From Neobacillus sp. YX16 (lineage in GTDB: Bacteria; Bacillota; Bacilli; Bacillales; Cytobacillaceae): 64,000 nt of DNA. Of the stretch, positions 1 through 64,000 are shown one piece after another. The first letter of the stretch is position 1. Each line of letters starts with the position of its first letter. The notes under the pieces were generated by a model. It worked only from the letters and a program-made list of their open reading frames with translations, was not told the DNA's origin and did no database searches. The stretch is from the NCBI RefSeq assembly GCF_030123505.1, contig NZ_CP126115.1, positions 4,044,001 to 4,108,000 on the forward strand, given 5' to 3'. The position numbers and the translations under genes are program-made.

Positions 1-54
1 CATTTCTATCATCGAACACACACTTGTATTATCTTCAATCACGAGTATTTTCAA
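1..54 (-). CDS. response regulator receiver domain, N-terminal fragment (cut by window edge)
   Basis: Reading leftward from a TTG at 52-54 the frame gives MKILVIEDNTSVCSMIEM and runs off the window. Hydrophobic beta-strand KILVIED with the acidic ED pair is the hallmark start of a two-component receiver domain (Mg2+-binding acidic pocket). An AGGAG ribosome binding site lies ten bases upstream of the TTG (65-69). Only 18 residues are visible, so the output domain and partner kinase cannot be named. Confidence 0.65.
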   Translation of the reverse strand, partial: MKILVIEDNTSVCSMIEM

Positions 55-181
55 AATCCGTCAACTCCTAGCAAAATCACTTCTTTTCTTCAGTTTATAC
101 GATTTTTGTCTCATATCAACTATATCGCAAAAACTTCCCGGCTATTTAATAATTTGTTCATAGTTTGTTAATATACCCGCG

Positions 182-212
182 AAAAAGAGGCCTGGAAATA
201 TGTCCAGACCTC
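182..212 (-). terminator. intrinsic terminator of the acyl-CoA operon
   Basis: Inverted repeat GAGGTCTGG / CCAGGCCTC (204-212 and 187-195) followed on the minus strand by a T run (182-186). It lies just past the last gene of the seven-gene operon. Confidence 0.85.
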
Positions 213-234
213 AAAATACTTACTTGTGAAAGAT

Positions 235-1209
235 TTATGGTTCTAATATTAACTTCCCTGTCGTTTTTCTTGATTGTAATAACACATGTACATTTGCCGC
301 TTCCACTAACGGGAACACGCCGCCAATCGTAAGCTTTAGTTTTCCTTCCCCAAGATAGGTAAGTAATTCTACTAAACTAGTCTGCAGCAACTCAGGTTTT
401 CTCATTATCTGCGGCAGGAAAAAGCCGATAACAGACTGATTTCGAGCCATCAGTGAAGACGGATACATTCTGCTCTGCTCTCCGCTTGCTGCACCAAATA
501 CAACAAGTCGGCCAAAGGTGGCTAGACATTTTAATGTTTTATTGAAAACATCGCCGCCAACCATCTCAAGTGCAACATCTACTCCTTTGCCGCCAGTTGC
601 TTCAAGAACCTGTTCTACCCAGTTTGATTCACTGTAGTTAATCAGGACATCTGCACCCATTTTGCGGGCTAGTTCTAATTTTTCAGGAGAGCTTGCGGTT
701 GCAATGATTTTCCCAGCACCAAACAGCTTAGCTAATTGTACAGAAAGAGTTCCAACACCACCAGCGGCTGCGTGAATAAGAACAGTTTCCCCTTTCTCCA
801 AACGTCCCATCGTTTTTAAAACATGATAGGCACTTAACCCTTGGAGCGGTAATGCTGCAGCATTCTGAAAGTCTAATTGCTCAGGAATCGGAATCAGTGA
901 GCGCTCGTCAGCAAGCGCAAATTCTGAATATCCTCCTGATTCGATTAGCGTAACAGCCCTCATCCCCGGCTTAACACCGGTTACTTTTTCGCCGACAGCT
1001 GTAACCACTCCAGCAATTTCAGCTCCTGGAATAAATGGAAGAGGGGTTTTAACGACATATTGTCCCTCTCTTCTTGCTGTATCTGCATAATTGACGCCAA
1101 TTGCTTTTATTTCAATTAGTACCTCACGCCCTGTTGGAACGGGTCTATCAATCTCAATAATCTCTAATACTTCAGGTCCGCCAAATTTTTGTAATTGAAC
1201 TGCTTTCAT
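235..1209 (-). CDS. NAD(P)H:quinone oxidoreductase / zinc-independent alcohol dehydrogenase family (MDR)
   Basis: 324-residue medium-chain reductase with an N-terminal GroES-like domain and a C-terminal Rossmann domain (HAAAGGVGTLSVQLAK near residue 146, binding NADP). The structural-zinc cysteines of true alcohol dehydrogenases are absent, as in quinone oxidoreductases and enoyl reductases. The ATG has an AGGGAG site upstream. It is the last gene of the operon, 15 bases after the enoyl-CoA hydratase gene and before a strong terminator. It probably reduces a quinone or an enone/enoyl intermediate; the substrate is not evident from sequence. Confidence 0.85.
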   Translation of the reverse strand: MKAVQLQKFGGPEVLEIIEIDRPVPTGREVLIEIKAIGVNYADTARREGQYVVKTPLPFIPGAEIAGVVTAVGEKVTGVKPGMRAVTLIESGGYSEFALADERSLIPIPEQLDFQNAAALPLQGLSAYHVLKTMGRLEKGETVLIHAAAGGVGTLSVQLAKLFGAGKIIATASSPEKLELARKMGADVLINYSESNWVEQVLEATGGKGVDVALEMVGGDVFNKTLKCLATFGRLVVFGAASGEQSRMYPSSLMARNQSVIGFFLPQIMRKPELLQTSLVELLTYLGEGKLKLTIGGVFPLVEAANVHVLLQSRKTTGKLILEP

Positions 1210-1224
1210 GTAAAAACTCCCTTT

Positions 1225-2004
1225 CTACCTGCCTTTATATACTGGATTTCTTTTTTCCTTAAAGGCAGCGACGCCTTCCTTATGGTCTTCTGTTTGAACC
1301 ATTAAAACTTGTGTAAGCCGCTCTTCTTCAAGGATTTCTTCGAGTGTTGCGTTGAAGGAATGGTCTACTAATTTCTTTTGTTTACCAAATGCTTTTCCAG
1401 GGCCCTGCGCTAAATTCAGCGCTATTTTCGTTGTTTCCTCTTGGAGTCTCTCTAATGAGAATAAAGCATTAATCACGCCTAATTGGTAGAGACGCTTTGC
1501 AGGGATGGGTTCTGCACTAAAGAAAAACTGCTTGGCTAGGTGTGGTCCAATTAGCTTCGGAAGGAAATAAGACCCTCCACCATCAGATACGAGACCTACC
1601 TTCGAGAAGCTAAGGGCAAATTTACTATCCTCAGCCGCAACAATCATGTCACACGCTAACGCTAAATTGAAACCAGCCCCTGCCGCAAAGCCATGTACAG
1701 AAGCGATAATCGGTTTTTCTACATCCTTCATTAATAGAATGAGCTCATTTAATTTACCTATGTGTTCATAGGTTTGATTCCCATCAGCCTGTCCCATTGT
1801 TTTCACATCACCGCCAGCACTAAAAGCGCGGCCAGACCCGGACAAAACAATTACCTGTACATCAAGATCATTTTTTGCTTCATGAAGTGCGGCTTTCAAT
1901 CCTAGAATCATATCCGAACTAAATGCATTCAAAGTCTCTGGACGGTTCAATGTTAAGGACAAAACTGGTCCTAGCTTTTCAACTAATAAGTCATTATTCT
2001 TCAA
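1225..2004 (-). CDS. enoyl-CoA hydratase/isomerase family protein
   Basis: 259 residues of the crotonase fold. The oxyanion-hole stretch GRAFSAGGD (about residues 58-66) and the segment FSKVGLVSDGGGSYFL (about 130-145) are clear. The usual first catalytic Glu of classical hydratases is not at its place and the second is Asp, a pattern closer to PaaG-type isomerases than to FadB-type hydratases. An AGGGAGG site precedes the ATG. The 20-bp tandem array lies immediately upstream. Role: hydration or double-bond isomerisation of an acyl-CoA in the pathway encoded by this operon. Confidence 0.85.
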   Translation of the reverse strand: MKNNDLLVEKLGPVLSLTLNRPETLNAFSSDMILGLKAALHEAKNDLDVQVIVLSGSGRAFSAGGDVKTMGQADGNQTYEHIGKLNELILLMKDVEKPIIASVHGFAAGAGFNLALACDMIVAAEDSKFALSFSKVGLVSDGGGSYFLPKLIGPHLAKQFFFSAEPIPAKRLYQLGVINALFSLERLQEETTKIALNLAQGPGKAFGKQKKLVDHSFNATLEEILEEERLTQVLMVQTEDHKEGVAAFKEKRNPVYKGR

Positions 2005-2040
2005 TAAAATCTTCCTCCCTTATCTTCTGGCTTGCTATCC

Positions 2041-2340
2041 GCAAGTAAATCTCACTATCCGCCAGTAAATCTCGTTATCCGCCAGTAAATTCCGCTATCC
2101 GCCAGTAAATCCTGCTATCCGCCAGTAAATCTCGTTATCCGCTAGTAAATCTCGCTATCCGCCAGTAAATCTCGTTATCCGCTAGTAAATCTCGCTATCC
2201 GCCAGTAAATCTCGCTATCCGCCAGTAAATCTCGTTATCCGCCAGTAAATCTCGTTATCCGCCAGTAAATTCCGCTATCCGCCAGTAAATCTCGCTATCC
2301 GCCAGTAAATCTCGTTATCCGCCAGTAAATTCCGCTATCC
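2041..2340. repeat. tandem array of fifteen 20-bp units
   Basis: Fifteen contiguous units, exactly 20 bp each, consensus GCCAGTAAATCTCGYTATCC, with scattered substitutions (GCTAG, TCCGC, CCTGC variants) and no spacers. The period is not a multiple of three, so no reading frame is kept. It fills the 362-bp gap between the phosphotransferase gene and the enoyl-CoA hydratase gene of one operon. Substitutions are distributed in repeated combinations, as expected from unit duplication. Confidence 0.97.
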
Positions 2341-2366
2341 GCGCTGCCTACCCAAGTTATTACCTC

Positions 2367-3440
2367 CTACAACTCTCCAGAAGCAACACTAGCAGCATGT
2401 TCTATTAGCATTTTTGCTTTATAATTGAAATGAGCAAACCGAAGATCATTGGTTTGACCTTTTTTATATCGATAGTAAATTTGTTGACAAATGACAGCTA
2501 GTTTAAAGTAGGCAAAGGTTAAATAAAAGTTCATATTGGTTACATCTCGGCCGCTTTTCTTCGCATAAAGCTCAATAAATTGCTTTCTTGTATAGAATCC
2601 ATCATTTACCGTTACAGGAGCTTTTCCTAGCCCTTTTTTTAAATCCTCCGGATCATCAGCTTGATTCCAATAGCTCATGGCCACTCCAAGATCTGCAAGC
2701 GGATCACCTACTGTTGTCATTTCCCAATCAAATAGCCCCACCATTTCCGAAAGGCTTTCATTAAACATCGCATTATTAAATTTGTAGTCATAGTGAATGA
2801 CAGCAGATGTTTGTTGAACCGGTATATTACCTGCCAGCCATTTTTTCAAGGATTCAACCGCAGCGATTTCATCCGTTTTCGCTCTTTCATAGCGTCCTAT
2901 CCAGCTATAAACCTGTCTTTCTGTGAAACCCTTTGGTTTACTAATCGCTCCAAGGCCAGTATCTTTATAATTAATCCCGTGAAGTTCCACTAATTTATTT
3001 ACCATTACCTCTGATAATTGTTGACATAGCTCTTTTGTTACTGAAATTTCCTCCGGAAAAGAAGTGTCAATGACCATACCGTTTTTCCGTTCCATGATAA
3101 AAAAGGGACTTCCAACAATCTCCTCCTGCTCGGAAAACAGGATTGGTTTCGGGGTGACAGAAAAGACAGGATGAAGCTCAGAGATAATTATAAATTCTCT
3201 TTCCATATCGTGTGCTTTAGGTGCAAGTGGTCCTAATGGCGGACGTCGTAAAACAGCTTCCCATTCGCCTACTTTTATTTGATACGTTAAATTAGAATGA
3301 CCCGCGGAAAATTGCAGAAGTTCTAAGGGGCTATTTGGCAGGTTTTCAATATTGCTGCGTAAAAATTTTTCCAACACAGTTAAATCTAATTCCTCCCCTT
3401 TTCGGACTGGAATGGTATCTTTACTTATTTGATGAGGCAT
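2367..3440 (-). CDS. aminoglycoside-phosphotransferase-like kinase (ACAD10/11-associated)
   Basis: 357 residues of the APH kinase fold. The catalytic loop IHYDYKFNN (about 215-223, H-x-D-x4-N) and the metal-binding LFDWEMTTVGDP (about 235) are intact. Kinases of this branch form the N-terminal half of mammalian ACAD11 and correspond to LvaA of levulinate catabolism, where they phosphorylate the 4-hydroxyl of 4-hydroxyacyl-CoA. The same operon encodes an ACAD11-like dehydrogenase, which supports that role over antibiotic resistance. RBS AGGAGG, ATG start. The substrate is inferred from context. Confidence 0.8.
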   Translation of the reverse strand: MPHQISKDTIPVRKGEELDLTVLEKFLRSNIENLPNSPLELLQFSAGHSNLTYQIKVGEWEAVLRRPPLGPLAPKAHDMEREFIIISELHPVFSVTPKPILFSEQEEIVGSPFFIMERKNGMVIDTSFPEEISVTKELCQQLSEVMVNKLVELHGINYKDTGLGAISKPKGFTERQVYSWIGRYERAKTDEIAAVESLKKWLAGNIPVQQTSAVIHYDYKFNNAMFNESLSEMVGLFDWEMTTVGDPLADLGVAMSYWNQADDPEDLKKGLGKAPVTVNDGFYTRKQFIELYAKKSGRDVTNMNFYLTFAYFKLAVICQQIYYRYKKGQTNDLRFAHFNYKAKMLIEHAASVASGEL

Positions 3441-3550
3441 AGAAACCCTCCTTTTCTCAAAAAATTCAGTCTCTTCTGCACATTCTGGCCGGATAGTAGG
3501 GCAATAGCGAAAGGAGAGTTTAGCTGTTAGAAAAAACCCTCCATTTATTT

Positions 3551-4114
3551 TTAATTTGCTTGAATTCCCTCTAATATCATTTCAACAAAAATCTCTGCCA
3601 CTTCTCGATCAGTAGATTCTCCATTTGGATTAAACCATTGATAGCTCCAATTAGATGCACCTAGAATACCAAAGGTAACGATATGCGCATTTAAGTCTCC
3701 TCTGAACTCCCCCTTCTCAATTCCATCGATCAGTATTTTCTCAACATTTAATCGGAATTCATCCCGTTTAGGTACGATTAAGGCAAGTCTTTCTTCATTT
3801 AGATTTTTCATTTCTCTAAAGAAGATTTTAGCAGCATATCCTTGTGTTTTAATATTACCTATCAGCAAGTAAACAATTTCGAACAGCTTCTCTTTGTAGC
3901 TCCTGTTATCCGCTAAAATTTCTCTTTGTTTTTCTAGTAAGTAATTAATGTATCCAAGATTAATGTCCATTAAGAGTTCTTCTTTACTAGAAAAATAATA
4001 ATAAAAGGTCCCCTTTGTTACACCTATAGAATCCACAATGTCCTGAATAGACGTTTCCTTAAACCCCTTTTTCTCAAACAATCGGATACTATGCTCTGTT
4101 AATTTATCTTTCAC
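3551..4114 (-). CDS. TetR/AcrR family transcriptional regulator of the acyl-CoA operon
   Basis: 187 residues. The N-terminal helix-turn-helix is typical of TetR (SIQDIVDSIGVTKGTFYYYFSSKEEL, here described as about residues 22-47), followed by an all-helical ligand domain. The start is GTG with GAGG nine bases upstream. It sits between the ligase and kinase genes in the same orientation, so it is probably autoregulated and repressed until an acyl-CoA binds, like FadR/PfmR-type regulators. A matching palindrome lies at the operon promoter (7941-7960). Confidence 0.85.
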   Translation of the reverse strand: MKDKLTEHSIRLFEKKGFKETSIQDIVDSIGVTKGTFYYYFSSKEELLMDINLGYINYLLEKQREILADNRSYKEKLFEIVYLLIGNIKTQGYAAKIFFREMKNLNEERLALIVPKRDEFRLNVEKILIDGIEKGEFRGDLNAHIVTFGILGASNWSYQWFNPNGESTDREVAEIFVEMILEGIQAN

Positions 4115-4211
4115 CGCTTATGTCCTCGCAATCTGTAATAGGTCTAGTGAAATTATATCATATTCCTTTTATCAACAATCACGGACAATACGCAGAAAAT
4201 GGTTAGTCTTT

Positions 4212-5825
4212 TTAGTTCTTAACTGATTCCTCTCGTAAGGCACGACGAAGAATTTTACCGACCTGTGTCTTAGGCAATTGCTCACGAAACTCAACACTTC
4301 TTGGAACCTTATAAGCTGCCATATTTTGCTTACAATATTGAATTACTTCGTCTTCTGTAAGTGTTAGGCCAGCCTTTAAAACGACAAAAGCCTTTACATC
4401 TTCTCCACGGTATACATCAGGAACACCAATGACTACGGCTTCTTGAACAGCTGGATGCTCATAAAGCACTTCTTCAATATCTCGAGGATAAATATTGAAA
4501 CCGCTCGCAATAATTAAATCCTTTTTTCGGTCAACGATATATAAATAACCATCTTCATCGACTTTTGCTATATCCCCAGTATAGAGCCAGCCATCTCTTA
4601 ATGTATTGGCTGTTTCTTCCGGCATATTCCAGTAACCTTTCATAATTTGCGGGCCTTTAATAATCACTTCACCTAATTCCCCAACTGGAACTTCTTCTAA
4701 ACCACTGCCCACATCTACAATCTTATATTCTGTAGATGGCATCCCAATGCCTACACTTCCTGGCTTACGGTCTGCAAAAGGCGGGTTGCAGTGTGTGGTT
4801 GGAGACGCTTCGGAAAGTCCATAGCCTTCCAAAATTTTTGCTCCTGTTTTTCTTTCAAATTCACGGAGAAGTTCTACCGGCATAGGGGCACTGCCGCTAT
4901 TGCAGGTTTTAATACTATTCAACCCGAACTCCTCAGCACGTGGATGATTAGTAATTGCCACGTACATGGTTGGAACCCCTGGGAAAGTAGTAGGCTGTTC
5001 ATGCCTGATTGTATTTAATACTTCCTCTAAATCAAAACGTGGAAGCATTATCGATTCCCCGCCAGTAAAAATGGTTAAGTTCATACAAGCTGTCATTCCA
5101 AATACATGGAATAGAGGAATGACCGTTAAACAGCGATCTTTTCCTAATTCAAATTCGTGCTTGAAAAATTCATAGGATTGGAGGACGTTTGCAACGATGT
5201 TTTCATGAGTCAACATCGCTCCCTTAGACTTCCCTGTTGTGCCGCCTGTATATTGGAGAACAGCAATATCATGCTCCAATTCAATATTTACAGGAGTTAC
5301 CTGCCCATTGCCAGTTGCTAAGAATTGTTCAAAGCTGCAATCTGGGGTGAAATCTTGTCCAGATGGCTGCAGGCTGACGACAATAATATTTTTTAAGCTA
5401 GTCCTTAACTGAACACTTTTTACTCTCGGATAGAAAGCATCCATGACTACAATAGTTTCCGCTCCAGAGTCATTCAGGATATATTCAAGCTCTCGCTCGA
5501 CACTCATAGGATTTACTTGAGTCACAATTGCCCCTGCACCTAACGTGCCATAATAAGAAATGACATATTGCGGGCAGTTCGGAAGCATTAGTGCCACACG
5601 TTCTCCCTTTTGAACTTGATTTTGCTGAAGTGCAGAAGTAAATCCTTGAGATAGTCCTAGTAATTGCTGATAGGTTATTTTTCTTTCATAAAAGGATAGT
5701 GCATTATTTGCAGGGTATTTTGCGGTTGTCTCTTGAAGTATTTCAACTAGATTTTTTTCAGGATTTAAGATTGTTGATGAAATCGAGTCTGGATATTGTG
5801 CCATTCCTATCTTCTTTTCAGCCAT
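4212..5825 (-). CDS. long/medium-chain acyl-CoA ligase (AMP-forming)
   Basis: 537-residue ANL-family ligase. It has the P-loop-like YTGGTTGKSKGAM (about 190-203), the adenylate motif EGYGLSEASP, the hinge YIVDRKKDLI and the C-terminal catalytic Lys in PKTQVGKILRRALR. Length and motifs match FadD/LcfA-type fatty acyl-CoA synthetases. It activates a free carboxylic acid with ATP and CoA. RBS GGAGGG. It starts 29 bases after the SDR gene and is co-transcribed with the ACAD. The acid chain length is not predictable. Confidence 0.9.
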   Translation of the reverse strand: MAEKKIGMAQYPDSISSTILNPEKNLVEILQETTAKYPANNALSFYERKITYQQLLGLSQGFTSALQQNQVQKGERVALMLPNCPQYVISYYGTLGAGAIVTQVNPMSVERELEYILNDSGAETIVVMDAFYPRVKSVQLRTSLKNIIVVSLQPSGQDFTPDCSFEQFLATGNGQVTPVNIELEHDIAVLQYTGGTTGKSKGAMLTHENIVANVLQSYEFFKHEFELGKDRCLTVIPLFHVFGMTACMNLTIFTGGESIMLPRFDLEEVLNTIRHEQPTTFPGVPTMYVAITNHPRAEEFGLNSIKTCNSGSAPMPVELLREFERKTGAKILEGYGLSEASPTTHCNPPFADRKPGSVGIGMPSTEYKIVDVGSGLEEVPVGELGEVIIKGPQIMKGYWNMPEETANTLRDGWLYTGDIAKVDEDGYLYIVDRKKDLIIASGFNIYPRDIEEVLYEHPAVQEAVVIGVPDVYRGEDVKAFVVLKAGLTLTEDEVIQYCKQNMAAYKVPRSVEFREQLPKTQVGKILRRALREESVKN

Positions 5826-5854
5826 TCTTTTCCCTCCAAAATTATCAATTAAGG

Positions 5855-6607
5855 TTAAAAAGTAAGTCCTCCACCATCAACGGACAGCGTTGCACCTGTA
5901 ATAAACGATGCTTCATCTGAAGCTAAGAAGAAAATAGCATTTGCCACTTCATCAGGAGTTCCAATTCTACCCAGAGCATTAGCCTTCGATATAAACGGCC
6001 ATCTTCTCTCATCCTGCTTCCAGACATCGATAATTTTTGTATCAATAACCCCAGGAGCAATGGCATTCACACGGATATTGTATTTGCCATACTCAAGTGC
6101 TGCATTTTGTGTTAGAAGTACTACACCTGCTTTTGAGGCATTATAAGCAGCTTGATATTTTTTACCCTTTAATCCTAGTAAACTAGAAGTATTAATAATC
6201 GCACCGCCGCCTGATTTTTTCATTTCAGGTATAGCATATTTTATTCCAAGGAATACACCTTTTAAATTGATATCAATTACGTGATCCCATTCTTCCTCTG
6301 AAAGATCAACACTTCTTACCTCTGAATGGCCGATTCCAGCATTGTTAACCAAAATATGCAATCCACCAAAAGTATTTATTGTGTTCTTAATAAGATCTTT
6401 TACCTGATTGGAGTCCTTCACATCTGTTTTGATAAAAATAGCCTCACCACCAGGTTCTTGAATCAGGCTGACAGTTTCATTCCCGCTAAGTGAATCCAGG
6501 TCACAAACAGCCACCTTTGCCCCTTCTTTCGCAAAGCGAATCGCTGTTGAGCGCCCAATCCCAGAACCCCCGCCGGTTACAATGGCAATTTTTCCTTTCA
6601 ATTTCAA
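5855..6607 (-). CDS. short-chain dehydrogenase/reductase (3-hydroxyacyl-CoA dehydrogenase type)
   Basis: 250-residue classical SDR: TGGGSGIG cofactor motif (residues 11-18), NNAG (about 89), catalytic Ser in INTSSLL and the YNASK motif with catalytic Tyr and Lys. The Asp at the end of beta-2 (VCDLD) favours NAD+. The start is TTG with GGCGGTG upstream. It lies between the ACAD and ligase genes; the equivalent LvaD in the levulinate pathway is an SDR. It most likely oxidises a hydroxyacyl-CoA. Confidence 0.88.
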   Translation of the reverse strand: MKLKGKIAIVTGGGSGIGRSTAIRFAKEGAKVAVCDLDSLSGNETVSLIQEPGGEAIFIKTDVKDSNQVKDLIKNTINTFGGLHILVNNAGIGHSEVRSVDLSEEEWDHVIDINLKGVFLGIKYAIPEMKKSGGGAIINTSSLLGLKGKKYQAAYNASKAGVVLLTQNAALEYGKYNIRVNAIAPGVIDTKIIDVWKQDERRWPFISKANALGRIGTPDEVANAIFFLASDEASFITGATLSVDGGGLTF

Positions 6608-6713
6608 GGTACTTCACCGCCTTTCTCCTAATCTCTCAATCTTTTCTACCATTTCTTTCGACAGCTTTCTTGAGATACCTTCATCTACATATCGAACTTT
6701 TTTATTATTTATT

Positions 6714-7922
6714 TCATTGATATTTTCTTAATTCAAGCTTCGCTATCTGAGCACGGTGCACTTCATCTGGACCGTCTGCAAGTCTCAGAGTCCTAGAGTT
6801 CGCCCACATTGCTGCAAGTGGAAAATCATCAGATACACCTGCACCCCCAAAAGCTTGAATCGCCCTGTCAATCACACGTAAAGCCATGTTAGGTGCCACC
6901 ACTTTAATCATAGCAATCTCTGTTTTCGCCTCTTTGTTTCCAACAGTATCCATCATATATGCTGCCTTTAGCGTCAATAATCTTGCTTGTTCAATTTCAA
7001 TCCTTGAATCAGCAATCCATTCCTTAATAACCCCTTGACTTGAAAGTGGTCTTCCAAAGGCTTCACGTTCTTGAACTCGCTTACATAAAAGTTCAAGAGC
7101 ACGCTCCGCTGCACCAATCAATCTCATACAGTGATGAATTCTTCCAGGTCCTAATCTTCCTTGTGCTATCGCAAATCCTTTACCTTCACCCCACAGAATA
7201 TTTTCTGCAGGAACTCTCACATTTTCATAAGAAATTTCAGCATGTCCATGCGGAGCATGATCATAACCGAAAACAGGCAGCATCCTTTCAATTGTCACCC
7301 CTGGGGAATCAAGAGGTACAAGAATCATCGACTGCTGTTCATGACGGTTTGCATTAAAATCTGTTTTCCCCATTACAATCGCAATTTTACATCTAGGATC
7401 TCCAGCGCCAGATGACCACCATTTACGTCCATTTATGATATACTCATCACCATCTCTTACAATGCTTGCTTCAATATTTGTTGCATCGGATGAAGCTACC
7501 GCCGGTTCAGTCATGGAAAAGCAAGAACGAATTTCCCCTGATAGTAGTGGTTTAAGCCATTTTTCCTTCTGGTCCTCTTTACCATAGCGAACAATTACTT
7601 CCATATTACCAGTATCAGGTGCACTGCAGTTAAACACTTCAGGACCAATCATCGAGCGCCCCATAATTTCGCAAAGCGGAGCATATTCTAAGTTCGTTAA
7701 ACCTGCTCCATATTCACTTTCTGGTAGAAAAAAGTTCCAGAGACCAGCAGCCTTAGCTTTGTCCTTTAAGTCCTCCATTACCTGAGGGACAGCACTCCAC
7801 CGATTTTCGAGCTCGTTTAATTGCTGCTCATACACTTTTTCATTCGGATATACGTTTTCTTCCATGAAGCTTGTCAGCTTTGTCTGTAACTCTTTCACTT
7901 TAGCAGAATATAAAAATTCCAT
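6714..7922 (-). CDS. acyl-CoA dehydrogenase, ACAD10/11-like
   Basis: 402 residues, full-length ACAD. The stretches [18 protein letters not shown] and [19 protein letters not shown] (about residues 135-185) closely follow the ACAD10/ACAD11 subfamily rather than short-chain ACADs, and the C-terminus has the usual [16 protein letters not shown] and [13 protein letters not shown] enzyme of acyl-CoA oxidation; in the ACAD10/11 subfamily it acts on phosphorylated 4-hydroxyacyl-CoA. First gene of the operon, with a sigma-A promoter and palindromic operator directly upstream. Confidence 0.9.
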
Positions 7923-7940
7923 TCACTTCACCCTTTCATA

Positions 7941-7960
7941 CATACTAACCAGTTGGTATG
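7941..7960. promoter_or_regulatory. candidate TetR operator upstream of the acyl-CoA dehydrogenase gene
   Basis: Imperfect palindrome CATACTAACCAGTTGGTATG. It lies about +5 to +24 relative to the predicted start of the promoter at 7972-7999. Its ATACnAACnnGTTnGTAT form resembles operators of PfmR/FadR-type TetR repressors of fatty acid genes; a TetR gene is in the operon. Confidence 0.6.
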
Positions 7961-7971
7961 CCACAATTACT

Positions 7972-7999
7972 ATTATACCTCCAAATATTAAATATTCAA
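7972..7999 (-). promoter_or_regulatory. sigma-A promoter of the acyl-CoA operon
   Basis: On the minus strand: -35 TTGAAT (7994-7999), 16-bp spacer, -10 TATAAT (7972-7977), 50 bases before the acyl-CoA dehydrogenase start. Confidence 0.6.
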
Positions 8000-8032
8000 A
8001 TTTATTTCTAAATATTCTAACAAATCAATAAT

Positions 8033-8227
8033 TTAGTATCTCTTTATACCCATTTTTTGCTTTTTCATTAATTCATGTGATTTTTCTATGATATCAGTTA
8101 GTACATCACCTTTATATACTCTGCCTAATTTAAGGTTTTCTTGATAGTATTCAACAATTTCGTCCAGTTTGTCAGAGGTTTCTTTTGAGATCCTTACATT
8201 TAATTGTATTCTTCCGTTTTCAGCCAA
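8033..8227 (-). CDS. small ribbon-helix-helix-like protein
   Basis: About 64 residues if it begins at the TTG at 8225-8227, which has AGGAG eight bases upstream; the longer frame from ATG 8245 would place that site inside the gene. The segment GRIQLNVRISKETSDKLDEI has the strand-helix pattern of Arc/MetJ-type DNA-binding proteins and the rest is helical and Lys-rich. Likely a small DNA-binding protein; its target is unknown. It is separate from the acyl-CoA operon. Confidence 0.6.
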   Translation of the reverse strand: MAENGRIQLNVRISKETSDKLDEIVEYYQENLKLGRVYKGDVLTDIIEKSHELMKKQKMGIKRY

Positions 8228-8443
8228 GGGAGACACTCCTATCATTTATATAGCAAACTGCTAGCACTTTGCGAAATTCGTGTTATTACTTGATTATATA
8301 CTATTTTTCTACACTTTTTTTCAATCAGACATAAAAAAGAGTGACGCTTGTATGTAAATTCACAGTAAAAAAATATTTAGGTTAGTTTCTTACATAAAAA
8401 TACAAATTTTGCCTCAAATTATCATGAGGGAGGTTTGTGCTAT

Positions 8444-9325
8444 ATGAGTCTTACATGGTTATTTACTTTTTTATTTATGATTCAGCAAATAACACCTCAA
8501 GCGGGTTTGGAAATAACAAGAGAAGGAAAACCTATTTCTACAATAAATAGAGAAGATTACGCTGTAGGTAATCCCAGTCACTTTATTTTGGATGCAAAAA
8601 AATATAATGAACTGTTAAATCATTTAGAAAAACAGTTATCTGTGATACCAAAAAATGCAAAGCTGGATCAGCATGGAAATATTATTCCTGAGCAGGTTGG
8701 TCTGAGCGTTAATCGACAAGCTTTTACAGAAAGCTTCTATTCCTTTTTTTTTGGACAGAACAAATCAACATTAGAAATACCTATGTATCCTGTTTATCCA
8801 AAAGTGGATAGTGAATTACTTTCTGATATCCGCAATATTCGAATTGGCCGTTACATTACTTCTTTTAATCCCAGGAATAAAAAGAGATCACACAATATTC
8901 AATTGGCAGTTGAAGCAATTAATAATCATGTCGTTTTTCCTGGTGAAACATTTTCATTTAATGCTGTAGTAGGCAAGCGGACAACTGAGAAGGGATATGA
9001 AAAAGCTAAAGTGATTGTCAGAGGTGAATATGCCGAAGACATCGGCGGAGGAATATGTCAGGTTTCTTCAACATTATTTAATGCCGTAGATAACGCAGGG
9101 CTGAAAATCGTTCAACGTTTTTCTCACAGCAGACATGTCCCCTATATTCCACCCGGACGTGATGCAACCGTAAGCTGGTACGGTCCTGATTTTGAATTTA
9201 AGAATATGTACAATCAACCCATCTTAATCCAAGCTAGAACAATTGGGAATCTTTTAGTCATTAAACTATATTCCTCAGAGGTCATTGAATATAAGCCCAA
9301 GAAAGTTCCCTTCCCTGCACTTTGA
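8444..9325 (+). CDS. VanW family protein, secreted or membrane-anchored
   Basis: 293 residues from the ATG at 8444, ten bases after GGGAGG. An N-terminal hydrophobic segment (LTWLFTFLFMIQQ) acts as signal or anchor. The VanW domain fills the C-terminal two thirds, with the conserved FSFNAVVGKRTTEKGY and EDIGGGICQVSSTLFNA stretches and SHVP-like RHVPYIPPGRDATV. VanW domains occur in glycopeptide-resistance clusters and widely in Bacilli, where they are linked to the cell wall; the biochemical role is unknown. Confidence 0.88.
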   Translation: MSLTWLFTFLFMIQQITPQAGLEITREGKPISTINREDYAVGNPSHFILDAKKYNELLNHLEKQLSVIPKNAKLDQHGNIIPEQVGLSVNRQAFTESFYSFFFGQNKSTLEIPMYPVYPKVDSELLSDIRNIRIGRYITSFNPRNKKRSHNIQLAVEAINNHVVFPGETFSFNAVVGKRTTEKGYEKAKVIVRGEYAEDIGGGICQVSSTLFNAVDNAGLKIVQRFSHSRHVPYIPPGRDATVSWYGPDFEFKNMYNQPILIQARTIGNLLVIKLYSSEVIEYKPKKVPFPAL

Positions 9326-9331
9326 AAAAGC

Positions 9332-9355
9332 CCGCATTATATGCGGACTTTTTTT
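9332..9355 (+). terminator. terminator of the VanW gene
   Basis: Stem CCGCAT/ATGCGG (9332-9337, 9341-9346) with seven T residues downstream. It lies between convergent genes. Confidence 0.8.
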
Positions 9356-9356
9356 A

Positions 9357-9626
9357 TCAATTTTTTTTATCATTTCTTAGTGCACTAGCTAATAACTCTT
9401 CTGAGAATTCAGCTAGTGCAGTGTTACTCATGCCATTTAAGTTAGTTTTGGGTGTGAAGCTTTGGACCACATCTTGAAAAGGCACTGCAATATTATTTCG
9501 TTTTCCTCTTGTAAGACCAAAAACGGCGGCACTTATTCCGACTCCAAGTAGAGATGCCCAAAAGGCCCCCCTGCTCTTTCGTTTCTTACCAAACATATTA
9601 AAAAACGGCATTATCCTATTTCTCAT
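9357..9626 (-). CDS. small membrane-associated protein of unknown function
   Basis: About 89 residues from the ATG at 9624-9626, nine bases after AGGAG. A basic N-terminus (GKKRKSRGA) precedes one hydrophobic stretch (FWASLLGVGISAAVFGL) and an acidic, helical C-terminus. The layout resembles small Bacillus YrzQ-like (DUF3918) proteins, but I do not recognise it firmly. Convergent with the VanW gene. Confidence 0.55.
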   Translation of the reverse strand: MRNRIMPFFNMFGKKRKSRGAFWASLLGVGISAAVFGLTRGKRNNIAVPFQDVVQSFTPKTNLNGMSNTALAEFSEELLASALRNDKKN

Positions 9627-9772
9627 CCAAAGCACTCCTTTTTCTAACGTAAGAATGGAAAGTAAAATGACCCTTCCATTAGCTTAATCTTTACATTTAA
9701 GGTGAGAATATGATTGGGAAACTACTGGTGAAATGTTATTTGTTTACAGTAAATATTTTGGTTATCTAAACG

Positions 9773-10264
9773 TTATATCTTCTTGATTCTTATAGGGCTC
9801 ACCATAAGAATCGATAGGAGTATGGTTATGAATGTATTACTGTATAGAAAAATTCCCATGCAAGCCATTAACAGCCCAGCAGCCGTAATTGGCAGACCCA
9901 TAAAGTAACCTCTGGTTGGCTTTACATTGAATTTCGCTAAGCGTAATGCTCCCATCGTTGGAAATAGCATAAATGCAATAGTCGTGAAAAGTGATGATGG
10001 TTCTAATGAGTAAAATAATAGCGCGGGTGCCACCCCAAGACTGACAATATCAGCTAATGAATCCAATTCAACTCCAAATTCACTATTCACTTTCAGCCTT
10101 CTTGCCAAGCGGCCATCAAAAAAGTCAAATATTGCTGATAAGAATATAAACATTGCTGCCATTTGTAAATATCCATTCATATTAAAGGTAATCGAAAAAA
10201 CACCAGATAATAAGTTCCCAATGGTAAATAAATTTGGTACTGCTTTAACCAAATGGTTTAACAA
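9773..10264 (-). CDS. pssA: CDP-diacylglycerol--serine O-phosphatidyltransferase
   Basis: 163 residues, integral membrane, about five hydrophobic helices. It contains the CDP-alcohol phosphotransferase signature D-G-x2-A-R-x8-G-x3-D-x3-D (DGRLARRLKVNSEFGVELDSLAD, described here by its fixed residues, about 49-71). It makes phosphatidylserine, the precursor of phosphatidylethanolamine. Slightly shorter than the roughly 177-residue B. subtilis enzyme. Start TTG behind a GGGGGG-rich site. No decarboxylase gene adjoins it here. Confidence 0.85.
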   Translation of the reverse strand: MLNHLVKAVPNLFTIGNLLSGVFSITFNMNGYLQMAAMFIFLSAIFDFFDGRLARRLKVNSEFGVELDSLADIVSLGVAPALLFYSLEPSSLFTTIAFMLFPTMGALRLAKFNVKPTRGYFMGLPITAAGLLMACMGIFLYSNTFITILLSILMVSPIRIKKI

Positions 10265-10412
10265 GCAGATCCCCCCTTTTTAGAACAATCCTTCCGACCC
10301 AATCATTTCTCCTATAGTCTGCACCATTTATAATAAAGTGAATCTAAATCTAGGACAGGTATTATATATCCTATTTCGTCAAAAGATAAATGTGAAAGGA
10401 TGGTTGACTTAA

Positions 10413-10664
10413 ATGGATAAAACATTGGGCTATTTACGTGAAATATTATCTAATTACAGTGATCAACATTCTGAAGGGAAACAATTATATCGCAAATTAT
10501 CTGAAGGAAAGTTTAGTTCTGAAGGTGATTTTGTGAGACAGTTAAGCCAAAAGGAGATTGCCTTTTTAAACGAAATGCTTCCTCAAGAAATTAATTATGC
10601 AAAGGAAGAGCAAGATAAAAAAAGGGCTCATGAATTAAATGAAGTATTCGAACTGCTATTTTAG
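10413..10664 (+). CDS. csgA: sigma-G-dependent spore protein CsgA family
   Basis: 83 residues. The opening MDKTLGYLREILSNY and the closing KRAHELNEVFELLF match what I recall of B. subtilis CsgA, a forespore-expressed protein of similar size. No membrane segment; predicted helical and acidic. It forms its own unit with a strong terminator right after the stop. The precise role in the spore is unknown. Confidence 0.72.
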   Translation: MDKTLGYLREILSNYSDQHSEGKQLYRKLSEGKFSSEGDFVRQLSQKEIAFLNEMLPQEINYAKEEQDKKRAHELNEVFELLF

Positions 10665-10677
10665 ACTTTGGCCACAT

Positions 10678-10716
10678 AAAAGGGAGATGTTAGTTGGAAA
10701 CTAACATCTCCCTTTT
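10678..10716 (+). terminator. terminator of csgA
   Basis: Long perfect stem AAAGGGAGATGTTAGTT / AACTAACATCTCCCTTT closed by a GAAA-type loop, ending in a T stretch. Confidence 0.85.
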
Positions 10717-10830
10717 GGGAAATAAATAAAAAGGCAGCTAATTATTTCCTAGGTAAGCGCATACAACGACAAAAATTGAGGTTCATCGAGCGCCAATTCT
10801 TCACCAAACGACAGAATGTGAGTTAATTTT

Positions 10831-10861
10831 AAAGGGATTGCCTTGAACCGACAATCCCCTT
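10831..10861 (-). terminator. possible terminator of the SPFH-RHH operon
   Basis: Inverted repeat AAGGGGATTGTC / GGCAATCCCTT on the minus strand followed by a T/A-rich stretch (TTTAAAATT). The U run is weak. Confidence 0.45.
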
Positions 10862-10875
10862 AATTCCAAGGCATA

Positions 10876-11064
10876 TTATTCTTCTTTACTACCCTTACCT
10901 CTATTTTTTTTAAGTCTGCCTGAATCCTTCAAACTTTTTTTAATGAGCAGTTCTATTTGTGCATTTACACTTCGGAATTCATCTTCTGCCCATTTCTCTA
11001 GTGCATCATAGATTTCTTGATCAATGCGCAGTAAAAATCTTTTCTTCTCAGCCACTTTTGTCAC
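10876..11064 (-). CDS. Arc-like ribbon-helix-helix protein
   Basis: 62 residues. KKRFLLRIDQEIYDALEKWA followed by RSVNAQIELLIKKSL is the beta-strand plus two helices of Arc/HicB-type repressors; the Lys/Arg-rich tail may add DNA affinity. Start GTG, four bases after the stop of the SPFH gene, so translation is probably coupled. Homologous small proteins accompany SPFH genes in many Bacilli. Presumably a local regulator; it is not evidently part of a toxin-antitoxin pair because no toxin-like gene adjoins. Confidence 0.72.
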   Translation of the reverse strand: MTKVAEKKRFLLRIDQEIYDALEKWAEDEFRSVNAQIELLIKKSLKDSGRLKKNRGKGSKEE

Positions 11065-11068
11065 AACC

Positions 11069-11935
11069 TTAATAGATACTACCTGTATTGATAATCGGCT
11101 GACTACCCTTATCGGAAACTAAAGCTACCATTAAATTATTTACCATTTGTGCTTTCTTTTCTTCATCAAGATCTACAATTCCTTCTGTGCTCAGTTGGTC
11201 GATTGCAGATTTAACCATTGAAACGGCTCCCTCAACAATTACTTTCCTAGCAGCTAACACGGCTTTCGCCTGTTGTCTTTGCAGCATTGCATGTGCAATT
11301 TCACTGGAATAAGCTAAATGCATAATTCTTGCTTCTATTATTTCCACACCAGCCAGATGTAGCCTTTCTTGCAGATCTCTTGTTAATTCGTCCGCAACTT
11401 CATCTGAATGCTGTCGTAAAGAGATTTCATAATCGTTATTAAAATTATCGTACGGGTACTGACTTGCTATATGGCGTAATCCCGTTTCACTTTGAGTATG
11501 AACGAATTCTTTGTAATCTTCAACATCGAAAACCGCTTTTGCGGAGTCAAACACCTTATAGACGACTACTGCGGCAATTTCAATCGGATTTCCTTCCAAA
11601 TCGTTTACTTTTAATTTGTCACTGTTAAAATTAATCACTCTAAGTGATACATTTTTTCTGATGGTTAACGGGACCGATAACCAGAATCCCTCTTGCTTTA
11701 TTACTCCAAGATAGCTCCCAAAAAGCGTAAATACCTTTGCTTGATTTGGTTGAATTATGGTAAACCCTGAAATAATTAGGACTGTTATGATTAGTGATAC
11801 AAATGAAACAATTACCATAATAAAGCTTTCTGTTAAAATAAATTGTCTGAAGCAAAATACTGTTATTGCACCAAATAAAAGGAAGAGAATAACACCAATA
11901 ACCCCGTTCAATTTAAACATTTCTTTTTCTTTCAA
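11069..11935 (-). CDS. SPFH/Band 7 (stomatin-like) membrane protein
   Basis: About 288 residues from a TTG at 11933-11935, eight bases after AAGGGAG. Two N-terminal membrane helices (about residues 10-60) are followed by the Band 7 domain: FTIIQPNQAKVFTLFGSYLG, IEIAAVVVYKVFD and the helical ERLHLAGVEIIEARIMHLAYS. Members organise membrane microdomains and often scaffold proteases. Forms a two-gene unit with the downstream Arc-like protein. Confidence 0.88.
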   Translation of the reverse strand: MKEKEMFKLNGVIGVILFLLFGAITVFCFRQFILTESFIMVIVSFVSLIITVLIISGFTIIQPNQAKVFTLFGSYLGVIKQEGFWLSVPLTIRKNVSLRVINFNSDKLKVNDLEGNPIEIAAVVVYKVFDSAKAVFDVEDYKEFVHTQSETGLRHIASQYPYDNFNNDYEISLRQHSDEVADELTRDLQERLHLAGVEIIEARIMHLAYSSEIAHAMLQRQQAKAVLAARKVIVEGAVSMVKSAIDQLSTEGIVDLDEEKKAQMVNNLMVALVSDKGSQPIINTGSIY

Positions 11936-12006
11936 ACCAACCACTCCCTTAAAACGAGTTATTATCTACTATCATTATGATATCACTTTAATATCGAAAA
12001 GACCAT

Positions 12007-12028
12007 AAAAAAACTGCCAATTGGCAGC
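12007..12028 (-). terminator. terminator of the YitT-like gene
   Basis: Palindrome CTGCCAATTGGCAG with seven T residues on the minus strand. Confidence 0.8.
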
Positions 12029-12032
12029 TTTT

Positions 12033-12953
12033 CTAGTGAATATCTCGTTTCTTAAACCTGCCTCCGCGTACTTCAGCGATATCTGCAACGGCGAGGAATG
12101 CGTTTTCATCACTTTCAGTAACAATTTCCTTCAACTTTGCTTCCTCAAGCCGGTTAATGACACAGAAAATTACCTTCTTGTGATCTCCTGAGTAGGCACC
12201 CTCTCCATTAATATAGGTAACGCCACGTCCAAGTCGATTCATAATGGCCTCGCCAATTTCTTTTGAATTGTCACTTATAATCCAAACCGATTTGGATTCA
12301 TCTAAGCCGGTAATGGTAATATCGATGGTTTTATAGGCAACAAAATAGGCTATTAGAGAATACATAGCTCGATCCCATGAGAATACAAAACCTGCGCTTC
12401 CAAGAATAAATAAATTAAAAAACATGATAATTTCACCAACAGAAAATGGAAGCTTCTTATTGAATAATATTGCGAGAATCTCCGTTCCATCTAGAGATCC
12501 TCCGTAGCGGATGACCATCCCTACTCCGATTCCGAGGACGATTCCTCCAAAAACGGTTGCAAGTAAGATATCCTGGGTAAAAGCTGGTACTGGATGAAGT
12601 AGTGTAGTGCCAATGGAAAGAATGATAATTCCATAAAGAGTGGATAATGCGAAGGTTTTTCCAATTTGTTTATAACCGATAAAGAAAAAAGGAATGTTGA
12701 GAATAAAGATAAAAATCCCAAGTTTCCAACCAGTCAAATAAGAAAGCATAATCGAAATTCCAACAATGCCTCCATCGATTACATGGTTAGGAACGAGAAA
12801 AATTTCCAACCCTACGGCCATTAAAGCTGCCCCGATTGTAATGAGCATAATTCTTTGTATAATCTTGCTGGTTGTTAACCCTTTGTGTTGAATTTTCTCC
12901 ATCAGTACTTCTTTTTGTTGCTCGTTAAGATTAGCATTTGGGATTCCTGACAT
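12033..12953 (-). CDS. YitT family membrane protein (DUF161 + DUF2179)
   Basis: 306 residues. Five to six hydrophobic helices (about 35-220) include GLEIFLVPNHVIDGGIVGIS and IRYGGSLDGTEILA, typical of the YitT repeat, then a soluble DUF2179 domain (about 225-300) with GRGVTYINGEGAYSGDHKKV. The family is very common in Bacilli; its transport or signalling function is not established. The ATG has AAGGGG upstream. Its own terminator follows. Confidence 0.88.
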   Translation of the reverse strand: MSGIPNANLNEQQKEVLMEKIQHKGLTTSKIIQRIMLITIGAALMAVGLEIFLVPNHVIDGGIVGISIMLSYLTGWKLGIFIFILNIPFFFIGYKQIGKTFALSTLYGIIILSIGTTLLHPVPAFTQDILLATVFGGIVLGIGVGMVIRYGGSLDGTEILAILFNKKLPFSVGEIIMFFNLFILGSAGFVFSWDRAMYSLIAYFVAYKTIDITITGLDESKSVWIISDNSKEIGEAIMNRLGRGVTYINGEGAYSGDHKKVIFCVINRLEEAKLKEIVTESDENAFLAVADIAEVRGGRFKKRDIH

Positions 12954-13080
12954 TATCTTGCCCCTTTCGTATAGACTTTTAATTCCATTATATCAGTTTA
13001 TTGATAGTTTTTTGAATTTTTATGCACTTTATTCCCCATATTTCTAGGTGAAATTCAAAGATATTTACCCATTAAAATTT

Positions 13081-13237
13081 GTTGGTGATTTTCGGTCCAG
13101 GCACTTCGCTTTCCGCGGGCGACCGCAGGACACTGATTTTTACATCCTCGAATCCGCCCACGCACGAAGAAAATGAGATAGCATTTTCGAGGAGTCTCAT
13201 GCCTGGGACGAAAATCAATCAGTGTTTGAAATCAACA
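13081..13237. repeat. palindromic interspersed repeat, copy 1 (MITE-like)
   Basis: Inverted ends GATTTTCGGTCCAGGC (13087-13102) and GCCTGGGACGAAAATC (13201-13216) match at 15 of 16 positions. The 53-bp core at 13146-13198 is shared with 19739-19791 with only two substitutions and contains the small hairpin GAAAATGAGATAGCATTTTC. No transposase. An ORF crossing it is a by-product. Confidence 0.8.
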
Positions 13238-13252
13238 TTTTTTTTAATAAAG

Positions 13253-13291
13253 CACAAAAATAAAGAAGCCGCCTCCATTGAGACAGCTTCT
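13253..13291 (-). terminator. terminator of the candidate large RNA
   Basis: Stem AAGAAGCTGTCTC / GAGGCGGCTTCTT (13263-13291, one bulge) followed on the minus strand by TATTTTTG. Confidence 0.7.
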
Positions 13292-14040
13292 TGGGAATAT
13301 TAACCTCTTAGGGGACCCAACCATGACATCAGCCAAAGTGTTCTTTACTCTTCCTTTTAGTCACTTTACGATCTAATGGAAGGTTGTAGAATTAGCAGAT
13401 GTGTGTTGTTCCGTTGAAGGAATTAATTCACATGGGATTTAATGGAATTCAAATTCCTTAAAAGAAACAAATTTACCGGTACTACCGATTGACTCATTAT
13501 CCTTTTATTTGGTTTGGTTTCTTGGCAATGTAAGATTTGGTTTGGTTGAAGGTTAGATAATAATATGAATAAAGATTCTTCATTTATTGAATATCATTAT
13601 CCCCTTACTTCTCCTTACCTTTAGGTGAGCTCCTTCATCAAATTCAAGGACCAAATAGTTGACTGCTCCTATTTGTTTTAGTTATTGTTTTTTAGATTCT
13701 TTCTAATCTTATTACTTTAGGTTTCTTCGCGAAGGAAGCTTCCATCATAATTTTAAGAAAGATCGTATTTGGTTTGAGATTTTTATCTACGTACTTTTTA
13801 CATAGGTAGACAAACTACTCTTTACTCCCAAATTACAATAACTGGTGTACTTTCATTTGAAAAGAAGAATATCTCTTTCACTAAAAAGAAAGTTTCGATA
13901 GTCTTGCACCTTACCAATTCAATTTACATCGCTCCACCAACCAAACATTGCAAAGGGAAAACCTTTACTACTCGTTCACACACGGAACGAACACGGATGG
14001 TTGAGTCTCCTAAGAAGTTAACTTTTTATATCTTCTTTAC
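13253..14040 (-). ncRNA. candidate large structured non-coding RNA
   Basis: About 790 bases without a convincing ORF on either strand, between the YitT gene and the GNAT gene. On the minus strand there is a -10-like TATACT (14047-14052, weak -35), many local hairpins (for example TTCGTTCCGTGTGTGAACGA, CTTCCTTCGCGAAGAA, GGAATTTGAATTCC, GAATAAATGAAGAATCTTTATTC), a repeated ATTTGGTTTGGTT pair at 13507-13550 and a good terminator at the end. I could not assign it to tmRNA, RNase P RNA, 6S RNA, SRP RNA or a T-box. OLE RNA is the known class closest in size, but the oapA gene usually beside it is absent. Confidence 0.45.
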
Positions 14041-14046
14041 ACTTAT

Positions 14047-14075
14047 AGTATATCACCTCAAATGCACTCCTAAAA
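14047..14075 (-). promoter_or_regulatory. weak promoter candidate for the 13.25-14.04 kb transcript
   Basis: Minus-strand -10 TATACT (14047-14052) with TTTTAG 17 bases upstream (14070-14075). The -35 is poor, so the start is uncertain. Confidence 0.35.
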
Positions 14076-14133
14076 CACACTGTTGTGACGAATTGGTGAA
14101 CTTTTCTAAATTACCATACTATTAAAAATACTC

Positions 14134-15000
14134 ATGTTTAGCCAAACTATTACATTATTAATATTGAACAATACCCACTTTTTGGATAAGATATTAGCAT
14201 TCAAGGGGGCGATTATTATCATTAGGAAATTAACCAAAAATGACCATGACCAAGTAATTTCTTACTTAAGTGAAGAACCTTCTATTAATTTATTTATCAT
14301 TGGTGACATAGAAGTATTTGGATATGATTCCGATTTCCAAGAAATCTGGGCAGAATTCAATCAACAAGGTGACATCATCGCCGTCCTTCTCAGATACTAT
14401 CAATCCTTTATTCCTTATGCCAAAGGAGAATTTAATGTCGCTGAGTTTGTCTCGATTATTGTCTCTTACCCTCAGCCAGTTTTCTTATCCGGGAAAACAG
14501 ATATTGTCGAGAAATTCGAATCATTTAAGGAATTACAGCTTGGTAAGAAACAAGAAACCTTTTTTGCAGAATGTAAGAGCACAGAATTTCTTGATGAAAC
14601 AAGTATGGACATAAAAAAGGCCAGCATAGATGAAATTGACCAAATCCTATCCCTTCGTAGAACAATTGACGAATTTCATCTCAGTGATAATGCAGCTGAA
14701 ATGTTACAAACATCAATGGAAGCCAATACTGCTAGAACCTATTTCACTGAAGAAGATGGACAAATGACTGCTTGTGTATCAACTACTGCTGAAAATTCTA
14801 TCTCCGCGATGATTGTAGGGGTTTGTACAAGAAAAGAATATCGACGCAAAGGTTTAGCTACAAGTATTATGCAGAAGCTTTTTAAAGATGTATTAAATGA
14901 AGGTAAAGTACTTTGCTTATTCTATAATAATCCCGAAGCTGGACGTATTTATAAACGTCTAGGGTTTAGAGATATTGGTAAATGGACAATGTACAGATAA
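14134..15000 (+). CDS. GNAT family N-acetyltransferase
   Basis: The GNAT domain is in the C-terminal half: IVGVCTRKEYRRKGLATSIMQKL is the acetyl-CoA-binding motif A (R/Q-x-x-G-x-G/A), with YKRLGFRDIGKW at the end. The N-terminal half is a divergent second GNAT-like fold. The longest frame (288 residues) begins with an ATG at 14134 that has no ribosome binding site; the only good site, AAGGGGG (14203-14209), precedes a run of ATT/ATC codons (14212-14223) and then RKLTKNDHD, so translation may start at an ATC or ATT near 14218. Substrate unknown. Confidence 0.82.
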   Translation: MFSQTITLLILNNTHFLDKILAFKGAIIIIRKLTKNDHDQVISYLSEEPSINLFIIGDIEVFGYDSDFQEIWAEFNQQGDIIAVLLRYYQSFIPYAKGEFNVAEFVSIIVSYPQPVFLSGKTDIVEKFESFKELQLGKKQETFFAECKSTEFLDETSMDIKKASIDEIDQILSLRRTIDEFHLSDNAAEMLQTSMEANTARTYFTEEDGQMTACVSTTAENSISAMIVGVCTRKEYRRKGLATSIMQKLFKDVLNEGKVLCLFYNNPEAGRIYKRLGFRDIGKWTMYR

Positions 15001-15011
15001 CTAAAATTGTT

Positions 15012-15047
15012 GAACTCTCATTTTTAAAAAATTTGGGAGTTTTTTTG
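15012..15047 (+). terminator. terminator of the GNAT gene
   Basis: AACTCTCA...TGGGAGTT stem with an AT-rich loop and seven T residues. Confidence 0.75.
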
Positions 15048-15110
15048 TTATTCTGTTATACCTATAGGGAAGATTAGCATTATGACCAAGAATTGAAAGG
15101 ATGTCTGCTG

Positions 15111-16364
15111 ATGTTTGATTCCGTAAAGAAATATGCTAAACCCTTCGAAACCATTGATGATCTTGATCCCTTAATTGAAGCTATTGGTGACTCAAAGTAT
15201 GTCCTTCTGGGTGAATCATCACATGGGACTGCAGAATTTTATACAATCCGGGCTGAGCTTACTAAAAGATTAATCAATGAAAAGGGCTTCTCCGTTATTG
15301 CAGTTGAAGGAGACTGGCCTTCCTGCCAATCCATCAATCGATATATAAAAAACATCGGGTCACCCACAAACAATGTTAGAGAGGCTCTTGGAAGCTTTAA
15401 TCGCTGGCCGACGTGGATGTGGGCTAACCAAGAAATAATTGAATTAATAGAGTGGTTAAAAAATTTCAATCAACAAACTAAGCGAAAGAATAAAGTGGGA
15501 TTTTATGGATTAGATGTTTATAGTTTATGGGAAAGTATGGACGAAATTATAAAATACTTAGAACGTACCGGTCACACAGGACTTAAACAGGCGAGAAATG
15601 CGTTCAATTGCTTTGAACCTTTTAACCGAAAGAATGAATCATATGCTGTCTCAGCAGGTTATTTATCAGAGGACTGCATGAAAGAAGCCCTTGCACTTCT
15701 TTCTGCCATTCAAAAGAACAAGTGGAAATATGTTGACGATGAAGAAAGCAGCCTAAATATGGAGGTTAATGCACTCGTTACTGTTAATGCTGAAGAGTAT
15801 TACCGGACGATGGTTACCAGCGATTCAAAGTCTTGGAACGTGAGAGACATTCACATGGTTGAGGCTTTGAATGCAGTAATAAAATTTTATGGTGACGGTG
15901 AAAAAGTAATCATTTGGGAACATAATACGCATGTTGGTGATGCTCGGGCAACCGATATGAAAGATGCTGGAATGGTAAATGTTGGTCAGTTAATTAGGGA
16001 ACAGAATTACCCTGAGGATGTTTATATTGTTGGCTTTGGCACTAACAGCGGCACAGTAATCGCTTCAACGGAATGGGGAGTAGATTTTAGCGTAACAAAT
16101 GTCCCCTCTGCTCAAATTGGAAGCTGGGAAAACCTTATGCATAAAGCTGGTGCATTTAACCAATACCTCATGTTTAACGATGAAAATCGGGAAGAATTCA
16201 GTCAAAGAATTGGTCACCGTGCTATCGGTGTTGTTTATCGACCAGAGCATGAGCAATATGGAAACTATGTTCCATCTGTCATGAGCAGTCGCTACGATGG
16301 ATTTATTTTTTTAGATAAAACACACGCTCTACATCCACTAGAAATGGAAAGTCTTATTTATTAA
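15111..16364 (+). CDS. erythromycin esterase family protein
   Basis: About 417 residues from ATG 15111, eight bases after GAAAGGA; an in-frame TTG 18 bases earlier is less likely. LGESSHGTAEFYTIR (about residues 33-47) carries the Glu/His pair conserved in EreA/EreB-type hydrolases and IIWEHNTHVGDARATDM (about 270) the second conserved His cluster. The family contains macrolide esterases and many Bacillus members without proven resistance. Whether it hydrolyses macrolides is not predictable here; the neighbours are spore genes, not resistance genes. Confidence 0.85.
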   Translation: MFDSVKKYAKPFETIDDLDPLIEAIGDSKYVLLGESSHGTAEFYTIRAELTKRLINEKGFSVIAVEGDWPSCQSINRYIKNIGSPTNNVREALGSFNRWPTWMWANQEIIELIEWLKNFNQQTKRKNKVGFYGLDVYSLWESMDEIIKYLERTGHTGLKQARNAFNCFEPFNRKNESYAVSAGYLSEDCMKEALALLSAIQKNKWKYVDDEESSLNMEVNALVTVNAEEYYRTMVTSDSKSWNVRDIHMVEALNAVIKFYGDGEKVIIWEHNTHVGDARATDMKDAGMVNVGQLIREQNYPEDVYIVGFGTNSGTVIASTEWGVDFSVTNVPSAQIGSWENLMHKAGAFNQYLMFNDENREEFSQRIGHRAIGVVYRPEHEQYGNYVPSVMSSRYDGFIFLDKTHALHPLEMESLIY

Positions 16365-16446
16365 AAATCACATTACATAAATTCTGAGCTAATCCACAAA
16401 CTACTGCTTGTAATATATTTTAAAAAAAGAAAGAGGGCCTTACACC

Positions 16447-16650
16447 ATGACAGTCGGCACACAAGTTAAACAAGCATTAGCAGGATTAAAAAGTGCTCAA
16501 GCCAGCTTTGAAACCTTTGCATTAGCAACGGATAATCAAAACGCAAAAAAACTCTATCAGGATGCAGCGCAGCAAACTCAATCTGTCCTTGATAGCCTAG
16601 AACCAAGACTTCAAGAAATTCTAGCTGAAGAGCCTCAATATAACCAATAA
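16447..16650 (+). CDS. DUF1657 small protein
   Basis: 67 residues, soluble and helical: VKQALAGLKSAQASFETFAL, then a C-terminal LEPRLQEILAEEPQYN. DUF1657 proteins occur beside spoVA-2mob operons and beside YetF-like proteins in Bacillus. It is the first of three consecutive genes carrying this fold (16717 and the tail of the 16938 gene). A terminator-like hairpin separates it from the next gene. Probably a spore protein; its own function is unknown. Confidence 0.85.
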   Translation: MTVGTQVKQALAGLKSAQASFETFALATDNQNAKKLYQDAAQQTQSVLDSLEPRLQEILAEEPQYNQ

Positions 16651-16654
16651 AAAA

Positions 16655-16690
16655 ACGAAAAGGGTTGGCATCCCTGCCAACTCTTTTCGT
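16655..16690 (+). terminator. hairpin between two DUF1657 genes
   Basis: Sixteen-base stem ACGAAAAGGGTTGGCA / TGCCAACTCTTTTCGT with a TCCC loop. The following U run is short, so it may only reduce readthrough into the next gene. Confidence 0.65.
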
Positions 16691-16716
16691 TATCCGATTA
16701 GAAAGGAAGTATAATT

Positions 16717-16920
16717 ATGACCATTGCTGCAAGTGTAAAGCAATGCCTTGCGAATATTAAGGGAATTGAAGCACAATTATCTTCCCTAGCCTTAAATTCT
16801 AATGATAAAGGAGCTCAAGAAGTCTTCCATACTACCATGGAAACCATAGCTTTGGTTAAAAAAGATTTACAGACACGTGTTTTGGAACTTGAACGACTTG
16901 AACCACAATATAAAGGTTAA
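16717..16920 (+). CDS. DUF1657 small protein, second copy
   Basis: 67 residues, aligned end to end with the preceding gene: VKQCLANIKGIEAQLSSLAL and the same closing LExxEPQY. RBS AAAGGAAG. It lies 17 bases before the start of the DUF421/DUF1657 membrane gene and is likely co-transcribed with it. Confidence 0.85.
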   Translation: MTIAASVKQCLANIKGIEAQLSSLALNSNDKGAQEVFHTTMETIALVKKDLQTRVLELERLEPQYKG

Positions 16921-16937
16921 TTCTGAGGTGAATGAAT

Positions 16938-17798
16938 ATGCCTAGTTGGATTGATATTATCATTCGTTCCTTTGTTTTCTTAGCTCTATTATTTTTCATG
17001 ACAAAAATATTAGGAAAAAAGCAAATCTCTGAACTTTCTTTTTTTGAATATGTTTCAGGGATTACAATCGGAAGTATTGCAGGTGAGGCGATAACTGGTC
17101 TTGAAAAAAATATGTTCCAAGGAATGGCTGCTATTATTATCTTTAGCCTTGCAACTCTCTTCGCTGACATTTTAGCATTAAAGAGTAAATCTTTCCGGGA
17201 CTTCATTGAAGGAAGAGGGACTGTATTTATAAAGGATGGGAAGGTTCTCGAGGAGAATTTAAAGAAGGAAAAATACTCCATTGATGAATTATCTGCCCTT
17301 CTTAGGCAAAAAGATATTTATCGTGTAGCAGACGTTGAATTTGCAGTGTTGGAGCCTAGAGGTACCTTAAGTGCCTTATTGAAAAAAGAAAATCGTCCAT
17401 TGACACCTAAAGATTTACAAATGAAGGTACCTGCTGAAAAAGAACCACAAACAGTAATCATGGACGGAAGCATTTTAAATGAAGCATTGAGGTCTGCAGG
17501 AAAAAGCAGAGGATGGTTAGAAACGGAATTAGAAAAGCTTGAACTAACCCTCGACAATGTATTTATCGGACAAGTGGATTCATACGGTGAATTAACCGTT
17601 GACATCTATGATGACAAAATACAGGTCCCCTCTCCTACTCAGCGTCCTCTTTTATTAGCCTCACTAAAAAAGGCACAGGCTGATTTAGAAATATTTTCAC
17701 TTGAAACAGAAGACGAGGCATCAAAAGCTATGTATAAGAAAAATTCAAAACTCGTACAGGAGACAATTGATATATTAACACCCTATCTTACGAGCTAA
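16938..17798 (+). CDS. 2Duf-type spore membrane protein (DUF421 + C-terminal DUF1657)
   Basis: About 286 residues. Three N-terminal membrane helices (about 5-90) lead into the YetF/DUF421 soluble domain (LRQKDIYRVADVEFAVLEPRG, DNVFIGQVDSYGELTVDIY). The last 50 residues (LLLASLKKAQADLEIFSLET...) align with the two adjacent DUF1657 proteins, so this is a DUF421-DUF1657 fusion, the architecture of 2Duf. 2Duf is carried by the mobile spoVA-2mob operon, where it raises spore resistance to wet heat and acts in the spore inner membrane. No spoVA genes adjoin here. Start preferred at ATG 16938, eight bases after GAGGTG. Confidence 0.85.
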   Translation: MPSWIDIIIRSFVFLALLFFMTKILGKKQISELSFFEYVSGITIGSIAGEAITGLEKNMFQGMAAIIIFSLATLFADILALKSKSFRDFIEGRGTVFIKDGKVLEENLKKEKYSIDELSALLRQKDIYRVADVEFAVLEPRGTLSALLKKENRPLTPKDLQMKVPAEKEPQTVIMDGSILNEALRSAGKSRGWLETELEKLELTLDNVFIGQVDSYGELTVDIYDDKIQVPSPTQRPLLLASLKKAQADLEIFSLETEDEASKAMYKKNSKLVQETIDILTPYLTS

Positions 17799-17806
17799 TA
17801 ACTCTT

Positions 17807-17834
17807 GAGCCTAATCAACGAATTGATTAGGCTC
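17807..17834. terminator. bidirectional terminator between convergent genes
   Basis: Perfect 12-bp stem GAGCCTAATCAA / TTGATTAGGCTC with a CGAA loop, between the 2Duf-type gene and the EmrE-family transporter gene. Confidence 0.75.
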
Positions 17835-17841
17835 TCATTGC

Positions 17842-18810
17842 TTATGCGCTTACTTTTTTTCCATCAAGGATATCACCTTTATGCGACACATAGCTGTGTA
17901 GCATCATCCCTGCCATTACAAGGATCATTCCTGTCCATGAGATCATGGATGGAAATGCCGCTTTTAATAGAATTAACTCTCCGATTAAGGCAAATAAAAC
18001 CTCCATCGATTGTGTAGCTTCCACATTTCCTAGTTTCTGCATATTTCCTCTTACGAGATCGGTTGCCTGGAAAAATAAAATGGTTGCTATTACACCCGAG
18101 GTAATCGCTACTAGCCCTGATTGAATCGATTGACCCATACTTGGAGGGCCAACAGTAAACAATCCATAAATAGCAAGTATAATCCATAACGGCATGCTGG
18201 CAAGTGTCATTCCTAATACTCGTTGAAAAACATCGAGCCTTCCCCCACACACATCCATCATCTTTCTATTCCCTAGAGGGTAAGCGAATGACGCGATTAT
18301 GACAGGCACCACTCCTAATAAAACTTCAATTGGCGTAAGAGAACTCGCTTGCTCCAATTGCATTAAAATAATACCGAGCAAGATAATTAATGACATAGCC
18401 ATGCCTTTGAAAGGTATTCTGCCTTTCACCTGGATGGGGCCCTTTTTAGTCATAACGGTTTCAAAAAATAGCGGGGCTAATAACGATCCAGAGATAATGG
18501 TTATTTGCCATGTTGAAGCGATTAACCAGCCAGGTGCATAGGCAGCGGAAAAACAAATTGGTCCGTAAAATAGACCGAAGCCTACAAAGCTCCATAGGAG
18601 CCAGGAACGCGGATTATTTTTCATCTCCACCAATAATGGCTTAAGATTTTTCCTCCCATAAACAAGAAGCAATAGCGGTGGAATCATAAAGAAATATCGA
18701 AGTGAAGCACTCCATATCCAGCTCCCTCCATCTAACTCCATAGAACGGTTGATAATAAACGTAAATGCAAAAAAGAAGGCAGCTAATATGCCTAATAAAA
18801 TCGGTCGCAT
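17842..18810 (-). CDS. EmrE-family multidrug efflux / DMT superfamily transporter
   Basis: 322 residues with ten hydrophobic helices in two five-helix repeats, as in the 10-TM drug/metabolite transporters. Conserved stretches include FIINRSMELDGGSWIWSASLRYFFM at the start and the C-terminal EVLFALIGELILLKAAFPS. Bacillus homologues are annotated as multidrug resistance efflux transporters; the real substrate is unknown. RBS AAAGGGG, ATG start. Confidence 0.82.
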   Translation of the reverse strand: MRPILLGILAAFFFAFTFIINRSMELDGGSWIWSASLRYFFMIPPLLLLVYGRKNLKPLLVEMKNNPRSWLLWSFVGFGLFYGPICFSAAYAPGWLIASTWQITIISGSLLAPLFFETVMTKKGPIQVKGRIPFKGMAMSLIILLGIILMQLEQASSLTPIEVLLGVVPVIIASFAYPLGNRKMMDVCGGRLDVFQRVLGMTLASMPLWIILAIYGLFTVGPPSMGQSIQSGLVAITSGVIATILFFQATDLVRGNMQKLGNVEATQSMEVLFALIGELILLKAAFPSMISWTGMILVMAGMMLHSYVSHKGDILDGKKVSA

Positions 18811-19040
18811 TACCTATATTCCCCTTTAAAATTCATTTCCTTCCAATGAAAATCGTTCACTCCAATGGTTGCATTTTTTTATTATATCAAATATCTGAAT
18901 TATTTGTAATTTCTAAAGGGAGTATAAGACGAAAAAATGACGCATAAATTGTTTCGTCGTTCAAAAAACACGAAACTTCTTGAGAACCTAAACGTATAAG
19001 TTGAATGGCAACTAAAATTTGGGTGAGTGAGGTTGATAGT

Positions 19041-19655
19041 ATGTTTGGAAAAGTAGCAGCGGATATATTAGGGTTAAGTGATGTTGGTTCTGTTATTAAA
19101 CCAGAAAATTATGATAAGGTTGATTCTGATGATTATGTTATGCATGAAGATAACGAAAAGATTTACTTCTTAATCAAATCTAAATCGGATGAATATTGCT
19201 TCACCAACAATGCCCTTATTCATCTCGATGGAACAAGTGCTACGAGTAAAAAGAGGATGCTTCATCGTTATAGTTACGCTACAAATAAAATATCCGATGT
19301 GAAGCTTGAGACTGCTGGAACTGTCGACCTTGATATTGAAATTAAATTTAAAATTGGTTCACAGCCATTTTCGATTGATATCCATAAAAAACACATTGAA
19401 GAAGTTAAAGACTTATACAAGGCGCTCATAAAGATATCAGAACTGGGTCATGATAATGAAATTTCTCTTCGTTTTGCCAAGGAAAGCCTTGATATTGCCT
19501 CCACTACTATAGGACGTGTTAATAGTACAGAAAACAACTTAGTCGTACAATTCAAAATGCTAAATCAAGCTGCATTCCAATGGTTAGAGGAAAGCAAAAA
19601 GCAATATAGCGTAAAAGACTTTGGCTTTGTATTTGAAAAATACATTAATAACTAG
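19041..19655 (+). CDS. YvbH-like PH-domain protein
   Basis: About 204 residues from the ATG at 19041, which follows GTGAGG; an upstream in-frame ATG at 19005 has no such site. The N-terminal two thirds is a bacterial PH fold (KIYFLIKSKSDEYCFTNNALIHLDG, RYSYATNKISDVKLETAGTVDLD), followed by the helical YvbH oligomerisation region (LRFAKESLDIAS...). The B. subtilis homologue YvbH has the same length. Probably a cytosolic oligomer of unknown function. Confidence 0.82.
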   Translation: MFGKVAADILGLSDVGSVIKPENYDKVDSDDYVMHEDNEKIYFLIKSKSDEYCFTNNALIHLDGTSATSKKRMLHRYSYATNKISDVKLETAGTVDLDIEIKFKIGSQPFSIDIHKKHIEEVKDLYKALIKISELGHDNEISLRFAKESLDIASTTIGRVNSTENNLVVQFKMLNQAAFQWLEESKKQYSVKDFGFVFEKYINN

Positions 19656-19665
19656 TTAATTAATG

Positions 19666-19846
19666 GCTGTGTTAAATTGGGCTGTTGATTTGTGCTCCAG
19701 GCGGTTCGGGAAGCCTCCTGCAGGACATTGATTTACTTCCTCGAATCTGCCCACGCACGAAGAAAATGCGATAGCATTTTCGAGGAGTCTCGCGCCTTCC
19801 GCACAAATCAACATAGTTCTTAAATCAACCGTTACTTTAACACAGC
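19666..19846. repeat. palindromic interspersed repeat, copy 2 (MITE-like)
   Basis: Perfect terminal inverted repeats GCTGTGTTAAA (19666-19676) and TTTAACACAGC (19836-19846), a second perfect inverted pair GTTGATTTGTGC / GCACAAATCAAC (19684-19695, 19801-19812), and the 53-bp core at 19739-19791 shared with copy 1. 181 bp, no coding capacity. Confidence 0.85.
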
Positions 19847-19853
19847 TAAATAA

Positions 19854-19883
19854 AAAAAACAGACCCTTTTGGGTCTGTTTTTT
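19854..19883 (-). terminator. terminator of the cold-shock gene (bidirectional form)
   Basis: AAAAAACAGACCC / GGGTCTGTTTTTT stem with a TTTT loop; U runs are present on both sides. Confidence 0.85.
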
Positions 19884-19897
19884 CACATGCTATGTGA

Positions 19898-20098
19898 TTA
19901 AGCTTTGTTTACGTTAGCTGCTTGAGGTCCACGAGCGCCTTTTTCAACATCAAAAGTTACTGATTGACCTTCTTCTAGAGTTTTAAAGCCTTCGCCTTGG
20001 ATTGCTGAAAAGTGAACGAATACATCTTCTCCACCTTCGCGCTCGATAAATCCGAAACCTTTTTCTGCATTAAACCATTTTACTTTACCGTTTTCCAT
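19898..20098 (-). CDS. cold-shock protein CspA family
   Basis: 66-residue single-domain CSD protein. RNP1 is KGFGFIER (13-20) and RNP2 is VFVHFSAI (26-33); the opening is [16 protein letters not shown]. It binds single-stranded nucleic acid and acts as an RNA chaperone. RBS AGGAGG. The 5' leader is about 110 bases from the predicted promoter, as usual for csp genes whose leaders respond to temperature. Which B. subtilis paralogue (cspB/C/D) it matches cannot be settled by eye. Confidence 0.95.
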
Positions 20099-20218
20099 AT
20101 TTGTTGCCTCCTAGTGTGTAATCCACACATTGTATTACTATTCTTGCTCTTTAAAGATCCAGGCGAAAAGCTGTTACTTATTCTTCCCTTTACTACCGAA
20201 CAAAAATAATTCTACATA

Positions 20219-20247
20219 ATCATACCAGAGAATGAAAAATTAAGCAA
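20219..20247 (-). promoter_or_regulatory. sigma-A promoter of the cold-shock gene
   Basis: Minus strand -35 TTGCTT (20242-20247), 17-bp spacer, -10 TATGAT (20219-20224); leaves a ~110-nt leader before the start codon. Confidence 0.6.
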
Positions 20248-20311
20248 GTTCTCGTCCTTGACTCTTCCACTTTTAACTTGAATAAACACCATATACAATG
20301 GTCAAGTTATT

Positions 20312-20343
20312 AAAAATGCCACTAGGATAATTCCCCTAGTGAC
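20312..20343 (-). terminator. terminator of the small HTH gene
   Basis: CACTAGG / CCTAGTG stem followed by a T run on the minus strand. Confidence 0.7.
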
Positions 20344-20355
20344 ACAAATAAGAAC

Positions 20356-20577
20356 TTAAGCCTTCTTTTCTAATTCCCAGTCGTATAAATCTTCAATTTG
20401 GCAATTTAATTCCTTGGAAATCGTCATGGCTGTACTTAGGTTCATCACTTTCTTTGACATATAGCCGTTAAGCTGGTCTAAAGGAATGTGTGTGTTCTTT
20501 TCCAAACCTTCAAGATTCATGCTGTTTTTTGATAATAGGGCTTTGAGGTTACTCTTTTTCGCTTTATAAGTTGACAA
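20356..20577 (-). CDS. small HTH (XRE-like) transcriptional regulator
   Basis: 73 residues with a Cro/C1-like helix-turn-helix: LKALLSKNSMNLEGLEKNTHIPLDQLNGYM then NLSTAMTISKELNCQIEDLYDW, described as about residues 11-66. Resembles YozG/HTH_26-type minimal regulators. Start TTG with AGGTG five bases before. No effector domain; target unknown. Confidence 0.75.
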   Translation of the reverse strand: MSTYKAKKSNLKALLSKNSMNLEGLEKNTHIPLDQLNGYMSKKVMNLSTAMTISKELNCQIEDLYDWELEKKA

Positions 20578-20752
20578 AATGACACCTCACTTTTTAAATA
20601 GTGTAACACAATGGAAATTTAAATGAAAGGAATCTCATATCATCCACTGTTTCAACAAGGTTAATGTCACTGAAAAAGCTTCACTAGACAGTAACAGGCG
20701 ATGAAATAAAAAGTGTGATATAATTAAATTGATGAAAAAAAGGGGTGTTGAT

Positions 20753-20926
20753 TTGAGAAACTCAAATAACAGGTTCAATAGCGGGCAAACTGTGAAACTA
20801 AAGGACACTGGCGAAGAAGTTACCATTCTAAAATGGCAATATGTGAAAAATATGAAAAGATATTCTTACATTGTTAAGGAGCATCCCGGTACATTTTTTT
20901 TCGAAGAAGAATTTCAAACTCAATAA
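20753..20926 (+). CDS. small hypothetical protein
   Basis: About 57 residues if translation begins at TTG 20753, which has AAGGGG eight to nine bases upstream. NSGQTVKLKDTGEEVTILKWQYV reads as a short beta-barrel (SH3/KOW-like) segment, ending in a Phe/Glu-rich tail. I do not recognise the family. It is followed by its own terminator, which supports a real transcript. Confidence 0.6.
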   Translation: MRNSNNRFNSGQTVKLKDTGEEVTILKWQYVKNMKRYSYIVKEHPGTFFFEEEFQTQ

Positions 20927-20937
20927 ATGAATGAAAA

Positions 20938-20969
20938 AAGACCAAATCCATGGGATTGGTCTTCTTTTA
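20938..20969 (+). terminator. terminator of the small gene at 20753
   Basis: AAGACCAAATCC / GGATTGGTCTT stem followed by CTTTTAT. Confidence 0.75.
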
Positions 20970-20980
20970 TATTTGTTACT

Positions 20981-21015
20981 GTCTAGCTTCAGCGCCAAGG
21001 CGCTTCCACTTTTCT
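20981..21015. repeat. collapsed copy of the 37.8-kb repeat element
   Basis: GTCTAGCTTCAGCGCC is the exact reverse complement of the right end of the element at 37801-37937, and the adjoining AAGGCGCTT matches its left end. Only the two termini remain, fused. Confidence 0.6.
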
Positions 21016-21017
21016 TT

Positions 21018-22409
21018 TTAGAACTCTGCACTGCCTGTGGTTCTTGGGAATGGAATGACATCTCTAATGTTTGACATACCTGTAAGGTACATAATTAAGC
21101 GTTCAAAGCCTAGACCGTAGCCTGAGTGTTTTGTACCGCCGTATTTCCTTAATTCTAGGTACCACCAATAATCTTCTTCATTCATACCAAGGTCATTAAT
21201 TTTCCCTGCAAGAATATCCTCGCGCTCTTCACGCTGACTTCCTCCGATTAATTCCCCGATTCCTGGTACAAGTAAATCAGTTGCCGCAACTGTTCTATTA
21301 TCTTCATTCAATCTCATATAGAACGCTTTGATTTCCTTCGGATAATCCGTAACAAAAACAGGTTTTTTGAAAACTTTTTCGCATAAATAGCGCTCGTGCT
21401 CTGTTTGCAAGTCGAGTCCCCATTCGACTGGGTAGGCAAAAGTTTCGCCTGACTCCATTAAAATATTTATTGCTTCCGTATAAGTCACACGTCCAAAACT
21501 TGAAGTATGAGCATTGTTAAGGCGATCTAATAAACCTTTTTCAATAAAGCTGTTAAAGAAGTTCATTTCCTCCGGTGCTTGTTCAAGGACATAGCCAATT
21601 ACATACTTAACCATATCTTCAGCAAGGTCCATGATATCTGGAAGCTCCGCAAATGCCAATTCCGGTTCAATCATCCAGAACTCGGCTGCGTGCCTCGCAG
21701 TATTGGAGTTCTCCGCTCTAAAGGTTGGCCCAAATGTATAAACATTGCGGAACGCCAAGGCAAAAGCCTCTGCAGATAATTGGCCGCTAACAGTCAGGTT
21801 GGTTTCTTTATTAAAGAAATCCTTTGACAAATCCGTTTTACCCTCTTCATTTTTAGGAGGGTTATCGATATCAAGAGTGGTAACTCGGAACATCTCACCC
21901 GCACCCTCTGTATCACTTCCTGTGATGATTGGTGAATGAACGTATACAAATCCTTTATCTTGGAAGAATTTGTGAATCGCATACGAAGCTAAAGACCTAA
22001 CACGAAAAACAGCTGAAAAAGTATTGGTGCGGGGTCTTAAATGAGAAATAGTTCTTAAGTATTCAAATGAATGTTTTTTCTTTTGTAAAGGATAATCACT
22101 ATTTGAAAGTCCTTCTATGGAAATATTCGTTGCTTTGATCTCAAAGGGCTGTTTTGCTTGAGGAGTATGAATGAAATCTCCTGCTACTCTAATTGATGAA
22201 CTTATTGGGAGCTTTGCAATCTCTTTAAAGTTCTCTAATTGTTCATCAAACACGATTTGAACTCCTTTAAAGAAGCTTCCATCATTCAATTCAATAAAAC
22301 CAAAGGTTTTTGAATCACGAATCGTGCGAATCCAACCAGATAACTCTACCTTTTGGTCAATGTAACTCTCTGTATTTCTGTACAAATCCTTAATTAAGGC
22401 TTGTTTCAT
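21018..22409 (-). CDS. asnS: asparaginyl-tRNA synthetase (long, E. coli-type)
   Basis: 463-residue class IIb synthetase: N-terminal OB-fold anticodon domain ([24 protein letters not shown], residues about 23-46), class II motif 2 [25 protein letters not shown] and motif 3 [15 protein letters not shown]. It attaches Asn to tRNA-Asn. The length and an inserted segment near residues 180-200 ([20 protein letters not shown]) follow the E. coli enzyme rather than the ~430-residue B. subtilis AsnS. RBS: a GGAGG site before the ATG. Confidence 0.95.
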
Positions 22410-22493
22410 TTTTTACAACCTCCAACTCTTATGTAAAAATAAAAATCCTCCCGTCACAAGGGACTAGAAGGTAAGTTTCCACAGTATCAATGT

Positions 22494-22545
22494 TATATCC
22501 CTTCAATATTATATTAAACTCCTGCCAAATAAGCAATATTCAACA
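22494..22545 (-). promoter_or_regulatory. sigma-A promoter of asnS
   Basis: Minus-strand TTGCTT, 17-bp spacer, TATAAT, giving a leader of about 80-90 bases with a short TCCC/GGGA hairpin and a T run ahead of the ribosome binding site. No T-box elements fit in a leader this short. Confidence 0.5.
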
Positions 22546-22654
22546 AATTTTCCTGTAATCTCTTGGATATTTTTCAGAATATTTGCAGGATTTTTTCAAC
22601 CTTTAGTCGAATTTATTAAGAAATGTTCGATTCTTGTTAAAAGGAGTGTTGATT

Positions 22655-22885
22655 GTGGATAAAGTTACTTGTATTGCTTTTCTCCTGTATCATTCTTCTA
22701 AGAGTCAAGACATCCGAGAAAAAGCCATTCAATTACTGAATGGCGATGTATCTATTAGAGAATTAAAAAGAAATACTGCTATTCATGCCCATTTAGTAAT
22801 GGCAGAATCTACATTAAAGAAGAAAACAATAAACAAACTTCAGGTACAGAAGTTTGCCGAGGAATTTTTGTTACTTGAGGTCTAG
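22655..22885 (+). CDS. small protein of unknown function
   Basis: About 76 residues from GTG 22655, eight bases after AAAGGAG. Helical, mostly soluble, with VDKVTCIAFLLYHSS at the start and KKKTINKLQVQKFAEEFLLLEV at the end. I do not recognise the family. Its stop overlaps the convergent GNAT gene by four bases. Confidence 0.6.
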   Translation: MDKVTCIAFLLYHSSKSQDIREKAIQLLNGDVSIRELKRNTAIHAHLVMAESTLKKKTINKLQVQKFAEEFLLLEV

Positions 22886-23358
22886 GCTTCCTTCGGGAAG
22901 TTTTTTTCATAAACGAAAATTTCCTTGCCATTTTCACTTAAAGCTGTTTTAATATAAAGAAACCCCAATGAATCCCAAAACTGTTTCGCCTTTACATTTT
23001 CTGTGATTACTCCAATGCGAGTCCGTACGAAACCTCTTTTACGTAAATCACTTTCATAAAGAGCATACGCCTGAGTACCAAAACCAAATCCTTGGTAATC
23101 ACCATGAATCATTAGAAGTCCCAGCCACGGGCTTTGGTCTTTTGGATTTTCCATTAAGTAATCCATAACCCCAATATAGGTATCATCCAGCTTGATAAAA
23201 ACACTTGTAGTGACAGGGTTCAAAAACTCTTCTTCGATTTCTTCAAGTTCCCTTTGGTCACGACCATTTTCAACAACATTATAATATGGATTTGAATTTA
23301 TAATTTCAAGCGCAATATAAAGCGTTTCTTTTGTTATCTCTTCGAAATGCACTGACAT
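22882..23358 (-). CDS. GNAT family N-acetyltransferase
   Basis: 158 residues. GLLMIHGDYQGFGFGTQAYALYES is the acetyl-CoA-binding motif (Q-G-F-G-F/T) and VITENVKAKQFWDSLGFLYIK the C-terminal GNAT segment. Single-domain enzyme; substrate unknown. RBS AGGAGGG, ATG start. Convergent with the small gene at 22655. Confidence 0.88.
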   Translation of the reverse strand: MSVHFEEITKETLYIALEIINSNPYYNVVENGRDQRELEEIEEEFLNPVTTSVFIKLDDTYIGVMDYLMENPKDQSPWLGLLMIHGDYQGFGFGTQAYALYESDLRKRGFVRTRIGVITENVKAKQFWDSLGFLYIKTALSENGKEIFVYEKNFPKEA

Positions 23359-23441
23359 GATTTCCCTCCTGTTCCAAACGATAAAACAATTATAACAATG
23401 ACCTTAATTGGCTTACAAATTTAAATGAGAAAGGTGATATT

Positions 23442-23579
23442 ATGCTCCAAGTAAATGTGAAAGTAACATATAAAGGAAAAAACTATTTAACAAATGTATT
23501 AGCAAACCCAAACACTTCCGAAGAAGAAATTTACCGTCTTGCTTATGAACAGGTTCAAAAGCAATGGCAAGATAACTAA
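23442..23579 (+). CDS. small stress-response protein (BA3454-like)
   Basis: 45 residues. The sequence opens MLQVNVKVTYKGKNYLTNVL and ends YEQVQKQWQDN; I associate this pattern with the BA3454-type small stress proteins of Bacillus. The start ATG has GAAAGGTG upstream and a strong terminator follows the stop, so the gene is probably real despite its size. Confidence 0.65.
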   Translation: MLQVNVKVTYKGKNYLTNVLANPNTSEEEIYRLAYEQVQKQWQDN

Positions 23580-23581
23580 AA

Positions 23582-23613
23582 CAGCGTCCTAACTCTGGAC
23601 GCTGTTTTTTTAT
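23582..23613 (+). terminator. terminator of the BA3454-like gene
   Basis: CAGCGTCC / GGACGCTG stem with seven T residues. Confidence 0.88.
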
Positions 23614-23623
23614 TCTTTATTCT

Positions 23624-25951
23624 TTATTCTACATTGTATAATGTTTCCGCTACATCCTTCATTAATGGGCTCATGCCATTTGTTATAAACATATGGAGCC
23701 TGTGCATCGCACGAGTGCAGACGGTATAAAATAATTTCCGTTCACTTTCATTTCTATAATGAGAACTGTCATAAAGAATAACGGCGTCAAATTCGATTCC
23801 TTTTGCTAAATACGACGGTATTACCAAGATGCCTTTTTCATAAGCGATAGTAGCCTTCTCAATTAAATGTAAAGGTAGTTCATCCTTAAGTGCATTATAT
23901 ACTGTTTTACTCTCTGCAGCCGTCCTGCAAATAACCGCTAACGTTCTATGCCCTTCATTAAAAAACTCATTTATTTTATCTTGAATGAACCCATTTAGTA
24001 AGTGTGGATCAGCTTTTTTTATTGTTGGTTTTTTACCATGTCGATTAAAGGGTTCGATTCTTTCTCCACCGTCAATCAAGGAACTGGTGAAATCTACAAT
24101 TTCCTTAGTAGAACGATAGGTTTTTGTCAAAATAATCTTCTCGATGTCATCTCCCTTTTCTTCATAATCCGATAAAACTGTAGGTGACCCTGTCGCACCT
24201 GAGAAGATTGCTTGATTGAAGTCGCCAAGAAGTGTCATTTTACTATAGGGAAAAAGCCTTTCAATTAACGCAAACTGAAATGGTGAATAGTCCTGTGCTT
24301 CATCAATGAAAATATGACGTATCCCTGTTGTTGATTTTCTGCCTTTCAGTAAATCCTGTAAGTAGACAAAAGGAGTTGCATCCTCATAGGCAATTTTAAA
24401 GTTTGCAACCTGTTCAACAGTCTGCAAACATATCTGTTTCCAGTCATCAAAAAGGATTTCTTTATTATCAGCTCCACGTTTAAATAGCTGAATATACAAT
24501 CCCTGCATATCGATAAAATTTAACCTTTTTACTCGAGCAAATAACGGTCTAAATTTTTGTTTCACGACTTTTTCAGCAAGAAACTTTTGTTCCAGTTCAA
24601 AATCATCAAAACTCTTATCAGTAAAACGCTCTTTATCCTGCAGTTCCTGGTATACCTCTAAATAGTCCTCTTTTTCAAGAAATTGAATTTCTTCCTCAAC
24701 CCAGCTTTTTGAACGTTCCTGTTTGACTCTTCTCTTTAACTCTCTTAATAGCCAATCCTTTACCATTTCCAGTCGATTAGGAATGGTAAAACTATTATCT
24801 AACGAATAAAAGTAATCATAGATCGCTTCCTTAGAGAAGACAATCTCGCCTCGGAAAATTAAATCTTTAAAAAGCAGACCTTTTCTAGATAAATCAATTA
24901 CATACTGATCGATAATTTGTTTAAACGCTAGGCTTGATTTATAGCGGATTCCTTTAACCCTGGCTTGATAATCTGAATGGCCCTCCTTGTTGTTAAGTAA
25001 AAATTCCATCTGGTCAAAAGGGTCCTCAACTTCGAATTGATTCCCGATTCGATTATTTAAATATTCCATAAAGGTAGCCTGCTCCATGTTCTCTTCACCT
25101 AGTTCAGGGAGTACCGTCGATACGTAAGAGTTAAACAATGGGTTCGGTGAGAACAGCATAATATTCTCAGACTTCAACGTTTCACGATACCGGTAGAGCA
25201 AATATGCAACACGTTGTAGAGCAGCAGATGTTTTACCACTTCCTGCTACCCCTTGAACGATAAGGAGTTTACTTTTCTCATTCCGAATGATTAAATTTTG
25301 TTCTCTCTGAATCGTGGCTACAATACTTTTCATTTGTGCATTAGCGTTATTTCCAAGGACCTCTTGAAGCATTTCATCCCCAATGGTTACTCCTGTATCA
25401 AACATGGCCTTTATATTGGCAGCTCGAATGATAAATTGTCTTTTTAGATTCATCTCCCCTTCAATCTTACCGTCCATTGTTTGATAAGAAGCTGGGCCCG
25501 GGGCAAAATCGTAATAAAGGCTGGAAATAGGGGCTCGCCAATCATAAATTAAAAAATTCTCATCATTCTCATCCATAAGTGAAGCAATTCCGAGATACAC
25601 ATGGTCAACGTTGTTCTCCCCCGTCTCCAAAAAATCAATCCGTCCAAAATAAGGGGAATAACTTAAGCGTTCAAGAATACGGAGCTGTTTATCCATTTGT
25701 TTATACGTCCGCTCCCGCTCTGATAACAATTCTGCCTGTTGTTTTATACTGGCTGCCGTTTCGATAACATCATCCGGCTCATCCATATTAACCGTTACAT
25801 CTTCCCAAAAGGTCTTTCGAAGCTCTAGTACATCCGAACTAACTCCTCCAGTATTTTTCTGGAGTTTTTGCTTTTTCTTATCAATTTCCTTAATTACTGT
25901 ACTTACTCGTTCCTGCTCCAATTGTAAGTCCCTATTTAAGGTTTCGCTCAT
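23624..25951 (-). CDS. helD: RNA polymerase recycling motor ATPase HelD (UvrD/Rep-like)
   Basis: About 775 residues from ATG 25951 (GGAGAG upstream). A long N-terminal coiled coil (about 1-100) carries the RNA-polymerase-inserting arm typical of HelD; Walker A VQGVAGSGKTSAAL is near residue 235, Walker B IFIDEAQDYSPFQ near 550, and the C-terminal YLAKGIEFDAVI and YTVCTRAMHRL are superfamily-1 motifs. HelD frees stalled RNA polymerase and aids recycling. B. subtilis HelD is almost the same length. Confidence 0.88.
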   Translation of the reverse strand: MSETLNRDLQLEQERVSTVIKEIDKKKQKLQKNTGGVSSDVLELRKTFWEDVTVNMDEPDDVIETAASIKQQAELLSERERTYKQMDKQLRILERLSYSPYFGRIDFLETGENNVDHVYLGIASLMDENDENFLIYDWRAPISSLYYDFAPGPASYQTMDGKIEGEMNLKRQFIIRAANIKAMFDTGVTIGDEMLQEVLGNNANAQMKSIVATIQREQNLIIRNEKSKLLIVQGVAGSGKTSAALQRVAYLLYRYRETLKSENIMLFSPNPLFNSYVSTVLPELGEENMEQATFMEYLNNRIGNQFEVEDPFDQMEFLLNNKEGHSDYQARVKGIRYKSSLAFKQIIDQYVIDLSRKGLLFKDLIFRGEIVFSKEAIYDYFYSLDNSFTIPNRLEMVKDWLLRELKRRVKQERSKSWVEEEIQFLEKEDYLEVYQELQDKERFTDKSFDDFELEQKFLAEKVVKQKFRPLFARVKRLNFIDMQGLYIQLFKRGADNKEILFDDWKQICLQTVEQVANFKIAYEDATPFVYLQDLLKGRKSTTGIRHIFIDEAQDYSPFQFALIERLFPYSKMTLLGDFNQAIFSGATGSPTVLSDYEEKGDDIEKIILTKTYRSTKEIVDFTSSLIDGGERIEPFNRHGKKPTIKKADPHLLNGFIQDKINEFFNEGHRTLAVICRTAAESKTVYNALKDELPLHLIEKATIAYEKGILVIPSYLAKGIEFDAVILYDSSHYRNESERKLFYTVCTRAMHRLHMFITNGMSPLMKDVAETLYNVE

Positions 25952-26136
25952 TTGACCACTCTCCAGACAAATTTTCTTCCCATATATATTTGACAACCAT
26001 ACCCTTGATGTGCTAATATATTATTAGGGAATTTTTAATCTCTATATAATTGTATTTCAAGACCAAAATTAATATTATCATGATTACTTATTGATTTCAA
26101 TATATATCCTGCGCCCTGAAGGCGTTTTTTTTATGA

Positions 26137-27048
26137 CTAATCTCGATTACTCACTATTTCAGCTACCTTTTCAACCCCAAAATTCTCTAATTCAACAGTT
26201 CTTCTCTCTCCATAAACCCAATCTCTAAATTGTCCATATAGCAATATCATTAATATACGTATAGACAAATAGTCTACACCCTTAAATTTAACCTTAGACA
26301 GTTTATATTTTTTAAAAAACTGATCTAACCCAATACTCATTAGCAAAACCCTTAGGTTTGCACTCCAATTATTCTCTTTCAAGAAGGACATAGTTGAAAA
26401 TAGAGCTAGGGAAATTGCATACAAAGGGACGATAATAAAATGCTCTGTCCATGAATGATACTTTCCAAATCCGAAACGAATCTTACGGGTTGACGCAAAG
26501 AGAAATAATAAATTTGCTTCCGTTACCATAATCATCAAGAATAACGAAATAAAGCGAATGACCGGGTTTTTCTTACTTAATAATAAATTCCACCAATCAC
26601 TGATGTTAAAGTAGATAGGAATCAAAATTAAGGTGTATACGGTTTTCCACCAATAATGTTTATATACTTTTAACCTTAAAAATAAGAGTTCCACCAGTGT
26701 AAAATATATGCCGCCAAGTAATTTCCATACCCACCCTAATTTCGAAGCAGTTAAGAATAGAGCCGTAAATGGGACAAAAATGGCCTGTGATAATATAGCA
26801 CCAAAAATATTATCAAAAAAGTCATTTTTAATCACTTTTGGTTTATATTTATAAGCTTTAAAAAGATTTAATACAAAAAACTCCAGTAAATAAGCAAAAC
26901 CGATATTGGACATTAAGAGAGTAAATAAATGCTTTTTATTCCTAGATTTATAAAAAGAAACACCTAAAAGAGTTGTTTGGATAAGGAACAAGATAATAAA
27001 GGGTATTTTATTACGTTTGGATTTCTTCATACTCATATCCCATTTCAT
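26137..27048 (-). CDS. multi-pass membrane protein of unknown function
   Basis: 303 residues, very hydrophobic and basic, with about seven predicted membrane helices (for example IPFIILFLIQTTLLGVSF, FISLFLMIMVTEANLLFLFA). The C-terminal 60 residues are soluble, with RILMILLYGQFRDWVYGERR. No motif that I can name. The start is uncertain: three in-frame ATGs lie within the first seven codons and no site stands out. Confidence 0.65.
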   Translation of the reverse strand: MKWDMSMKKSKRNKIPFIILFLIQTTLLGVSFYKSRNKKHLFTLLMSNIGFAYLLEFFVLNLFKAYKYKPKVIKNDFFDNIFGAILSQAIFVPFTALFLTASKLGWVWKLLGGIYFTLVELLFLRLKVYKHYWWKTVYTLILIPIYFNISDWWNLLLSKKNPVIRFISLFLMIMVTEANLLFLFASTRKIRFGFGKYHSWTEHFIIVPLYAISLALFSTMSFLKENNWSANLRVLLMSIGLDQFFKKYKLSKVKFKGVDYLSIRILMILLYGQFRDWVYGERRTVELENFGVEKVAEIVSNRD

Positions 27049-27116
27049 TAAGCAGTATTATTGGTAGTATTTGAATTTCCACCCGTTTCATTCCAACATT
27101 TCGTCTACAACATAGT

Positions 27117-27143
27117 AAAAAGCTCTCCAGCAGGAGAGCTTTA
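27117..27143 (-). terminator. terminator of the 34-residue gene
   Basis: AGCTCTCC / GGAGAGCT stem with T-rich flanks on both strands. Confidence 0.8.
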
Positions 27144-27245
27144 ATTTTTTTCCCATTGACCCTTCAAAATCTTAGCAAGTTCGAGCATGCCATATTTCCC
27201 AGCCTTCTCTTCCGCGTCTGAATGGATGATATAAACCTTTTTCAA
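27141..27245 (-). CDS. very small protein of unknown function
   Basis: 34 residues (MKKVYIIHSDAEEKAGKYGM...) from a TTG at 27243-27245, seven bases after GAGGGGTGA. The longer frame upstream has no ribosome binding site. A terminator follows immediately. Unknown function. Confidence 0.5.
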   Translation of the reverse strand: MKKVYIIHSDAEEKAGKYGMLELAKILKGQWEKN

Positions 27246-27673
27246 AAATAAGTCACCCCTCGGATTTGTAAATGTCGTTGTTGAAGTATTCTTACCTTTT
27301 AGTCGATTGTAGCATTTTTTTGGATGATTCGCAGTCAAATTTTAATATATCAGAATAACAAATTATACACCTTGATATTCTCATATAATGAAAAGGATTT
27401 TATAGAATGGTCTTTTTCCTTGCTAAAAACATTAAAATTAGCCTCCATTTCATTTCAAACCTAGTTATTACTTCTTCTTTGATGCCCAAATGACCATCAA
27501 CAAAAGCACATCTTATAACTACTGTAAATACTTTATTATTATTTTCATAACTCATTTATTTTTCCTTATAATTTGATAGATTACTACAAAACACTCAAGA
27601 CTTTTGTCGAAATTCCATCCTATTTGACCTATATTCCGAGGAATTTAGCAAAAAATTAGAGAAAATTTACCCA

Positions 27674-27702
27674 TTGTTTTGTCCTAATTTTCTAAATATT
27701 AT
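27674..27702 (+). promoter_or_regulatory. sigma-A promoter of the M6 metalloprotease gene
   Basis: -35 TTGTTT (27674-27679), 17-bp spacer, -10 TATTAT (27697-27702). Confidence 0.55.
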
Positions 27703-27704
27703 GT

Positions 27705-27720
27705 TATTACGGCCGTAATA
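27705..27720. promoter_or_regulatory. perfect 16-bp palindrome at the protease transcription start
   Basis: TATTACGGCCGTAATA, centred on the expected start of the promoter at 27674-27702 and nine bases ahead of the GGGGGAG ribosome binding site. Candidate operator of an unidentified regulator. Confidence 0.5.
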
Positions 27721-27741
27721 CATTTAAATGGGGGAGAAAAA

Positions 27742-30147
27742 TTGAATAAGTTTATTAAAACCAGTCTATCTTCAGTCATGCTTGCAGGTACTTTATTCGC
27801 AGGTTTCCCAAGCTCCGACATTCTATCAAAGGATGGAGGATTATTACATAAAGCGGAAGCCGCTTCCATCGCTACACATTCAAACAGCTCACTAGATTTA
27901 GCTGTGGTAAATGATGAAAGATTAATAGAATCTTTTATTAAACAAGGGCTTCTTTCAAAAAATGCCTCTGATGAAACAAAGCAAAAATTCCTAAAAAACT
28001 ACCTCGAGTTAAAAGGCAAACAAACAAAGGGCAATGAGGCTGATCCGTTAGCCGCAAAAGTAAAAGCTGCTGAAGCAGAAAAACAAAATAAATTTAAAGA
28101 ATTTAACAATGGTTTATTAAATGGAAATGGGAACAAAAACGGACACTTAAAGGGTAATCCGGATCCTGTACAAGAAACAACATATACTGGTGAAAAAAGA
28201 GAAGACAAAGTTCTTGTCCTAGCTGTTGAATACTCTGACTTTGAACATAATAAGATTAACCCATCCGAGACTGACAACTATTATAAAGACTATCCACTTA
28301 GTCACTATGAAGATATGATTTTTGGAGAAGATGGTGTTAAAGGTCCGAACGGTGAAGATTTTGTTTCTATGAAACAATTTTATGAACAGCAATCTGGTGG
28401 AACTTATTCTGTAGATGGTAAAGCCTATGGTTGGATAAAGGTTCCAGGAACTGCGAAGTTTTATGGTGCTGATAGAGCAAGCGGCGGTCATGATAACGTA
28501 GTACCAGGTGGGTCGAAAAAATTAGTTGCTGATGCCTACGCTGCAGCTGTAGCTGCTGGTGTTCCAGTTGATAATTATGATTTAGAAGATCCACATGATC
28601 TTGATGGTGACGGAAACTTACGTGAAAAAGACGGTTTAGTCGATCACTTAATGATTATTCACTCAGGCGTTGGTCAAGAAGCAGGTGGAGGATCCCTTGG
28701 TGATAATGCTATCTGGTCACACCGTTCTGCAACCTTGGTTGATCCAGATGGATTAGGTAACGGAAAGCCTGGATTTTACGATTACACCATGATGCCTGAA
28801 GACGGTGCAACCGGAGTGTTCGCGCATGAATATGGTCATGATTTAGGCTACCCAGATGAATATGATACAGTGTACTCTGGTACTGGTGAGGCAGTAGCTT
28901 ACTGGTCAATCATGGCAAGTGGTTCATGGGCTGGAAAAATTGGTGGTACAGAACCAACTGGATTTTCGCCATTAGCAAAATCTTATTACCAATCATACCT
29001 AGGTGGAAATTGGACAAATGACACAATTGAGTTAGACTGGAGTGAGGTAACTACAAAAGGAACACAAGTGTTACTTGATCAAGCCAACTCTCCAAATGGG
29101 AAAAACGCAATTGCAGCAAAAGTAAACCTACCACAAAAAGCTACAAATATTAATAAACCTGCTACTGGCAGCTTCGAGTACTGGGGCGGTCAACAAGATG
29201 AAATCGATACAAACATGGTTACAAGTGTGGATTTAACAGGAAAAACTTCTGCAACATTAGAGTTTGATGCATGGTATCAAATCGAAAAGGATTGGGATTT
29301 TGCTTTTGTACAAGTCTCTGAGGATAACGGTGTAACTTGGAAATCTTTAAGCAATAGCAACACTGTTTCAAGTGCAGTGCCTGAAGCATATCCAACAATC
29401 GCTCCTGCCCTCCCTGGTTTTACAGGTAATAGTAACGGCTGGACGAAGCAAGCATTTGATTTGTCCGAATATGCAGGTAAAAAAGTACAACTTCGCTTCC
29501 GTTATATTACTGATTGGGGAACATCAGAAAAAGGCTTCTACGTAGATAACATTAACGTTAAAGCAGATGGCACTTCTGTTGTGGTTGATGGTGCAGAAAC
29601 AAAATCAACATTTACTTTAAGTGGTTTTGAAAAATCAGACGGAAATAAATACTCTGATCACTACTACCTATTAGAATGGCGTAACCATGCAGGTGTTGAC
29701 GAAGGTCTAGCCAATATCAAACGCGGACAATCATTAATGAGCTATGATGGCGGTCTTGTTGTCTGGTATATAGACCCAACTTTTACAGACAACTGGACAG
29801 GCATTCACCCAGGTGAAGGATTCGTAGGCGTTGTAGATGCTCATCCTAATACTGATTTATCATGGACTATAATTGGTGGAGCACCAGTTCAAGCTTCTTC
29901 TCGTTTCCATATTGCTGATGCGGCATTTGGTTTAAACCCAACTTCTGGATTAAATCTTGATTATCCAGGTCTTCAAACATTGATTGAACCAAGTCAGCCA
30001 GCAGTTTCACTTTTCAATGACAGCAACTCTTTTGTAAATACATTCATGCCTGATGCTGGCCGAAATATCGGTAACTTTGGCCTTAAGGTTCGTGTGAACG
30101 GACAAGCAAAAGACAAATCTGTTGGTTCGATTGTAATTTACAAATAA
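27742..30147 (+). CDS. M6 family metalloprotease, immune inhibitor A-like, secreted
   Basis: 801 residues. Sec signal peptide at the start (KTSLSSVMLAGTLFAGF...AEAA, cleavage near residue 40), then a propeptide, and the peptidase domain with zinc motif HEYGHDLGYPDEYD (HExxH-x-x-G, about residues 362-375). A beta-sandwich (MAM/VEG-like, about 480-620) and a C-terminal domain follow, as in InhA. Degrades extracellular proteins. Start TTG after GGGGGAG. Codon use is like its neighbours. Confidence 0.92.
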   Translation: MNKFIKTSLSSVMLAGTLFAGFPSSDILSKDGGLLHKAEAASIATHSNSSLDLAVVNDERLIESFIKQGLLSKNASDETKQKFLKNYLELKGKQTKGNEADPLAAKVKAAEAEKQNKFKEFNNGLLNGNGNKNGHLKGNPDPVQETTYTGEKREDKVLVLAVEYSDFEHNKINPSETDNYYKDYPLSHYEDMIFGEDGVKGPNGEDFVSMKQFYEQQSGGTYSVDGKAYGWIKVPGTAKFYGADRASGGHDNVVPGGSKKLVADAYAAAVAAGVPVDNYDLEDPHDLDGDGNLREKDGLVDHLMIIHSGVGQEAGGGSLGDNAIWSHRSATLVDPDGLGNGKPGFYDYTMMPEDGATGVFAHEYGHDLGYPDEYDTVYSGTGEAVAYWSIMASGSWAGKIGGTEPTGFSPLAKSYYQSYLGGNWTNDTIELDWSEVTTKGTQVLLDQANSPNGKNAIAAKVNLPQKATNINKPATGSFEYWGGQQDEIDTNMVTSVDLTGKTSATLEFDAWYQIEKDWDFAFVQVSEDNGVTWKSLSNSNTVSSAVPEAYPTIAPALPGFTGNSNGWTKQAFDLSEYAGKKVQLRFRYITDWGTSEKGFYVDNINVKADGTSVVVDGAETKSTFTLSGFEKSDGNKYSDHYYLLEWRNHAGVDEGLANIKRGQSLMSYDGGLVVWYIDPTFTDNWTGIHPGEGFVGVVDAHPNTDLSWTIIGGAPVQASSRFHIADAAFGLNPTSGLNLDYPGLQTLIEPSQPAVSLFNDSNSFVNTFMPDAGRNIGNFGLKVRVNGQAKDKSVGSIVIYK

Positions 30148-30154
30148 TCAACAA

Positions 30155-30191
30155 AAATCTCACCTCCCCATTTAGGAAGGTGAGATTTTTT
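30155..30191 (+). terminator. terminator of the M6 protease gene
   Basis: AAATCTCACCT / AGGTGAGATTT stem with a T run; also faces the convergent membrane gene. Confidence 0.85.
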
Positions 30192-30921
30192 ATTGAGTTA
30201 ATTCGGCTTTTTCGCTGACCTGTTCAAACCAAAGTCGTGTCTGCTCCGGATCTTTATCATTAATAAATATCTTCTTATCTTTTAATTCAATATAGATATA
30301 TGGAGATGACCCTTTTTGAATATAAAGCAGGCTGCTGCCGTAACCCCTCACTTTAAAATGTCCTTTTGAAAGTGTTGGCAGACCAACGCCGTTAGTTCTC
30401 ACCGTAACCTCTGGAAGTTTTTCCATAAGTTCAATCGAAGTTATGTCCTCATAATTCCATTCATCACCATACATCCCTGTTATCTCAAAGCTTTCTTCCT
30501 TTGCTACTAGCTCGTACCCTTGATAACTAAAATATGATAGAGCACTTATGCCGCCAATTATGACAATAAATAAGGAAATACTTATAACATAGCTGCGTTT
30601 GCGCTTTTTTGGAACCTCATATTTTGTTAAATAAATCATTCCTCCCATTAAAAATATAATCATAAATCCAAATTGAACTTCCATTGCATATTTAAACGAG
30701 GTAAACATGAGCGGAAGCAATATCAACATGCCAATGGCCGTTATGATTAATAATCCACCCATCCTCTGTGGATAACCATTACGAATTAACTCCTCCTGTT
30801 CTTCCTTCGGCCGGGAAGCGAAGCCTGAAATCAGCCAGTAGCCTTTCTTTTTCCTTACCACCCCTCCAAGAATAAGGAAAACCACAATCACACTTATATG
30901 TACTGCGAAAAGTCCCCACAT
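30190..30921 (-). CDS. DUF3784-like membrane protein with PH-like tail
   Basis: 243 residues. The first helix region (FAVHISVIVVFLILGGVVRKKKGYWLISGF) resembles DUF3784; three more helices follow by residue 130. Residues about 140-240 form a soluble, beta-rich module (ITSIELMEKLPEVTVRTNG, YGSSLLYIQKGSSPYIYIELKDKKIFIND) like bacterial PH domains. Function unknown. Start at ATG 30921 is the longest; no strong ribosome binding site was picked. Confidence 0.7.
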   Translation of the reverse strand: MWGLFAVHISVIVVFLILGGVVRKKKGYWLISGFASRPKEEQEELIRNGYPQRMGGLLIITAIGMLILLPLMFTSFKYAMEVQFGFMIIFLMGGMIYLTKYEVPKKRKRSYVISISLFIVIIGGISALSYFSYQGYELVAKEESFEITGMYGDEWNYEDITSIELMEKLPEVTVRTNGVGLPTLSKGHFKVRGYGSSLLYIQKGSSPYIYIELKDKKIFINDKDPEQTRLWFEQVSEKAELTQ

Positions 30922-31032
30922 TCCAGCACCCCCCTACAATATATTTGCTATATATATTACTACGATTTATCATTTGTGATAGATTCACTTTTTCAAGAAA
31001 AAGAGGGCCATAATCGACCCTTATTCATTTTA

Positions 31033-31530
31033 TTAAGTTGGCCGGATGATTACCCTTGTGCCGTTGGGAACCTTTTCGGCAAGCTGAAGAACATCCCGAT
31101 TATGCATTCGAACACACCCATGAGAAACTGCTTTACCTATTGAACTCGGATTATTGGTGCCATGAATACCATACCCCTGCTTTGATAACGATAACCACAA
31201 TACACCAAAAGGTCCGCCTGGATTCATCTGCCGATTCACAATCACAAATTCTCCAGTCGGAGTAGCTGTGAGCATTTTTCCTACGGCAATCGGGTAGATT
31301 TTTTCGAGCTTTCCATTTCGGTATAATGAAAGTCTTCTTTTCCCAACCGAAATTTGTATCGAATAGGGTATCGTATTTGGGTCTGGCAGACCAGGGATTT
31401 GAATTTTTTGTCCTACATATAATTGCTGGTGATTGACACCGGGATTGGCTGCATAAAGACTTGCGAGGCTTACCCGATAATCCAAAGAAATTTGGTAAAG
31501 TGTATCGCCCCGCTTCACTATATGAATCAT
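31033..31530 (-). CDS. ykuD: LysM-containing L,D-transpeptidase YkuD
   Basis: 165 residues. N-terminal LysM ([20 protein letters not shown]... to IPGLPDP, residues 1-55) and a YkuD catalytic domain with [20 protein letters not shown] (about 125-144), carrying the catalytic His and Cys. B. subtilis YkuD has the same length and order. It forms or remodels peptidoglycan cross-links, probably in spore formation. RBS AGGTGG. No signal peptide, as in the homologue. Confidence 0.93.
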
Positions 31531-31597
31531 GATATCCCACCTTTTTTCTTATAACATATGTTGGAATATCAGAACCGTTGCCTATAATAAAAGGATG

Positions 31598-33106
31598 TCA
31601 CAGGCTTGTTAAATCAAATAGAGGCGACATATCCTTTCGGATGTGTTGATTATAGAAATAATCATTACTGTCTGGGTCATACACATAATCCTTTTTCCAA
31701 TCCTTAATGTTCGTAGTTATCTCTTTCATTGCTTTTACAAATAATAAAATTTCCGCATTGGTCATAATGGGATGCAGTGAAAACCGGACCCACCCTGGTT
31801 TAGTAGATAAATCTCCCTGATCAATTTGTTCAGCGATTTGCTTCGATTTAACTTTGTCGATTTCCAATAAGTAATGACCATATGTTCCTGCACATGAGCA
31901 GCCTCCGCGAACCTGAAATCCAAATCGATCATTTAGTAAACGAACAATAAGATTGTAATGAATGTCCGTAATCGTTAATGAAACTATTCCGATTCGATTT
32001 CGTTGATGACTCTCTAATACATGCAGATTAGGAATATTCTCTAATCCAGATAAAAGCAGCTCTAGCTGTTCTCTTTCTCTCGCTAAAATTTGTTCTATTC
32101 CCATTTGTTCCTTTAATTTTATACACAAAGCTGTACGAATCGCTTGAAGAATTCCTGGTGTTCCTCCATCCTCACGATGCTCAATGTCGTTAATGTATTG
32201 GTGTCCACCCCAAGGATTTGTCCATGTTACCGTCCCACCTCCTGGATGATCCGGCACCTTATTAGTATAAATTCTTTTATCAAAAATTAAGACACCACTC
32301 GTGCCGGGTCCACCTAAAAATTTATGCGGAGAAAAGAAAATGGCATCGAGTTTCTCCATAGGGTCTTCTGGGTGCATATTAATCTTCACATAGGGAGCAG
32401 AGGCAGCAAAATCCACAAAGCAAAGACCTCCGTGCTTATGCATGATTTTGGCCAGCCTATGATAAGGGGTTTGGATTCCCGTTACATTCGAGCATGCCGT
32501 AAATGAGCCAATTTTAACCACTCGGTCACGGTACTGTGACAGAAGTTGTTCCAGATGATTTACATCTACTAGACCTTCCGAGTCAGGTTTAATAATCTCA
32601 ACATCCGCTAATGTCTCAATCCATGAGGTTTGGTTGGAATGGTGCTCCATATGTGTGAGAAAAACAACTGGTCTATTCCGCTCAGAAAGTTTAATACTTT
32701 CTTTCCATTGTTCTGGAACCCTAATTCCCATTATTCTTTGTAATTTATTCATCACAGATGTCATCCCAAATCCATCAAGAATAACCGCATCATCCCCATT
32801 TGCATTTACGTGTTCCTTTATAATCTTTCTTGATTGATTATAGATACCCGTCATCATTGAACTTGTAATATTTGATTCCGTATGTGTATTTGCCATAAAA
32901 GGACCGAATACCTCTGAAATTTTTTCTTCAATTGGCCGAAATATTCTTCCACTAGCCGTCCAATCTGCATAAATAATCGGTTTTCTTCCGTGTGGGGAGT
33001 CAAACTCCTGGTTAATGCCGATAACATGAGACCTGAATTTTTGAAAATACTCTTCAAGATTATCCGGCAATGTATACCATTTACTCCCGATTCTTGCAGT
33101 AATCAT
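31598..33106 (-). CDS. class V aminotransferase / cysteine desulfurase-like PLP enzyme
   Basis: 502 residues. The PLP Lys is in FFSPHKFLGGPGTSG (about residue 262) and FVDFAASAPYVKINM supplies the cofactor Asp. A Cys-rich loop FQVRGGCSCAGTYGH near 430 is in the position used by cysteine desulfurases, but no Fe-S partner gene is near, so the substrate is open. RBS AGAGGAG. Longer than the usual ~400 residues because of C-terminal and internal extensions. Confidence 0.82.
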   Translation of the reverse strand: MITARIGSKWYTLPDNLEEYFQKFRSHVIGINQEFDSPHGRKPIIYADWTASGRIFRPIEEKISEVFGPFMANTHTESNITSSMMTGIYNQSRKIIKEHVNANGDDAVILDGFGMTSVMNKLQRIMGIRVPEQWKESIKLSERNRPVVFLTHMEHHSNQTSWIETLADVEIIKPDSEGLVDVNHLEQLLSQYRDRVVKIGSFTACSNVTGIQTPYHRLAKIMHKHGGLCFVDFAASAPYVKINMHPEDPMEKLDAIFFSPHKFLGGPGTSGVLIFDKRIYTNKVPDHPGGGTVTWTNPWGGHQYINDIEHREDGGTPGILQAIRTALCIKLKEQMGIEQILAREREQLELLLSGLENIPNLHVLESHQRNRIGIVSLTITDIHYNLIVRLLNDRFGFQVRGGCSCAGTYGHYLLEIDKVKSKQIAEQIDQGDLSTKPGWVRFSLHPIMTNAEILLFVKAMKEITTNIKDWKKDYVYDPDSNDYFYNQHIRKDMSPLFDLTSL

Positions 33107-33188
33107 ACTTCAGCTCCTCTCCAAACAAATCCTGCTAATACTATATGCAAACCGCCTTTATCTTGCCGACAATTCCTAATTTATGACA

Positions 33189-33215
33189 AAAAAAGCCTGA
33201 TCCCAATGGACCAGA
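33189..33215 (-). terminator. terminator of the coiled-coil protein gene
   Basis: CTGGTCC / GGATCAG stem, loop ATTG, then a T run on the minus strand. Confidence 0.7.
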
Positions 33216-33225
33216 CTGTTACCTT

Positions 33226-33576
33226 TTATAAGTTTGTATTTTTTGATGATTCCTTACGATTTACTTCATCAATTTTTTGAACAAACATGTGAAAAACTCG
33301 CTGCTTCTCTTCTAAGTCTTTTATATACTCTTTTAATTGATTATAACTTTCCTCAAAGGGTTTATGATACCTTTGGCGGATACTCTCAATAATTTCTTCG
33401 TTTACGGTTGATTGAATAACTTGCTTGGTAATTCCGTATTTGTATGAGTATACCTTTAATTCTTGTGCCACTTCTTCATATTCTTTATCAATTTCGATAA
33501 GGACTGATGAAATATCATCCTTCCACTCTTCTAGTGATTTCTGTAAATAGGATTTAACCATTGTGTCTTCCATCAT
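33226..33576 (-). CDS. coiled-coil protein of unknown function
   Basis: 116 residues, acidic and almost wholly helical: LEEWKDDISSVLIEIDKEYEEVAQELKVY and NQLKEYIKDLEEKQRVFHMFVQKIDEV have heptad character. No membrane segment. Not recognised. Start ATG 33576 behind GGGCGGGTG. Confidence 0.65.
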   Translation of the reverse strand: MMEDTMVKSYLQKSLEEWKDDISSVLIEIDKEYEEVAQELKVYSYKYGITKQVIQSTVNEEIIESIRQRYHKPFEESYNQLKEYIKDLEEKQRVFHMFVQKIDEVNRKESSKNTNL

Positions 33577-33719
33577 TGCACCCGCCCTAATAAAGTCTAC
33601 TGTTACCTTTATTATAACGGTGATTGTTTACAGCCTAATTTCTAGTAGTTTACAAAGCTATATCAATAAATAGGATAATATTCCGATTTACATTAAATAA
33701 CTAGTTTAATAGATACATA

Positions 33720-34115
33720 CTATAAAACGGCATCTATCATAATTGGGACATTTTGCGTAATATTGTTTGCATTTCCTAAATCAATATTAATGATTAAAGA
33801 ATAGTTAAATTTACTTTGATTTGTTTTAATATCGTCAGGAACATTGATTAAGAACGAAATTTTTCCAGTCTGGTTTGGACTACTCTCAAGAGAACAGAAA
33901 ACGGAAAGACTATTTACTATTTCTTCTACAAATGCCTGGGAATCAATCCCTACTAGATCGATATCATATCTTTTTATTTTATTTTTCATCAGTCCGCCAG
34001 TTATCTCAATGGTACCGTTAATAACACTTCCGGCTTCATATACCTTTTTATCCAAGTGTACCATTGTTTTTGGCAAGCCAATCTTTAGCTTTGTTAAATA
34101 ATCTTTTAATGTCAT
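33720..34115 (-). CDS. Spo0M-like arrestin-fold protein, short form
   Basis: 131 residues from the second in-frame ATG (34113-34115), which has AGGTGA five bases upstream; the longer frame (ATG at 34145) has no site. LPKTMVHLDKKVYEAGSVINGTIEITGG matches the beta-strand start of sporulation-control protein Spo0M (arrestin fold), but only about half of the usual ~258 residues are present. It could be a truncated or one-domain form. It lies directly downstream of the c-di-AMP riboswitch. Confidence 0.75.
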   Translation of the reverse strand: MTLKDYLTKLKIGLPKTMVHLDKKVYEAGSVINGTIEITGGLMKNKIKRYDIDLVGIDSQAFVEEIVNSLSVFCSLESSPNQTGKISFLINVPDDIKTNQSKFNYSLIINIDLGNANNITQNVPIMIDAVL

Positions 34116-34190
34116 CTTCTTCACCTGTTCCCTAAAAATAGGCATAAATAAAAGACCAACAGTAAGTCAAGCTGCTTAAAGTGTTACTCA

Positions 34191-34371
34191 AAACAAAAAA
34201 GCCCCTGTACTTGGCGGTCCATGACCTCCTTCGCTTTAGCCGACGAAGTTAGCTGACGGGTAGGATGGCGAAAGAAATTCTCACCCCTTCTACAATAGTA
34301 GAATTAACCCCAATAAATTGGTTCCTCCGTACCCAGAATGATGGGTTTTGGCCGAAATATTTAATTTCATG
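34191..34371 (-). ncRNA. c-di-AMP (ydaO/yuaA) riboswitch with downstream T run
   Basis: Reading the minus strand from 34371, the aptamer shows the ydaO landmarks in order: GGTACGGAGGAACCA, TTGGGGTTAATTC, GGGGTGAGAA, then TACCCGTCAGCTAACTTCG and GCGAAGGAGGTCATGG. The P1 stem can form between CATGA (34367-34371) and TCATG (34220-34224). TTTTTTGTTT follows (34191-34200). These riboswitches bind c-di-AMP and usually switch off transcription. The promoter is at 34387-34415 and the next gene is the Spo0M-like one. Confidence 0.88.
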
Positions 34372-34386
34372 TTGATTATCACGATA

Positions 34387-34415
34387 ATTTTATCCTCAAC
34401 CTGATTACTTGTAAA
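34387..34415 (-). promoter_or_regulatory. sigma-A promoter feeding the c-di-AMP riboswitch
   Basis: Minus strand -35 TTTACA (34410-34415), 17-bp spacer, -10 TAAAAT (34387-34392), ending just ahead of the aptamer. Confidence 0.7.
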
Positions 34416-34524
34416 GAGTAATTTTCTCGGAAATTTACTGACTAATCTCCAATGTTGTATAAAAACAATGATTTTTCTAGTGTTTGCTCCTGAATCATCG
34501 ATATTTGACAACTTAGTGCCCTTA

Positions 34525-35247
34525 TTATTTTGTAATTAATTTCGCGAACTCTTCTAAATTGGTTGAATACTTTACATATAGCCGTGGCAGGTAAAAATCT
34601 TCGTTTTTGATACCCTTTTTTGAATAAATTTCTGGTGTCGTTGTCAATCCAAATGAATAATACTTTTTCGTTTCAGAAGCTATACGTTCATTAAAACTTC
34701 CATATGGATAGGCTAGGGCAATGACAGGTTTCCCTGTTATCCTTCCTATTTTCTCCTTTGAACCTTTTAATTCATAAAGGAGATCTTCTGATTTTGTCAA
34801 ATCTGGATGTGTAGCCGTATGCGATTGAACAGAAATAACACCAGAGTCAGACATCATTCTTAATTCTGATTGAGTTAAACGATTTACGTTACCGACAAAA
34901 TCCGATATTACAAAAAAGGTTGCTGTTGGCTTAAAAGTTTCATCTTTTAACTTTTGGAGAATTTCAAAAGCGTTACGATTATTTTTATATCCATCATCAA
35001 AGGTTAGAAAAATAGGTTTCTTTATTTTACTAAGTTCATGCCAGCGTTCAAATGTTACTAAGGTATATCCCTGATTTTTCAAATAGATCATTTGCTTTTC
35101 GAAATTCTCCGGAGTTACAAATAATTCTTTGGACCCTAGACCGGAATAATGATCAATGGAATGATAAACTAATATCGGTACCTTTTGCTGTGCAAAAACC
35201 TGTTCAGGCAAGCAAATTAGAAGAAGAATAAATACTAGTCTTAACAC
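34525..35247 (-). CDS. polysaccharide deacetylase (NodB domain), secreted or anchored
   Basis: 240 residues. A hydrophobic N-terminus (RLVFILLLICLPEQVFAQ) is a signal peptide. NodB motifs are intact: TFDDG (about 81-85, metal Asp), SHTATHP (metal His pair, about 140-146) and AYPYG (about 173-177). Deacetylates N-acetylglucosamine- or muramic-acid-type sugars in cell wall or capsule. Start GTG with GGGGAGG. Divergent to the downstream HAD gene. Confidence 0.9.
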   Translation of the reverse strand: MLRLVFILLLICLPEQVFAQQKVPILVYHSIDHYSGLGSKELFVTPENFEKQMIYLKNQGYTLVTFERWHELSKIKKPIFLTFDDGYKNNRNAFEILQKLKDETFKPTATFFVISDFVGNVNRLTQSELRMMSDSGVISVQSHTATHPDLTKSEDLLYELKGSKEKIGRITGKPVIALAYPYGSFNERIASETKKYYSFGLTTTPEIYSKKGIKNEDFYLPRLYVKYSTNLEEFAKLITK

Positions 35248-35368
35248 AAAAATAGGCCTCCCCTTTTTTATCCAAGTAAGTTTTACCTAGTATTCCACAG
35301 TCCGTATCTTTTATCTCATAAATAACCATGATAAACTGAAAGAACATATCTATTTAAGGAGAGGTTCA

Positions 35369-36157
35369 ATGTCTGATTATAAGGTATTATTTTTAGATAT
35401 TGATGGAACCATCATTAAGCCGGATGATACCATCGAGGAAACTACGGTCAATGCAATTCGTCAGGTTCAAGAAAAAGGAATAGAGGTTTTTTTAGCAACC
35501 GGCAGACCTTTACATGAAATCAGGGATCTTGCGAAAGAGTTAAATGTTCATTCCCTCATTGGGTATAACGGTGCGTTTGCTATTTATCAAGATAAAGACC
35601 TATTCCAAGAGCCAATGAACAAGGAGAGTGTCAAACAATTTATTGATATAGCGAAAAAAAATCAACATGAACTTGTCTTGTATACGAAAGACCAAAACTT
35701 ATTCACTGATTTAGAAACAGATTGTGTAAAAGAATTTATAGATAAGTTTCATTTACATAAAAACGACTCCTATTCACCCTCTGAGGATTATGAAGTACTC
35801 GGAATGACCTTGATCAATTTAGAACCAAAGGATGTTGCATTATATAAACAGGAAGATCAAATCCAGTTATCACAAGTAAATCTTGAAGGTATGTTTCATT
35901 GTTATGACGTGATTAGAGATCAAGTCAATAAAGGTATTGGAGTTCAATATGTCCTAAAGCATCTCGGCCTTAAGAAGGAAAATGCAATTGCATTCGGTGA
36001 TGGCATGAACGACAAAGAAATGCTCCTGAGTGTTGGTGAAGGTTTTGCGATGGGAAATGGCCATCCAGACCTCTATCAATATGCTAAACATAAAACCACA
36101 TCCGTAACAGATTCAGGTATATATAATGGCTTAAAAACATTAGGGATTATTGAGTAA
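35369..36157 (+). CDS. Cof-type HAD-IIB phosphatase
   Basis: 262 residues. Motif I is FLDIDGTII (residues 8-16) with nucleophile and acid Asp, motif II FLATGRP and motif III/IV IAFGDGMNDKEML. The cap domain is the Cof type. It dephosphorylates sugar phosphates or a flavin/PLP precursor; the substrate cannot be read from sequence. RBS AAGGAGAGG, own terminator. Confidence 0.9.
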   Translation: MSDYKVLFLDIDGTIIKPDDTIEETTVNAIRQVQEKGIEVFLATGRPLHEIRDLAKELNVHSLIGYNGAFAIYQDKDLFQEPMNKESVKQFIDIAKKNQHELVLYTKDQNLFTDLETDCVKEFIDKFHLHKNDSYSPSEDYEVLGMTLINLEPKDVALYKQEDQIQLSQVNLEGMFHCYDVIRDQVNKGIGVQYVLKHLGLKKENAIAFGDGMNDKEMLLSVGEGFAMGNGHPDLYQYAKHKTTSVTDSGIYNGLKTLGIIE

Positions 36158-36161
36158 ACGA

Positions 36162-36194
36162 AAGCTGTGCATACCATATTGCACAGCTTTTTTT
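36162..36194 (+). terminator. terminator of the HAD phosphatase gene
   Basis: AAGCTGTGC / GCACAGCTT stem and seven T residues. Confidence 0.88.
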
Positions 36195-36333
36195 GCATGA
36201 TTTTGTTGGTATTTCGTGGTATACGTCTTGTTTTGATAGCTTTTGTCAACCTGCAGGAAAATGGGGTGCACCTTATAGAATTTACTATCCATAGATGTTT
36301 TACCGTAAATTGGATAGAAGGGATTTGACCACT

Positions 36334-37206
36334 ATGAAAACTTTCACGTTAAAGGAAGTTTCCAAAAAAATAAATGTTAAGCCAGCTACATTAAAAAAAT
36401 GGGAAAAGGAACTTGAGGAATATCTTGATATCCCCAGGACTAGACAAGGCGCAAGAATTTATTCGGAGGTAGAACTAGATTTACTCCTGGATATTAAACA
36501 AATGTACGAAAACAAAATAAGTACGGAGATGATCCTGCAAAACTTACAAACAAAGGATGAACCTGTAGAAAACGAGATTTCCGAACCCCCGACCTCCTCC
36601 TTGCCAATGGTTTCAGAAACTATGCCCGAAGTAACAAATGAGGAGCTTGCCATTAAGAATGCAGATCAATTTTTCGATGCGATGGATAATTATAAACAAA
36701 CCTTCTTAAGTGAGGTAAAGGATGAAATTCGAAGTGTTCTCCGTAAAGAGGTAGTTGAAGAGGTAAAAAAAGAGATTTCAAAAGGTACCTACTATACAGT
36801 GAAGTCCATATCTGATTCCATCTATAAAACGTCTGCTAATACAAAAGCAGAAATTGAGGAACTTTCGGAACACATTGAAAAAACAGCAGAACAGACGACT
36901 GAAAGACTTCATTATTTATCAAAAAGTATTGTCAATGCCTCCCATGAAACATCAGAAGAAATTTATACGTTATCAAAGCAATTATCTGAATCTACAGAGG
37001 AACTTGCTCACTACGTAGATATTACAAACACAGAAATCAATAGTTTATCGGAAGTTATAGAAAAGGACCGTGAAGAACGCGGGAAAGAACGTGATCATTT
37101 CCTACATGAAATCACGCAAAGAGAAGCTGCTTTTCAGGATTTATTAACAAGCTTCCGTGATGTAGCTGCTGCAAAAGAAAAGAAATGGTGGAAATTCTGG
37201 GAGTAA
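36334..37206 (+). CDS. MerR-HTH protein with coiled coil and DUF3967-like tail
   Basis: About 290 residues from ATG 36334, ten bases after AAGGGA. MKTFTLKEVSKKINVKPATLKKWEKELEEY is a MerR-like winged helix; the middle is a long helical coiled coil (about 100-260) and the end, EKKWWKFWE, is the aromatic DUF3967 tail. The same architecture as the following racA, so the two may be related. Probably a DNA-binding, filament-forming or scaffold protein; the role is not known. Confidence 0.78.
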   Translation: MKTFTLKEVSKKINVKPATLKKWEKELEEYLDIPRTRQGARIYSEVELDLLLDIKQMYENKISTEMILQNLQTKDEPVENEISEPPTSSLPMVSETMPEVTNEELAIKNADQFFDAMDNYKQTFLSEVKDEIRSVLRKEVVEEVKKEISKGTYYTVKSISDSIYKTSANTKAEIEELSEHIEKTAEQTTERLHYLSKSIVNASHETSEEIYTLSKQLSESTEELAHYVDITNTEINSLSEVIEKDREERGKERDHFLHEITQREAAFQDLLTSFRDVAAAKEKKWWKFWE

Positions 37207-37260
37207 AACTATCACGACACTTGCTGCTATGGTCAAATTTTTCAAGTGGAGGGAATCATT

Positions 37261-37788
37261 ATGAACACGAGCGAAGTAGCAAAATTATTAGGGGTGTCAG
37301 CAAGTACCATTCAACGATGGGTAAAACAGCTTGAACTGCCAATGGAGCGAAATGAACGTGGGCATTATCATTTTAATAATGAAGATATTGATCTTCTAAG
37401 AAACATTCAAACTCAAATCCAAAATGGGACCTTACTTCAAGAAATAGCACCTGTTCAAGAGAAGAAACCTCGGAAAGGAACAGTAAAAGCAACCCCAGAG
37501 ACAAACGCAGAACTGGAAAGATTGTATACGATTGTTAGCGAATTAGAAGCAAAGGTAAACTCAAAAGCAGATTCTGTCGCCTCCTATCAGCTGCTGCAGC
37601 ACCGCCGTGAAATAGAAGATTTGCAAATCCAAGTGAAAGATTTATCAAAACAAGTAGAATCACTTCATTCGCAGCTTGATGAGATAACTAAGTCTGCTTT
37701 ACCTGAAAAGCCACTCGTATTAGATCAAGGAAAGCTAAATAGAAAGAAGAAGAATATCGTCAGCTCCTTGTTTGGATTTTTGGGATAA
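37261..37788 (+). CDS. racA: chromosome-anchoring protein RacA
   Basis: About 175 residues from ATG 37261, behind GGAGGGA. MNTSEVAKLLGVSASTIQRWVKQLELPMER is the MerR-like HTH of RacA and the coiled coil contains ASYQLLQHRREIEDLQIQVKD, highly similar to B. subtilis RacA. The C-terminus ends in KKKNIVSSLFGFLG. RacA binds near the origin and, via DivIVA, tethers it to the cell pole during sporulation. Directly downstream of the MerR-HTH protein gene, 54 bases apart, likely one operon. Confidence 0.85.
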   Translation: MNTSEVAKLLGVSASTIQRWVKQLELPMERNERGHYHFNNEDIDLLRNIQTQIQNGTLLQEIAPVQEKKPRKGTVKATPETNAELERLYTIVSELEAKVNSKADSVASYQLLQHRREIEDLQIQVKDLSKQVESLHSQLDEITKSALPEKPLVLDQGKLNRKKKNIVSSLFGFLG

Positions 37789-37792
37789 CTAG

Positions 37793-37937
37793 AAAAGCAT
37801 AAGCGCCTTGCCCAAGAAAAAAGCATTTCATTTTTTCCCAGGGCCGACAGGCATAAGACGAGCCGGCGAGAAGGGTGGTCTTTACCTTCTTGATGGATTG
37901 GCTTATGACCCCGAGCCCCTAGGCGCTGAAGCTAGAC
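37793..37937. repeat. interspersed repeat element, full copy
   Basis: Inverted ends AAGCGCCTTG (from 37801) and TAGGCGCTGAAGCTAGAC (to 37937) enclose GCATAAGACGAGCCGGCGAGAAGG. I recall very similar sequence widely repeated between Bacillus genes. The shortened relative at 20981-21015 shares both ends. An ORF across it (37808-38023) is an artefact. Confidence 0.75.
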
Positions 37938-37941
37938 AAAG

Positions 37942-37976
37942 AAAAGCCGAATGTGTTAAGGACACATTCGGCTTTT
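37942..37976 (-). terminator. terminator of the acyltransferase gene
   Basis: AAAAGCCGAATGTGT / ACACATTCGGCTTTT stem, TAAGG loop, T-rich on the minus side. Confidence 0.85.
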
Positions 37977-38949
37977 ATATTTTTAACTCAACAAGCGGCT
38001 GTGTATATTTTTTAATCATATAACTGCCAAGCACAATACAAACCATGAAGGAGAAGGCAATTAAAAATAAATAATTTTCGGAAATGGCATTCGGTAAAAT
38101 AGATTGAATTGCCTTAATGATAAACCCATGGAATAAGTAAACATATAGTGTTCTTTCGCCTATTTTCGTTATACGATACTGATTCGATGGGATTAATGGC
38201 AAGAAGCCAAAAACTACAATTAAAGTTAAAACATATTGCAATCCTCGCAGCAGCCCATCCGTAAGCTGCATTCCTCCCATATTTTCATAAGAGGTATCCC
38301 CTAACAGCCATGGAACAGCATTTTCAGGAAAACTTAATCCAAAAAATAAAAACGTAGTAATGATAATTACTACTCCTGCTGGAACAGCATACTTTGCCCC
38401 AATGATTCGTTTTAAATGGTCTCCATTTAATAAGAAACCTAACAAAAAGTATGGAAAGAAAACAAACGTCCGAGATATACTCATAAAGCTTCCGGCTTGC
38501 TCAAAATAACCAATTGCTATTCCTACTAAAACCGCGACAAGCAATCCCGCCCATTTTAATCTCGCAAATACATACAGAAGTAAATTCCAGAAGAATAAAC
38601 TTAGTAAAAACCACAACGACCAATGTGGCTGGAACAGATCAAATTCAAGTGTTTTCTCCTTCCCCACTAAGAAATAGACAACTGAATAGATAATCTGAAA
38701 AATAAAATAGGGAATTAAAATCTTTTGAAAAGATTTAAGTAAGTACCCTTTTTTTCGATAGCCTTTGGCAAAATAGCCGGATATCAAAATAAATGCTGGC
38801 ATATGAAACAAAAAAATAACGGTATATAAAGTAAATAAAACTTTATCTTGATCCTTATATGGGCTAATCATATGTCCGAAAACAACAAGAAAAATTAATA
38901 TAAATTTTGCATTATCAAAATACTTACTTCTACTTGTAGTCGAAGCCAT
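37975..38949 (-). CDS. acyltransferase family 3 membrane protein
   Basis: About 324 residues from ATG 38949 behind GGAGGGA. About ten membrane helices; the N-terminal KYFDNAKFILIFLVVFGHMISPYK contains the family's conserved His (GHM) and the second helix MPAFILISGYFAKGY. These enzymes O-acylate cell-surface polysaccharides or peptidoglycan. Acceptor unknown. Confidence 0.87.
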   Translation of the reverse strand: MASTTSRSKYFDNAKFILIFLVVFGHMISPYKDQDKVLFTLYTVIFLFHMPAFILISGYFAKGYRKKGYLLKSFQKILIPYFIFQIIYSVVYFLVGKEKTLEFDLFQPHWSLWFLLSLFFWNLLLYVFARLKWAGLLVAVLVGIAIGYFEQAGSFMSISRTFVFFPYFLLGFLLNGDHLKRIIGAKYAVPAGVVIIITTFLFFGLSFPENAVPWLLGDTSYENMGGMQLTDGLLRGLQYVLTLIVVFGFLPLIPSNQYRITKIGERTLYVYLFHGFIIKAIQSILPNAISENYLFLIAFSFMVCIVLGSYMIKKYTQPLVELKI

Positions 38950-39115
38950 CCTATCCCTCCAAAACAAAAAGATATTGTAATAAAATTTTATGTTTGTGTA
39001 TTTATACTATTTTACCTTAGTAATGTTACAAAGGTATTGAATATAAGTTACTTTCTATGTCGGTAAAATTACAATTCCAAAATAATAATCGCAATGTCCT
39101 ATGTATATTTAACTA

Positions 39116-39138
39116 TTGGTAATAAATTCTATTACCAA
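39116..39138. promoter_or_regulatory. perfect inverted repeat upstream of the nitronate monooxygenase-like gene
   Basis: TTGGTAATA - AATTC - TATTACCAA: nine-bp perfect arms, five-bp spacer, about 100 bp before the gene. Looks like a homodimer operator; the regulator is not identified. Confidence 0.5.
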
Positions 39139-39238
39139 CTTTTAAGACCTGATGATAAAAATCACATACATAAAAAACAATCCATGATAGTATTCAGAGT
39201 AAGTTCTAAATTTTTAAATAATGAAATGGGGTTATAAA

Positions 39239-40195
39239 TTGAACTTTCCACAATTAAAAATTGCACATATCATGCCAAAGGTTCCAGTTTTTCAAGGAGG
39301 AATGGGTGTTGGTATTTCATTAAGTAAACTGGCTTCTGCTGTTGCTAATGCTGGCGGAGTTGGAATTATCTCAGGTACTGGTATTACAACAGATGAAATG
39401 CGTGATCATATTAGAAAAGCAAAAAGTCTTGTAAAAGATGCTGGCTATATTGGCGTAAATGTCCTGTTCGCAATGAATGATTTTGCAGAAAAAATGAAAG
39501 CCGCTCTAGAGGAAAAAGTTGATTTTATTATTTCAGGGGCAGGAATTTCAAGGGATATGTATGCTTGGGGCAGACAGGCTGGCATTCCCGTCATTTCCAT
39601 TGTTTCTTCTGCCAAATTAGCAAGAATTTCAGAAAGACTCGGCGCTGCAGCAGTAGTGGTTGAAGGCTTTGAAGCTGGCGGACATCTCGGAACTGACAGA
39701 CCGATGTTTGACATACTTCCAGAAGTAGTGGAAGCAGTATCGATTCCTGTTCTCGCAGCTGGTGGTATCATGACTGGCGAGGATATCGCAAAAGCTCTTT
39801 CAATGGGGGCATCTGGGGTTCAGATGGGCACTAGATTTGTAGCAAGTGAAGAATGTGACGCTCCACTAGCATTTAAACAGAAATACGTTGATGCTCGTAA
39901 AGAGGATACTTTGTTAGTCAAAACAACGGTTGGCTTACACGGCAGAGTAATTGCTAATAACTTTTCCAACTTAATTAGTGGGCCAGACAAATTAAAAATT
40001 GCCAAATGTCATGATTGTTTAAAAAATTGCTCTTATCGCTTCTGTACGCTCGATTCCTTACTCGTATCAGTTGCAGGCGATGTGGAAAATGGACTTGTCT
40101 TTGCTGGCGCCCGAGTAGATGAAATCAAGGAAATTCTTCCTGTCCAGCAAATCATGGATAATCTGACAACAGAATATCAAAACGCTATGCAGTAA
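39239..40195 (+). CDS. NAD(P)H-dependent flavin oxidoreductase / nitronate monooxygenase family
   Basis: About 318 residues starting at TTG 39239, a few bases after a GGGGT site; an upstream ATG (39221) lacks one. The 2-nitropropane dioxygenase-like TIM barrel shows FQGGMGVGISLSKLASAV, VEGFEAGGHLGTD and AAGGIMTGEDIAKALSMGASGVQMGTRFV. FMN enzyme; the C-terminal part has several Cys (CHDCLKNCSYRFC), a pattern seen in FabK/DUF561-like members. The physiological substrate is unclear. Confidence 0.87.
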   Translation: MNFPQLKIAHIMPKVPVFQGGMGVGISLSKLASAVANAGGVGIISGTGITTDEMRDHIRKAKSLVKDAGYIGVNVLFAMNDFAEKMKAALEEKVDFIISGAGISRDMYAWGRQAGIPVISIVSSAKLARISERLGAAAVVVEGFEAGGHLGTDRPMFDILPEVVEAVSIPVLAAGGIMTGEDIAKALSMGASGVQMGTRFVASEECDAPLAFKQKYVDARKEDTLLVKTTVGLHGRVIANNFSNLISGPDKLKIAKCHDCLKNCSYRFCTLDSLLVSVAGDVENGLVFAGARVDEIKEILPVQQIMDNLTTEYQNAMQ

Positions 40196-40213
40196 TAAAT
40201 TAACTTAATAAAA

Positions 40214-40243
40214 AGAGACAACCACATTTTTGAGGTTGTCTCT
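40214..40243. terminator. bidirectional terminator
   Basis: AGAGACAACC / GGTTGTCTCT stem between convergent genes at 40195 and 40249. Confidence 0.75.
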
Positions 40244-40248
40244 TCTCA

Positions 40249-40734
40249 TTAAGGTAAATTTTTTATTTTATTCATGATGGATGTCCTTGGTTTTGGGTCT
40301 GGAATAATCTCAGGGTAACCAATTCCCAATACACCAATAAGGTTATAATTTTCAGGAACTTCTAATATTTCCTTGTTTTTTGCTGTAATTCCGATAGATG
40401 ACCAAAATGTGCCTACCCCTTCTGACCATGCCGCTAAATTAAAGTTTTGAACAAAACAAGCTGTTGCCAAAGCGTTTTCCTCTTTTTCAACCGCCGAGGC
40501 ACCATGTTTAGATACTACAGCAATCAGTACAGGCGCATTTCCAAAATCACTCTTATGTTTGAGTTTTGCCCTCGTATCAGGACCAATAAAATATACTTCC
40601 CATGGTTCTGTCATTCGGTGATTAGGAGCCATTTTTGCAGCCTCTAACCATGAATATATCAAATCAAGATTAACAGCATCTGATTTGAATTTTTTTATAG
40701 TACGCCGGCTTTTAATTACATCAAGAATATCCAA
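40249..40734 (-). CDS. nitroreductase family protein
   Basis: 161 residues. SRRTIKKFKSDAV at the start binds FMN; MAPNHRMTEPWEVYFIG and LATACFVQNFNLAAWSEGVGTFWSSIG are typical of the nitroreductase fold. Short for the family, similar to YdjA/BluB-like types. Reduces nitro- or quinone-type compounds with NAD(P)H. RBS GAGGAGGGGG, start TTG. Confidence 0.87.
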   Translation of the reverse strand: MDILDVIKSRRTIKKFKSDAVNLDLIYSWLEAAKMAPNHRMTEPWEVYFIGPDTRAKLKHKSDFGNAPVLIAVVSKHGASAVEKEENALATACFVQNFNLAAWSEGVGTFWSSIGITAKNKEILEVPENYNLIGVLGIGYPEIIPDPKPRTSIMNKIKNLP

Positions 40735-40839
40735 TGTACCCCCTCCTCATACTGTTGAAAATCCACATTAATCTATCATATGTTCCATTTATTAAAATAT
40801 TTATACAACCTAAAGAATCTGAATTTTCTGCCGGACCTT

Positions 40840-41571
40840 TTAATAATAATCTTTTGTTCCTTCTAACTGATATTTCGGCTGTATGTCTACCGCACCTATA
40901 CTGAACAAGCCTTTCTTGAATCCAAGAAAGATGAAGAAAAGTGATTGTACAAAGAAGAATATCCCCCATCCTTGAGCTGGTATAAATACTGTTAATTGAG
41001 ATAGGTTTGTTGCGTCCCCAGCTGCGTGAGGCTGAATTAGGCTAATCATGAAAATATCATAGGCAGTACTTACTGATTCTACTAAAATGACGCAGGCAAT
41101 TAACAATACAAGATTATGAATTACTTTTTGGCTTCCTTTAATAAGCAAGGCTAGAAATAAAAAACCAAAGGATGCAAGCCAGAATAAACCATAGGGATTC
41201 CGGACCCATAAGATAAAATTAATTAGTATTAATCCTAATAGCATATCGATGAAAAATGTATGTTTATTTTTTTTGATTAACCAAAACGAAATATATGCCA
41301 TGAACGAAGAAATCAAATAACCTGCCGCACAAGTGATAAAGTCAATAATCCATATTGATTGTGTTCCGTGTGTAACCCCATCACCATTCATAAACAATGA
41401 AATGGATTCAACATTCCCCCAAAACAGAGCAATAAATGCGTGTCCAGATTCATGGATCACCGTATTAATAATTCTAAAATAATCACCTAATATCGGAAGG
41501 TGTATTAAGATAAATGCCAACCCAAGGAAGAGGAAAAATTTAATACTAAGCTTTTCTTTTATATATTCCAA
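40840..41571 (-). CDS. M50-type site-2 protease-like membrane protein
   Basis: About 243 residues from TTG 41571 behind GAGGGGGG. TVIHESGHAFIALFWG carries the HExxH zinc motif in a membrane helix (about residue 40) and there are about seven helices in all. M50-like intramembrane proteases cleave transmembrane substrates, but many distant members are unproven. No partner anti-sigma gene adjoins. Confidence 0.75.
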   Translation of the reverse strand: MEYIKEKLSIKFFLFLGLAFILIHLPILGDYFRIINTVIHESGHAFIALFWGNVESISLFMNGDGVTHGTQSIWIIDFITCAAGYLISSFMAYISFWLIKKNKHTFFIDMLLGLILINFILWVRNPYGLFWLASFGFLFLALLIKGSQKVIHNLVLLIACVILVESVSTAYDIFMISLIQPHAAGDATNLSQLTVFIPAQGWGIFFFVQSLFFIFLGFKKGLFSIGAVDIQPKYQLEGTKDYY

Positions 41572-41670
41572 TTTACTTCCCCCTCTTTTCACTAAGCTTT
41601 CTTTTTTACTCTATCTTACCACTTTTCTTTATATTCTGAAAAATTTTACTTTTTATTTTGTGGGATAAAA

Positions 41671-41692
41671 TTGACCTCAAGAAAGAGGTCGA
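41671..41692. promoter_or_regulatory. inverted repeat before the betaine-type transporter operon
   Basis: TTGACCTC - AAGAAA - GAGGTCGA: six-bp perfect core arms, six-base spacer, about 80 bp ahead of the ATPase gene. It may be an operator (candidate regulator: the GntR-RCK_C protein at 44481-45098) or a small terminator remnant. Confidence 0.4.
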
Positions 41693-41771
41693 CTCGACAA
41701 ACCACCAACCTTTGTGTTACCATTAAGTTGTTGGTATTTGCTAAAGAGATTTTTTTTTAGGAGGAATGAAT

Positions 41772-42896
41772 TTGATAGAGTTTAAAGATATTGTGAAAAA
41801 GTATAGAAATAAAACGATTATAAAGCCCTTCTCGATTGATATTGAAGCAGGTCAACTCGTTGTTTTTATTGGACCCAGCGGTTGTGGGAAAACTACATTA
41901 TTAAAAATGATTAATAAATTAATTCAGCCATCCGCAGGGAAGATTTTTGTGAACGGTAAGGATATTTCCAACATGGATGCCATCGAGTTGAGGAGAAATA
42001 TTGGCTATGTTATCCAAAATACAGGTCTCTTCCCTCACATGTCGATTAGAGAGAATTTGGAATTAATTCCAAAACTAAAAGGTGAAGACCCAAATAGAAT
42101 TGCTGAGAAAACAGAGGAACTTCTCCATGTAGTCGGATTAAATCCTAGTGAATTCTTAGACCGTTTTCCAAAAGAATTAAGTGGTGGACAGCAGCAAAGA
42201 GTTGGGGTAGCAAGAGCCTTTTCAACGGATTCAGATATAATTTTAATGGATGAGCCCTTTAGTGCCTTAGATCCCGTAACTAGAAATTCGCTGCAGGATG
42301 AACTCGTTCAAATGCAAAAGGAACTCAACAAAACCATCATTTTCGTCACCCATGATATGGATGAAGCCATAAAAATAGCCGACAAGATTTGTATATTAAA
42401 AGAAGGCGATATTCTCCAGTTCGACACCCCTGAAAATATTCTTAAGAACCCAGCCAATGAGTTTGTCGAAGGATTTATAGGAAAGAGAAGAGTTTGGAAT
42501 AACCCTGAATTATTAATGGCTGAGGATATTATGATTCCTAACCCTGTAAAGATTACTACTAAGCGAACCGTATTACAGGCTATTGAGATAATGAAATCCA
42601 ATAAGGTCGATAGCTTAATGGTAACCGACAAAAATAATATTTTAATAGGCTTGGTGACTTTAAAAGGAATTCAACTACTAAACCGAAATTCTGAGATTGA
42701 TAGTGTAATGGAGAAAAATGTCCTAGCAGTTACTGAGGATAGTAACTTAATTTCCATTTTGGCAACGATGAATGAACATAAAATTGGCTATGTGCCTGTT
42801 ATCAATCATTCAAAGCAATTAACTGGACTCATAACGAGAAGCAGTATTTTGTCGGCTTTAAGCAGCCAACTAATTGATTTGGAGGTGGCCTTTTAA
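41772..42896 (+). CDS. glycine betaine/carnitine/choline ABC transporter ATPase (OpuCA/BusAA-like)
   Basis: About 374 residues starting at TTG 41772 (AGGAGG seven bases before; the ATG at 41766 is too close). Walker [10 protein letters not shown], signature [14 protein letters not shown], Walker [10 protein letters not shown]; two C-terminal CBS domains (about 255-370) typical of osmoregulated OpuA/OpuCA. Energises uptake of a compatible solute. Stop and the next start overlap by one base (TAATG). Confidence 0.93.
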
Positions 42897-44452
42897 TGAG
42901 TGATTTTTATAACTATTTAAGTACAAACTACGAACAGATACTAAATTTACTAGGTCAACATATTTATTTAAGTATTATTTCTGTCCTCGTTGCGGTTATT
43001 GTCGGTATTCCGTTAGGCATTTTAATTTCACGGCAGCCAAAGCTATCTAAGCCGATTATTGGAACAACGAACATTATACAGGCAATACCAAGTTTGGCCC
43101 TGCTAGGATTCTTAATTCCCTTCATTGGTATCGGCAGTGCCCCTGCCATCGTAATGGTTGTCCTTTATTCTCTTCTTCCAATCGTAAAGAACACATATAC
43201 AGGATTAACGAATATAGATCCTGACATTCTGGAAGCCGCCAAAGGTATCGGTCTGACCAAGAGTCAAACAATGAAAAAGGTTCAGCTGCCGTTAGCTTTT
43301 CCGATGATTATGGCGGGTATCAGAATTTCTGCAGTAACAGCAGTCGGATTAATGACCATCGCAGCATTCGTTGGTGCAGGAGGCCTTGGTTATCTCGTAT
43401 TCTCTGGTGTACAGACCGTTGATAATTACATGATTCTTGCAGGTGCAATTCCAGCCTGTATCCTTGCCCTATTAATCGATTTTGTTGTTGGTAAACTTGA
43501 AACGAAATTTTCCTACAGTAATAAACGAAAATCAGCATCTAAAAGTAGTAAAAAGGTAAAACGTTTAGTAATTGCAATTACTAGTATTATCTTAGTTGCT
43601 GCTGGTGCCTTTACTGTATATTCAAAGGCTAATGCTGCAGATAAAATTGCCGTAGGCTCTAAGAATTACACTGAACAATTGATTCTTGGGAATATGCTGG
43701 CTGATTTAATTGAGAGTAATACGGATATTGAGGTAGAAAGAAAACTGAATCTCGGCGGCTCACAGGTAGCCTTTAGTGCTATCAAAAATGGTGATGTTGA
43801 TATGTTTGTAGAATATACAGGGACCGGACTAGTGAATATTCTTAATCAAAGTCCACAAAGTAATCCTGACAAGGTTTATGACTATGTAAAAAAGGAATTC
43901 AAGGAGAAGTATGGTATCGACATGTTAAAACCACTTGGATTCAATAACACCTATGCATTAGCAGTACGTCAAGATAGTGCTAAACAATATAATTTAAATA
44001 CCATCTCCGATCTTGCTAAAGTAAGTGAAGGCATGATTATGGGTCCTACCATTGAATTTCCAAATCGGGAAGATGGATTAATCGGTCTTTCTAAGACCTA
44101 CAATTTGAACTTTAAAGATGTAAAAGCAATAGACGGAGGATTGCGCTATACTGCGCTTGATAATCATAAGAGTGATGTCATCGATGCCTTTTCTACTGAT
44201 GGATTAATTGAAGAATTTGGATTAAAGGTATTAGAGGATGATAAAAACTTCTTCCCTCCTTATTATGCTGTTCCCATTGTCAAAGAAGAGACATTAAAAA
44301 AACACCCCGAACTTAAAGAAGTACTAAATTCACTTGCTGGTATACTGACAGATGATAAAATGCGAAAGCTTAATTACAAAGTTGACAGCCTGAAGGAATC
44401 ACCAGCAAAGGTAGCAAAAGAGTTTTTAAAAGAGGAAGGTTTAATAAAATAA
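42896..44452 (+). CDS. ABC permease fused to substrate-binding domain (OpuCB-OpuCC / BusAB-like)
   Basis: 518 residues. Residues 1-205 are a MetI-like permease with five to six helices and the EAA loop [23 protein letters not shown]; after a linker and one helix, residues about 250-518 form an OpuAC-like binding protein ([43 protein letters not shown]). A single polypeptide thus serves as permease and binding protein, as in BusAB of Lactococcus. Translationally coupled to the ATPase gene. Confidence 0.92.
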
Positions 44453-44460
44453 ATGATGAA

Positions 44461-44483
44461 GCCGGCGCTGCCGGCTTTTTTTA
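44461..44483 (+). terminator. terminator of the betaine-type transporter operon
   Basis: AGCCGGC / GCCGGCT stem and seven T residues. Confidence 0.85.
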
Positions 44484-45098
44484 ATCCTCCATAAAATGGA
44501 CCACTCTCTCATAGGTTTCATCATCCCCAATAATGAGAAGAACGTCGTCTTCAAGAATCAATGCGTAGGGCCCAGGAGAAATAATTAATTCTCCCTTTCT
44601 CTTCATCCCAATCACGGTCCCACCTGTATTTTGCCAAAATTTCACTTCTGAAATCGTCTTGCCGATATGTACACAGCCTTGAAAAACCTCTACCTCAATG
44701 GGAGCTAATGGGTTGGTATGTCGCAGCTTTGTCGAATAATCCATGATTTTTCTAACTGACTCAGAAAGCTGCTCATCGATTTTGTTTCTCTCGGTAAAAA
44801 GTTTGTTAATTTCTTTTTCAAGGTCCTTTATACTCGCCAAATTCGAAAATCTATGTATATATTTATAAGCATTCTCCCGAGAAGAAATAACAATCCCGCT
44901 GCCCTTTGTTGATTGAACAATCTCCACATCTTCTAATATCTTTATTGCTCTTCTTACGGTCTCAGGAGAAACTTTATACTCACTTGCCAAAGTAGATCTT
45001 CCATGAATCCTCTCACCTACTTTGAATTTACCATCGTAAATTCGATTCGCTAAGTCGATTGCTATCCGTTCATAAGTTGGTATTTGTGCCCTTTGCAT
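44481..45098 (-). CDS. GntR-RCK_C regulator, BusR-like (c-di-AMP-responsive type)
   Basis: About 205 residues from ATG 45098 behind GGAGGAA. An N-terminal winged-helix GntR domain (IDLANRIYDGKFKVGERIHG, YKVSPETVRRAIKILED), a helical linker (about 85-130) and a C-terminal RCK_C/TrkA-C domain (about 135-205; GMKRKGELIISPGPYALILEDDVLLIIG). This order is that of BusR, which represses betaine uptake genes when it binds c-di-AMP. It is convergent with the transporter operon, so regulation there would act in trans. Confidence 0.82.
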   Translation of the reverse strand: MQRAQIPTYERIAIDLANRIYDGKFKVGERIHGRSTLASEYKVSPETVRRAIKILEDVEIVQSTKGSGIVISSRENAYKYIHRFSNLASIKDLEKEINKLFTERNKIDEQLSESVRKIMDYSTKLRHTNPLAPIEVEVFQGCVHIGKTISEVKFWQNTGGTVIGMKRKGELIISPGPYALILEDDVLLIIGDDETYERVVHFMED

Positions 45099-45187
45099 AT
45101 ATTCCTCCACGAAACTAAGTCAATTTTACTTTATTATTCCACTATACTCTAAAAAAATGGGCGATGCGAACAGATAGGTTAAACTTC

Positions 45188-45222
45188 AAAAAAAAGTGCC
45201 AGGCACCCGTGGTGTCTAGCAC
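45188..45222 (-). terminator. terminator of the aromatic-catabolism operon
   Basis: GTGCTAGACACC / GGGTGCCTGGCAC stem with eight T residues on the minus strand, right after the last gene. Confidence 0.85.
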
Positions 45223-45228
45223 TCATTT

Positions 45229-46224
45229 TTATGAATCAAATCTTTCTAGTAATTCAATGATTACTTTAAAGTCCGAGGTGGTATCCATATAAGCATATCT
45301 GCCTTTTCCATTATAGAAATTCCCCGTTTGAATAACGGGATACCCCATTTTCTCTAGAAGCTTAATTTTTTCATCCATATTTTTAATTACAAACGAAATA
45401 TGATGAACACCTTCTCCATGCGTTTCAAGGTGTTTTTTCCAAGTGCTAGGAGAAAGACCTGGCTCAATTAATTCAATTTGAAGCAGCGGAGTGTTAATAA
45501 ACATATATCTAGAATCACCTTCGGTTGCCTCTCCTTCAAAAACAACCTGAGTAAGCTCGCTTGGTCCTGATTGAATAACTTGTGGTTTTTCAACCCCTAG
45601 TAGTTTACAGTAAGCATCTGCTGCTGCATCGAGATCCTTTACAACAATCGCCAGCTGCTCAACCTTATTAGTCCCGAGCAAAGATTCATAGAATTCTTTA
45701 CTTGGCTCTGTACCCCTTGGTTCAGCACTTTCAAGAAGTTCTACCAGCGTTTTATGGTCATTCAAGGTATCCACATATACATACCTTCCGTCACTTGAAG
45801 TAAATTCACCACTTTGGAGTAATGGATATCCATTTTCTTCAAAAATCGGAAGGCTTACCTTAATAGAATCCACATCAAAGGCAATATGATGTATTCCTTC
45901 TCCCACTGTATCTAAAAATTCTCGCATTGTACCAGGTTCTTCGTTTGGTTCGATTAGTTCAAATTGCACGGTTGGTGTATTCATAAACACTAATTTACTT
46001 CGTGAATTCGTTGGCTTACCGCGAAAAACCACTTTGGAAACCTCACTATCACCTGTTAAGAACCATGCAGGTTTCGGAATCCCGAGAAGTTTAGCAAACA
46101 TTTCAGAGGTCTTTTCAATATCACGAACAACAAAGGCAAGTTGATTGATTTCATTATTGCCAGCCAAAGGTTTTTTTCCTGTTAACGATTTAGTCAAAAT
46201 GGTCACCTCTAGTTCTTTTTTCAT
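45229..46224 (-). CDS. two-domain VOC (glyoxalase/methylmalonyl-CoA epimerase-like) protein
   Basis: 331 residues containing two tandem VOC halves (about 20-165 and 185-330) that align with each other (INQLAFVVRD / VEQLAIVVKD; GEGIHHIAFDV / GEGVHHISFVI; LVELLE / IIELLE). The usual first metal His is Gln in both halves while the later His and Glu remain. An internal duplication is visible. Likely acts on an oxoacid or ring-cleavage intermediate. Start overlaps the SDR stop by four bases, so translation is coupled. Last gene of the operon. Confidence 0.82.
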   Translation of the reverse strand: MKKELEVTILTKSLTGKKPLAGNNEINQLAFVVRDIEKTSEMFAKLLGIPKPAWFLTGDSEVSKVVFRGKPTNSRSKLVFMNTPTVQFELIEPNEEPGTMREFLDTVGEGIHHIAFDVDSIKVSLPIFEENGYPLLQSGEFTSSDGRYVYVDTLNDHKTLVELLESAEPRGTEPSKEFYESLLGTNKVEQLAIVVKDLDAAADAYCKLLGVEKPQVIQSGPSELTQVVFEGEATEGDSRYMFINTPLLQIELIEPGLSPSTWKKHLETHGEGVHHISFVIKNMDEKIKLLEKMGYPVIQTGNFYNGKGRYAYMDTTSDFKVIIELLERFDS

Positions 46225-47006
46225 CCTAGGCCACGGACAGATAATCCACCATCACTCGATATAACTTCTCCAGTAATCGCCCTTGCTTTATCGGAAGCAA
46301 GCAGCAAGTAAGCTCCTACATGGTCTTCAGAAGACATTGCAATCCGAAGCGGATTTCGTGATTTAATACTTTTTTCTTTTGTCTCGTTATCTACCATTTT
46401 TACAAATGGCTGAAGCGGAGAAATGACATTTAGTGCTGTCAACGTTCCTCCCGGAGCAACAGCATTCACTCTTATATCAGGAGCAAGCTCAAACGCAAGC
46501 TGGCGCAATAAACCAATTTGTGCGTGTTTGCTGGCGGTGTACCAGACTCCTCCCCCATCAGGATAGAACCCCGCACCTGACACAGTGAAAATCATATTAC
46601 CGCCTGTTTTCTTCAATTCCTCCACTGACGCCTTTGCCCCATTGAAATATCCTTTTACATTGATGTCAAACAGGAAGTCATATGCATTTGACATTGCTTC
46701 GGGAGTAACAGTTTGGAATTTAGCAAACCCATCAAAAACACCAGCATTCGCAACAAAAACATCTAACTTCCCAAATGCTTCCACGGCCATCCGAACTGCA
46801 TCAGCATGTGCTTGATAATTCGTAACATCTCCCTCGATACATTGCACAGAATCACCAAACTGCTGCTTTAGTTGATTCAGTCCCTCTAATGATTTATCGA
46901 GAACGGTAAGCACTGCTCCTTCTTTCACAAAAGCTTCTGTTACTGCCTTTCCGATACCAGAAGCACCACCAGTCAAATAAACTGATTTACCACTTAACTG
47001 AGCCAT
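46221..47006 (-). CDS. cis-dihydrodiol dehydrogenase (BphB/HcaB-like SDR)
   Basis: 261 residues. TGGASGIG (12-19), NAG near 88, catalytic Ser in VSGAGFYPDGG, then YTASKHAQIGLLRQLAFELAP. The Ser-rich loop and the VNAVAPGG stretch match the BphB/HcaB/NdoB family that oxidises cis-dihydrodiols to catechols. It lies next to the Rieske oxygenase genes. RBS AAGGGG. Confidence 0.9.
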   Translation of the reverse strand: MAQLSGKSVYLTGGASGIGKAVTEAFVKEGAVLTVLDKSLEGLNQLKQQFGDSVQCIEGDVTNYQAHADAVRMAVEAFGKLDVFVANAGVFDGFAKFQTVTPEAMSNAYDFLFDINVKGYFNGAKASVEELKKTGGNMIFTVSGAGFYPDGGGVWYTASKHAQIGLLRQLAFELAPDIRVNAVAPGGTLTALNVISPLQPFVKMVDNETKEKSIKSRNPLRIAMSSEDHVGAYLLLASDKARAITGEVISSDGGLSVRGLG

Positions 47007-47036
47007 AAATACTGCCCCTTCCTGCTACGAAAGCCA

Positions 47037-47546
47037 TTACACAAAGATAGCTAAATTTCTTGTATTAATAGTCGTTTGGTCAACAATGAAAAAGCGTTTC
47101 GATAGTTTCCATTCTCCATTTTCAAAAATAAATTCATCTAGTCGTTCACCAGATATTAAATCGTGATGAATATCGGTACTGCGACTGCGGTAAATCATCA
47201 AATAACTGTTTACCACTGCTTTTTCATTTGGCTTATAATCTATCAGCCGCACATTGTTCACTAATCTTCTAGTTCGGGAAGGAGGAATTTCAGCCCATGC
47301 ATAATCCGTTTTTAGACGATCCACACGAATTTTCAATAATTCAATGTCATCATCAAATGCATACATATCTAAGGCATAATCTGGGCGTTCTGTACCCTCC
47401 TTATTAACACGGACCGGCATTTGATATTTTAATGATGGGTGCATTAAACTAAACCACCCATCAAAATCAATATCATCTAACAGTTTCGCTTCCTGATAGA
47501 GCCATTGTTCAAATTCGTATGTCGCTAGCATCTTCTCAATTGTCAT
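47037..47546 (-). CDS. ring-hydroxylating dioxygenase beta subunit
   Basis: 169 residues with an NTF2-like/SnoaL-like fold; EQWLYQEAKLLDDIDFDGWFSLMHPSLKYQMP and RTRRLVNNVRLIDYK follow the beta subunits of biphenyl/naphthalene-type oxygenases. Structural partner of the alpha subunit encoded immediately upstream. RBS GAGGGAG, ATG. Confidence 0.9.
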   Translation of the reverse strand: MTIEKMLATYEFEQWLYQEAKLLDDIDFDGWFSLMHPSLKYQMPVRVNKEGTERPDYALDMYAFDDDIELLKIRVDRLKTDYAWAEIPPSRTRRLVNNVRLIDYKPNEKAVVNSYLMIYRSRSTDIHHDLISGERLDEFIFENGEWKLSKRFFIVDQTTINTRNLAIFV

Positions 47547-47608
47547 AACTTCTCCCTCAATCCTTTAATATTTTTTTGTCAAAAGTCATGAAAAGTGTGA
47601 GAGCAACC

Positions 47609-48913
47609 TCACTTAGTCATTAAGTCAAGCCAGTAACGATAAAAATTTCTTTGATTGGCTTCAGTAAATTTATCATCATAAACGACACCTGGACCAACGA
47701 ATTCTGTGACTGGTTTACGGTGCAAGCCCATCGTGTAATTAAATGTAAGCTGTTTTACTAATGGCATCGTACCAGAGGCAGCAGCTGTAATGTCTGTGAA
47801 TACTTCTGTGTCATCCTGTTCAAATATACCTGAAGGGCTAAATGTCAGAATAAATGATTCTCGTGAGCGTCTTTTCCAATCCTCTGGAGCATTTTTCTCA
47901 ACTAAAAACCATGTAATTACTTCCATTTTGTCCACAGATATTGGTCTCCAAATGCGCATAGAAGTATTAGAGATTAACTGGCCTTTAATTTTTGTATGAG
48001 AAATTAAAAACGATAGGTTAGGAAAGATGTTTCCGATCATATTCTTAAGATTAGATAGAACCTCGTATTGTTCTTCCGTTAGATTTGCTTTGTACTCATC
48101 CTTTAATTCTTCAGGGAAGGCGAAGTCTGGATTCGGTGTGCCAAGGTTCAAACCATGCCCATTATTGGTGTGGATTTGATAGCCTTTTTTTGAATAAGTT
48201 GCACTTGGGACCATTCCTAATTTGGCAATAGAACCGTGAGTAACCATCGTATGATAGGAATCACCTACGAAGTTATCTGCTCCGATTTTCCAATTGGAAT
48301 GAATAACGAATCTTTGCGGAGGTCCCATAACTTCCATTTCTGCTCTTCCTGCAAATATATCAATATACCATTTAAAATCGCCTAAAAAAGCATCTAAAGA
48401 CTCTACTTCATCATTCCAAGTACCAAATATTAGTCCTTTGTATGACTCCACTCTAATTTTGTGTAAACCCAGCTGAGATTTATCTAAGTCAACACCGTAA
48501 ATGTCTTTTTGTAATGGAATACCGACACAATCTCCATTGTTTTTAAAATTAAAGCCGTGATAAGGACAAGTAAATAATGACTTATTGCCAGCATCTGCGC
48601 GACAAAGCTTCATCCCGCGGTGTGTACACATATTGTATAGGCCACGGATTTGATTATCAGCACCTCGAGAAATAATGACCGAATAACCAGACACATCCCT
48701 TGTGATGAAGTCATTTTTGTTAGGAATTTCTGATTCATGTCCAATAAATACCCAAGTTTTTAAAAATACTTTTTTGTGCTCTAAATCATATATCGTTGGA
48801 TCACCAAGAAGATAGGCAGGAATGGCTCCCGTGTCAGGTTTAACGGTTTCATTTAAGTATTCAATGGCTTCTTTTTGAGACATCTCTTCTAAATTAATGT
48901 TCGTTTTGTACAT
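47609..48913 (-). CDS. Rieske ring-hydroxylating dioxygenase alpha subunit
   Basis: 434 residues. The Rieske [2Fe-2S] ligands are C96, H98, C116, H119 (CTHRG...CPYH). The catalytic iron site is DNFVGDSYHTMVTH with H221 and H226, bridging D218, and a C-terminal Asp in EQDDTE near 372. Length and spacing fit Group III/biphenyl-type alpha subunits. It would insert O2 into an aromatic ring to make a cis-dihydrodiol. No ferredoxin or reductase gene is in the window. RBS GGAGG. Confidence 0.93.
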   Translation of the reverse strand: MYKTNINLEEMSQKEAIEYLNETVKPDTGAIPAYLLGDPTIYDLEHKKVFLKTWVFIGHESEIPNKNDFITRDVSGYSVIISRGADNQIRGLYNMCTHRGMKLCRADAGNKSLFTCPYHGFNFKNNGDCVGIPLQKDIYGVDLDKSQLGLHKIRVESYKGLIFGTWNDEVESLDAFLGDFKWYIDIFAGRAEMEVMGPPQRFVIHSNWKIGADNFVGDSYHTMVTHGSIAKLGMVPSATYSKKGYQIHTNNGHGLNLGTPNPDFAFPEELKDEYKANLTEEQYEVLSNLKNMIGNIFPNLSFLISHTKIKGQLISNTSMRIWRPISVDKMEVITWFLVEKNAPEDWKRRSRESFILTFSPSGIFEQDDTEVFTDITAAASGTMPLVKQLTFNYTMGLHRKPVTEFVGPGVVYDDKFTEANQRNFYRYWLDLMTK

Positions 48914-49021
48914 TGCCCTTTCCTCCTAAATATAGTTTGCATTGCTACTCATTCAGGGGAAAAAGCAATTAATAACGTTTACCCCTTTATGTTATTATTA
49001 AGGTTCTTTCCTATAAATAAT

Positions 49022-49804
49022 TTAACCGACTTGGATAACAGCATCTTTATTTTTCAATGATGACAATACACTAAGAGCAGCCAAATAACTCGTTTTTGGA
49101 TTATTCGGCATAGGATCATTTTCAACCTTTAGAGATAATGTGCCAAAGGATCCTGCTGCTTCGATATTATGACTATTTTTCTTAATACCTGGATCAGAAA
49201 TGATTTTTACTCGGGTTTTATCCGGTCCTAATCCTGCAAGGGACAAAATGATTGAAACATTGATGTTTTTTGGGAATAACTCAATGGCATCACGAGCAGA
49301 ACCCTCAAAAAGAACCTGTTCTATATCCAATGGTGCACCCGGTAAAGCCTGAGGCGGCTTCCTTGTAATAATCGAAACACTGTCGAGTTCACCATTGGAT
49401 TTCGCTGCTTTTAAGACATCTAATCCCCCAATTGCACCGGAGGGGAGGTATATTTTTTTGCCATTCTCCTTGCAGATTTCTTCCAACGAATGAATAAAAT
49501 TCAGATCACTGAGAGCACCAACACTGCTAAGTACTAAATCCTTACCACTGCTTAGAACCTGAGCAGCATACTCTTTCACTACTTCGACAGTAGCAGCTTC
49601 GATAACTAAGTCTATATTCGACTGTAATAGTGATTGAATATCATCAAAGACTTCAGTATCAAATTCAGCTGCTAGCTGCTGTGCCGATTTTGGATTGCGG
49701 GTATAAATGCCAACAATTTTGGAATTTACTAGGAGATTATTGGTATTAATACTTTGAAGTAGGAATCTGCCAATGTTTCCACCGCCGATTAAGCCGATAT
49801 TCAT
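49022..49804 (-). CDS. L-aspartate dehydrogenase-like protein (NadX/DUF108)
   Basis: 260 residues. GLIGGGNIGRFLLQSI (about 4-19) is the NAD(P) loop; KIISDPGIKKNSHNIEAAGSFG (about 200-220) carries the conserved His and Gly-rich stretch of the AspDH family. AspDH converts L-aspartate and NAD+ to iminoaspartate/oxaloacetate plus ammonia. Inside an aromatic operon the true substrate may be a different amino acid or semialdehyde. RBS AAGGAGG. Confidence 0.82.
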   Translation of the reverse strand: MNIGLIGGGNIGRFLLQSINTNNLLVNSKIVGIYTRNPKSAQQLAAEFDTEVFDDIQSLLQSNIDLVIEAATVEVVKEYAAQVLSSGKDLVLSSVGALSDLNFIHSLEEICKENGKKIYLPSGAIGGLDVLKAAKSNGELDSVSIITRKPPQALPGAPLDIEQVLFEGSARDAIELFPKNINVSIILSLAGLGPDKTRVKIISDPGIKKNSHNIEAAGSFGTLSLKVENDPMPNNPKTSYLAALSVLSSLKNKDAVIQVG

Positions 49805-49820
49805 CTGACGATCCTCCTTA

Positions 49821-51266
49821 TCAGTTGCCTAACCCGTAGGAATCTGCAAAATATTCTAACCCACAGTGCCTTGTTTCACGAGATAGTCCACTTTCTTTTA
49901 GACCTGGGAAATCAAGATGGAGGTCTTGGAAAACGGTATGGTTATTATGAAAAACAGCTCCTGCTTCTAATTGGTCTGCCAATTGGATTGCCAGTTCTTC
50001 ATCCTCGGTCCAAACCGACGCTCTTAAGCCGAATTCGCTGTCATTTGCAAACTTAATGGCTTCTTCTACGGATGTAAAAGGCAAAATAGGAATAACAGGA
50101 CCAAATTGTTCCGCACGAACAATTTCACTATTTTGATCTGCACCCGTAATAATCGTTGGTAAGATAAAGTACCCTTGATCCCATGATTCAGGATCTATCT
50201 GAATTCCAGCTGAAATGATATTTGCACCCGAATCAGCTGCACGTTTAATTAACCCTTTAACATAGTCATATTGCGATTTATTATTTAAAGGTCCCATTTC
50301 AACATCAGGCTGCATTCCATTGCCAACCCTGATTCTTTGAAATTCTTTTTTTAGTTTTTCTACGACCTCTTCATACCTTGATTCATGTACATAAATCCTT
50401 TTTATAGCTGAACATACCTGGCCTGCAGCGCGAAGTACTCCGAAACGAAGACGTTTAATACTATCTTCATCAAGATTAGCATCTTCAAAAATAATGGCGG
50501 CATCATTTCCACCCAGTTCCATATAAAGGTTCTTTACAGTACCTGAAGCTGCACGCATGATCTCTTTTCCCGTTTCAGTACTGCCCACGAAAGCAATCGT
50601 CTTTACTCTTGGGTCAGAACAAAGCATCTCTCCAATCACACTACCCGAACCTGTTACAACATTAATGACTCCTGCTGGGAAATAGGAAGCCACCACCTTT
50701 AAAAATGACATAATTGTGAGCGGACAATTTGTAGCTGGCTTAACCACTACAGTATTTCCTGTCAAAACAGCAGGAATCACTCGCTTAAAGGTTAAAATCA
50801 TCGGCGAGTTCCAAGGTGAAATAACGGCAGTGACACCACGTGCACGTTTTCGAATTTGCACCTTTTGATTGCCTGGCAATATTTCCGGCTTCCACCATTC
50901 AAGAAGTTCATCTGCTGCTTGGTGCATAATATCTACACAGCGCAGCAAATCTTTCTTTGCTTCCACTAGTACTTTTCCATTCTCACGTACTAGCAAGGTT
51001 ACATTCTCTTCAACTTGTGCTTTTATTTCCTCAGCTGCCAAATGCATGCTGCTTGCTCGTTCCTCAATATTGCTGTGGGACCAGTTCTCGTATGCCTTTT
51101 CGGCTGTAGCAATCGCATGATCAACATCTACTTTGGAGCATAAAGCTACTTCCCCGACAACTTCATCTATATATGCTGGATTGGTGACATTAGCTTTTTT
51201 TTCTGCTTCATACCAATTACCGCCAATCAAGTACTTACCTGAAACAAATGGATATGTTGAGATCAT
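49821..51266 (-). CDS. aldehyde dehydrogenase family
   Basis: 481 residues. Conserved ELGGND (Glu general base), GQVCSAIKRIYV with catalytic Cys near residue 287, and ISPWNSPMILTFKRVIPA for NAD binding. Oxidises an aldehyde to the acid, probably a semialdehyde from ring cleavage. RBS AAGGGGGG. Starts 12 bases after the ThDP gene. Confidence 0.9.
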   Translation of the reverse strand: MISTYPFVSGKYLIGGNWYEAEKKANVTNPAYIDEVVGEVALCSKVDVDHAIATAEKAYENWSHSNIEERASSMHLAAEEIKAQVEENVTLLVRENGKVLVEAKKDLLRCVDIMHQAADELLEWWKPEILPGNQKVQIRKRARGVTAVISPWNSPMILTFKRVIPAVLTGNTVVVKPATNCPLTIMSFLKVVASYFPAGVINVVTGSGSVIGEMLCSDPRVKTIAFVGSTETGKEIMRAASGTVKNLYMELGGNDAAIIFEDANLDEDSIKRLRFGVLRAAGQVCSAIKRIYVHESRYEEVVEKLKKEFQRIRVGNGMQPDVEMGPLNNKSQYDYVKGLIKRAADSGANIISAGIQIDPESWDQGYFILPTIITGADQNSEIVRAEQFGPVIPILPFTSVEEAIKFANDSEFGLRASVWTEDEELAIQLADQLEAGAVFHNNHTVFQDLHLDFPGLKESGLSRETRHCGLEYFADSYGLGN

Positions 51267-51278
51267 TCTTTTCCCCCC

Positions 51279-52970
51279 TTAAAGCTTTCTCGGTTTGAAT
51301 GCATCTGCTGCGCCTGGAGGTCCTCCAAATGGCTTTGCCATTGGTCCCACAGCTTCCATATCAACAACAATAATAGCTGGTTTTTTAGTATCAACTGCTT
51401 TTTCAAGTGCTGAGACAAATTCATCAGGTGAGCCGATTCTAGTAGAATCAAATCCCATAGATTGTCCTAATAGTACAAAATCAGGACTTAAGAGATCGAC
51501 TGCTACTTGACGTCCGTAGGCAGCATCTTGAATATTTCGGAGTACCCCATAGCCAGCATCATCGAACAATACCACGATTAATGGTAAATTTTCTTGAGCA
51601 GCAGTTGCCATTTCTCCTACATTCACCATAAATCCGCCATCACCAGCCATCAACACTACTTGACGGTCTTTGAAAGCCATTTGTGCGCCAATGGCTGTCG
51701 GTAATCCCTGGCCAATTCCTCCACCAGAAGCATGAATAGAAGTACGAGGTTCATAGATTTCAAATAATCGACTTCCCCACACATTTGCTTGGACGGTTAC
51801 ATCACGCACTAATATAGAATCACGCGGCAATATTTTTCGCATGCCATCTAGAATTTGTTCGTATGGACCAAGGGTTGCTCGTAACGCAGCTCGTAATTCT
51901 TGTCGTACCGATTGTACTTCATCTAGATATGCCGGGTCAGGATTTATTTCTATATTGGTTAAGTCTTGAATGATTGTATTAAGGATTTGCTTGGCATCAC
52001 CTACTAGCCCATTGGTAGCTTCGTAGTTCCGATTAATAGCCTGCCAATCTGCATCAATGGCAATATGTTCTTTCGGAACAGGAACTTTCCAGTTCGCAGT
52101 TTCGTTTCCTCTAAAACGTACACCAATACTTATCAATAAATCTGAATCCATTAATAATTTTTTCGTTAACTCGTATGCTGCAAAGTGACCGATACACTGA
52201 GGATGATCTTCTGGAATACTTCCTTTTCCAGTTTGACTTGTGATAACAGCTGCACCAATTATTTCTGCCAATTGCTTTACTTCATTCGATGCCCCTGCAG
52301 AAATCACTCCTCCCCCTGCCCAAATAACAGGACGGCGGGCATTACTGACTTTGGCTACGATTTCTTTGGGTAAATCTATAGCTATATGGCTCGTTGGAGC
52401 TGCGAATCTGACTTCTTCAAGAGTATAGTTTGGGATAATTGCAGATTGAAAATCGATGGGAATTTCAAGCGTTACTGGTCCAGATGGAGCAGCTAATGCA
52501 TCTTGAATCGCTTGTCTAACTACAGCAGCTATTTGCTCCGGTTTTCTTAAACGAAGTGCCTTTTTACAGGCTCCTTCCATCATCGACAACTGATCCTTAC
52601 ATTCGTGAATATATCCTCTTCCCGTACCTAAGTAAGGAGAAGCTACTTCACCAGTAATATGCAGAACAGGCACGCCTGCTGCCCAAGCTTCAATAAGTGA
52701 ACCGGCAGCATTTCCAGCTCCAGTCCCTGTACTAGTAATGACGACACCCAATTTACCAGTTGCACGTGCATAACCATCAGCCATATTAACTGCTCCGCTT
52801 TCACCGCGAGAACAAACGAGGTGAATGCTTCCCTCACGAAGAATCGCATCATAGATTGGCATATTATGGATGCTGACAATTCCGAAAGCTGTCGTAACAC
52901 CTGCTCGGACTAACTCTTGAACAATAGCATCTGCCGTTGTAAATTCCATTTGAACTTGTGGACTCATCAT
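51279..52970 (-). CDS. thiamine-diphosphate-dependent enzyme (acetolactate synthase / benzoylformate decarboxylase family)
   Basis: 563 residues, three-domain ThDP enzyme. Catalytic Glu is E57 in SRGESGAVNMADGYA; the ThDP/Mg motif is GDGGFMVNVGEMATAAQENLP...VLFDD near residue 440. FAD-binding features of acetolactate synthase are not obvious by eye. It may decarboxylate a 2-oxo acid or form an acyloin. RBS AGGAG. Upstream of the ALDH, suggesting decarboxylase then aldehyde oxidation. Confidence 0.87.
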   Translation of the reverse strand: MMSPQVQMEFTTADAIVQELVRAGVTTAFGIVSIHNMPIYDAILREGSIHLVCSRGESGAVNMADGYARATGKLGVVITSTGTGAGNAAGSLIEAWAAGVPVLHITGEVASPYLGTGRGYIHECKDQLSMMEGACKKALRLRKPEQIAAVVRQAIQDALAAPSGPVTLEIPIDFQSAIIPNYTLEEVRFAAPTSHIAIDLPKEIVAKVSNARRPVIWAGGGVISAGASNEVKQLAEIIGAAVITSQTGKGSIPEDHPQCIGHFAAYELTKKLLMDSDLLISIGVRFRGNETANWKVPVPKEHIAIDADWQAINRNYEATNGLVGDAKQILNTIIQDLTNIEINPDPAYLDEVQSVRQELRAALRATLGPYEQILDGMRKILPRDSILVRDVTVQANVWGSRLFEIYEPRTSIHASGGGIGQGLPTAIGAQMAFKDRQVVLMAGDGGFMVNVGEMATAAQENLPLIVVLFDDAGYGVLRNIQDAAYGRQVAVDLLSPDFVLLGQSMGFDSTRIGSPDEFVSALEKAVDTKKPAIIVVDMEAVGPMAKPFGGPPGAADAFKPRKL

Positions 52971-52991
52971 TTACTCCTGCCTTTATCCGTA

Positions 52992-53783
52992 TTATAGTGC
53001 TTTCCCAAGTGCTCCCGCCGTTTCTATCGTAGAACCTGATACATAGCTGGCTTGTTTAGAGGATAAAAAGAGAATGACACTTGCAACCTCTTCTGCTTCC
53101 CCAACCCGTCCTAATGGAATATTTCGCTTCTTTGCTAAATCAGCATAATATTCTTCAGGATCCATATCTGGAGCATTTTTCATTCTTCTACGCTCCCATT
53201 GATCGGTTCGTATCAAACCTAAGCTGACTGAGTTTACTAGAATATTATCTGGAGCAAGCTCTTGAGAAAGAGTTTTACTTAAATTTAATAGCCCAGCTCT
53301 TGTAGCTGCTGTCGCAATCATATGTCGTTCAGGCTCTTTGGCCAGAGTTGCGTTGATATTAATAATTCTTCCACCGCCACGCTTGACAAGATATGGATGG
53401 ACAGCCTTAACTGCATAAATGATAGCGAAGTATTTTAGTTGGATTTGCTCCTGCCATTGTTCATCTGTTACATCAAAAAAATACCCCATTACACTTTGCC
53501 CTGCTGCATTCACCAATATATCAATACCATCAAAAAAAGCAGCAGTACCAATTATAAATGCATTAACATCATCTTTATTCGTTACATCACAGGTTGCCGC
53601 ATAAATAGAGTCAGCGGACCCAAACTGTAATAGGTAATCTAAAGCTTTTTCTTTCCGCTCATTATTTCTGCCGCATATTGCTACCTTGGCACCTTCTTGC
53701 AGGAACATCTCAGCTGTTTTTAAACCGACACCTGATGTTCCTCCCATAATAACAGCCACTTTTCCTTTTAAACCCAAGTCCAT
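52992..53783 (-). CDS. SDR-fold protein lacking the YxxxK active site
   Basis: About 263 residues from ATG 53783 behind AAGGGGTG. MGGTSGVG and NAAG cofactor motifs are present, so a nucleotide probably binds, but the position of YxxxK reads TAATR (in IATAATRAGLL) and the catalytic Ser region reads INATLA. It is therefore unlikely to be a normal SDR dehydrogenase. It could have another active site or a regulatory role. It sits directly before the ThDP gene in the operon. Confidence 0.8.
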   Translation of the reverse strand: MDLGLKGKVAVIMGGTSGVGLKTAEMFLQEGAKVAICGRNNERKEKALDYLLQFGSADSIYAATCDVTNKDDVNAFIIGTAAFFDGIDILVNAAGQSVMGYFFDVTDEQWQEQIQLKYFAIIYAVKAVHPYLVKRGGGRIININATLAKEPERHMIATAATRAGLLNLSKTLSQELAPDNILVNSVSLGLIRTDQWERRRMKNAPDMDPEEYYADLAKKRNIPLGRVGEAEEVASVILFLSSKQASYVSGSTIETAGALGKAL

Positions 53784-53808
53784 ATCTACACCCCTTATTA
53801 TCAAACCT

Positions 53809-54723
53809 TTAGAGCAGTGCTTTCACGTTTACCCATCCAGGGTCTGGTTCTCCACCCATCGCTGCGCGGGTTTCTGGCTTTGGAGGTCCAGCAATTCCCC
53901 ATTGGTCCATCAAATGAGGGACACGCTTCCAAACACGGGCTCTCCATTCACTTTCATCTTCAATCGTCTCCAAATAACAGGTATATTCCATGACAAACTT
54001 TGCGGGGTCCTGGAAATAACAAAAAATATTATTACCAGGGCCATGACGTCCTGGTCCCCAAATCTCTTGATATCCAGCCTTCCTGACATTGGCAATTCCA
54101 CGCATTACTTCATCAACCGTATCTACTTCATAAGCAATATGGTTTACTGAAGCATGTTTATCTTGATTAAATGCAAGTGAATGGTGTTTCCGGTTACAGC
54201 GAAGGAAAGACATCTGATGCTCGCTCCAATCCGTAACTTTAAAGCCAATAATATTCGTATAAAAATCAGTAATCATATCTAGGTCTGCTGTATTCATTAC
54301 GACATGATTAAGTTTAACGGGGTCAACATTTTTCTTGTTCCATATGGTTGTATGCATCTCAACCCATGCGGATAATTCGATACAGCGGTTTTCAGGATCA
54401 ACAAACCGAAGACCATAACCTTTTCCTTCTTCATCTAGATAACCAGGATCGGCTATTATTTTTACTCCTTTAGAAGCTAGGAAGTCTGCTGCTCTATCAA
54501 CTGCATTTTTATCGACCATACCAAAAGCGATATGGTGCAGTCCTCTCTTTTCTCCAACATGTAAGCTTAAGATATGATTTTCAGGGCCAGCACCACGAAA
54601 ATATACAGTTTTTTCGTCTTGCGCTACTTTATCTAATCCCCAAATTTTTTCATAAAAATTAGCTTGTTCTTGTAGAACTGGGGTAATTAAACCAATATGT
54701 CTTAAGTGGGTAATACCAACCAT
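53809..54723 (-). CDS. extradiol ring-cleavage dioxygenase-like VOC protein
   Basis: About 304 residues from ATG 54723 behind GGAGGTG. Two VOC domains as in BphC/catechol 2,3-dioxygenase. The second domain has the full 2-His-1-Glu iron site: NHVVM (about 148), NHIAYEV (about 205) and MEYTC (about 255). Predicted to cleave a catechol meta to its hydroxyls. An alpha/beta hydrolase gene nearby could act on the product. Confidence 0.88.
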   Translation of the reverse strand: MVGITHLRHIGLITPVLQEQANFYEKIWGLDKVAQDEKTVYFRGAGPENHILSLHVGEKRGLHHIAFGMVDKNAVDRAADFLASKGVKIIADPGYLDEEGKGYGLRFVDPENRCIELSAWVEMHTTIWNKKNVDPVKLNHVVMNTADLDMITDFYTNIIGFKVTDWSEHQMSFLRCNRKHHSLAFNQDKHASVNHIAYEVDTVDEVMRGIANVRKAGYQEIWGPGRHGPGNNIFCYFQDPAKFVMEYTCYLETIEDESEWRARVWKRVPHLMDQWGIAGPPKPETRAAMGGEPDPGWVNVKALL

Positions 54724-54831
54724 ATTTACACCTCCATTAATGGTTCTATAACTACAACTGTAACATAATAGGGATGATCCCAATGAAAGTTAGAGGACCA
54801 TCCCCATCAAAGAAGATTTTAAAAAGATATT

Positions 54832-55371
54832 TTATTTATTTCCGTTGATAATTGCTTCTCTTTCTTTTGCGCGTTGGATACGAAGCTCTTCAAGTGCACT
54901 GCCTTCTACATAAGTTGGCAGGTTTGGTTTAACGGCCCCAAGCATTACAAGCATTAATGCTTCTTCATCACCATCGTTGTGAATACCACGGTACACTCCT
55001 GGAGGTGAGCTAATGCAATCCCTTTCATTTAAGCGAATTTCGTGCACTTCATCTTTTCCCACCTCTTGAATAAGCGCTTTCACACTGCCCTTAAGAATGA
55101 AGAAAACTTCTTCAACATCATCGTGTAAATGTAGGGGACCAATACAGCCTGCTGGAAGAACCATTGTGCTTAGTGTAAAATGTTCAGCTGCAATAACATT
55201 TGAATCATTATTAGCTGTAGCTCCACGACCGATATATCTCATTTGAGCTCTTTTGTATTTTGGATCAATTTCTTCTTGAAATTTTAAAACGTTCCAATCT
55301 AAACTACGATCTTGTAATCTAGCCACATATTTCTTTTCAAACTCTGCTACATTAAACTTTTCTTCTGCCAT
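54832..55371 (-). CDS. cupin-domain protein
   Basis: About 179 residues from ATG 55371 behind GGAGAG. Cupin motif 1 GPLHLHDDVEEVFFILKG has His-x-His and Glu metal ligands; motif 2 is PPGVYRGIHNDG. The HxH-x4-E order fits metal-binding cupin dioxygenases, isomerases or decarboxylases. First gene of the ten-gene operon, directly downstream of the bipartite operator. Confidence 0.85.
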   Translation of the reverse strand: MAEEKFNVAEFEKKYVARLQDRSLDWNVLKFQEEIDPKYKRAQMRYIGRGATANNDSNVIAAEHFTLSTMVLPAGCIGPLHLHDDVEEVFFILKGSVKALIQEVGKDEVHEIRLNERDCISSPPGVYRGIHNDGDEEALMLVMLGAVKPNLPTYVEGSALEELRIQRAKEREAIINGNK

Positions 55372-55406
55372 CAAAAACACTCTCCTATAAATTTAAATTT
55401 TTATTA

Positions 55407-55431
55407 TGTTTTAAATGCAAAACACTGTTTT
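55407..55431. promoter_or_regulatory. IclR-type bipartite operator (site A)
   Basis: TGTTTT-AAATGC-AAAACA-C-TGTTTT, just downstream of the predicted start of the cupin operon promoter. Confidence 0.6.
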
Positions 55432-55443
55432 CTTTATAAACCA

Positions 55444-55472
55444 ATTTTAAATCTCAATACTTTAATTGTCAA
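55444..55472 (-). promoter_or_regulatory. promoter of the ten-gene catabolic operon
   Basis: Minus strand TTGACA (55467-55472), 17-bp spacer, TAAAAT (55444-55449). Confidence 0.75.
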
Positions 55473-55493
55473 TTAAAAATATTGAGAAAATTC

Positions 55494-55518
55494 AAAACAC
55501 CGTTTTATATTAGTAACA
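55494..55518. promoter_or_regulatory. bipartite operator, upstream copy (site B)
   Basis: AAAACA-C-CGTTTT-ATATTA-GTAACA, 75 bp from the corresponding half-site of site A, upstream of the -35. Confidence 0.5.
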
Positions 55519-55523
55519 ATTTC

Positions 55524-56804
55524 TTAAATTATAACTCTATTAGAATTCACTTTAAGGCTTCGGACATCGACCGCTTCTTTTTTCAATGTAAAGAGATACG
55601 CTGCAAAACCTAATCCTGCTGCCACGATCAACATCACAATCGATGGTCCAAAGTCACCACCTGAAAAATCACGAAGCCAGCCCATAATATAACTTGAAAA
55701 ACCACCTAAAATGTTCGTAAACCCCATTAAGCCAGCAGCACGACCTGCCGTTGCTGGTGTAGAATATTTTACAATAAATAGATTACTTAAATGAAAGACT
55801 CCACCCTGCGTTCCCATTGCTAGTCCCATACAAATTCCTGCAATAACAGGATGAGGAGCAAGTATAGCTGACGCTAGAAAAATCGCAGTTAAACTAAATA
55901 ATATAGTAGCGAGTAAGCTAGGGCGCTTTGTTTTGTCCGCTAAATATCCGCAAGCTAGTACGAAGCCTAGAGCAAACAGCCAAGATAATGAGGTGATACC
56001 AGTCATGGCCTCTCTTGAGAAGCTTTTTGCTTCAACTAAGTAGGTAGGGAGCCAAATACTGATTCCAAAAAATAAAAAGGAAGACATAAGCATTCCAAAC
56101 CAAACAATCCAATAACGATAATCTTGCGTGAAATTTTGCTTTGGTTTTATTTTTTCATTTGGATCAGGAGTGCGAATATACGCTAATTCCTTTTGATCGA
56201 TACGGTGATGTTCTTCAGGTGTATCCCTTGTTAAAAATACAAACATCGGAATGACGATGAAAAGGTTAAATCCAGCTAAAAAGAAAAAGGCAGCTTCCCA
56301 ATGAAAAGTAGCGATTACTAAGCTTAATATCACCGCTCCGCAGGCAGGTCCAAAGTAGTTTCCAGCCAGCCATGAAGATTGAGCTCTTCCAAGCTCGCGA
56401 TGGTTAAACCAATTGGAGATAAATTTCCCACAGACAGGAATCATCATCCCTTCACCAAATCCTAGGATCACACGGCTTACAAGAAACATCTCATAGGAAG
56501 TTGCCAGTCCTCCAAATATCATCGTGAGTGTCCAAATACAGAGGCCTATGATCGCTGTTTTTCTAGCTCCTAGTTTATCAATAATAAAACCCCAAAATAG
56601 ATTAGAAAAAGCATAGGACACGGTAAAGATGAATGTGATGAAGCCAATTTTTGCGTTTTTATCTGCTCCTGTTATACCTAGGTCTGCTAGGAAGGACGGA
56701 TCAGTTTGGATAATTGAAATGCCTAACTTATCAATTTGTCCAAAAAACCAAAAGAAAAAGATTGGGACTGCAATATAAAGCCACCTTTTGTTCCCCATCA
56801 ACAT
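55524..56804 (-). CDS. MFS transporter (anion:cation symporter type)
   Basis: 426 residues, twelve membrane helices. Motif WGFIIDKLGARKTAIIGLCIW (loop 2-3) and VSRVILGFGEGMMIPV are typical of the ACS family that imports aromatic and sugar acids. Probable importer of the pathway substrate. ATG with AAGGGGGG. Own promoter with operator sites C and D. Confidence 0.9.
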   Translation of the reverse strand: MLMGNKRWLYIAVPIFFFWFFGQIDKLGISIIQTDPSFLADLGITGADKNAKIGFITFIFTVSYAFSNLFWGFIIDKLGARKTAIIGLCIWTLTMIFGGLATSYEMFLVSRVILGFGEGMMIPVCGKFISNWFNHRELGRAQSSWLAGNYFGPACGAVILSLVIATFHWEAAFFFLAGFNLFIVIPMFVFLTRDTPEEHHRIDQKELAYIRTPDPNEKIKPKQNFTQDYRYWIVWFGMLMSSFLFFGISIWLPTYLVEAKSFSREAMTGITSLSWLFALGFVLACGYLADKTKRPSLLATILFSLTAIFLASAILAPHPVIAGICMGLAMGTQGGVFHLSNLFIVKYSTPATAGRAAGLMGFTNILGGFSSYIMGWLRDFSGGDFGPSIVMLIVAAGLGFAAYLFTLKKEAVDVRSLKVNSNRVII

Positions 56805-56827
56805 ATAATCCCCCCTTAAATAAATTA

Positions 56828-56852
56828 TGTTTCATATAGAAAACATCGTTTT
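56828..56852. promoter_or_regulatory. IclR-type bipartite operator (site C)
   Basis: TGTTTC-ATATAG-AAAACA-T-CGTTTT, just downstream of the MFS promoter start. Confidence 0.6.
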
Positions 56853-56863
56853 TCCTTAATTTA

Positions 56864-56892
56864 ATTTTAAATTTATAAGAATATTATGTCAA
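56864..56892 (-). promoter_or_regulatory. promoter of the MFS gene
   Basis: Minus strand TTGACA (56887-56892), 17-bp spacer, TAAAAT (56864-56869). Confidence 0.75.
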
Positions 56893-56920
56893 TACATATT
56901 CAAAAAAATGTTTCGTTATC

Positions 56921-56945
56921 AAAATAATGTTTTATATACGAAACA
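56921..56945. promoter_or_regulatory. bipartite operator, upstream copy (site D)
   Basis: AAAATA-A-TGTTTT-ATATAC-GAAACA, 81 bp from the equivalent half-site of site C, upstream of the MFS promoter. Confidence 0.5.
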
Positions 56946-56965
56946 AAATCAGATATTAATCACAC

Positions 56966-56990
56966 AAAAAAAAACTTGCGTTTGCAAGCC
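56966..56990 (-). terminator. terminator of the hydrolase-IclR unit
   Basis: CTTGC / GCAAG stem with nine T residues on the minus strand. Confidence 0.75.
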
Positions 56991-57002
56991 TTTTCTACTT
57001 AT

Positions 57003-57791
57003 CTAGTTTTTTAAATGATATCCCATATAGCTAGACAATTTTGCTGATGTTTCTAATGCTCTAGGCAGTGCTACTTTCTCGATGAATTCATTATGGAATG
57101 TTGTTTCAGTAGCTACTACATTTACAGCTGCCAAAACCTTTCCAGAACGGTCGAAAATCGGCGCAGCCACTGATTGAATTCCTAACGTTAATTCTCCTTT
57201 GGTAATCGCATATCCTTTTTTACGAATTCCTTCTAATTCTTCCTGTAAATCTAATAAATCAGTTTGGGTCCTATCTGTATAAGGTTTTAAATTTGATCCA
57301 TATAAAACCATATTTAATTGTTCCTTCGATTGGTATGCTAGCTGCACCTTTCCATTTGCAGTTGCATGGGCAGGGAGTCTAAGTCCAATATTAACATTAA
57401 TGGCTGAAATGCCTCTAACAGGGGCGCTCCCTACATAAACAACTTCATGTCCATCCAATATCGAAAGATGACAGGATGCTCCTGTTTCATCTCTTAAGTT
57501 TTCAATATATGGCTGCGCAATTTCCGGAAGCTTTAAACTACTTAAGTATGAAAACCCAATTTCTAAAACTTTAGGTGTTAAACTGTATCGCTTAGTGGCT
57601 TCATCTTGAGCTAGGTAACCAAGTGATTGAAGAGTAAATAATAACCTAAATGGTACTGTCCGGCTTACGTTTAGTTCTTTTGCAATTTCGACCAATGATA
57701 ATGTCTGCCGTTCCTCACCAAACAACTTTAATATTTCTAATCCTCTTACTAATGCATTGGCATTATATCGTTCTTTATCATCCTTTGTCAT
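57003..57791 (-). CDS. IclR family transcriptional regulator (paralogue 1)
   Basis: About 262 residues from ATG 57791 behind GGGAGG. Winged-helix HTH (SLVEIAKELNVSRTVPFRLLFTLQ, about 33-56) and a C-terminal IclR effector domain (LRLPAHATANGKVQLAY, GIQSVAAPIFDRSGKVLAAVNVVAT). Very similar throughout to the divergent IclR at 58839. Forms a unit with the alpha/beta hydrolase gene, whose promoter holds operator site E. Confidence 0.92.
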   Translation of the reverse strand: MTKDDKERYNANALVRGLEILKLFGEERQTLSLVEIAKELNVSRTVPFRLLFTLQSLGYLAQDEATKRYSLTPKVLEIGFSYLSSLKLPEIAQPYIENLRDETGASCHLSILDGHEVVYVGSAPVRGISAINVNIGLRLPAHATANGKVQLAYQSKEQLNMVLYGSNLKPYTDRTQTDLLDLQEELEGIRKKGYAITKGELTLGIQSVAAPIFDRSGKVLAAVNVVATETTFHNEFIEKVALPRALETSAKLSSYMGYHLKN

Positions 57792-57830
57792 CGTTCCCAC
57801 ACCTCCCTTGAGCGGTTAATATTCTGTGAT

Positions 57831-58616
57831 TTAACTAAGAAAGTCCAATACAATTTTATTAAAGCTGTTCGGATTTTCCTGATAACATAAATGTCCTGTT
57901 CCCGGAATGATTACTAACTCTGAATTTTTTAGCTGTTTATGGAAAATCTCTGACTCACTTACCGGGGTTACCTTATCGAATTCTCCACAAATAATAAGTG
58001 AGCGAGTCGTAATAGAGGATAACATGTTCATTTGGTTTAAATGAAATAAAGAATATGCAACTGATCGGTACCCCATAGGTCTTACCTGTGACATAATTCT
58101 TTCCGCTTCCTTTTTGACTTCTGGATCAGGATTTGGCGACAGAAGTTCCTTCACTCTTTTTGCAGCAATTTCCTTTGGATCTAATGTATTAATATTATTA
58201 AGGCGTGCTGTTAACCTCTTTTGATTTTCTTCCATACTTAACGATGCGGATCCCCTTGTAGCATCTGAGATGATTAAAGTTTCCACCATTTCAGGAAATC
58301 GATAACAAAAATCCAGTGCAATCGCAGAACCCATCGAATGTCCTAAGAGAGTTACAGATTTATAGTTTAGGGCATCTATAAATCCTTTTAAAATATCTGC
58401 AAACTGACTAAACTCCTTGAATTCCTCTTTAGGGTCTGAACTCTTTCCATATCCTGGTGCATCCCAAGCGATCACCGTATAATTTTCACTTAGCCCAGCT
58501 AATTGATTTTTCCAGGATTGAGAATTGTTACCCATCCCATGGAGTATGATTATCGGGTTTCCGTTCCCTTCTTTCTCATAATGAATAGATAAATCCTCTA
58601 CGGATAAATACGGCAT
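57831..58616 (-). CDS. alpha/beta hydrolase (possible meta-cleavage product hydrolase)
   Basis: 261 residues. LLGHSMGSAIALDF holds the nucleophile Ser (GHSMG, about residue 96); the acid is in CGEFDKVTPVS (about 215) and the His in PGTGHLCYQENP (about 242). The complete triad and single-domain length fit the BphD/HsaD type of C-C hydrolases, but other esters are possible. RBS GGAGG; 30 bases ahead of the IclR gene. Confidence 0.88.
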   Translation of the reverse strand: MPYLSVEDLSIHYEKEGNGNPIIILHGMGNNSQSWKNQLAGLSENYTVIAWDAPGYGKSSDPKEEFKEFSQFADILKGFIDALNYKSVTLLGHSMGSAIALDFCYRFPEMVETLIISDATRGSASLSMEENQKRLTARLNNINTLDPKEIAAKRVKELLSPNPDPEVKKEAERIMSQVRPMGYRSVAYSLFHLNQMNMLSSITTRSLIICGEFDKVTPVSESEIFHKQLKNSELVIIPGTGHLCYQENPNSFNKIVLDFLS

Positions 58617-58639
58617 TTTCTACCTCCTCTATGCTTATT

Positions 58640-58664
58640 TGTTTTTTCAGCAAAACATTGTTTT
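58640..58664. promoter_or_regulatory. IclR-type bipartite operator (site E)
   Basis: TGTTTT-TTCAGC-AAAACA-T-TGTTTT, immediately downstream of the hydrolase-iclR promoter start, implying autoregulation. Confidence 0.6.
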
Positions 58665-58672
58665 TCTTTTAC

Positions 58673-58700
58673 ATAATATAACATTATAACAATTAGTCAA
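58673..58700 (-). promoter_or_regulatory. promoter of the hydrolase-IclR unit
   Basis: Minus strand TTGACT (58695-58700), 16-bp spacer, TATTAT (58673-58678). Confidence 0.65.
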
Positions 58701-58838
58701 CGGAATTTTCAGATTAATTAAGATTTTTATCGGTGTTAAAAGACGCAGGACAGGAAAATGTTGTATAATATTAACGAATCTTGTAATTAACAAGCTGATC
58801 CAATTGCCTCAACTACCGTTTTACTAGGAGTGATATAT

Positions 58839-59627
58839 ATGTCTGAAGATAAAAATGATCGTTACTTATCCAATTCTCTTGTTAGAGGTTTAGAAATATT
58901 AAAGATGTTTAATGGTGACATGCCCACACTTTCATTATCTGAAATAGCTAATAAGCTTAATGTTAGTCGTACAACTCCTTACCGAATCTTGTTCACTCTT
59001 CAATCCTTAGGTTATATCAGGCAGGATGAACTAACAAAAAGATATGAACTGACGCCTAAAGTCCTTGAACTAGGGTTCACCTATTTGAATACAATGCCTT
59101 TGTTAGACTTAGCACGGCCTTACTTAGAAGAACTCAGAGATAAAACGGGGTTATCAACACATCTCGGAATACTTGATGGTAATGAAGTTGCTTATATCGC
59201 AAGAGTTCCTGGAAAAGGTGTATCAACTGTCAATGTTACAGTTGGCTCAAGACTTCCTGCACATGCTACGGCTTTAGGAAAGGTATTGCTTGCATTTCAG
59301 AAAGAAGAAAAATTAACCGCCATGCTAAATGGGAATGAATTAAAGTCGTATACCGGTAAGACAAAAACAGAACTACTAGCATTAGAAAAAGAATTAACAA
59401 AAATAAAGAAAAAGGGTTATTCTACAAGCGATGAAGAATTTGAAAACGGAATATTTTCTGTTGCTGCTCCAATAGTAAATAAACAGGGTCATATTATTGC
59501 CGCAATTAATGTCGTAGCACCTGTGGCCGTCTGTAAAGATGATTTTATTACGGAAACAGTTATTCCTGTTTTACTAAAACAGGCAGACCAACTTTCTTCC
59601 TATTCAGGATATCACCAACATAATTAA
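58839..59627 (+). CDS. IclR family transcriptional regulator (paralogue 2)
   Basis: About 262 residues from ATG 58839 behind AGGAGTG. HTH SLSEIANKLNVSRTTPYRILFTLQ and effector domain SRLPAHATALGKVLLAFQ, VNVVAPV. It pairs with the divergent IclR at 57003 in sequence along its whole length, so the two arose by duplication. Single-gene unit ending at a long perfect hairpin. Confidence 0.92.
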   Translation: MSEDKNDRYLSNSLVRGLEILKMFNGDMPTLSLSEIANKLNVSRTTPYRILFTLQSLGYIRQDELTKRYELTPKVLELGFTYLNTMPLLDLARPYLEELRDKTGLSTHLGILDGNEVAYIARVPGKGVSTVNVTVGSRLPAHATALGKVLLAFQKEEKLTAMLNGNELKSYTGKTKTELLALEKELTKIKKKGYSTSDEEFENGIFSVAAPIVNKQGHIIAAINVVAPVAVCKDDFITETVIPVLLKQADQLSSYSGYHQHN

Positions 59628-59637
59628 GTTTTTGCAG

Positions 59638-59698
59638 GGGATATCGATATTCATTTCCATCTGCAGGAGCAATGAATATCGATATCCCCTCTTTCTTA
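59638..59698 (+). terminator. long perfect hairpin / terminator of the second IclR gene
   Basis: Eighteen-bp perfect stem GGGGATATCGATATTCAT / ATGAATATCGATATCCCC (59638-59655, 59673-59690), 17-nt loop, then TCTTTCTT. Also faces the end of the ABC operon. Confidence 0.7.
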
Positions 59699-59708
59699 TT
59701 GAAGTTTG

Positions 59709-60461
59709 TTAATGCCAAAAGATAAACTTTTTCTGTATTACATCGAGAATAACACTCAATAAATAACCCACTATAGCAATCAGCATTACGGATGCTAATA
59801 CATTTTCTTGAACGAGTGATGAAGACATAAAGCTTAGTAAATATCCCATTCCTTCTGTTGAACTTATCATTTCTGTTAATATTGAAATAATAAGTGCAAG
59901 TGGAAGTGCAATTCTCAAGCCCGTAAAGATAGATGGAGCTGTTGCAGGCAGCAATACCTTCCAAAACATGTTAAAATGATTGGCTCCCATATTCTGTGAA
60001 GCCCATACATAGATATGGTTTACCCTTAGTGCACCATAATAAGTATTAATAATAATAGGAAACAAGCATTCCAAAACGATTAAGAAAATCTTTGAACCTG
60101 AACCAATACCAAGCATAAAAACTAGAATAGGGTATAGTGCAACCCTAGGTATGGGATAGCCAATTGAAAGCATCGGCTGCATCAATTTATTCATAACATT
60201 AAATCGGCTCATCATGATTCCTAGCGGGACACCCATCACAGCTGCAATTGTAAATCCACTTAATACACGGACCATGGTTACCGACAAGTTATCCCAAAGC
60301 AGTGGTGACAAGGCAAGATCGTACGCCACCCCAATCACAACAAACATGGATGGGAATAGCCGTTCTGGCATAATACCAAATGCAGCAATAATTTCCCATA
60401 CAATCAATAGAATAAAAATGGATTGATAGTCTAATACTTTATTCCAAATCTTTTTTATCAT
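59709..60461 (-). CDS. ABC transporter permease, SsuC/TauC-like (second)
   Basis: 250 residues, six helices. The EAA-type loop ASQNMGANHFNMFWKVLLPATAPSIFTGLRIAL is clear. Binding-protein-dependent permease of the sulfonate/nitrate/taurine family. Differs from the first permease, so a heterodimer with it is likely. RBS GAGGTGAAAGG. Confidence 0.9.
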   Translation of the reverse strand: MIKKIWNKVLDYQSIFILLIVWEIIAAFGIMPERLFPSMFVVIGVAYDLALSPLLWDNLSVTMVRVLSGFTIAAVMGVPLGIMMSRFNVMNKLMQPMLSIGYPIPRVALYPILVFMLGIGSGSKIFLIVLECLFPIIINTYYGALRVNHIYVWASQNMGANHFNMFWKVLLPATAPSIFTGLRIALPLALIISILTEMISSTEGMGYLLSFMSSSLVQENVLASVMLIAIVGYLLSVILDVIQKKFIFWH

Positions 60462-60512
60462 CCTTTCACCTCTTCAAGTCCCTAGTAAGTTCCTCTCATA
60501 ATCAACTTGAGA

Positions 60513-61277
60513 TTATGCTTTATTAACATCCCACCATAATACCCTGCCTCGAATGGTAAGTAACAGTTTATCAAAGATAAATCCCAGTAATCCGATAAAT
60601 GCTACACCAGCAAACATATAGTCTGTTCTTCCCCCGAGATCAGCATTAAGAATCAAGAAACCTAATCCAAAGCCGTTTGCAGCGCCAATAATCTCTGATG
60701 AAAACATCATGACAAAGGTCAATCCTAATGAGACTCTTAATCCATCAAATATCTTGGGAAGTGTAACAGGAAATACAATTTTTCTTAATAATTGAAAAGT
60801 ACTTGCTCCCATATTTTGTCCTGACCAAAGATAGACTTGCTTGATGGATTTTACACCATCTCTTGTTGCAACAAAGCATGGAAAAAACGCAGTTAAAAAT
60901 ATAATTAATATTCGAGTTGTATCTGATATTCCAAACCAAACCATTAAGATTGGTAATAAAGCAATCTTTGGTATTGGATTAAGAGTGTTTACAATTGGAT
61001 CAAAGAATGTCCCTACTCTCCGATAATATCCGGCTAAGATTCCTAAAGTAACACCCACAATAACCACTAGCAAAAAGCCCATTAGTGATCTAAAAAGACT
61101 GGAACCGATATGATTTAATAAATCTCCATCCACCCAAAGTTCACCCATTGATTTAATAATCGCCAAAGGGCTGGATAAATAGGTTGGGAACCATTGAAAG
61201 ACAGCTAGGAGTTCCCATATTAAAAATATGGCCAATAGCTCAATAACAGCAACCATTCGGAGAAGTTTATTATCCAT
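60513..61277 (-). CDS. ABC transporter permease, SsuC/TauC-like (first)
   Basis: 254 residues, six helices, EAA loop LWSGQNMGASTFQLLRKIVFPVTLPKIFDGLRVSL. Overlaps the end of the ATPase gene by eight bases, so it is co-translated. RBS GAGGTAG inside the ATPase gene. Confidence 0.9.
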   Translation of the reverse strand: MDNKLLRMVAVIELLAIFLIWELLAVFQWFPTYLSSPLAIIKSMGELWVDGDLLNHIGSSLFRSLMGFLLVVIVGVTLGILAGYYRRVGTFFDPIVNTLNPIPKIALLPILMVWFGISDTTRILIIFLTAFFPCFVATRDGVKSIKQVYLWSGQNMGASTFQLLRKIVFPVTLPKIFDGLRVSLGLTFVMMFSSEIIGAANGFGLGFLILNADLGGRTDYMFAGVAFIGLLGFIFDKLLLTIRGRVLWWDVNKA

Positions 61278-62079
61278 TGACTACCTCCGATACAATTTGG
61301 ACAGGTTTATGATGCTCTTGATGAAGCAGATCCCAAATTTGATTACGATAATCTCTGAATTCAGGGGATTTATAAAGATTTAAATCTCTAGGTCGCGGAA
61401 ACTTGATATCAATTATTTCTGAAATAACAGCTGGTCTGCCGGAAAAAACAACAACGGTATCGCTTAAGAATACTGCCTCTTCGATATCATGGGTAACAAA
61501 TAATACACTTTTCTTCGATTCACTCCATATGCGAAGCAATTCAACCTGCATTTCCTCTCTTGTTTGTGCATCCAATGCACCAAAAGGTTCATCCATTAAC
61601 AAAACTTCAGGATCGAAAGCAAGTATCCGCGCAAGCGAAATTCTCTGTCTCATCCCGCCTGATAGCTGGGAAGGTAATTGATTTCGAAAATCCCATAAGC
61701 GCACCAATTTCAAATACCTTTCAACAATCTCGTTTTTCTCCTTCTTCGGCATCCCTTGAATATCTAATCCCCAAGCAACATTGTCAAATACATTCAACCA
61801 TGGAAATAGGGCAGATTCCTGAAACATCATTCCCCTGTCTGGCCCGGGCTTTTCAACTTCTTTTCCTCTTACTTTTACTTTACCGGATGACTTTTCAATA
61901 AATCCCCCGACAATGTGTAAAAATGTGCTTTTTCCGCAGCCGCTTGGCCCCACGATACTAACAAATTTTCCTTCAGGGATTGTTAAACTTACATCTTTTA
62001 TCGCAACTGTTTCTTCCTTTTTGGTGGAATAAACCTTTCTCAAATTCTCAATTTCCATAGCAGCGTTCTTTTTGGTCAT
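61270..62079 (-). CDS. ABC transporter ATPase, SsuB/TauB-like
   Basis: About 269 residues from ATG 62079 behind GGAGGAG (an upstream in-frame ATG lies before the site). Walker A GPSGCGKSTF, signature LSGGMRQRISLARILAF, Walker B EVLLMDEPFGALDA. Energises the importer built by the two permeases and the lipoprotein. Confidence 0.93.
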   Translation of the reverse strand: MTKKNAAMEIENLRKVYSTKKEETVAIKDVSLTIPEGKFVSIVGPSGCGKSTFLHIVGGFIEKSSGKVKVRGKEVEKPGPDRGMMFQESALFPWLNVFDNVAWGLDIQGMPKKEKNEIVERYLKLVRLWDFRNQLPSQLSGGMRQRISLARILAFDPEVLLMDEPFGALDAQTREEMQVELLRIWSESKKSVLFVTHDIEEAVFLSDTVVVFSGRPAVISEIIDIKFPRPRDLNLYKSPEFRDYRNQIWDLLHQEHHKPVQIVSEVVNG

Positions 62080-62100
62080 TTGTACTCCTCCTATTAATAA

Positions 62101-62126
62101 ATGCGAGGACAAATGTCCCCGCATTA
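62101..62126 (-). terminator. intercistronic hairpin between binding-protein and ATPase genes
   Basis: AATGCGGGGACA / TGTCCTCGCATT stem with only a weak U run. It probably lowers expression of the downstream ATPase relative to the binding protein. Confidence 0.5.
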
Positions 62127-62127
62127 C

Positions 62128-63132
62128 TTATTCAGATGGCAACAACGAGGTATCAATTAAATCATCAAGATCTATCTTTTTCTCAATCCACTTATCTTTT
62201 AGCATAAGTTCCTGAACTTTCTCCCAACCATCCTTGTTAATATAGGCAGAACGATTATTGTCGGTCATGTTAACATATATTTTCGGGTCTGCTTGGACCT
62301 TTTTCGTTTTATCAATGATCTTTTGTCTCGCTTCTGGGCCATTTTCGTGGTAATACTTTACGATATTTGCATAGTCAGCTAAGAAATCTTTTACAGCTTG
62401 CTTATTTTCCTTAATAAAGTCTGGGTGTAAGAACATAACGAGGAAATCCTCATCGAAAGGAACACCTGTTTTAGAGGTAAAGATGGTTTTAAACTCCCCG
62501 CTCTCTTCGGCAGCTGCACCAAATGGCTGTGGAAACATCCCTAAATCAATTTTTTTAGATTTAACTGCTTCAGTCATGGCTGGAATTGGGGTGATTGCAT
62601 ATTTCACATCTTTATCCGGATCTAAACCAGCAGATCTCAGGGCACTTCGAACCCACATATCGGTTGGTGATTTGAAATCAGAAAGACCGATTGTTTTCCC
62701 TTTAAGGTCCTTAATGTCATTAATTTCTGATTCCTTTAATGTCATGAAAGCTGAATTGAATCCTACATCCGGTGTATCCTTAGACACAACAGCTACTACT
62801 TTCAGCTCAACCCCTTGAGAGCTTGATAGAATTGCCGCACCTTGTCCTAATGTTCCCCCATCAATTTGATCTGCTTGATAAGCATTTAATCTATCTGCAT
62901 TTGCTCTAAATTGAGAGAGATTAAGTTTATATGTTTTTCCGAGATTAGGAGCCAACGATGGGTCTGCTTCAAATAGCCAAATTGGTTCTTCCGTGGCAAA
63001 TCCGCCGCCAAAGTTAATTTCTACAACTCCACCGTCTTTCTTCTCTGCATCCCCAGAAGATTTTTCCCCGGAACACGCTGCAAGCATGAAGGTAAGTGTG
63101 ATTAGACCGAAAAATAATAAGTACTTTTTCAC
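62128..63132 (-). CDS. ABC transporter substrate-binding lipoprotein (SsuA/NMT1-like)
   Basis: About 334 residues from GTG 63132, nine bases after GGGAG. Lipoprotein signal (KKYLLFFGLITLTFMLAAC, Cys lipidation). NMT1/SsuA-type fold (KSKKIDLGMFPQPFGAAA, LKGKTIGLSDFKSPTDMWV). Binds an anion such as a sulfonate or carboxylate; the cluster suggests an aromatic acid or sulfonate. Operator site F and a promoter lie upstream. Confidence 0.9.
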   Translation of the reverse strand: MKKYLLFFGLITLTFMLAACSGEKSSGDAEKKDGGVVEINFGGGFATEEPIWLFEADPSLAPNLGKTYKLNLSQFRANADRLNAYQADQIDGGTLGQGAAILSSSQGVELKVVAVVSKDTPDVGFNSAFMTLKESEINDIKDLKGKTIGLSDFKSPTDMWVRSALRSAGLDPDKDVKYAITPIPAMTEAVKSKKIDLGMFPQPFGAAAEESGEFKTIFTSKTGVPFDEDFLVMFLHPDFIKENKQAVKDFLADYANIVKYYHENGPEARQKIIDKTKKVQADPKIYVNMTDNNRSAYINKDGWEKVQELMLKDKWIEKKIDLDDLIDTSLLPSE

Positions 63133-63274
63133 AAAGAACAACTCCCATTCTTTCTCAAATTGTTAAACCCCTGACATCCCCCTACTTATTTCATCCCATT
63201 TGTTTCAATTTCAAATTTCATATAAATATGAAAAGCAAAAAAACTAGAGTTATTTCACTATCACTCTCCTTTAA

Positions 63275-63300
63275 TGTTTTATATACAAAAACAAGTTTTG
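63275..63300. promoter_or_regulatory. IclR-type bipartite operator (site F)
   Basis: TGTTTT-ATATAC-AAAAACA-AG-TTTTG, just downstream of the ABC importer promoter start; spacing differs by one base from sites A, C and E. Confidence 0.5.
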
Positions 63301-63310
63301 TTATATATAC

Positions 63311-63339
63311 ATTGTAATAACTGTTGGAATAGTAGTCAA
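63311..63339 (-). promoter_or_regulatory. promoter of the ABC importer operon
   Basis: Minus strand TTGACT (63334-63339), 17-bp spacer, TACAAT (63311-63316). Confidence 0.7.
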
Positions 63340-63383
63340 TCAATTTATTTGAAAATATATAATTTTCAGTCAACCATAAACAA

Positions 63384-63411
63384 GAAAAAAGTCTCCAGTT
63401 TCCTGAGACTT
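63384..63411 (-). terminator. terminator of the GntR gene
   Basis: AGTCTC / GAGACT stem, nine-base loop, T-rich on the minus strand. Confidence 0.7.
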
Positions 63412-63418
63412 TTCTACT

Positions 63419-64000
63419 TTAAAGATATTCCATAAAGGTTGTATGATGGATATAATTTTCATTTACATGCTTTTTGATTGTTTGAACCGCTTTCTCTTTA
63501 TCCCTTTCACGAAATGCTTCAATCAACTGGAGATGTTCATTTGTCCGCTCCTTATACCAAGCTGAATCAAATGGGCGTACAGTCCCTTCACCTTGTATTG
63601 ATAAAAATGAAATCCGCATTGAAAGCCATAATGAGTCTGTAAACTTCTTCATAAAATAGTTTCCAGAATAAGAATAAATCATCTGATGAAATTCAATATT
63701 CAAATGAGTACCCCTAATAAAGTCATTCGTTTTTAAGGTTTTGATCATTTTCTCAGTGGACCATTCTAATTCTCTTATCCCGTCTTCTGTTATCAATTCG
63801 CAAGCTTTTGCAACAGCAAATGCTTCTAGAACTTCTCTAATTTCAAATTCTTGTTTTAACAATTCAAAGTTAATCGGAGCTATTTCCATTCCTATTCCGG
63901 GTTTTACCATCAACAACCCTTCTTGCTCTAACTTTCTTAATGCTTCTCGTACAGGAGTACGGCTACAGTTACACTTATTAGCCAAATCATCTTCCGTAAC
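63419..64000 (-). CDS. FadR/VanR-type GntR transcriptional regulator (5' end outside window)
   Basis: About 193 codons, open to the window edge: the frame upstream of TTG 63985 continues as VTEDD, so the true start is outside. The HTH is partly visible (CSRTPVREALRKLEQEGLLM) and the C-terminal FCD domain is complete (EIREVLEAFAVAKACEL, LNIEFHQMIYSYSGNY, RTNEHLQLIEAFRERD...) with metal-type His residues. Such regulators sense organic acids and repress degradation genes. Probably linked to this aromatic island. Confidence 0.85.
   Translation of the reverse strand, partial: VTEDDLANKCNCSRTPVREALRKLEQEGLLMVKPGIGMEIAPINFELLKQEFEIREVLEAFAVAKACELITEDGIRELEWSTEKMIKTLKTNDFIRGTHLNIEFHQMIYSYSGNYFMKKFTDSLWLSMRISFLSIQGEGTVRPFDSAWYKERTNEHLQLIEAFRERDKEKAVQTIKKHVNENYIHHTTFMEYL

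Follow-up and report, generated by a model that had tools for sequence, protein, structure and literature searches.

The operon at positions 45229–58616 of the window (i.e. the whole stretch of 64,000 nucleotides of Neobacillus DNA that was analysed) appears, on a balance that tips slightly in favour of this reading, to encode the complete catabolism of kynurenate (4-hydroxyquinoline-2-carboxylate). Sequence and profile analysis identified 13 genes in this region, all located on the minus strand and with intact catalytic residues; every gene named in a preliminary description was recovered in its place, although its count of ten genes was too low. The kynurenate reading is based in part on the order of the encoded enzymes, which over the first six proposed steps equals that of the old biochemical kynurenate route of Pseudomonas (7,8-dihydroxylation, dihydrodiol dehydrogenation, extradiol cleavage, side-chain reduction, decarboxylation and aldehyde oxidation). 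More tentatively, we suggest that such clusters may represent the genetic basis of this pathway of circa 1960 (with xanthurenate entering via a flavin hydroxylase), leading via 7,8-dihydroxykynurenate to 2-oxoglutarate, CO2 and L-aspartate. The cupin would then represent a new class of hydroxypyridine-cleaving enzymes, one SDR would be a pseudo-SDR enone reductase, the ThDP enzyme would be a decarboxylase, and the aspartate dehydrogenase would work reductively. Such a pathway would occur in Bacillota and Proteobacteria as well as in haloarchaea, where the enzymes on the oxygenase side are different and a NicX-like enzyme stands in for the cupin. If this is true, nine loosely annotated enzyme families would gain functions at once, bacterial kynurenate removal would become predictable from sequence, and the presence of an aspartate dehydrogenase in catabolic operons would be explained.

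Conservation and distribution of the operon

The operon is a real unit rather than a chance assembly, since the linked gene set recurs across genomes of the family. The gene for the Rieske alpha subunit, with the operon around it, is present at no less than 76% identity in 34 of the 193 genomes of the family, while SDR2 family NF005468 scores above its cut-off in 33 of the 193 genomes searched, these being the Rieske alpha set minus G134, in which only a partial operon was found. In 34 Bacillaceae loci fetched from 33 genomes other than G000, both Rieske subunits, SDR1 and L-aspartate dehydrogenase (AspDH) were always present; aldehyde dehydrogenase (ALDH), the ThDP enzyme, SDR2, the cupin and the MFS transporter were found in 33, VOC1 in 32, the IclR regulator in 31 and VOC2 in 30 loci. 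All 20 upstream stretches fetched carry the alpha/beta hydrolase, four a second IclR regulator and five (one of them in another genus) an ABC transporter. In Proteobacteria, 74 of the 80 close AspDH loci are embedded in a related gene set, and Klebsiella, Raoultella, Serratia, Acinetobacter and Burkholderia are among the genera with cluster loci. AspDH, Rieske alpha, the ThDP enzyme and ALDH, for which the preliminary description had suggested a gene-neighbourhood comparison, co-occur in other genomes, and a lack of co-occurrence was not seen. It could be argued that AspDH and the ThDP enzyme take part in unrelated reactions and are simply co-transcribed with an otherwise ordinary aromatic operon, as AspDH stands alone at the other six of the 80 close loci and, of 30 additional AspDH places fetched from Burkholderiales, six show the cluster; however, the repeated conservation of the gene set with rearranged order in Bacillaceae and Proteobacteria renders this scarcely credible.

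The cupin, SDR2, ThDP enzyme, AspDH, ALDH and alpha/beta hydrolase are common to the groups, while the oxygenase part is swapped: VOC1 of Bacillaceae compares with that of Proteobacteria at 23–24%, and the Rieske proteins are not alignable over their length. As these upper enzymes are not close orthologues, they could act on different substrates. It is therefore conceivable, though in our view rather unlikely, that the same logic serves another fused N-heteroaromatic acid, such as quinaldate or a hydroxyquinoline carboxylate of plant origin; its catechol would be opened before the pyridine ring is broken to iminosuccinate. Transporter types likewise differ among clusters, and the NicX-like and flavin proteins discussed below point only to a hydroxypyridine or hydroxy-aromatic compound. 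Against this, the release of iminosuccinate or aspartate would appear to require carboxylation at C2 and oxygen substitution at C4, that is, kynurenate or a precursor converted to it.

Candidate genes for opening of the first ring

The proposed steps are based on enzyme class, gene context and known chemistry. In step 1, the Rieske alpha (47609..48913) and beta (47037..47546; PF00866) subunits would act as kynurenate 7,8-dioxygenase and form kynurenate 7,8-cis-dihydrodiol. The alpha subunit was identified by profile match, its closest solved structures being naphthalene dioxygenase (2b1x) and phthalate 3,4-dioxygenase (9jp5), and its [2Fe-2S] ligands are kept in 35 of 36 aligned sequences (with one gap) and its Fe ligands in all 36. 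SDR1 (46221..47006), an HcaB-type cis-dihydrodiol dehydrogenase scoring 320.6 bits against NF004849, slightly below the cut-off of 330, retains an intact YxxxK motif, with the catalytic Tyr and Lys kept in 35 of 35 homologues; as kynurenate-7,8-dihydrodiol dehydrogenase it would yield 7,8-dihydroxykynurenate (step 2). VOC1 (53809..54783, likely ATG start near 54723) is a type I extradiol dioxygenase resembling HpaD and catechol 2,3-dioxygenase, albeit below the cut-offs of both profiles, and its metal ligands (His, His, Glu) and catalytic His are kept in 116 of 116 homologues. As 7,8-dihydroxykynurenate 8,8a-dioxygenase it would cleave between C8 and C8a to give 5-(3-carboxy-3-oxopropenyl)-4,6-dihydroxypicolinate (step 3). 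By family and residues, a ring-hydroxylating dioxygenase, a dihydrodiol dehydrogenase and an extradiol dioxygenase are thus united in one unit, an assignment that holds for enzyme class and not for substrate.

The combination of Rieske alpha/beta subunits with an HcaB-type dehydrogenase recalls the HcaEFCBD phenylpropionate pathway. Nevertheless, the operon proteins do not reach the NCBIfam equivalog cut-offs of HcaE, HcaF and HcaB (252, 105 and 273 bits against 830, 230 and 450 bits, respectively), the lower pathway is a different one, and the Bacillaceae operon contains no ferredoxin or reductase gene. A search of G000 for the Reductase_C family returned no protein. VOC2 (45229..46224), which consists of two Glyoxalase_4 domains and is methylmalonyl-CoA epimerase-like, stands outside the nine proposed reaction steps; this and the missing ferredoxin and reductase count against the kynurenate reading.

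Candidate side-chain genes and proposed opening of the second ring

Candidates for a side-chain reductase, a 2-oxo acid decarboxylase and an aldehyde dehydrogenase are present and conserved. SDR2 (52992..53804, likely ATG start at 53783; PRK07062 family, NF005468 at 293.9 bits with a cut-off of 266) lacks the classical YxxxK catalytic pair, Tyr being replaced by Thr and Lys by Arg in 115 of 115 homologues counted, while the NAD motif is retained. The earlier description of a non-catalytic SDR is hence borne out, and the protein may function as an NAD(P)H enone reductase acting on the side-chain C=C (step 4). The ThDP enzyme (51279..52970; PRK07064 family, NF005470 at 652.9 bits with a cut-off of 495), with its Glu and GDG kept in 115 of 115 homologues, would be the 2-oxo acid decarboxylase (step 5), and ALDH (49821..51266; PF00171), in which the catalytic Glu is kept in 120 and the Cys in 119 of 120 homologues, would convert the resulting formylethyl side chain to carboxyethyl-dihydroxypicolinate (step 6).

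The cupin (54832..55380, likely ATG start at 55371; PF07883) ranks with the best-conserved members of the set, at 55% to its Klebsiella counterpart. Across 40 sequences H81, H83, E87, E88 and five Arg residues are invariant, the Arg residues suggesting a polyanionic substrate, and the His of the second motif is replaced by Arg. The predicted model (pLDDT 90.7) gave generic fold matches only. We propose that it is a putative hydroxypyridine ring-cleaving dioxygenase, which would use O2 to open the 4-hydroxy-2-pyridone ring at C4/C4a and form N-(2-oxoglutaryl)-aminofumarate (step 7).

Three haloarchaeal loci carry the Rieske, SDR, VOC, AspDH and ThDP classes, and the cupin has no match there at E 1e-4. 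Instead, two of them encode a protein whose sole PDB match is 2,5-dihydroxypyridine 5,6-dioxygenase (E 1.4e-51 and 7.8e-49), and the corresponding protein of the third is 81% identical. Its His and His-x-Asp motifs, which we take to be the NicX ligands, are conserved, and by similarity and motifs the gene fits a NicX-type 2,5-dihydroxypyridine dioxygenase. Since these loci lack a recognisable cupin and possess a NicX-like dioxygenase, a pathway intermediate is probably a hydroxypyridine. Their middle part may differ, as their ThDP enzyme is only 23–25% identical and neither ALDH nor SDR2 was matched in the three loci.

A hydrolytic opening of the second ring within the kynurenate pathway, by which cupin and hydrolase would give glutarate and iminosuccinate instead of 2-oxoglutarate and iminosuccinate, is chemically possible for a beta-dicarbonyl pyridone, and a cupin with Arg for the usual second-motif His need not be an oxygenase. 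However, no glutarate-degrading gene was recognised by eye in the recurrent flanking clusters, glutamate is a reported product (PMC11354673), and the haloarchaeal counterpart is related to a ring-cleaving dioxygenase; we consider this variant very unlikely.

Proposed release of aspartate

Returning to the oxidative route, the alpha/beta hydrolase (57831..58616), whose Ser-Asp-His triad is kept in homologues (Ser in 83 of 86, with three gaps; Asp and His in all 86), would split the N-acyl enamine into 2-oxoglutarate and iminosuccinate (step 8). NicD of the nicotinate lower pathway is an alpha/beta hydrolase splitting an enamide, after a dioxygenase (NicX) has opened a hydroxypyridine, and the likeness extends to the NicX-like protein in the cupin-less haloarchaeal loci and to a NicC-like flavoenzyme near some clusters. 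In contrast, the bacterial clusters have a cupin for NicX, and the predicted products are 2-oxoglutarate and iminosuccinate. The latter would be reduced to L-aspartate by AspDH (49022..49804; step 9), which, by family (TIGR03855, 237.2 bits with a cut-off of 206.55; PDB 2dc1, E 4.5e-43) and by an active-site His kept in 140 of 140 homologues, is assigned to L-aspartate dehydrogenase (NadX). As regards the role of NadX in NAD biosynthesis, this AspDH lies in a catabolic setting, and G000 has another AspDH elsewhere. The carbon balance of the scheme is 10 = 5 + 1 + 4 (2-oxoglutarate, CO2 and iminosuccinate).

Aspartate ammonia-lyase (aspA; 992 bits in L154 with a cut-off of 876, and 80–82% in L153 and L161) lies inside the operon at three different positions in these loci, which makes L-aspartate a likely pathway product; the enzyme would convert it to fumarate and ammonia. 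The preliminary scheme of oxygenation, ring cleavage, decarboxylation by the ThDP enzyme, oxidation by ALDH and AspDH acting on an amino-carboxylate agrees in outline with ours, yet it contained no substrate, second ring opening (by the cupin or the haloarchaeal NicX-like protein), reductive AspDH direction or wide distribution.

The similarity of the Rieske subunits and SDR1 to HcaE, HcaF and HcaB could also indicate a phenylalanine/phenylpropionate-type pathway, in which the Rieske enzyme and SDR1 would produce a 2,3-catechol for cleavage by VOC1. The hydrolase, which resembles meta-cleavage hydrolases among others, would then free aspartate by C–C cleavage in the case of a phenylalanine-like substrate, for oxidation by AspDH. 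We give this little credence, as the strongly conserved cupin, SDR2, ThDP enzyme and ALDH would be left without a step, the NicX-like gene would go unexplained, and an aspartase in the operon makes aspartate oxidation by AspDH needless.

Proposed relation to kynurenate and tryptophan metabolism

The kynurenate (quinoline) pathway of Pseudomonas was reportedly described by Taniuchi and Hayaishi in 1963 (a reference given in PMC5610271). It is a branch of KEGG map00380, and to our knowledge EC 1.14.99.2, 1.3.1.18 and 1.13.11.10 are orphan enzymes without sequences. PA3504-PA3511 of P. aeruginosa may correspond to the present cluster. Should this be so, the reported accumulation of kynurenate by P. 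aeruginosa without kynU, which reaches 100 uM when rich medium is used (PMC4938989), would argue against the kynurenate reading, or would reflect repression or a missing upper half. Kynurenate breakdown is old as biochemistry and is cited in PMC11354673 and PMC5610271; its genes are not assigned in the literature found, and no paper naming or assigning the genes of the operon was found in the open-access literature (most subscription journals lying outside this coverage). The earlier statement that no characterised pathway is known with this set is borne out by that literature for the genes but not for the chemistry. As products, 2-oxoglutarate and aspartate would match the glutamate, alanine and organic acids that pseudomonads form from kynurenate, as described in PMC11354673, where kynurenate is treated as largely an end product in humans. 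Its reported targets are AMPA and NMDA receptors, GPR35 and AHR (PMC5610271).

A flavin monooxygenase, the nearest PDB entry of which is 6-hydroxynicotinate 3-monooxygenase (E 2e-80) and the nearest NCBIfam family 3-hydroxybenzoate 6-monooxygenase (below cut-off), is encoded 4–7 kb from the cupin in eight of nine genomes with an orthologue of at least 59%, the query's own genome counted. In such clusters xanthurenate (8-hydroxykynurenate) may enter via 7-hydroxylation to the same catechol, and the linkage weakly supports the kynurenate/xanthurenate reading. A replacement of the Rieske enzyme by this flavin enzyme was considered and rejected, the Rieske gene lying beyond the fetched stretch in both genomes concerned.

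Tryptophan 2,3-dioxygenase (TDO) is encoded in 21 of 50 proteobacterial cluster genomes and in 28 of 34 cluster genomes of the family versus 84 of 159 others, a comparison uncorrected for ancestry. Its gene is not adjacent to the clusters (1.66 Mb away in G000), and kynureninase and 3-hydroxyanthranilate dioxygenase references had no match in any cluster compared, both of which count against the kynurenate reading; no kynurenate-forming gene adjoins the operon, although such a linkage would lend support without being essential to the pathway. In L179, L187 and L190, AspDH similarly lies inside a kynurenine-derived catabolic cluster, but with 3-hydroxyanthranilate dioxygenase and a DHDPS-like aldolase, and no Rieske, ThDP or SDR2 protein was matched in the stretches fetched.

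Predicted transport and regulation

The MFS transporter (55524..56804; PF07690) would import the substrate, as would the ABC transporter on the minus strand at 59709..63141 (two permeases, ATPase and binding protein; SsuABC/TauABC-like), a probable second uptake system. Regulation may be exerted by the PcaR/PcaU/PobR-like IclR protein (57003..57800; TIGR02431 at 238.8 bits, below the cut-off of 284.75) and by a second, divergent IclR regulator on the plus strand (58830..59627), identified by profile match.

Gene content and active sites of the operon

Sequence and profile comparison identified 13 minus-strand genes between 45229 and 58616 of the window, the source genome being 6.23 Mb in size and a single contig. 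These genes encode VOC2, an HcaB-type SDR (SDR1), Rieske beta and alpha subunits, L-aspartate dehydrogenase (AspDH), aldehyde dehydrogenase (ALDH), a ThDP enzyme, SDR2, the extradiol dioxygenase VOC1, a cupin, an MFS transporter, an IclR regulator and an alpha/beta hydrolase (ABH); beyond ABH, up to 63141, lie a divergent IclR gene and then a SsuABC/TauABC-like ABC transporter. Judged by conserved residues, counted only for homologues with at least 34% identity and at least 60% coverage of the reference, the active sites of the operon are intact: of 36 alpha subunits, 35 keep the Rieske ligands, the remaining one having a gap, and all 36 the mononuclear iron ligands; the extradiol ligands of VOC1 are kept in 116/116 sequences, and YxxxK is found in SDR1 (35/35) as well as in its proteobacterial counterpart (78/78). 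SDR2 has lost YxxxK, with T and R instead in 115/115 sequences, and retains the NAD glycines. VOC2 (45229 to 46224), present in most Bacillaceae operons, is a tandem methylmalonyl-CoA-epimerase-like protein in which, by eye, Gln seemingly replaces the first metal His of both domains. The operon is adjoined by a glycine-betaine-type ABC transporter (41766 to 44452) and a GntR regulator gene whose product has a TrkA_C domain (44481 to 45110); the latter lies beside the operon at only 6 of 34 loci and is therefore probably unrelated to it.

Conservation within the family

Rieske alpha at an identity of at least 76% was found in 34 of the 193 family genomes, and SDR2 above its family cut-off in 33 of the 193, all inside the Rieske alpha set. 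The sole Rieske-alpha genome outside the SDR2 set (G134) yielded only part of the operon at its locus. This locus (L163, G134:C134:12300-32200), from the nearest relative genome, a draft of the same species, displays VOC2, SDR1, Rieske and AspDH only, the other operon genes not being found in the fetched stretch. The preliminary description had drawn attention to the combination of AspDH, Rieske alpha, ThDP and ALDH genes, and their co-occurrence extends to other genomes: these four, like the remaining enzyme genes except ABH, are present at 32–34 of 34 fetched Bacillaceae loci (33 genomes besides the source genome), and VOC2 at 30 of 34, where absence also covers genes past the end of a fetched stretch. 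ABH was detected at 8 of the 34 loci at the first threshold, a count that is low because many fetched stretches stop beside this gene, and at 20/20 in stretches fetched further upstream, five of which also carry the adjoining ABC transporter (in one case, from another genus, immediately behind ABH). The cupin is one of the best conserved proteins of the operon in the family (80–100%). One genome (G157) carries two operon copies (L154 and L155), one of which is without a VOC1 or VOC2 match and has ABH and an aspartase at its end, while in locus L213 (G149:C5:1378000-1394000) the MFS and IclR1 genes are approximately 7 kb apart, apparently owing to an insertion.

Proteobacterial counterparts

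By tblastn on plasmid records, the same module was identified in Klebsiella, Acinetobacter and Caballeronia; Novosphingobium has most of it. An Acinetobacter baylyi genome also carries the cluster (L090). Among close relatives of the Klebsiella AspDH (the best 80 of 570 confirmed), the module is present at 74 of 80 loci and AspDH alone at six, with individual counts of 74 for cupin and ABH, 73 for SDR2 and VOC1, 72 for ThDP, 71 for ALDH, 70 for Rieske and SDR1, 64 for FAD reductase and 63 for ferredoxin. These clusters have as oxygenase a single Rieske protein of 340 residues, mostly accompanied by ferredoxin and FAD reductase; among PDB sequences it comes closest to phthalate 4,5-dioxygenase and carbazole 1,9a-dioxygenase, 2-oxoquinoline 8-monooxygenase being one of the weaker matches. 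Identities between the window and Klebsiella/Caballeronia are cupin 55/51%, SDR2 40/42, ThDP 38/43, AspDH 39/37, ALDH 34/31 and ABH 28/29 for the lower enzymes, but VOC1 23/24 and SDR1 29/29 for the upper ones, the Rieske proteins not being alignable over their full length, which points to a common lower pathway supplied by swappable upper enzymes. A conserved protein of approximately 100 residues, annotated as a recombinase-like helix-turn-helix protein (L051:1301-1609 and equivalents), is encoded between ferredoxin and Rieske gene at 68 of the 80 proteobacterial loci. In the literature searched, A1S_0956-0958 occurred only in Acinetobacter expression tables.

Proposed pathway

On balance, we favour the reading that the operon encodes degradation of kynurenate (4-hydroxyquinoline-2-carboxylate). 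The old pathway of kynurenate degradation by Pseudomonas, on which papers of 1961 and 1963 are cited in PMC11354673 and PMC5610271, matches the operon in its order of reactions. By its KEGG intermediates it proceeds through 7,8-dihydroxylation, dihydrodiol dehydrogenation, 8,8a-extradiol cleavage and reduction of the propenyl chain, followed by decarboxylation to the formylethyl and oxidation to the carboxyethyl dihydroxypicolinate. The operon would add the end of the route. Here, the cupin dioxygenase would open the 4-hydroxy-2-pyridone between C4 and C4a, and enamide hydrolysis would then yield 2-oxoglutarate from C4a, C5, C6, C7 and C8a, and iminosuccinate from C3, C4 and C2 plus its carboxyl group, the latter being reduced to L-aspartate by AspDH; CO2 would be released from C8, and all ten carbons are thereby placed. 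Glutamate, alanine and organic acids as products of kynurenate, as reported in PMC11354673, agree with this scheme. Five arginines are invariant in 40 cupins and would suit a polyanionic substrate. Comparison with PDB sequences gave only weak matches for the cupin (quercetinase QueD, E 0.006), and its fold search returned TM1459, DddK, CapF, auxin-binding protein and quercetinase among others, generic matches with no family prominent. Nor is the ThDP enzyme placed decisively by its PDB neighbours, namely BbmA, acetolactate synthase, glyoxylate carboligase and benzoylformate decarboxylase. Gene content, conservation, linkage, active-site residues and variants were computed, and from there we infer every substrate and reaction. 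Each enzyme class of this aerobic ring-cleavage operon is known by itself, but, as far as we are aware, neither their combination nor the last three steps proposed here are. No paper assigning genes to kynurenate degradation or describing the cluster was found in the open literature, most subscription journals lying outside this scope.

The fate of the nitrogen-bearing product is suggested by additional genes at some loci. The gene for aspartate ammonia-lyase follows ABH in L154 and VOC2 in L161, and in L153 it separates Rieske beta from SDR1; a malic enzyme-like gene lies within approximately 400 bases after VOC2 in L148, L149 and L151 and near the operon in L154, making L-aspartate a likely product that is subsequently deaminated. 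An AspA-like protein (46%), either an aspartase or a fumarase, is encoded close to L102 and L104, both of them Acinetobacter clusters. A main role of this AspDH in NAD biosynthesis was set aside, as the gene sits in a catabolic operon.

The kynurenate reading has several weak points: the upper enzymes diverge between groups, the scheme gives VOC2 no step, the cupin fold matches are generic, redox partners are missing in the Bacillaceae operon, and no kynurenine-pathway genes neighbour the clusters examined. No Reductase_C (PF14759) ferredoxin reductase was found in the source genome; two Rieske proteins of ferredoxin size are encoded elsewhere in this genome. Tryptophan 2,3-dioxygenase (TDO) is present in 21/50 proteobacterial cluster genomes and 112/193 family genomes, namely in 28/34 operon genomes versus 84/159 others (a raw hand count that ignores kinship), at distances from the Rieske gene of approximately 30 kb (G150), 49 kb (G149) and 61 kb (G157) and, in the source genome, 1.66 Mb. 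PA3504-PA3511 of P. aeruginosa may be this cluster, and only if so would a kynU mutant of that species, which according to PMC4938989 accumulates kynurenate, speak against the kynurenate reading.

A phenylalanine- or phenylpropionate-type pathway, with ABH as C-C hydrolase, was rejected. The 44 neighbours of ABH include esterases and meta-cleavage hydrolases, and no pyridine-pathway hydrolase was noticed among them. Glutarate as the product was also rejected, since no glutarate genes were recognised among the flanking clusters in a survey by eye from sequence starts, which is not an exhaustive annotation. The indole-acetate (iac) pathway was discarded because its genes differ from those of the operon.

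Haloarchaeal loci and a possible second entry

In haloarchaea, three loci (L048 of Halocatena, L054 of Salinigranum and L177 of Halostella) combine an HcaEF-type Rieske oxygenase, an HcaB-type SDR, a VOC, a ThDP enzyme and AspDH. The reference cupins and ALDH found no match in them at E 1e-4, and no SDR2 was matched, the sole SDR matched being the HcaB-type one; the middle section is thus partly different from that of the bacterial operon, a further weak point of the kynurenate reading. All three loci encode a protein of 350 residues that matches no Pfam family and the only PDB match of which is 2,5-dihydroxypyridine 5,6-dioxygenase (7cn3, E 1.4e-51 for L048 and 7.8e-49 for L054; the L177 copy has 81% identity). 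Its His and His-x-Asp motifs, presumably the iron ligands, are conserved. The occurrence of a hydroxypyridine-cleaving type of enzyme in this context makes a hydroxypyridine intermediate probable.

A flavin monooxygenase gene accompanies some proteobacterial clusters; the nearest PDB sequence is 6-hydroxynicotinate 3-monooxygenase and the nearest NCBIfam model, below cut-off, 3-hydroxybenzoate 6-monooxygenase. Of the 28 cluster genomes covered (from the 50 used for the TDO count, themselves from 50 of the 80 loci), nine have orthologues of at least 59% identity, eight of them 4–7 kb from the cupin gene on the same contig. Replacement of the Rieske enzyme by this enzyme at L083 and L098 was ruled out, as Rieske genes of 70–72% identity lie just past both fetched stretches (G212:C22:226155 and G220:C1:367542), and the monooxygenase is therefore additional rather than a substitute. 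It is conceivable that an analogue already bearing a hydroxyl group enters the pathway by this enzyme. We assign a somewhat less than even chance to a broader pathway for kynurenate and, via the flavin hydroxylase, xanthurenate across Bacillota, Proteobacteria and haloarchaea, with a new hydroxypyridine-cleaving cupin class.

AspDH in other contexts

In a broader draw, AspDH at E <= 1e-30 was found in 35 of 250 Burkholderiales genomes (48 places). The module is present at 6 of the 30 places fetched (L181, L182, L184, L185, L186 and L196) and a 3-hydroxyanthranilate type at two, the more distant AspDHs lying mostly in other contexts. In a separate cluster (L179:2276-8723, L187 and L190), AspDH is joined by a DHDPS-like aldolase and 3-hydroxyanthranilate dioxygenase, and L179 and L187 have kynureninase as well; AspDH thus recurs in kynurenine-derived catabolism. 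At L189:8197-12704 and L180, AspDH is accompanied by an alpha/beta hydrolase and an SDR, and L189 additionally carries a proline racemase-like gene and a cupin other than that of the operon (named by eye).
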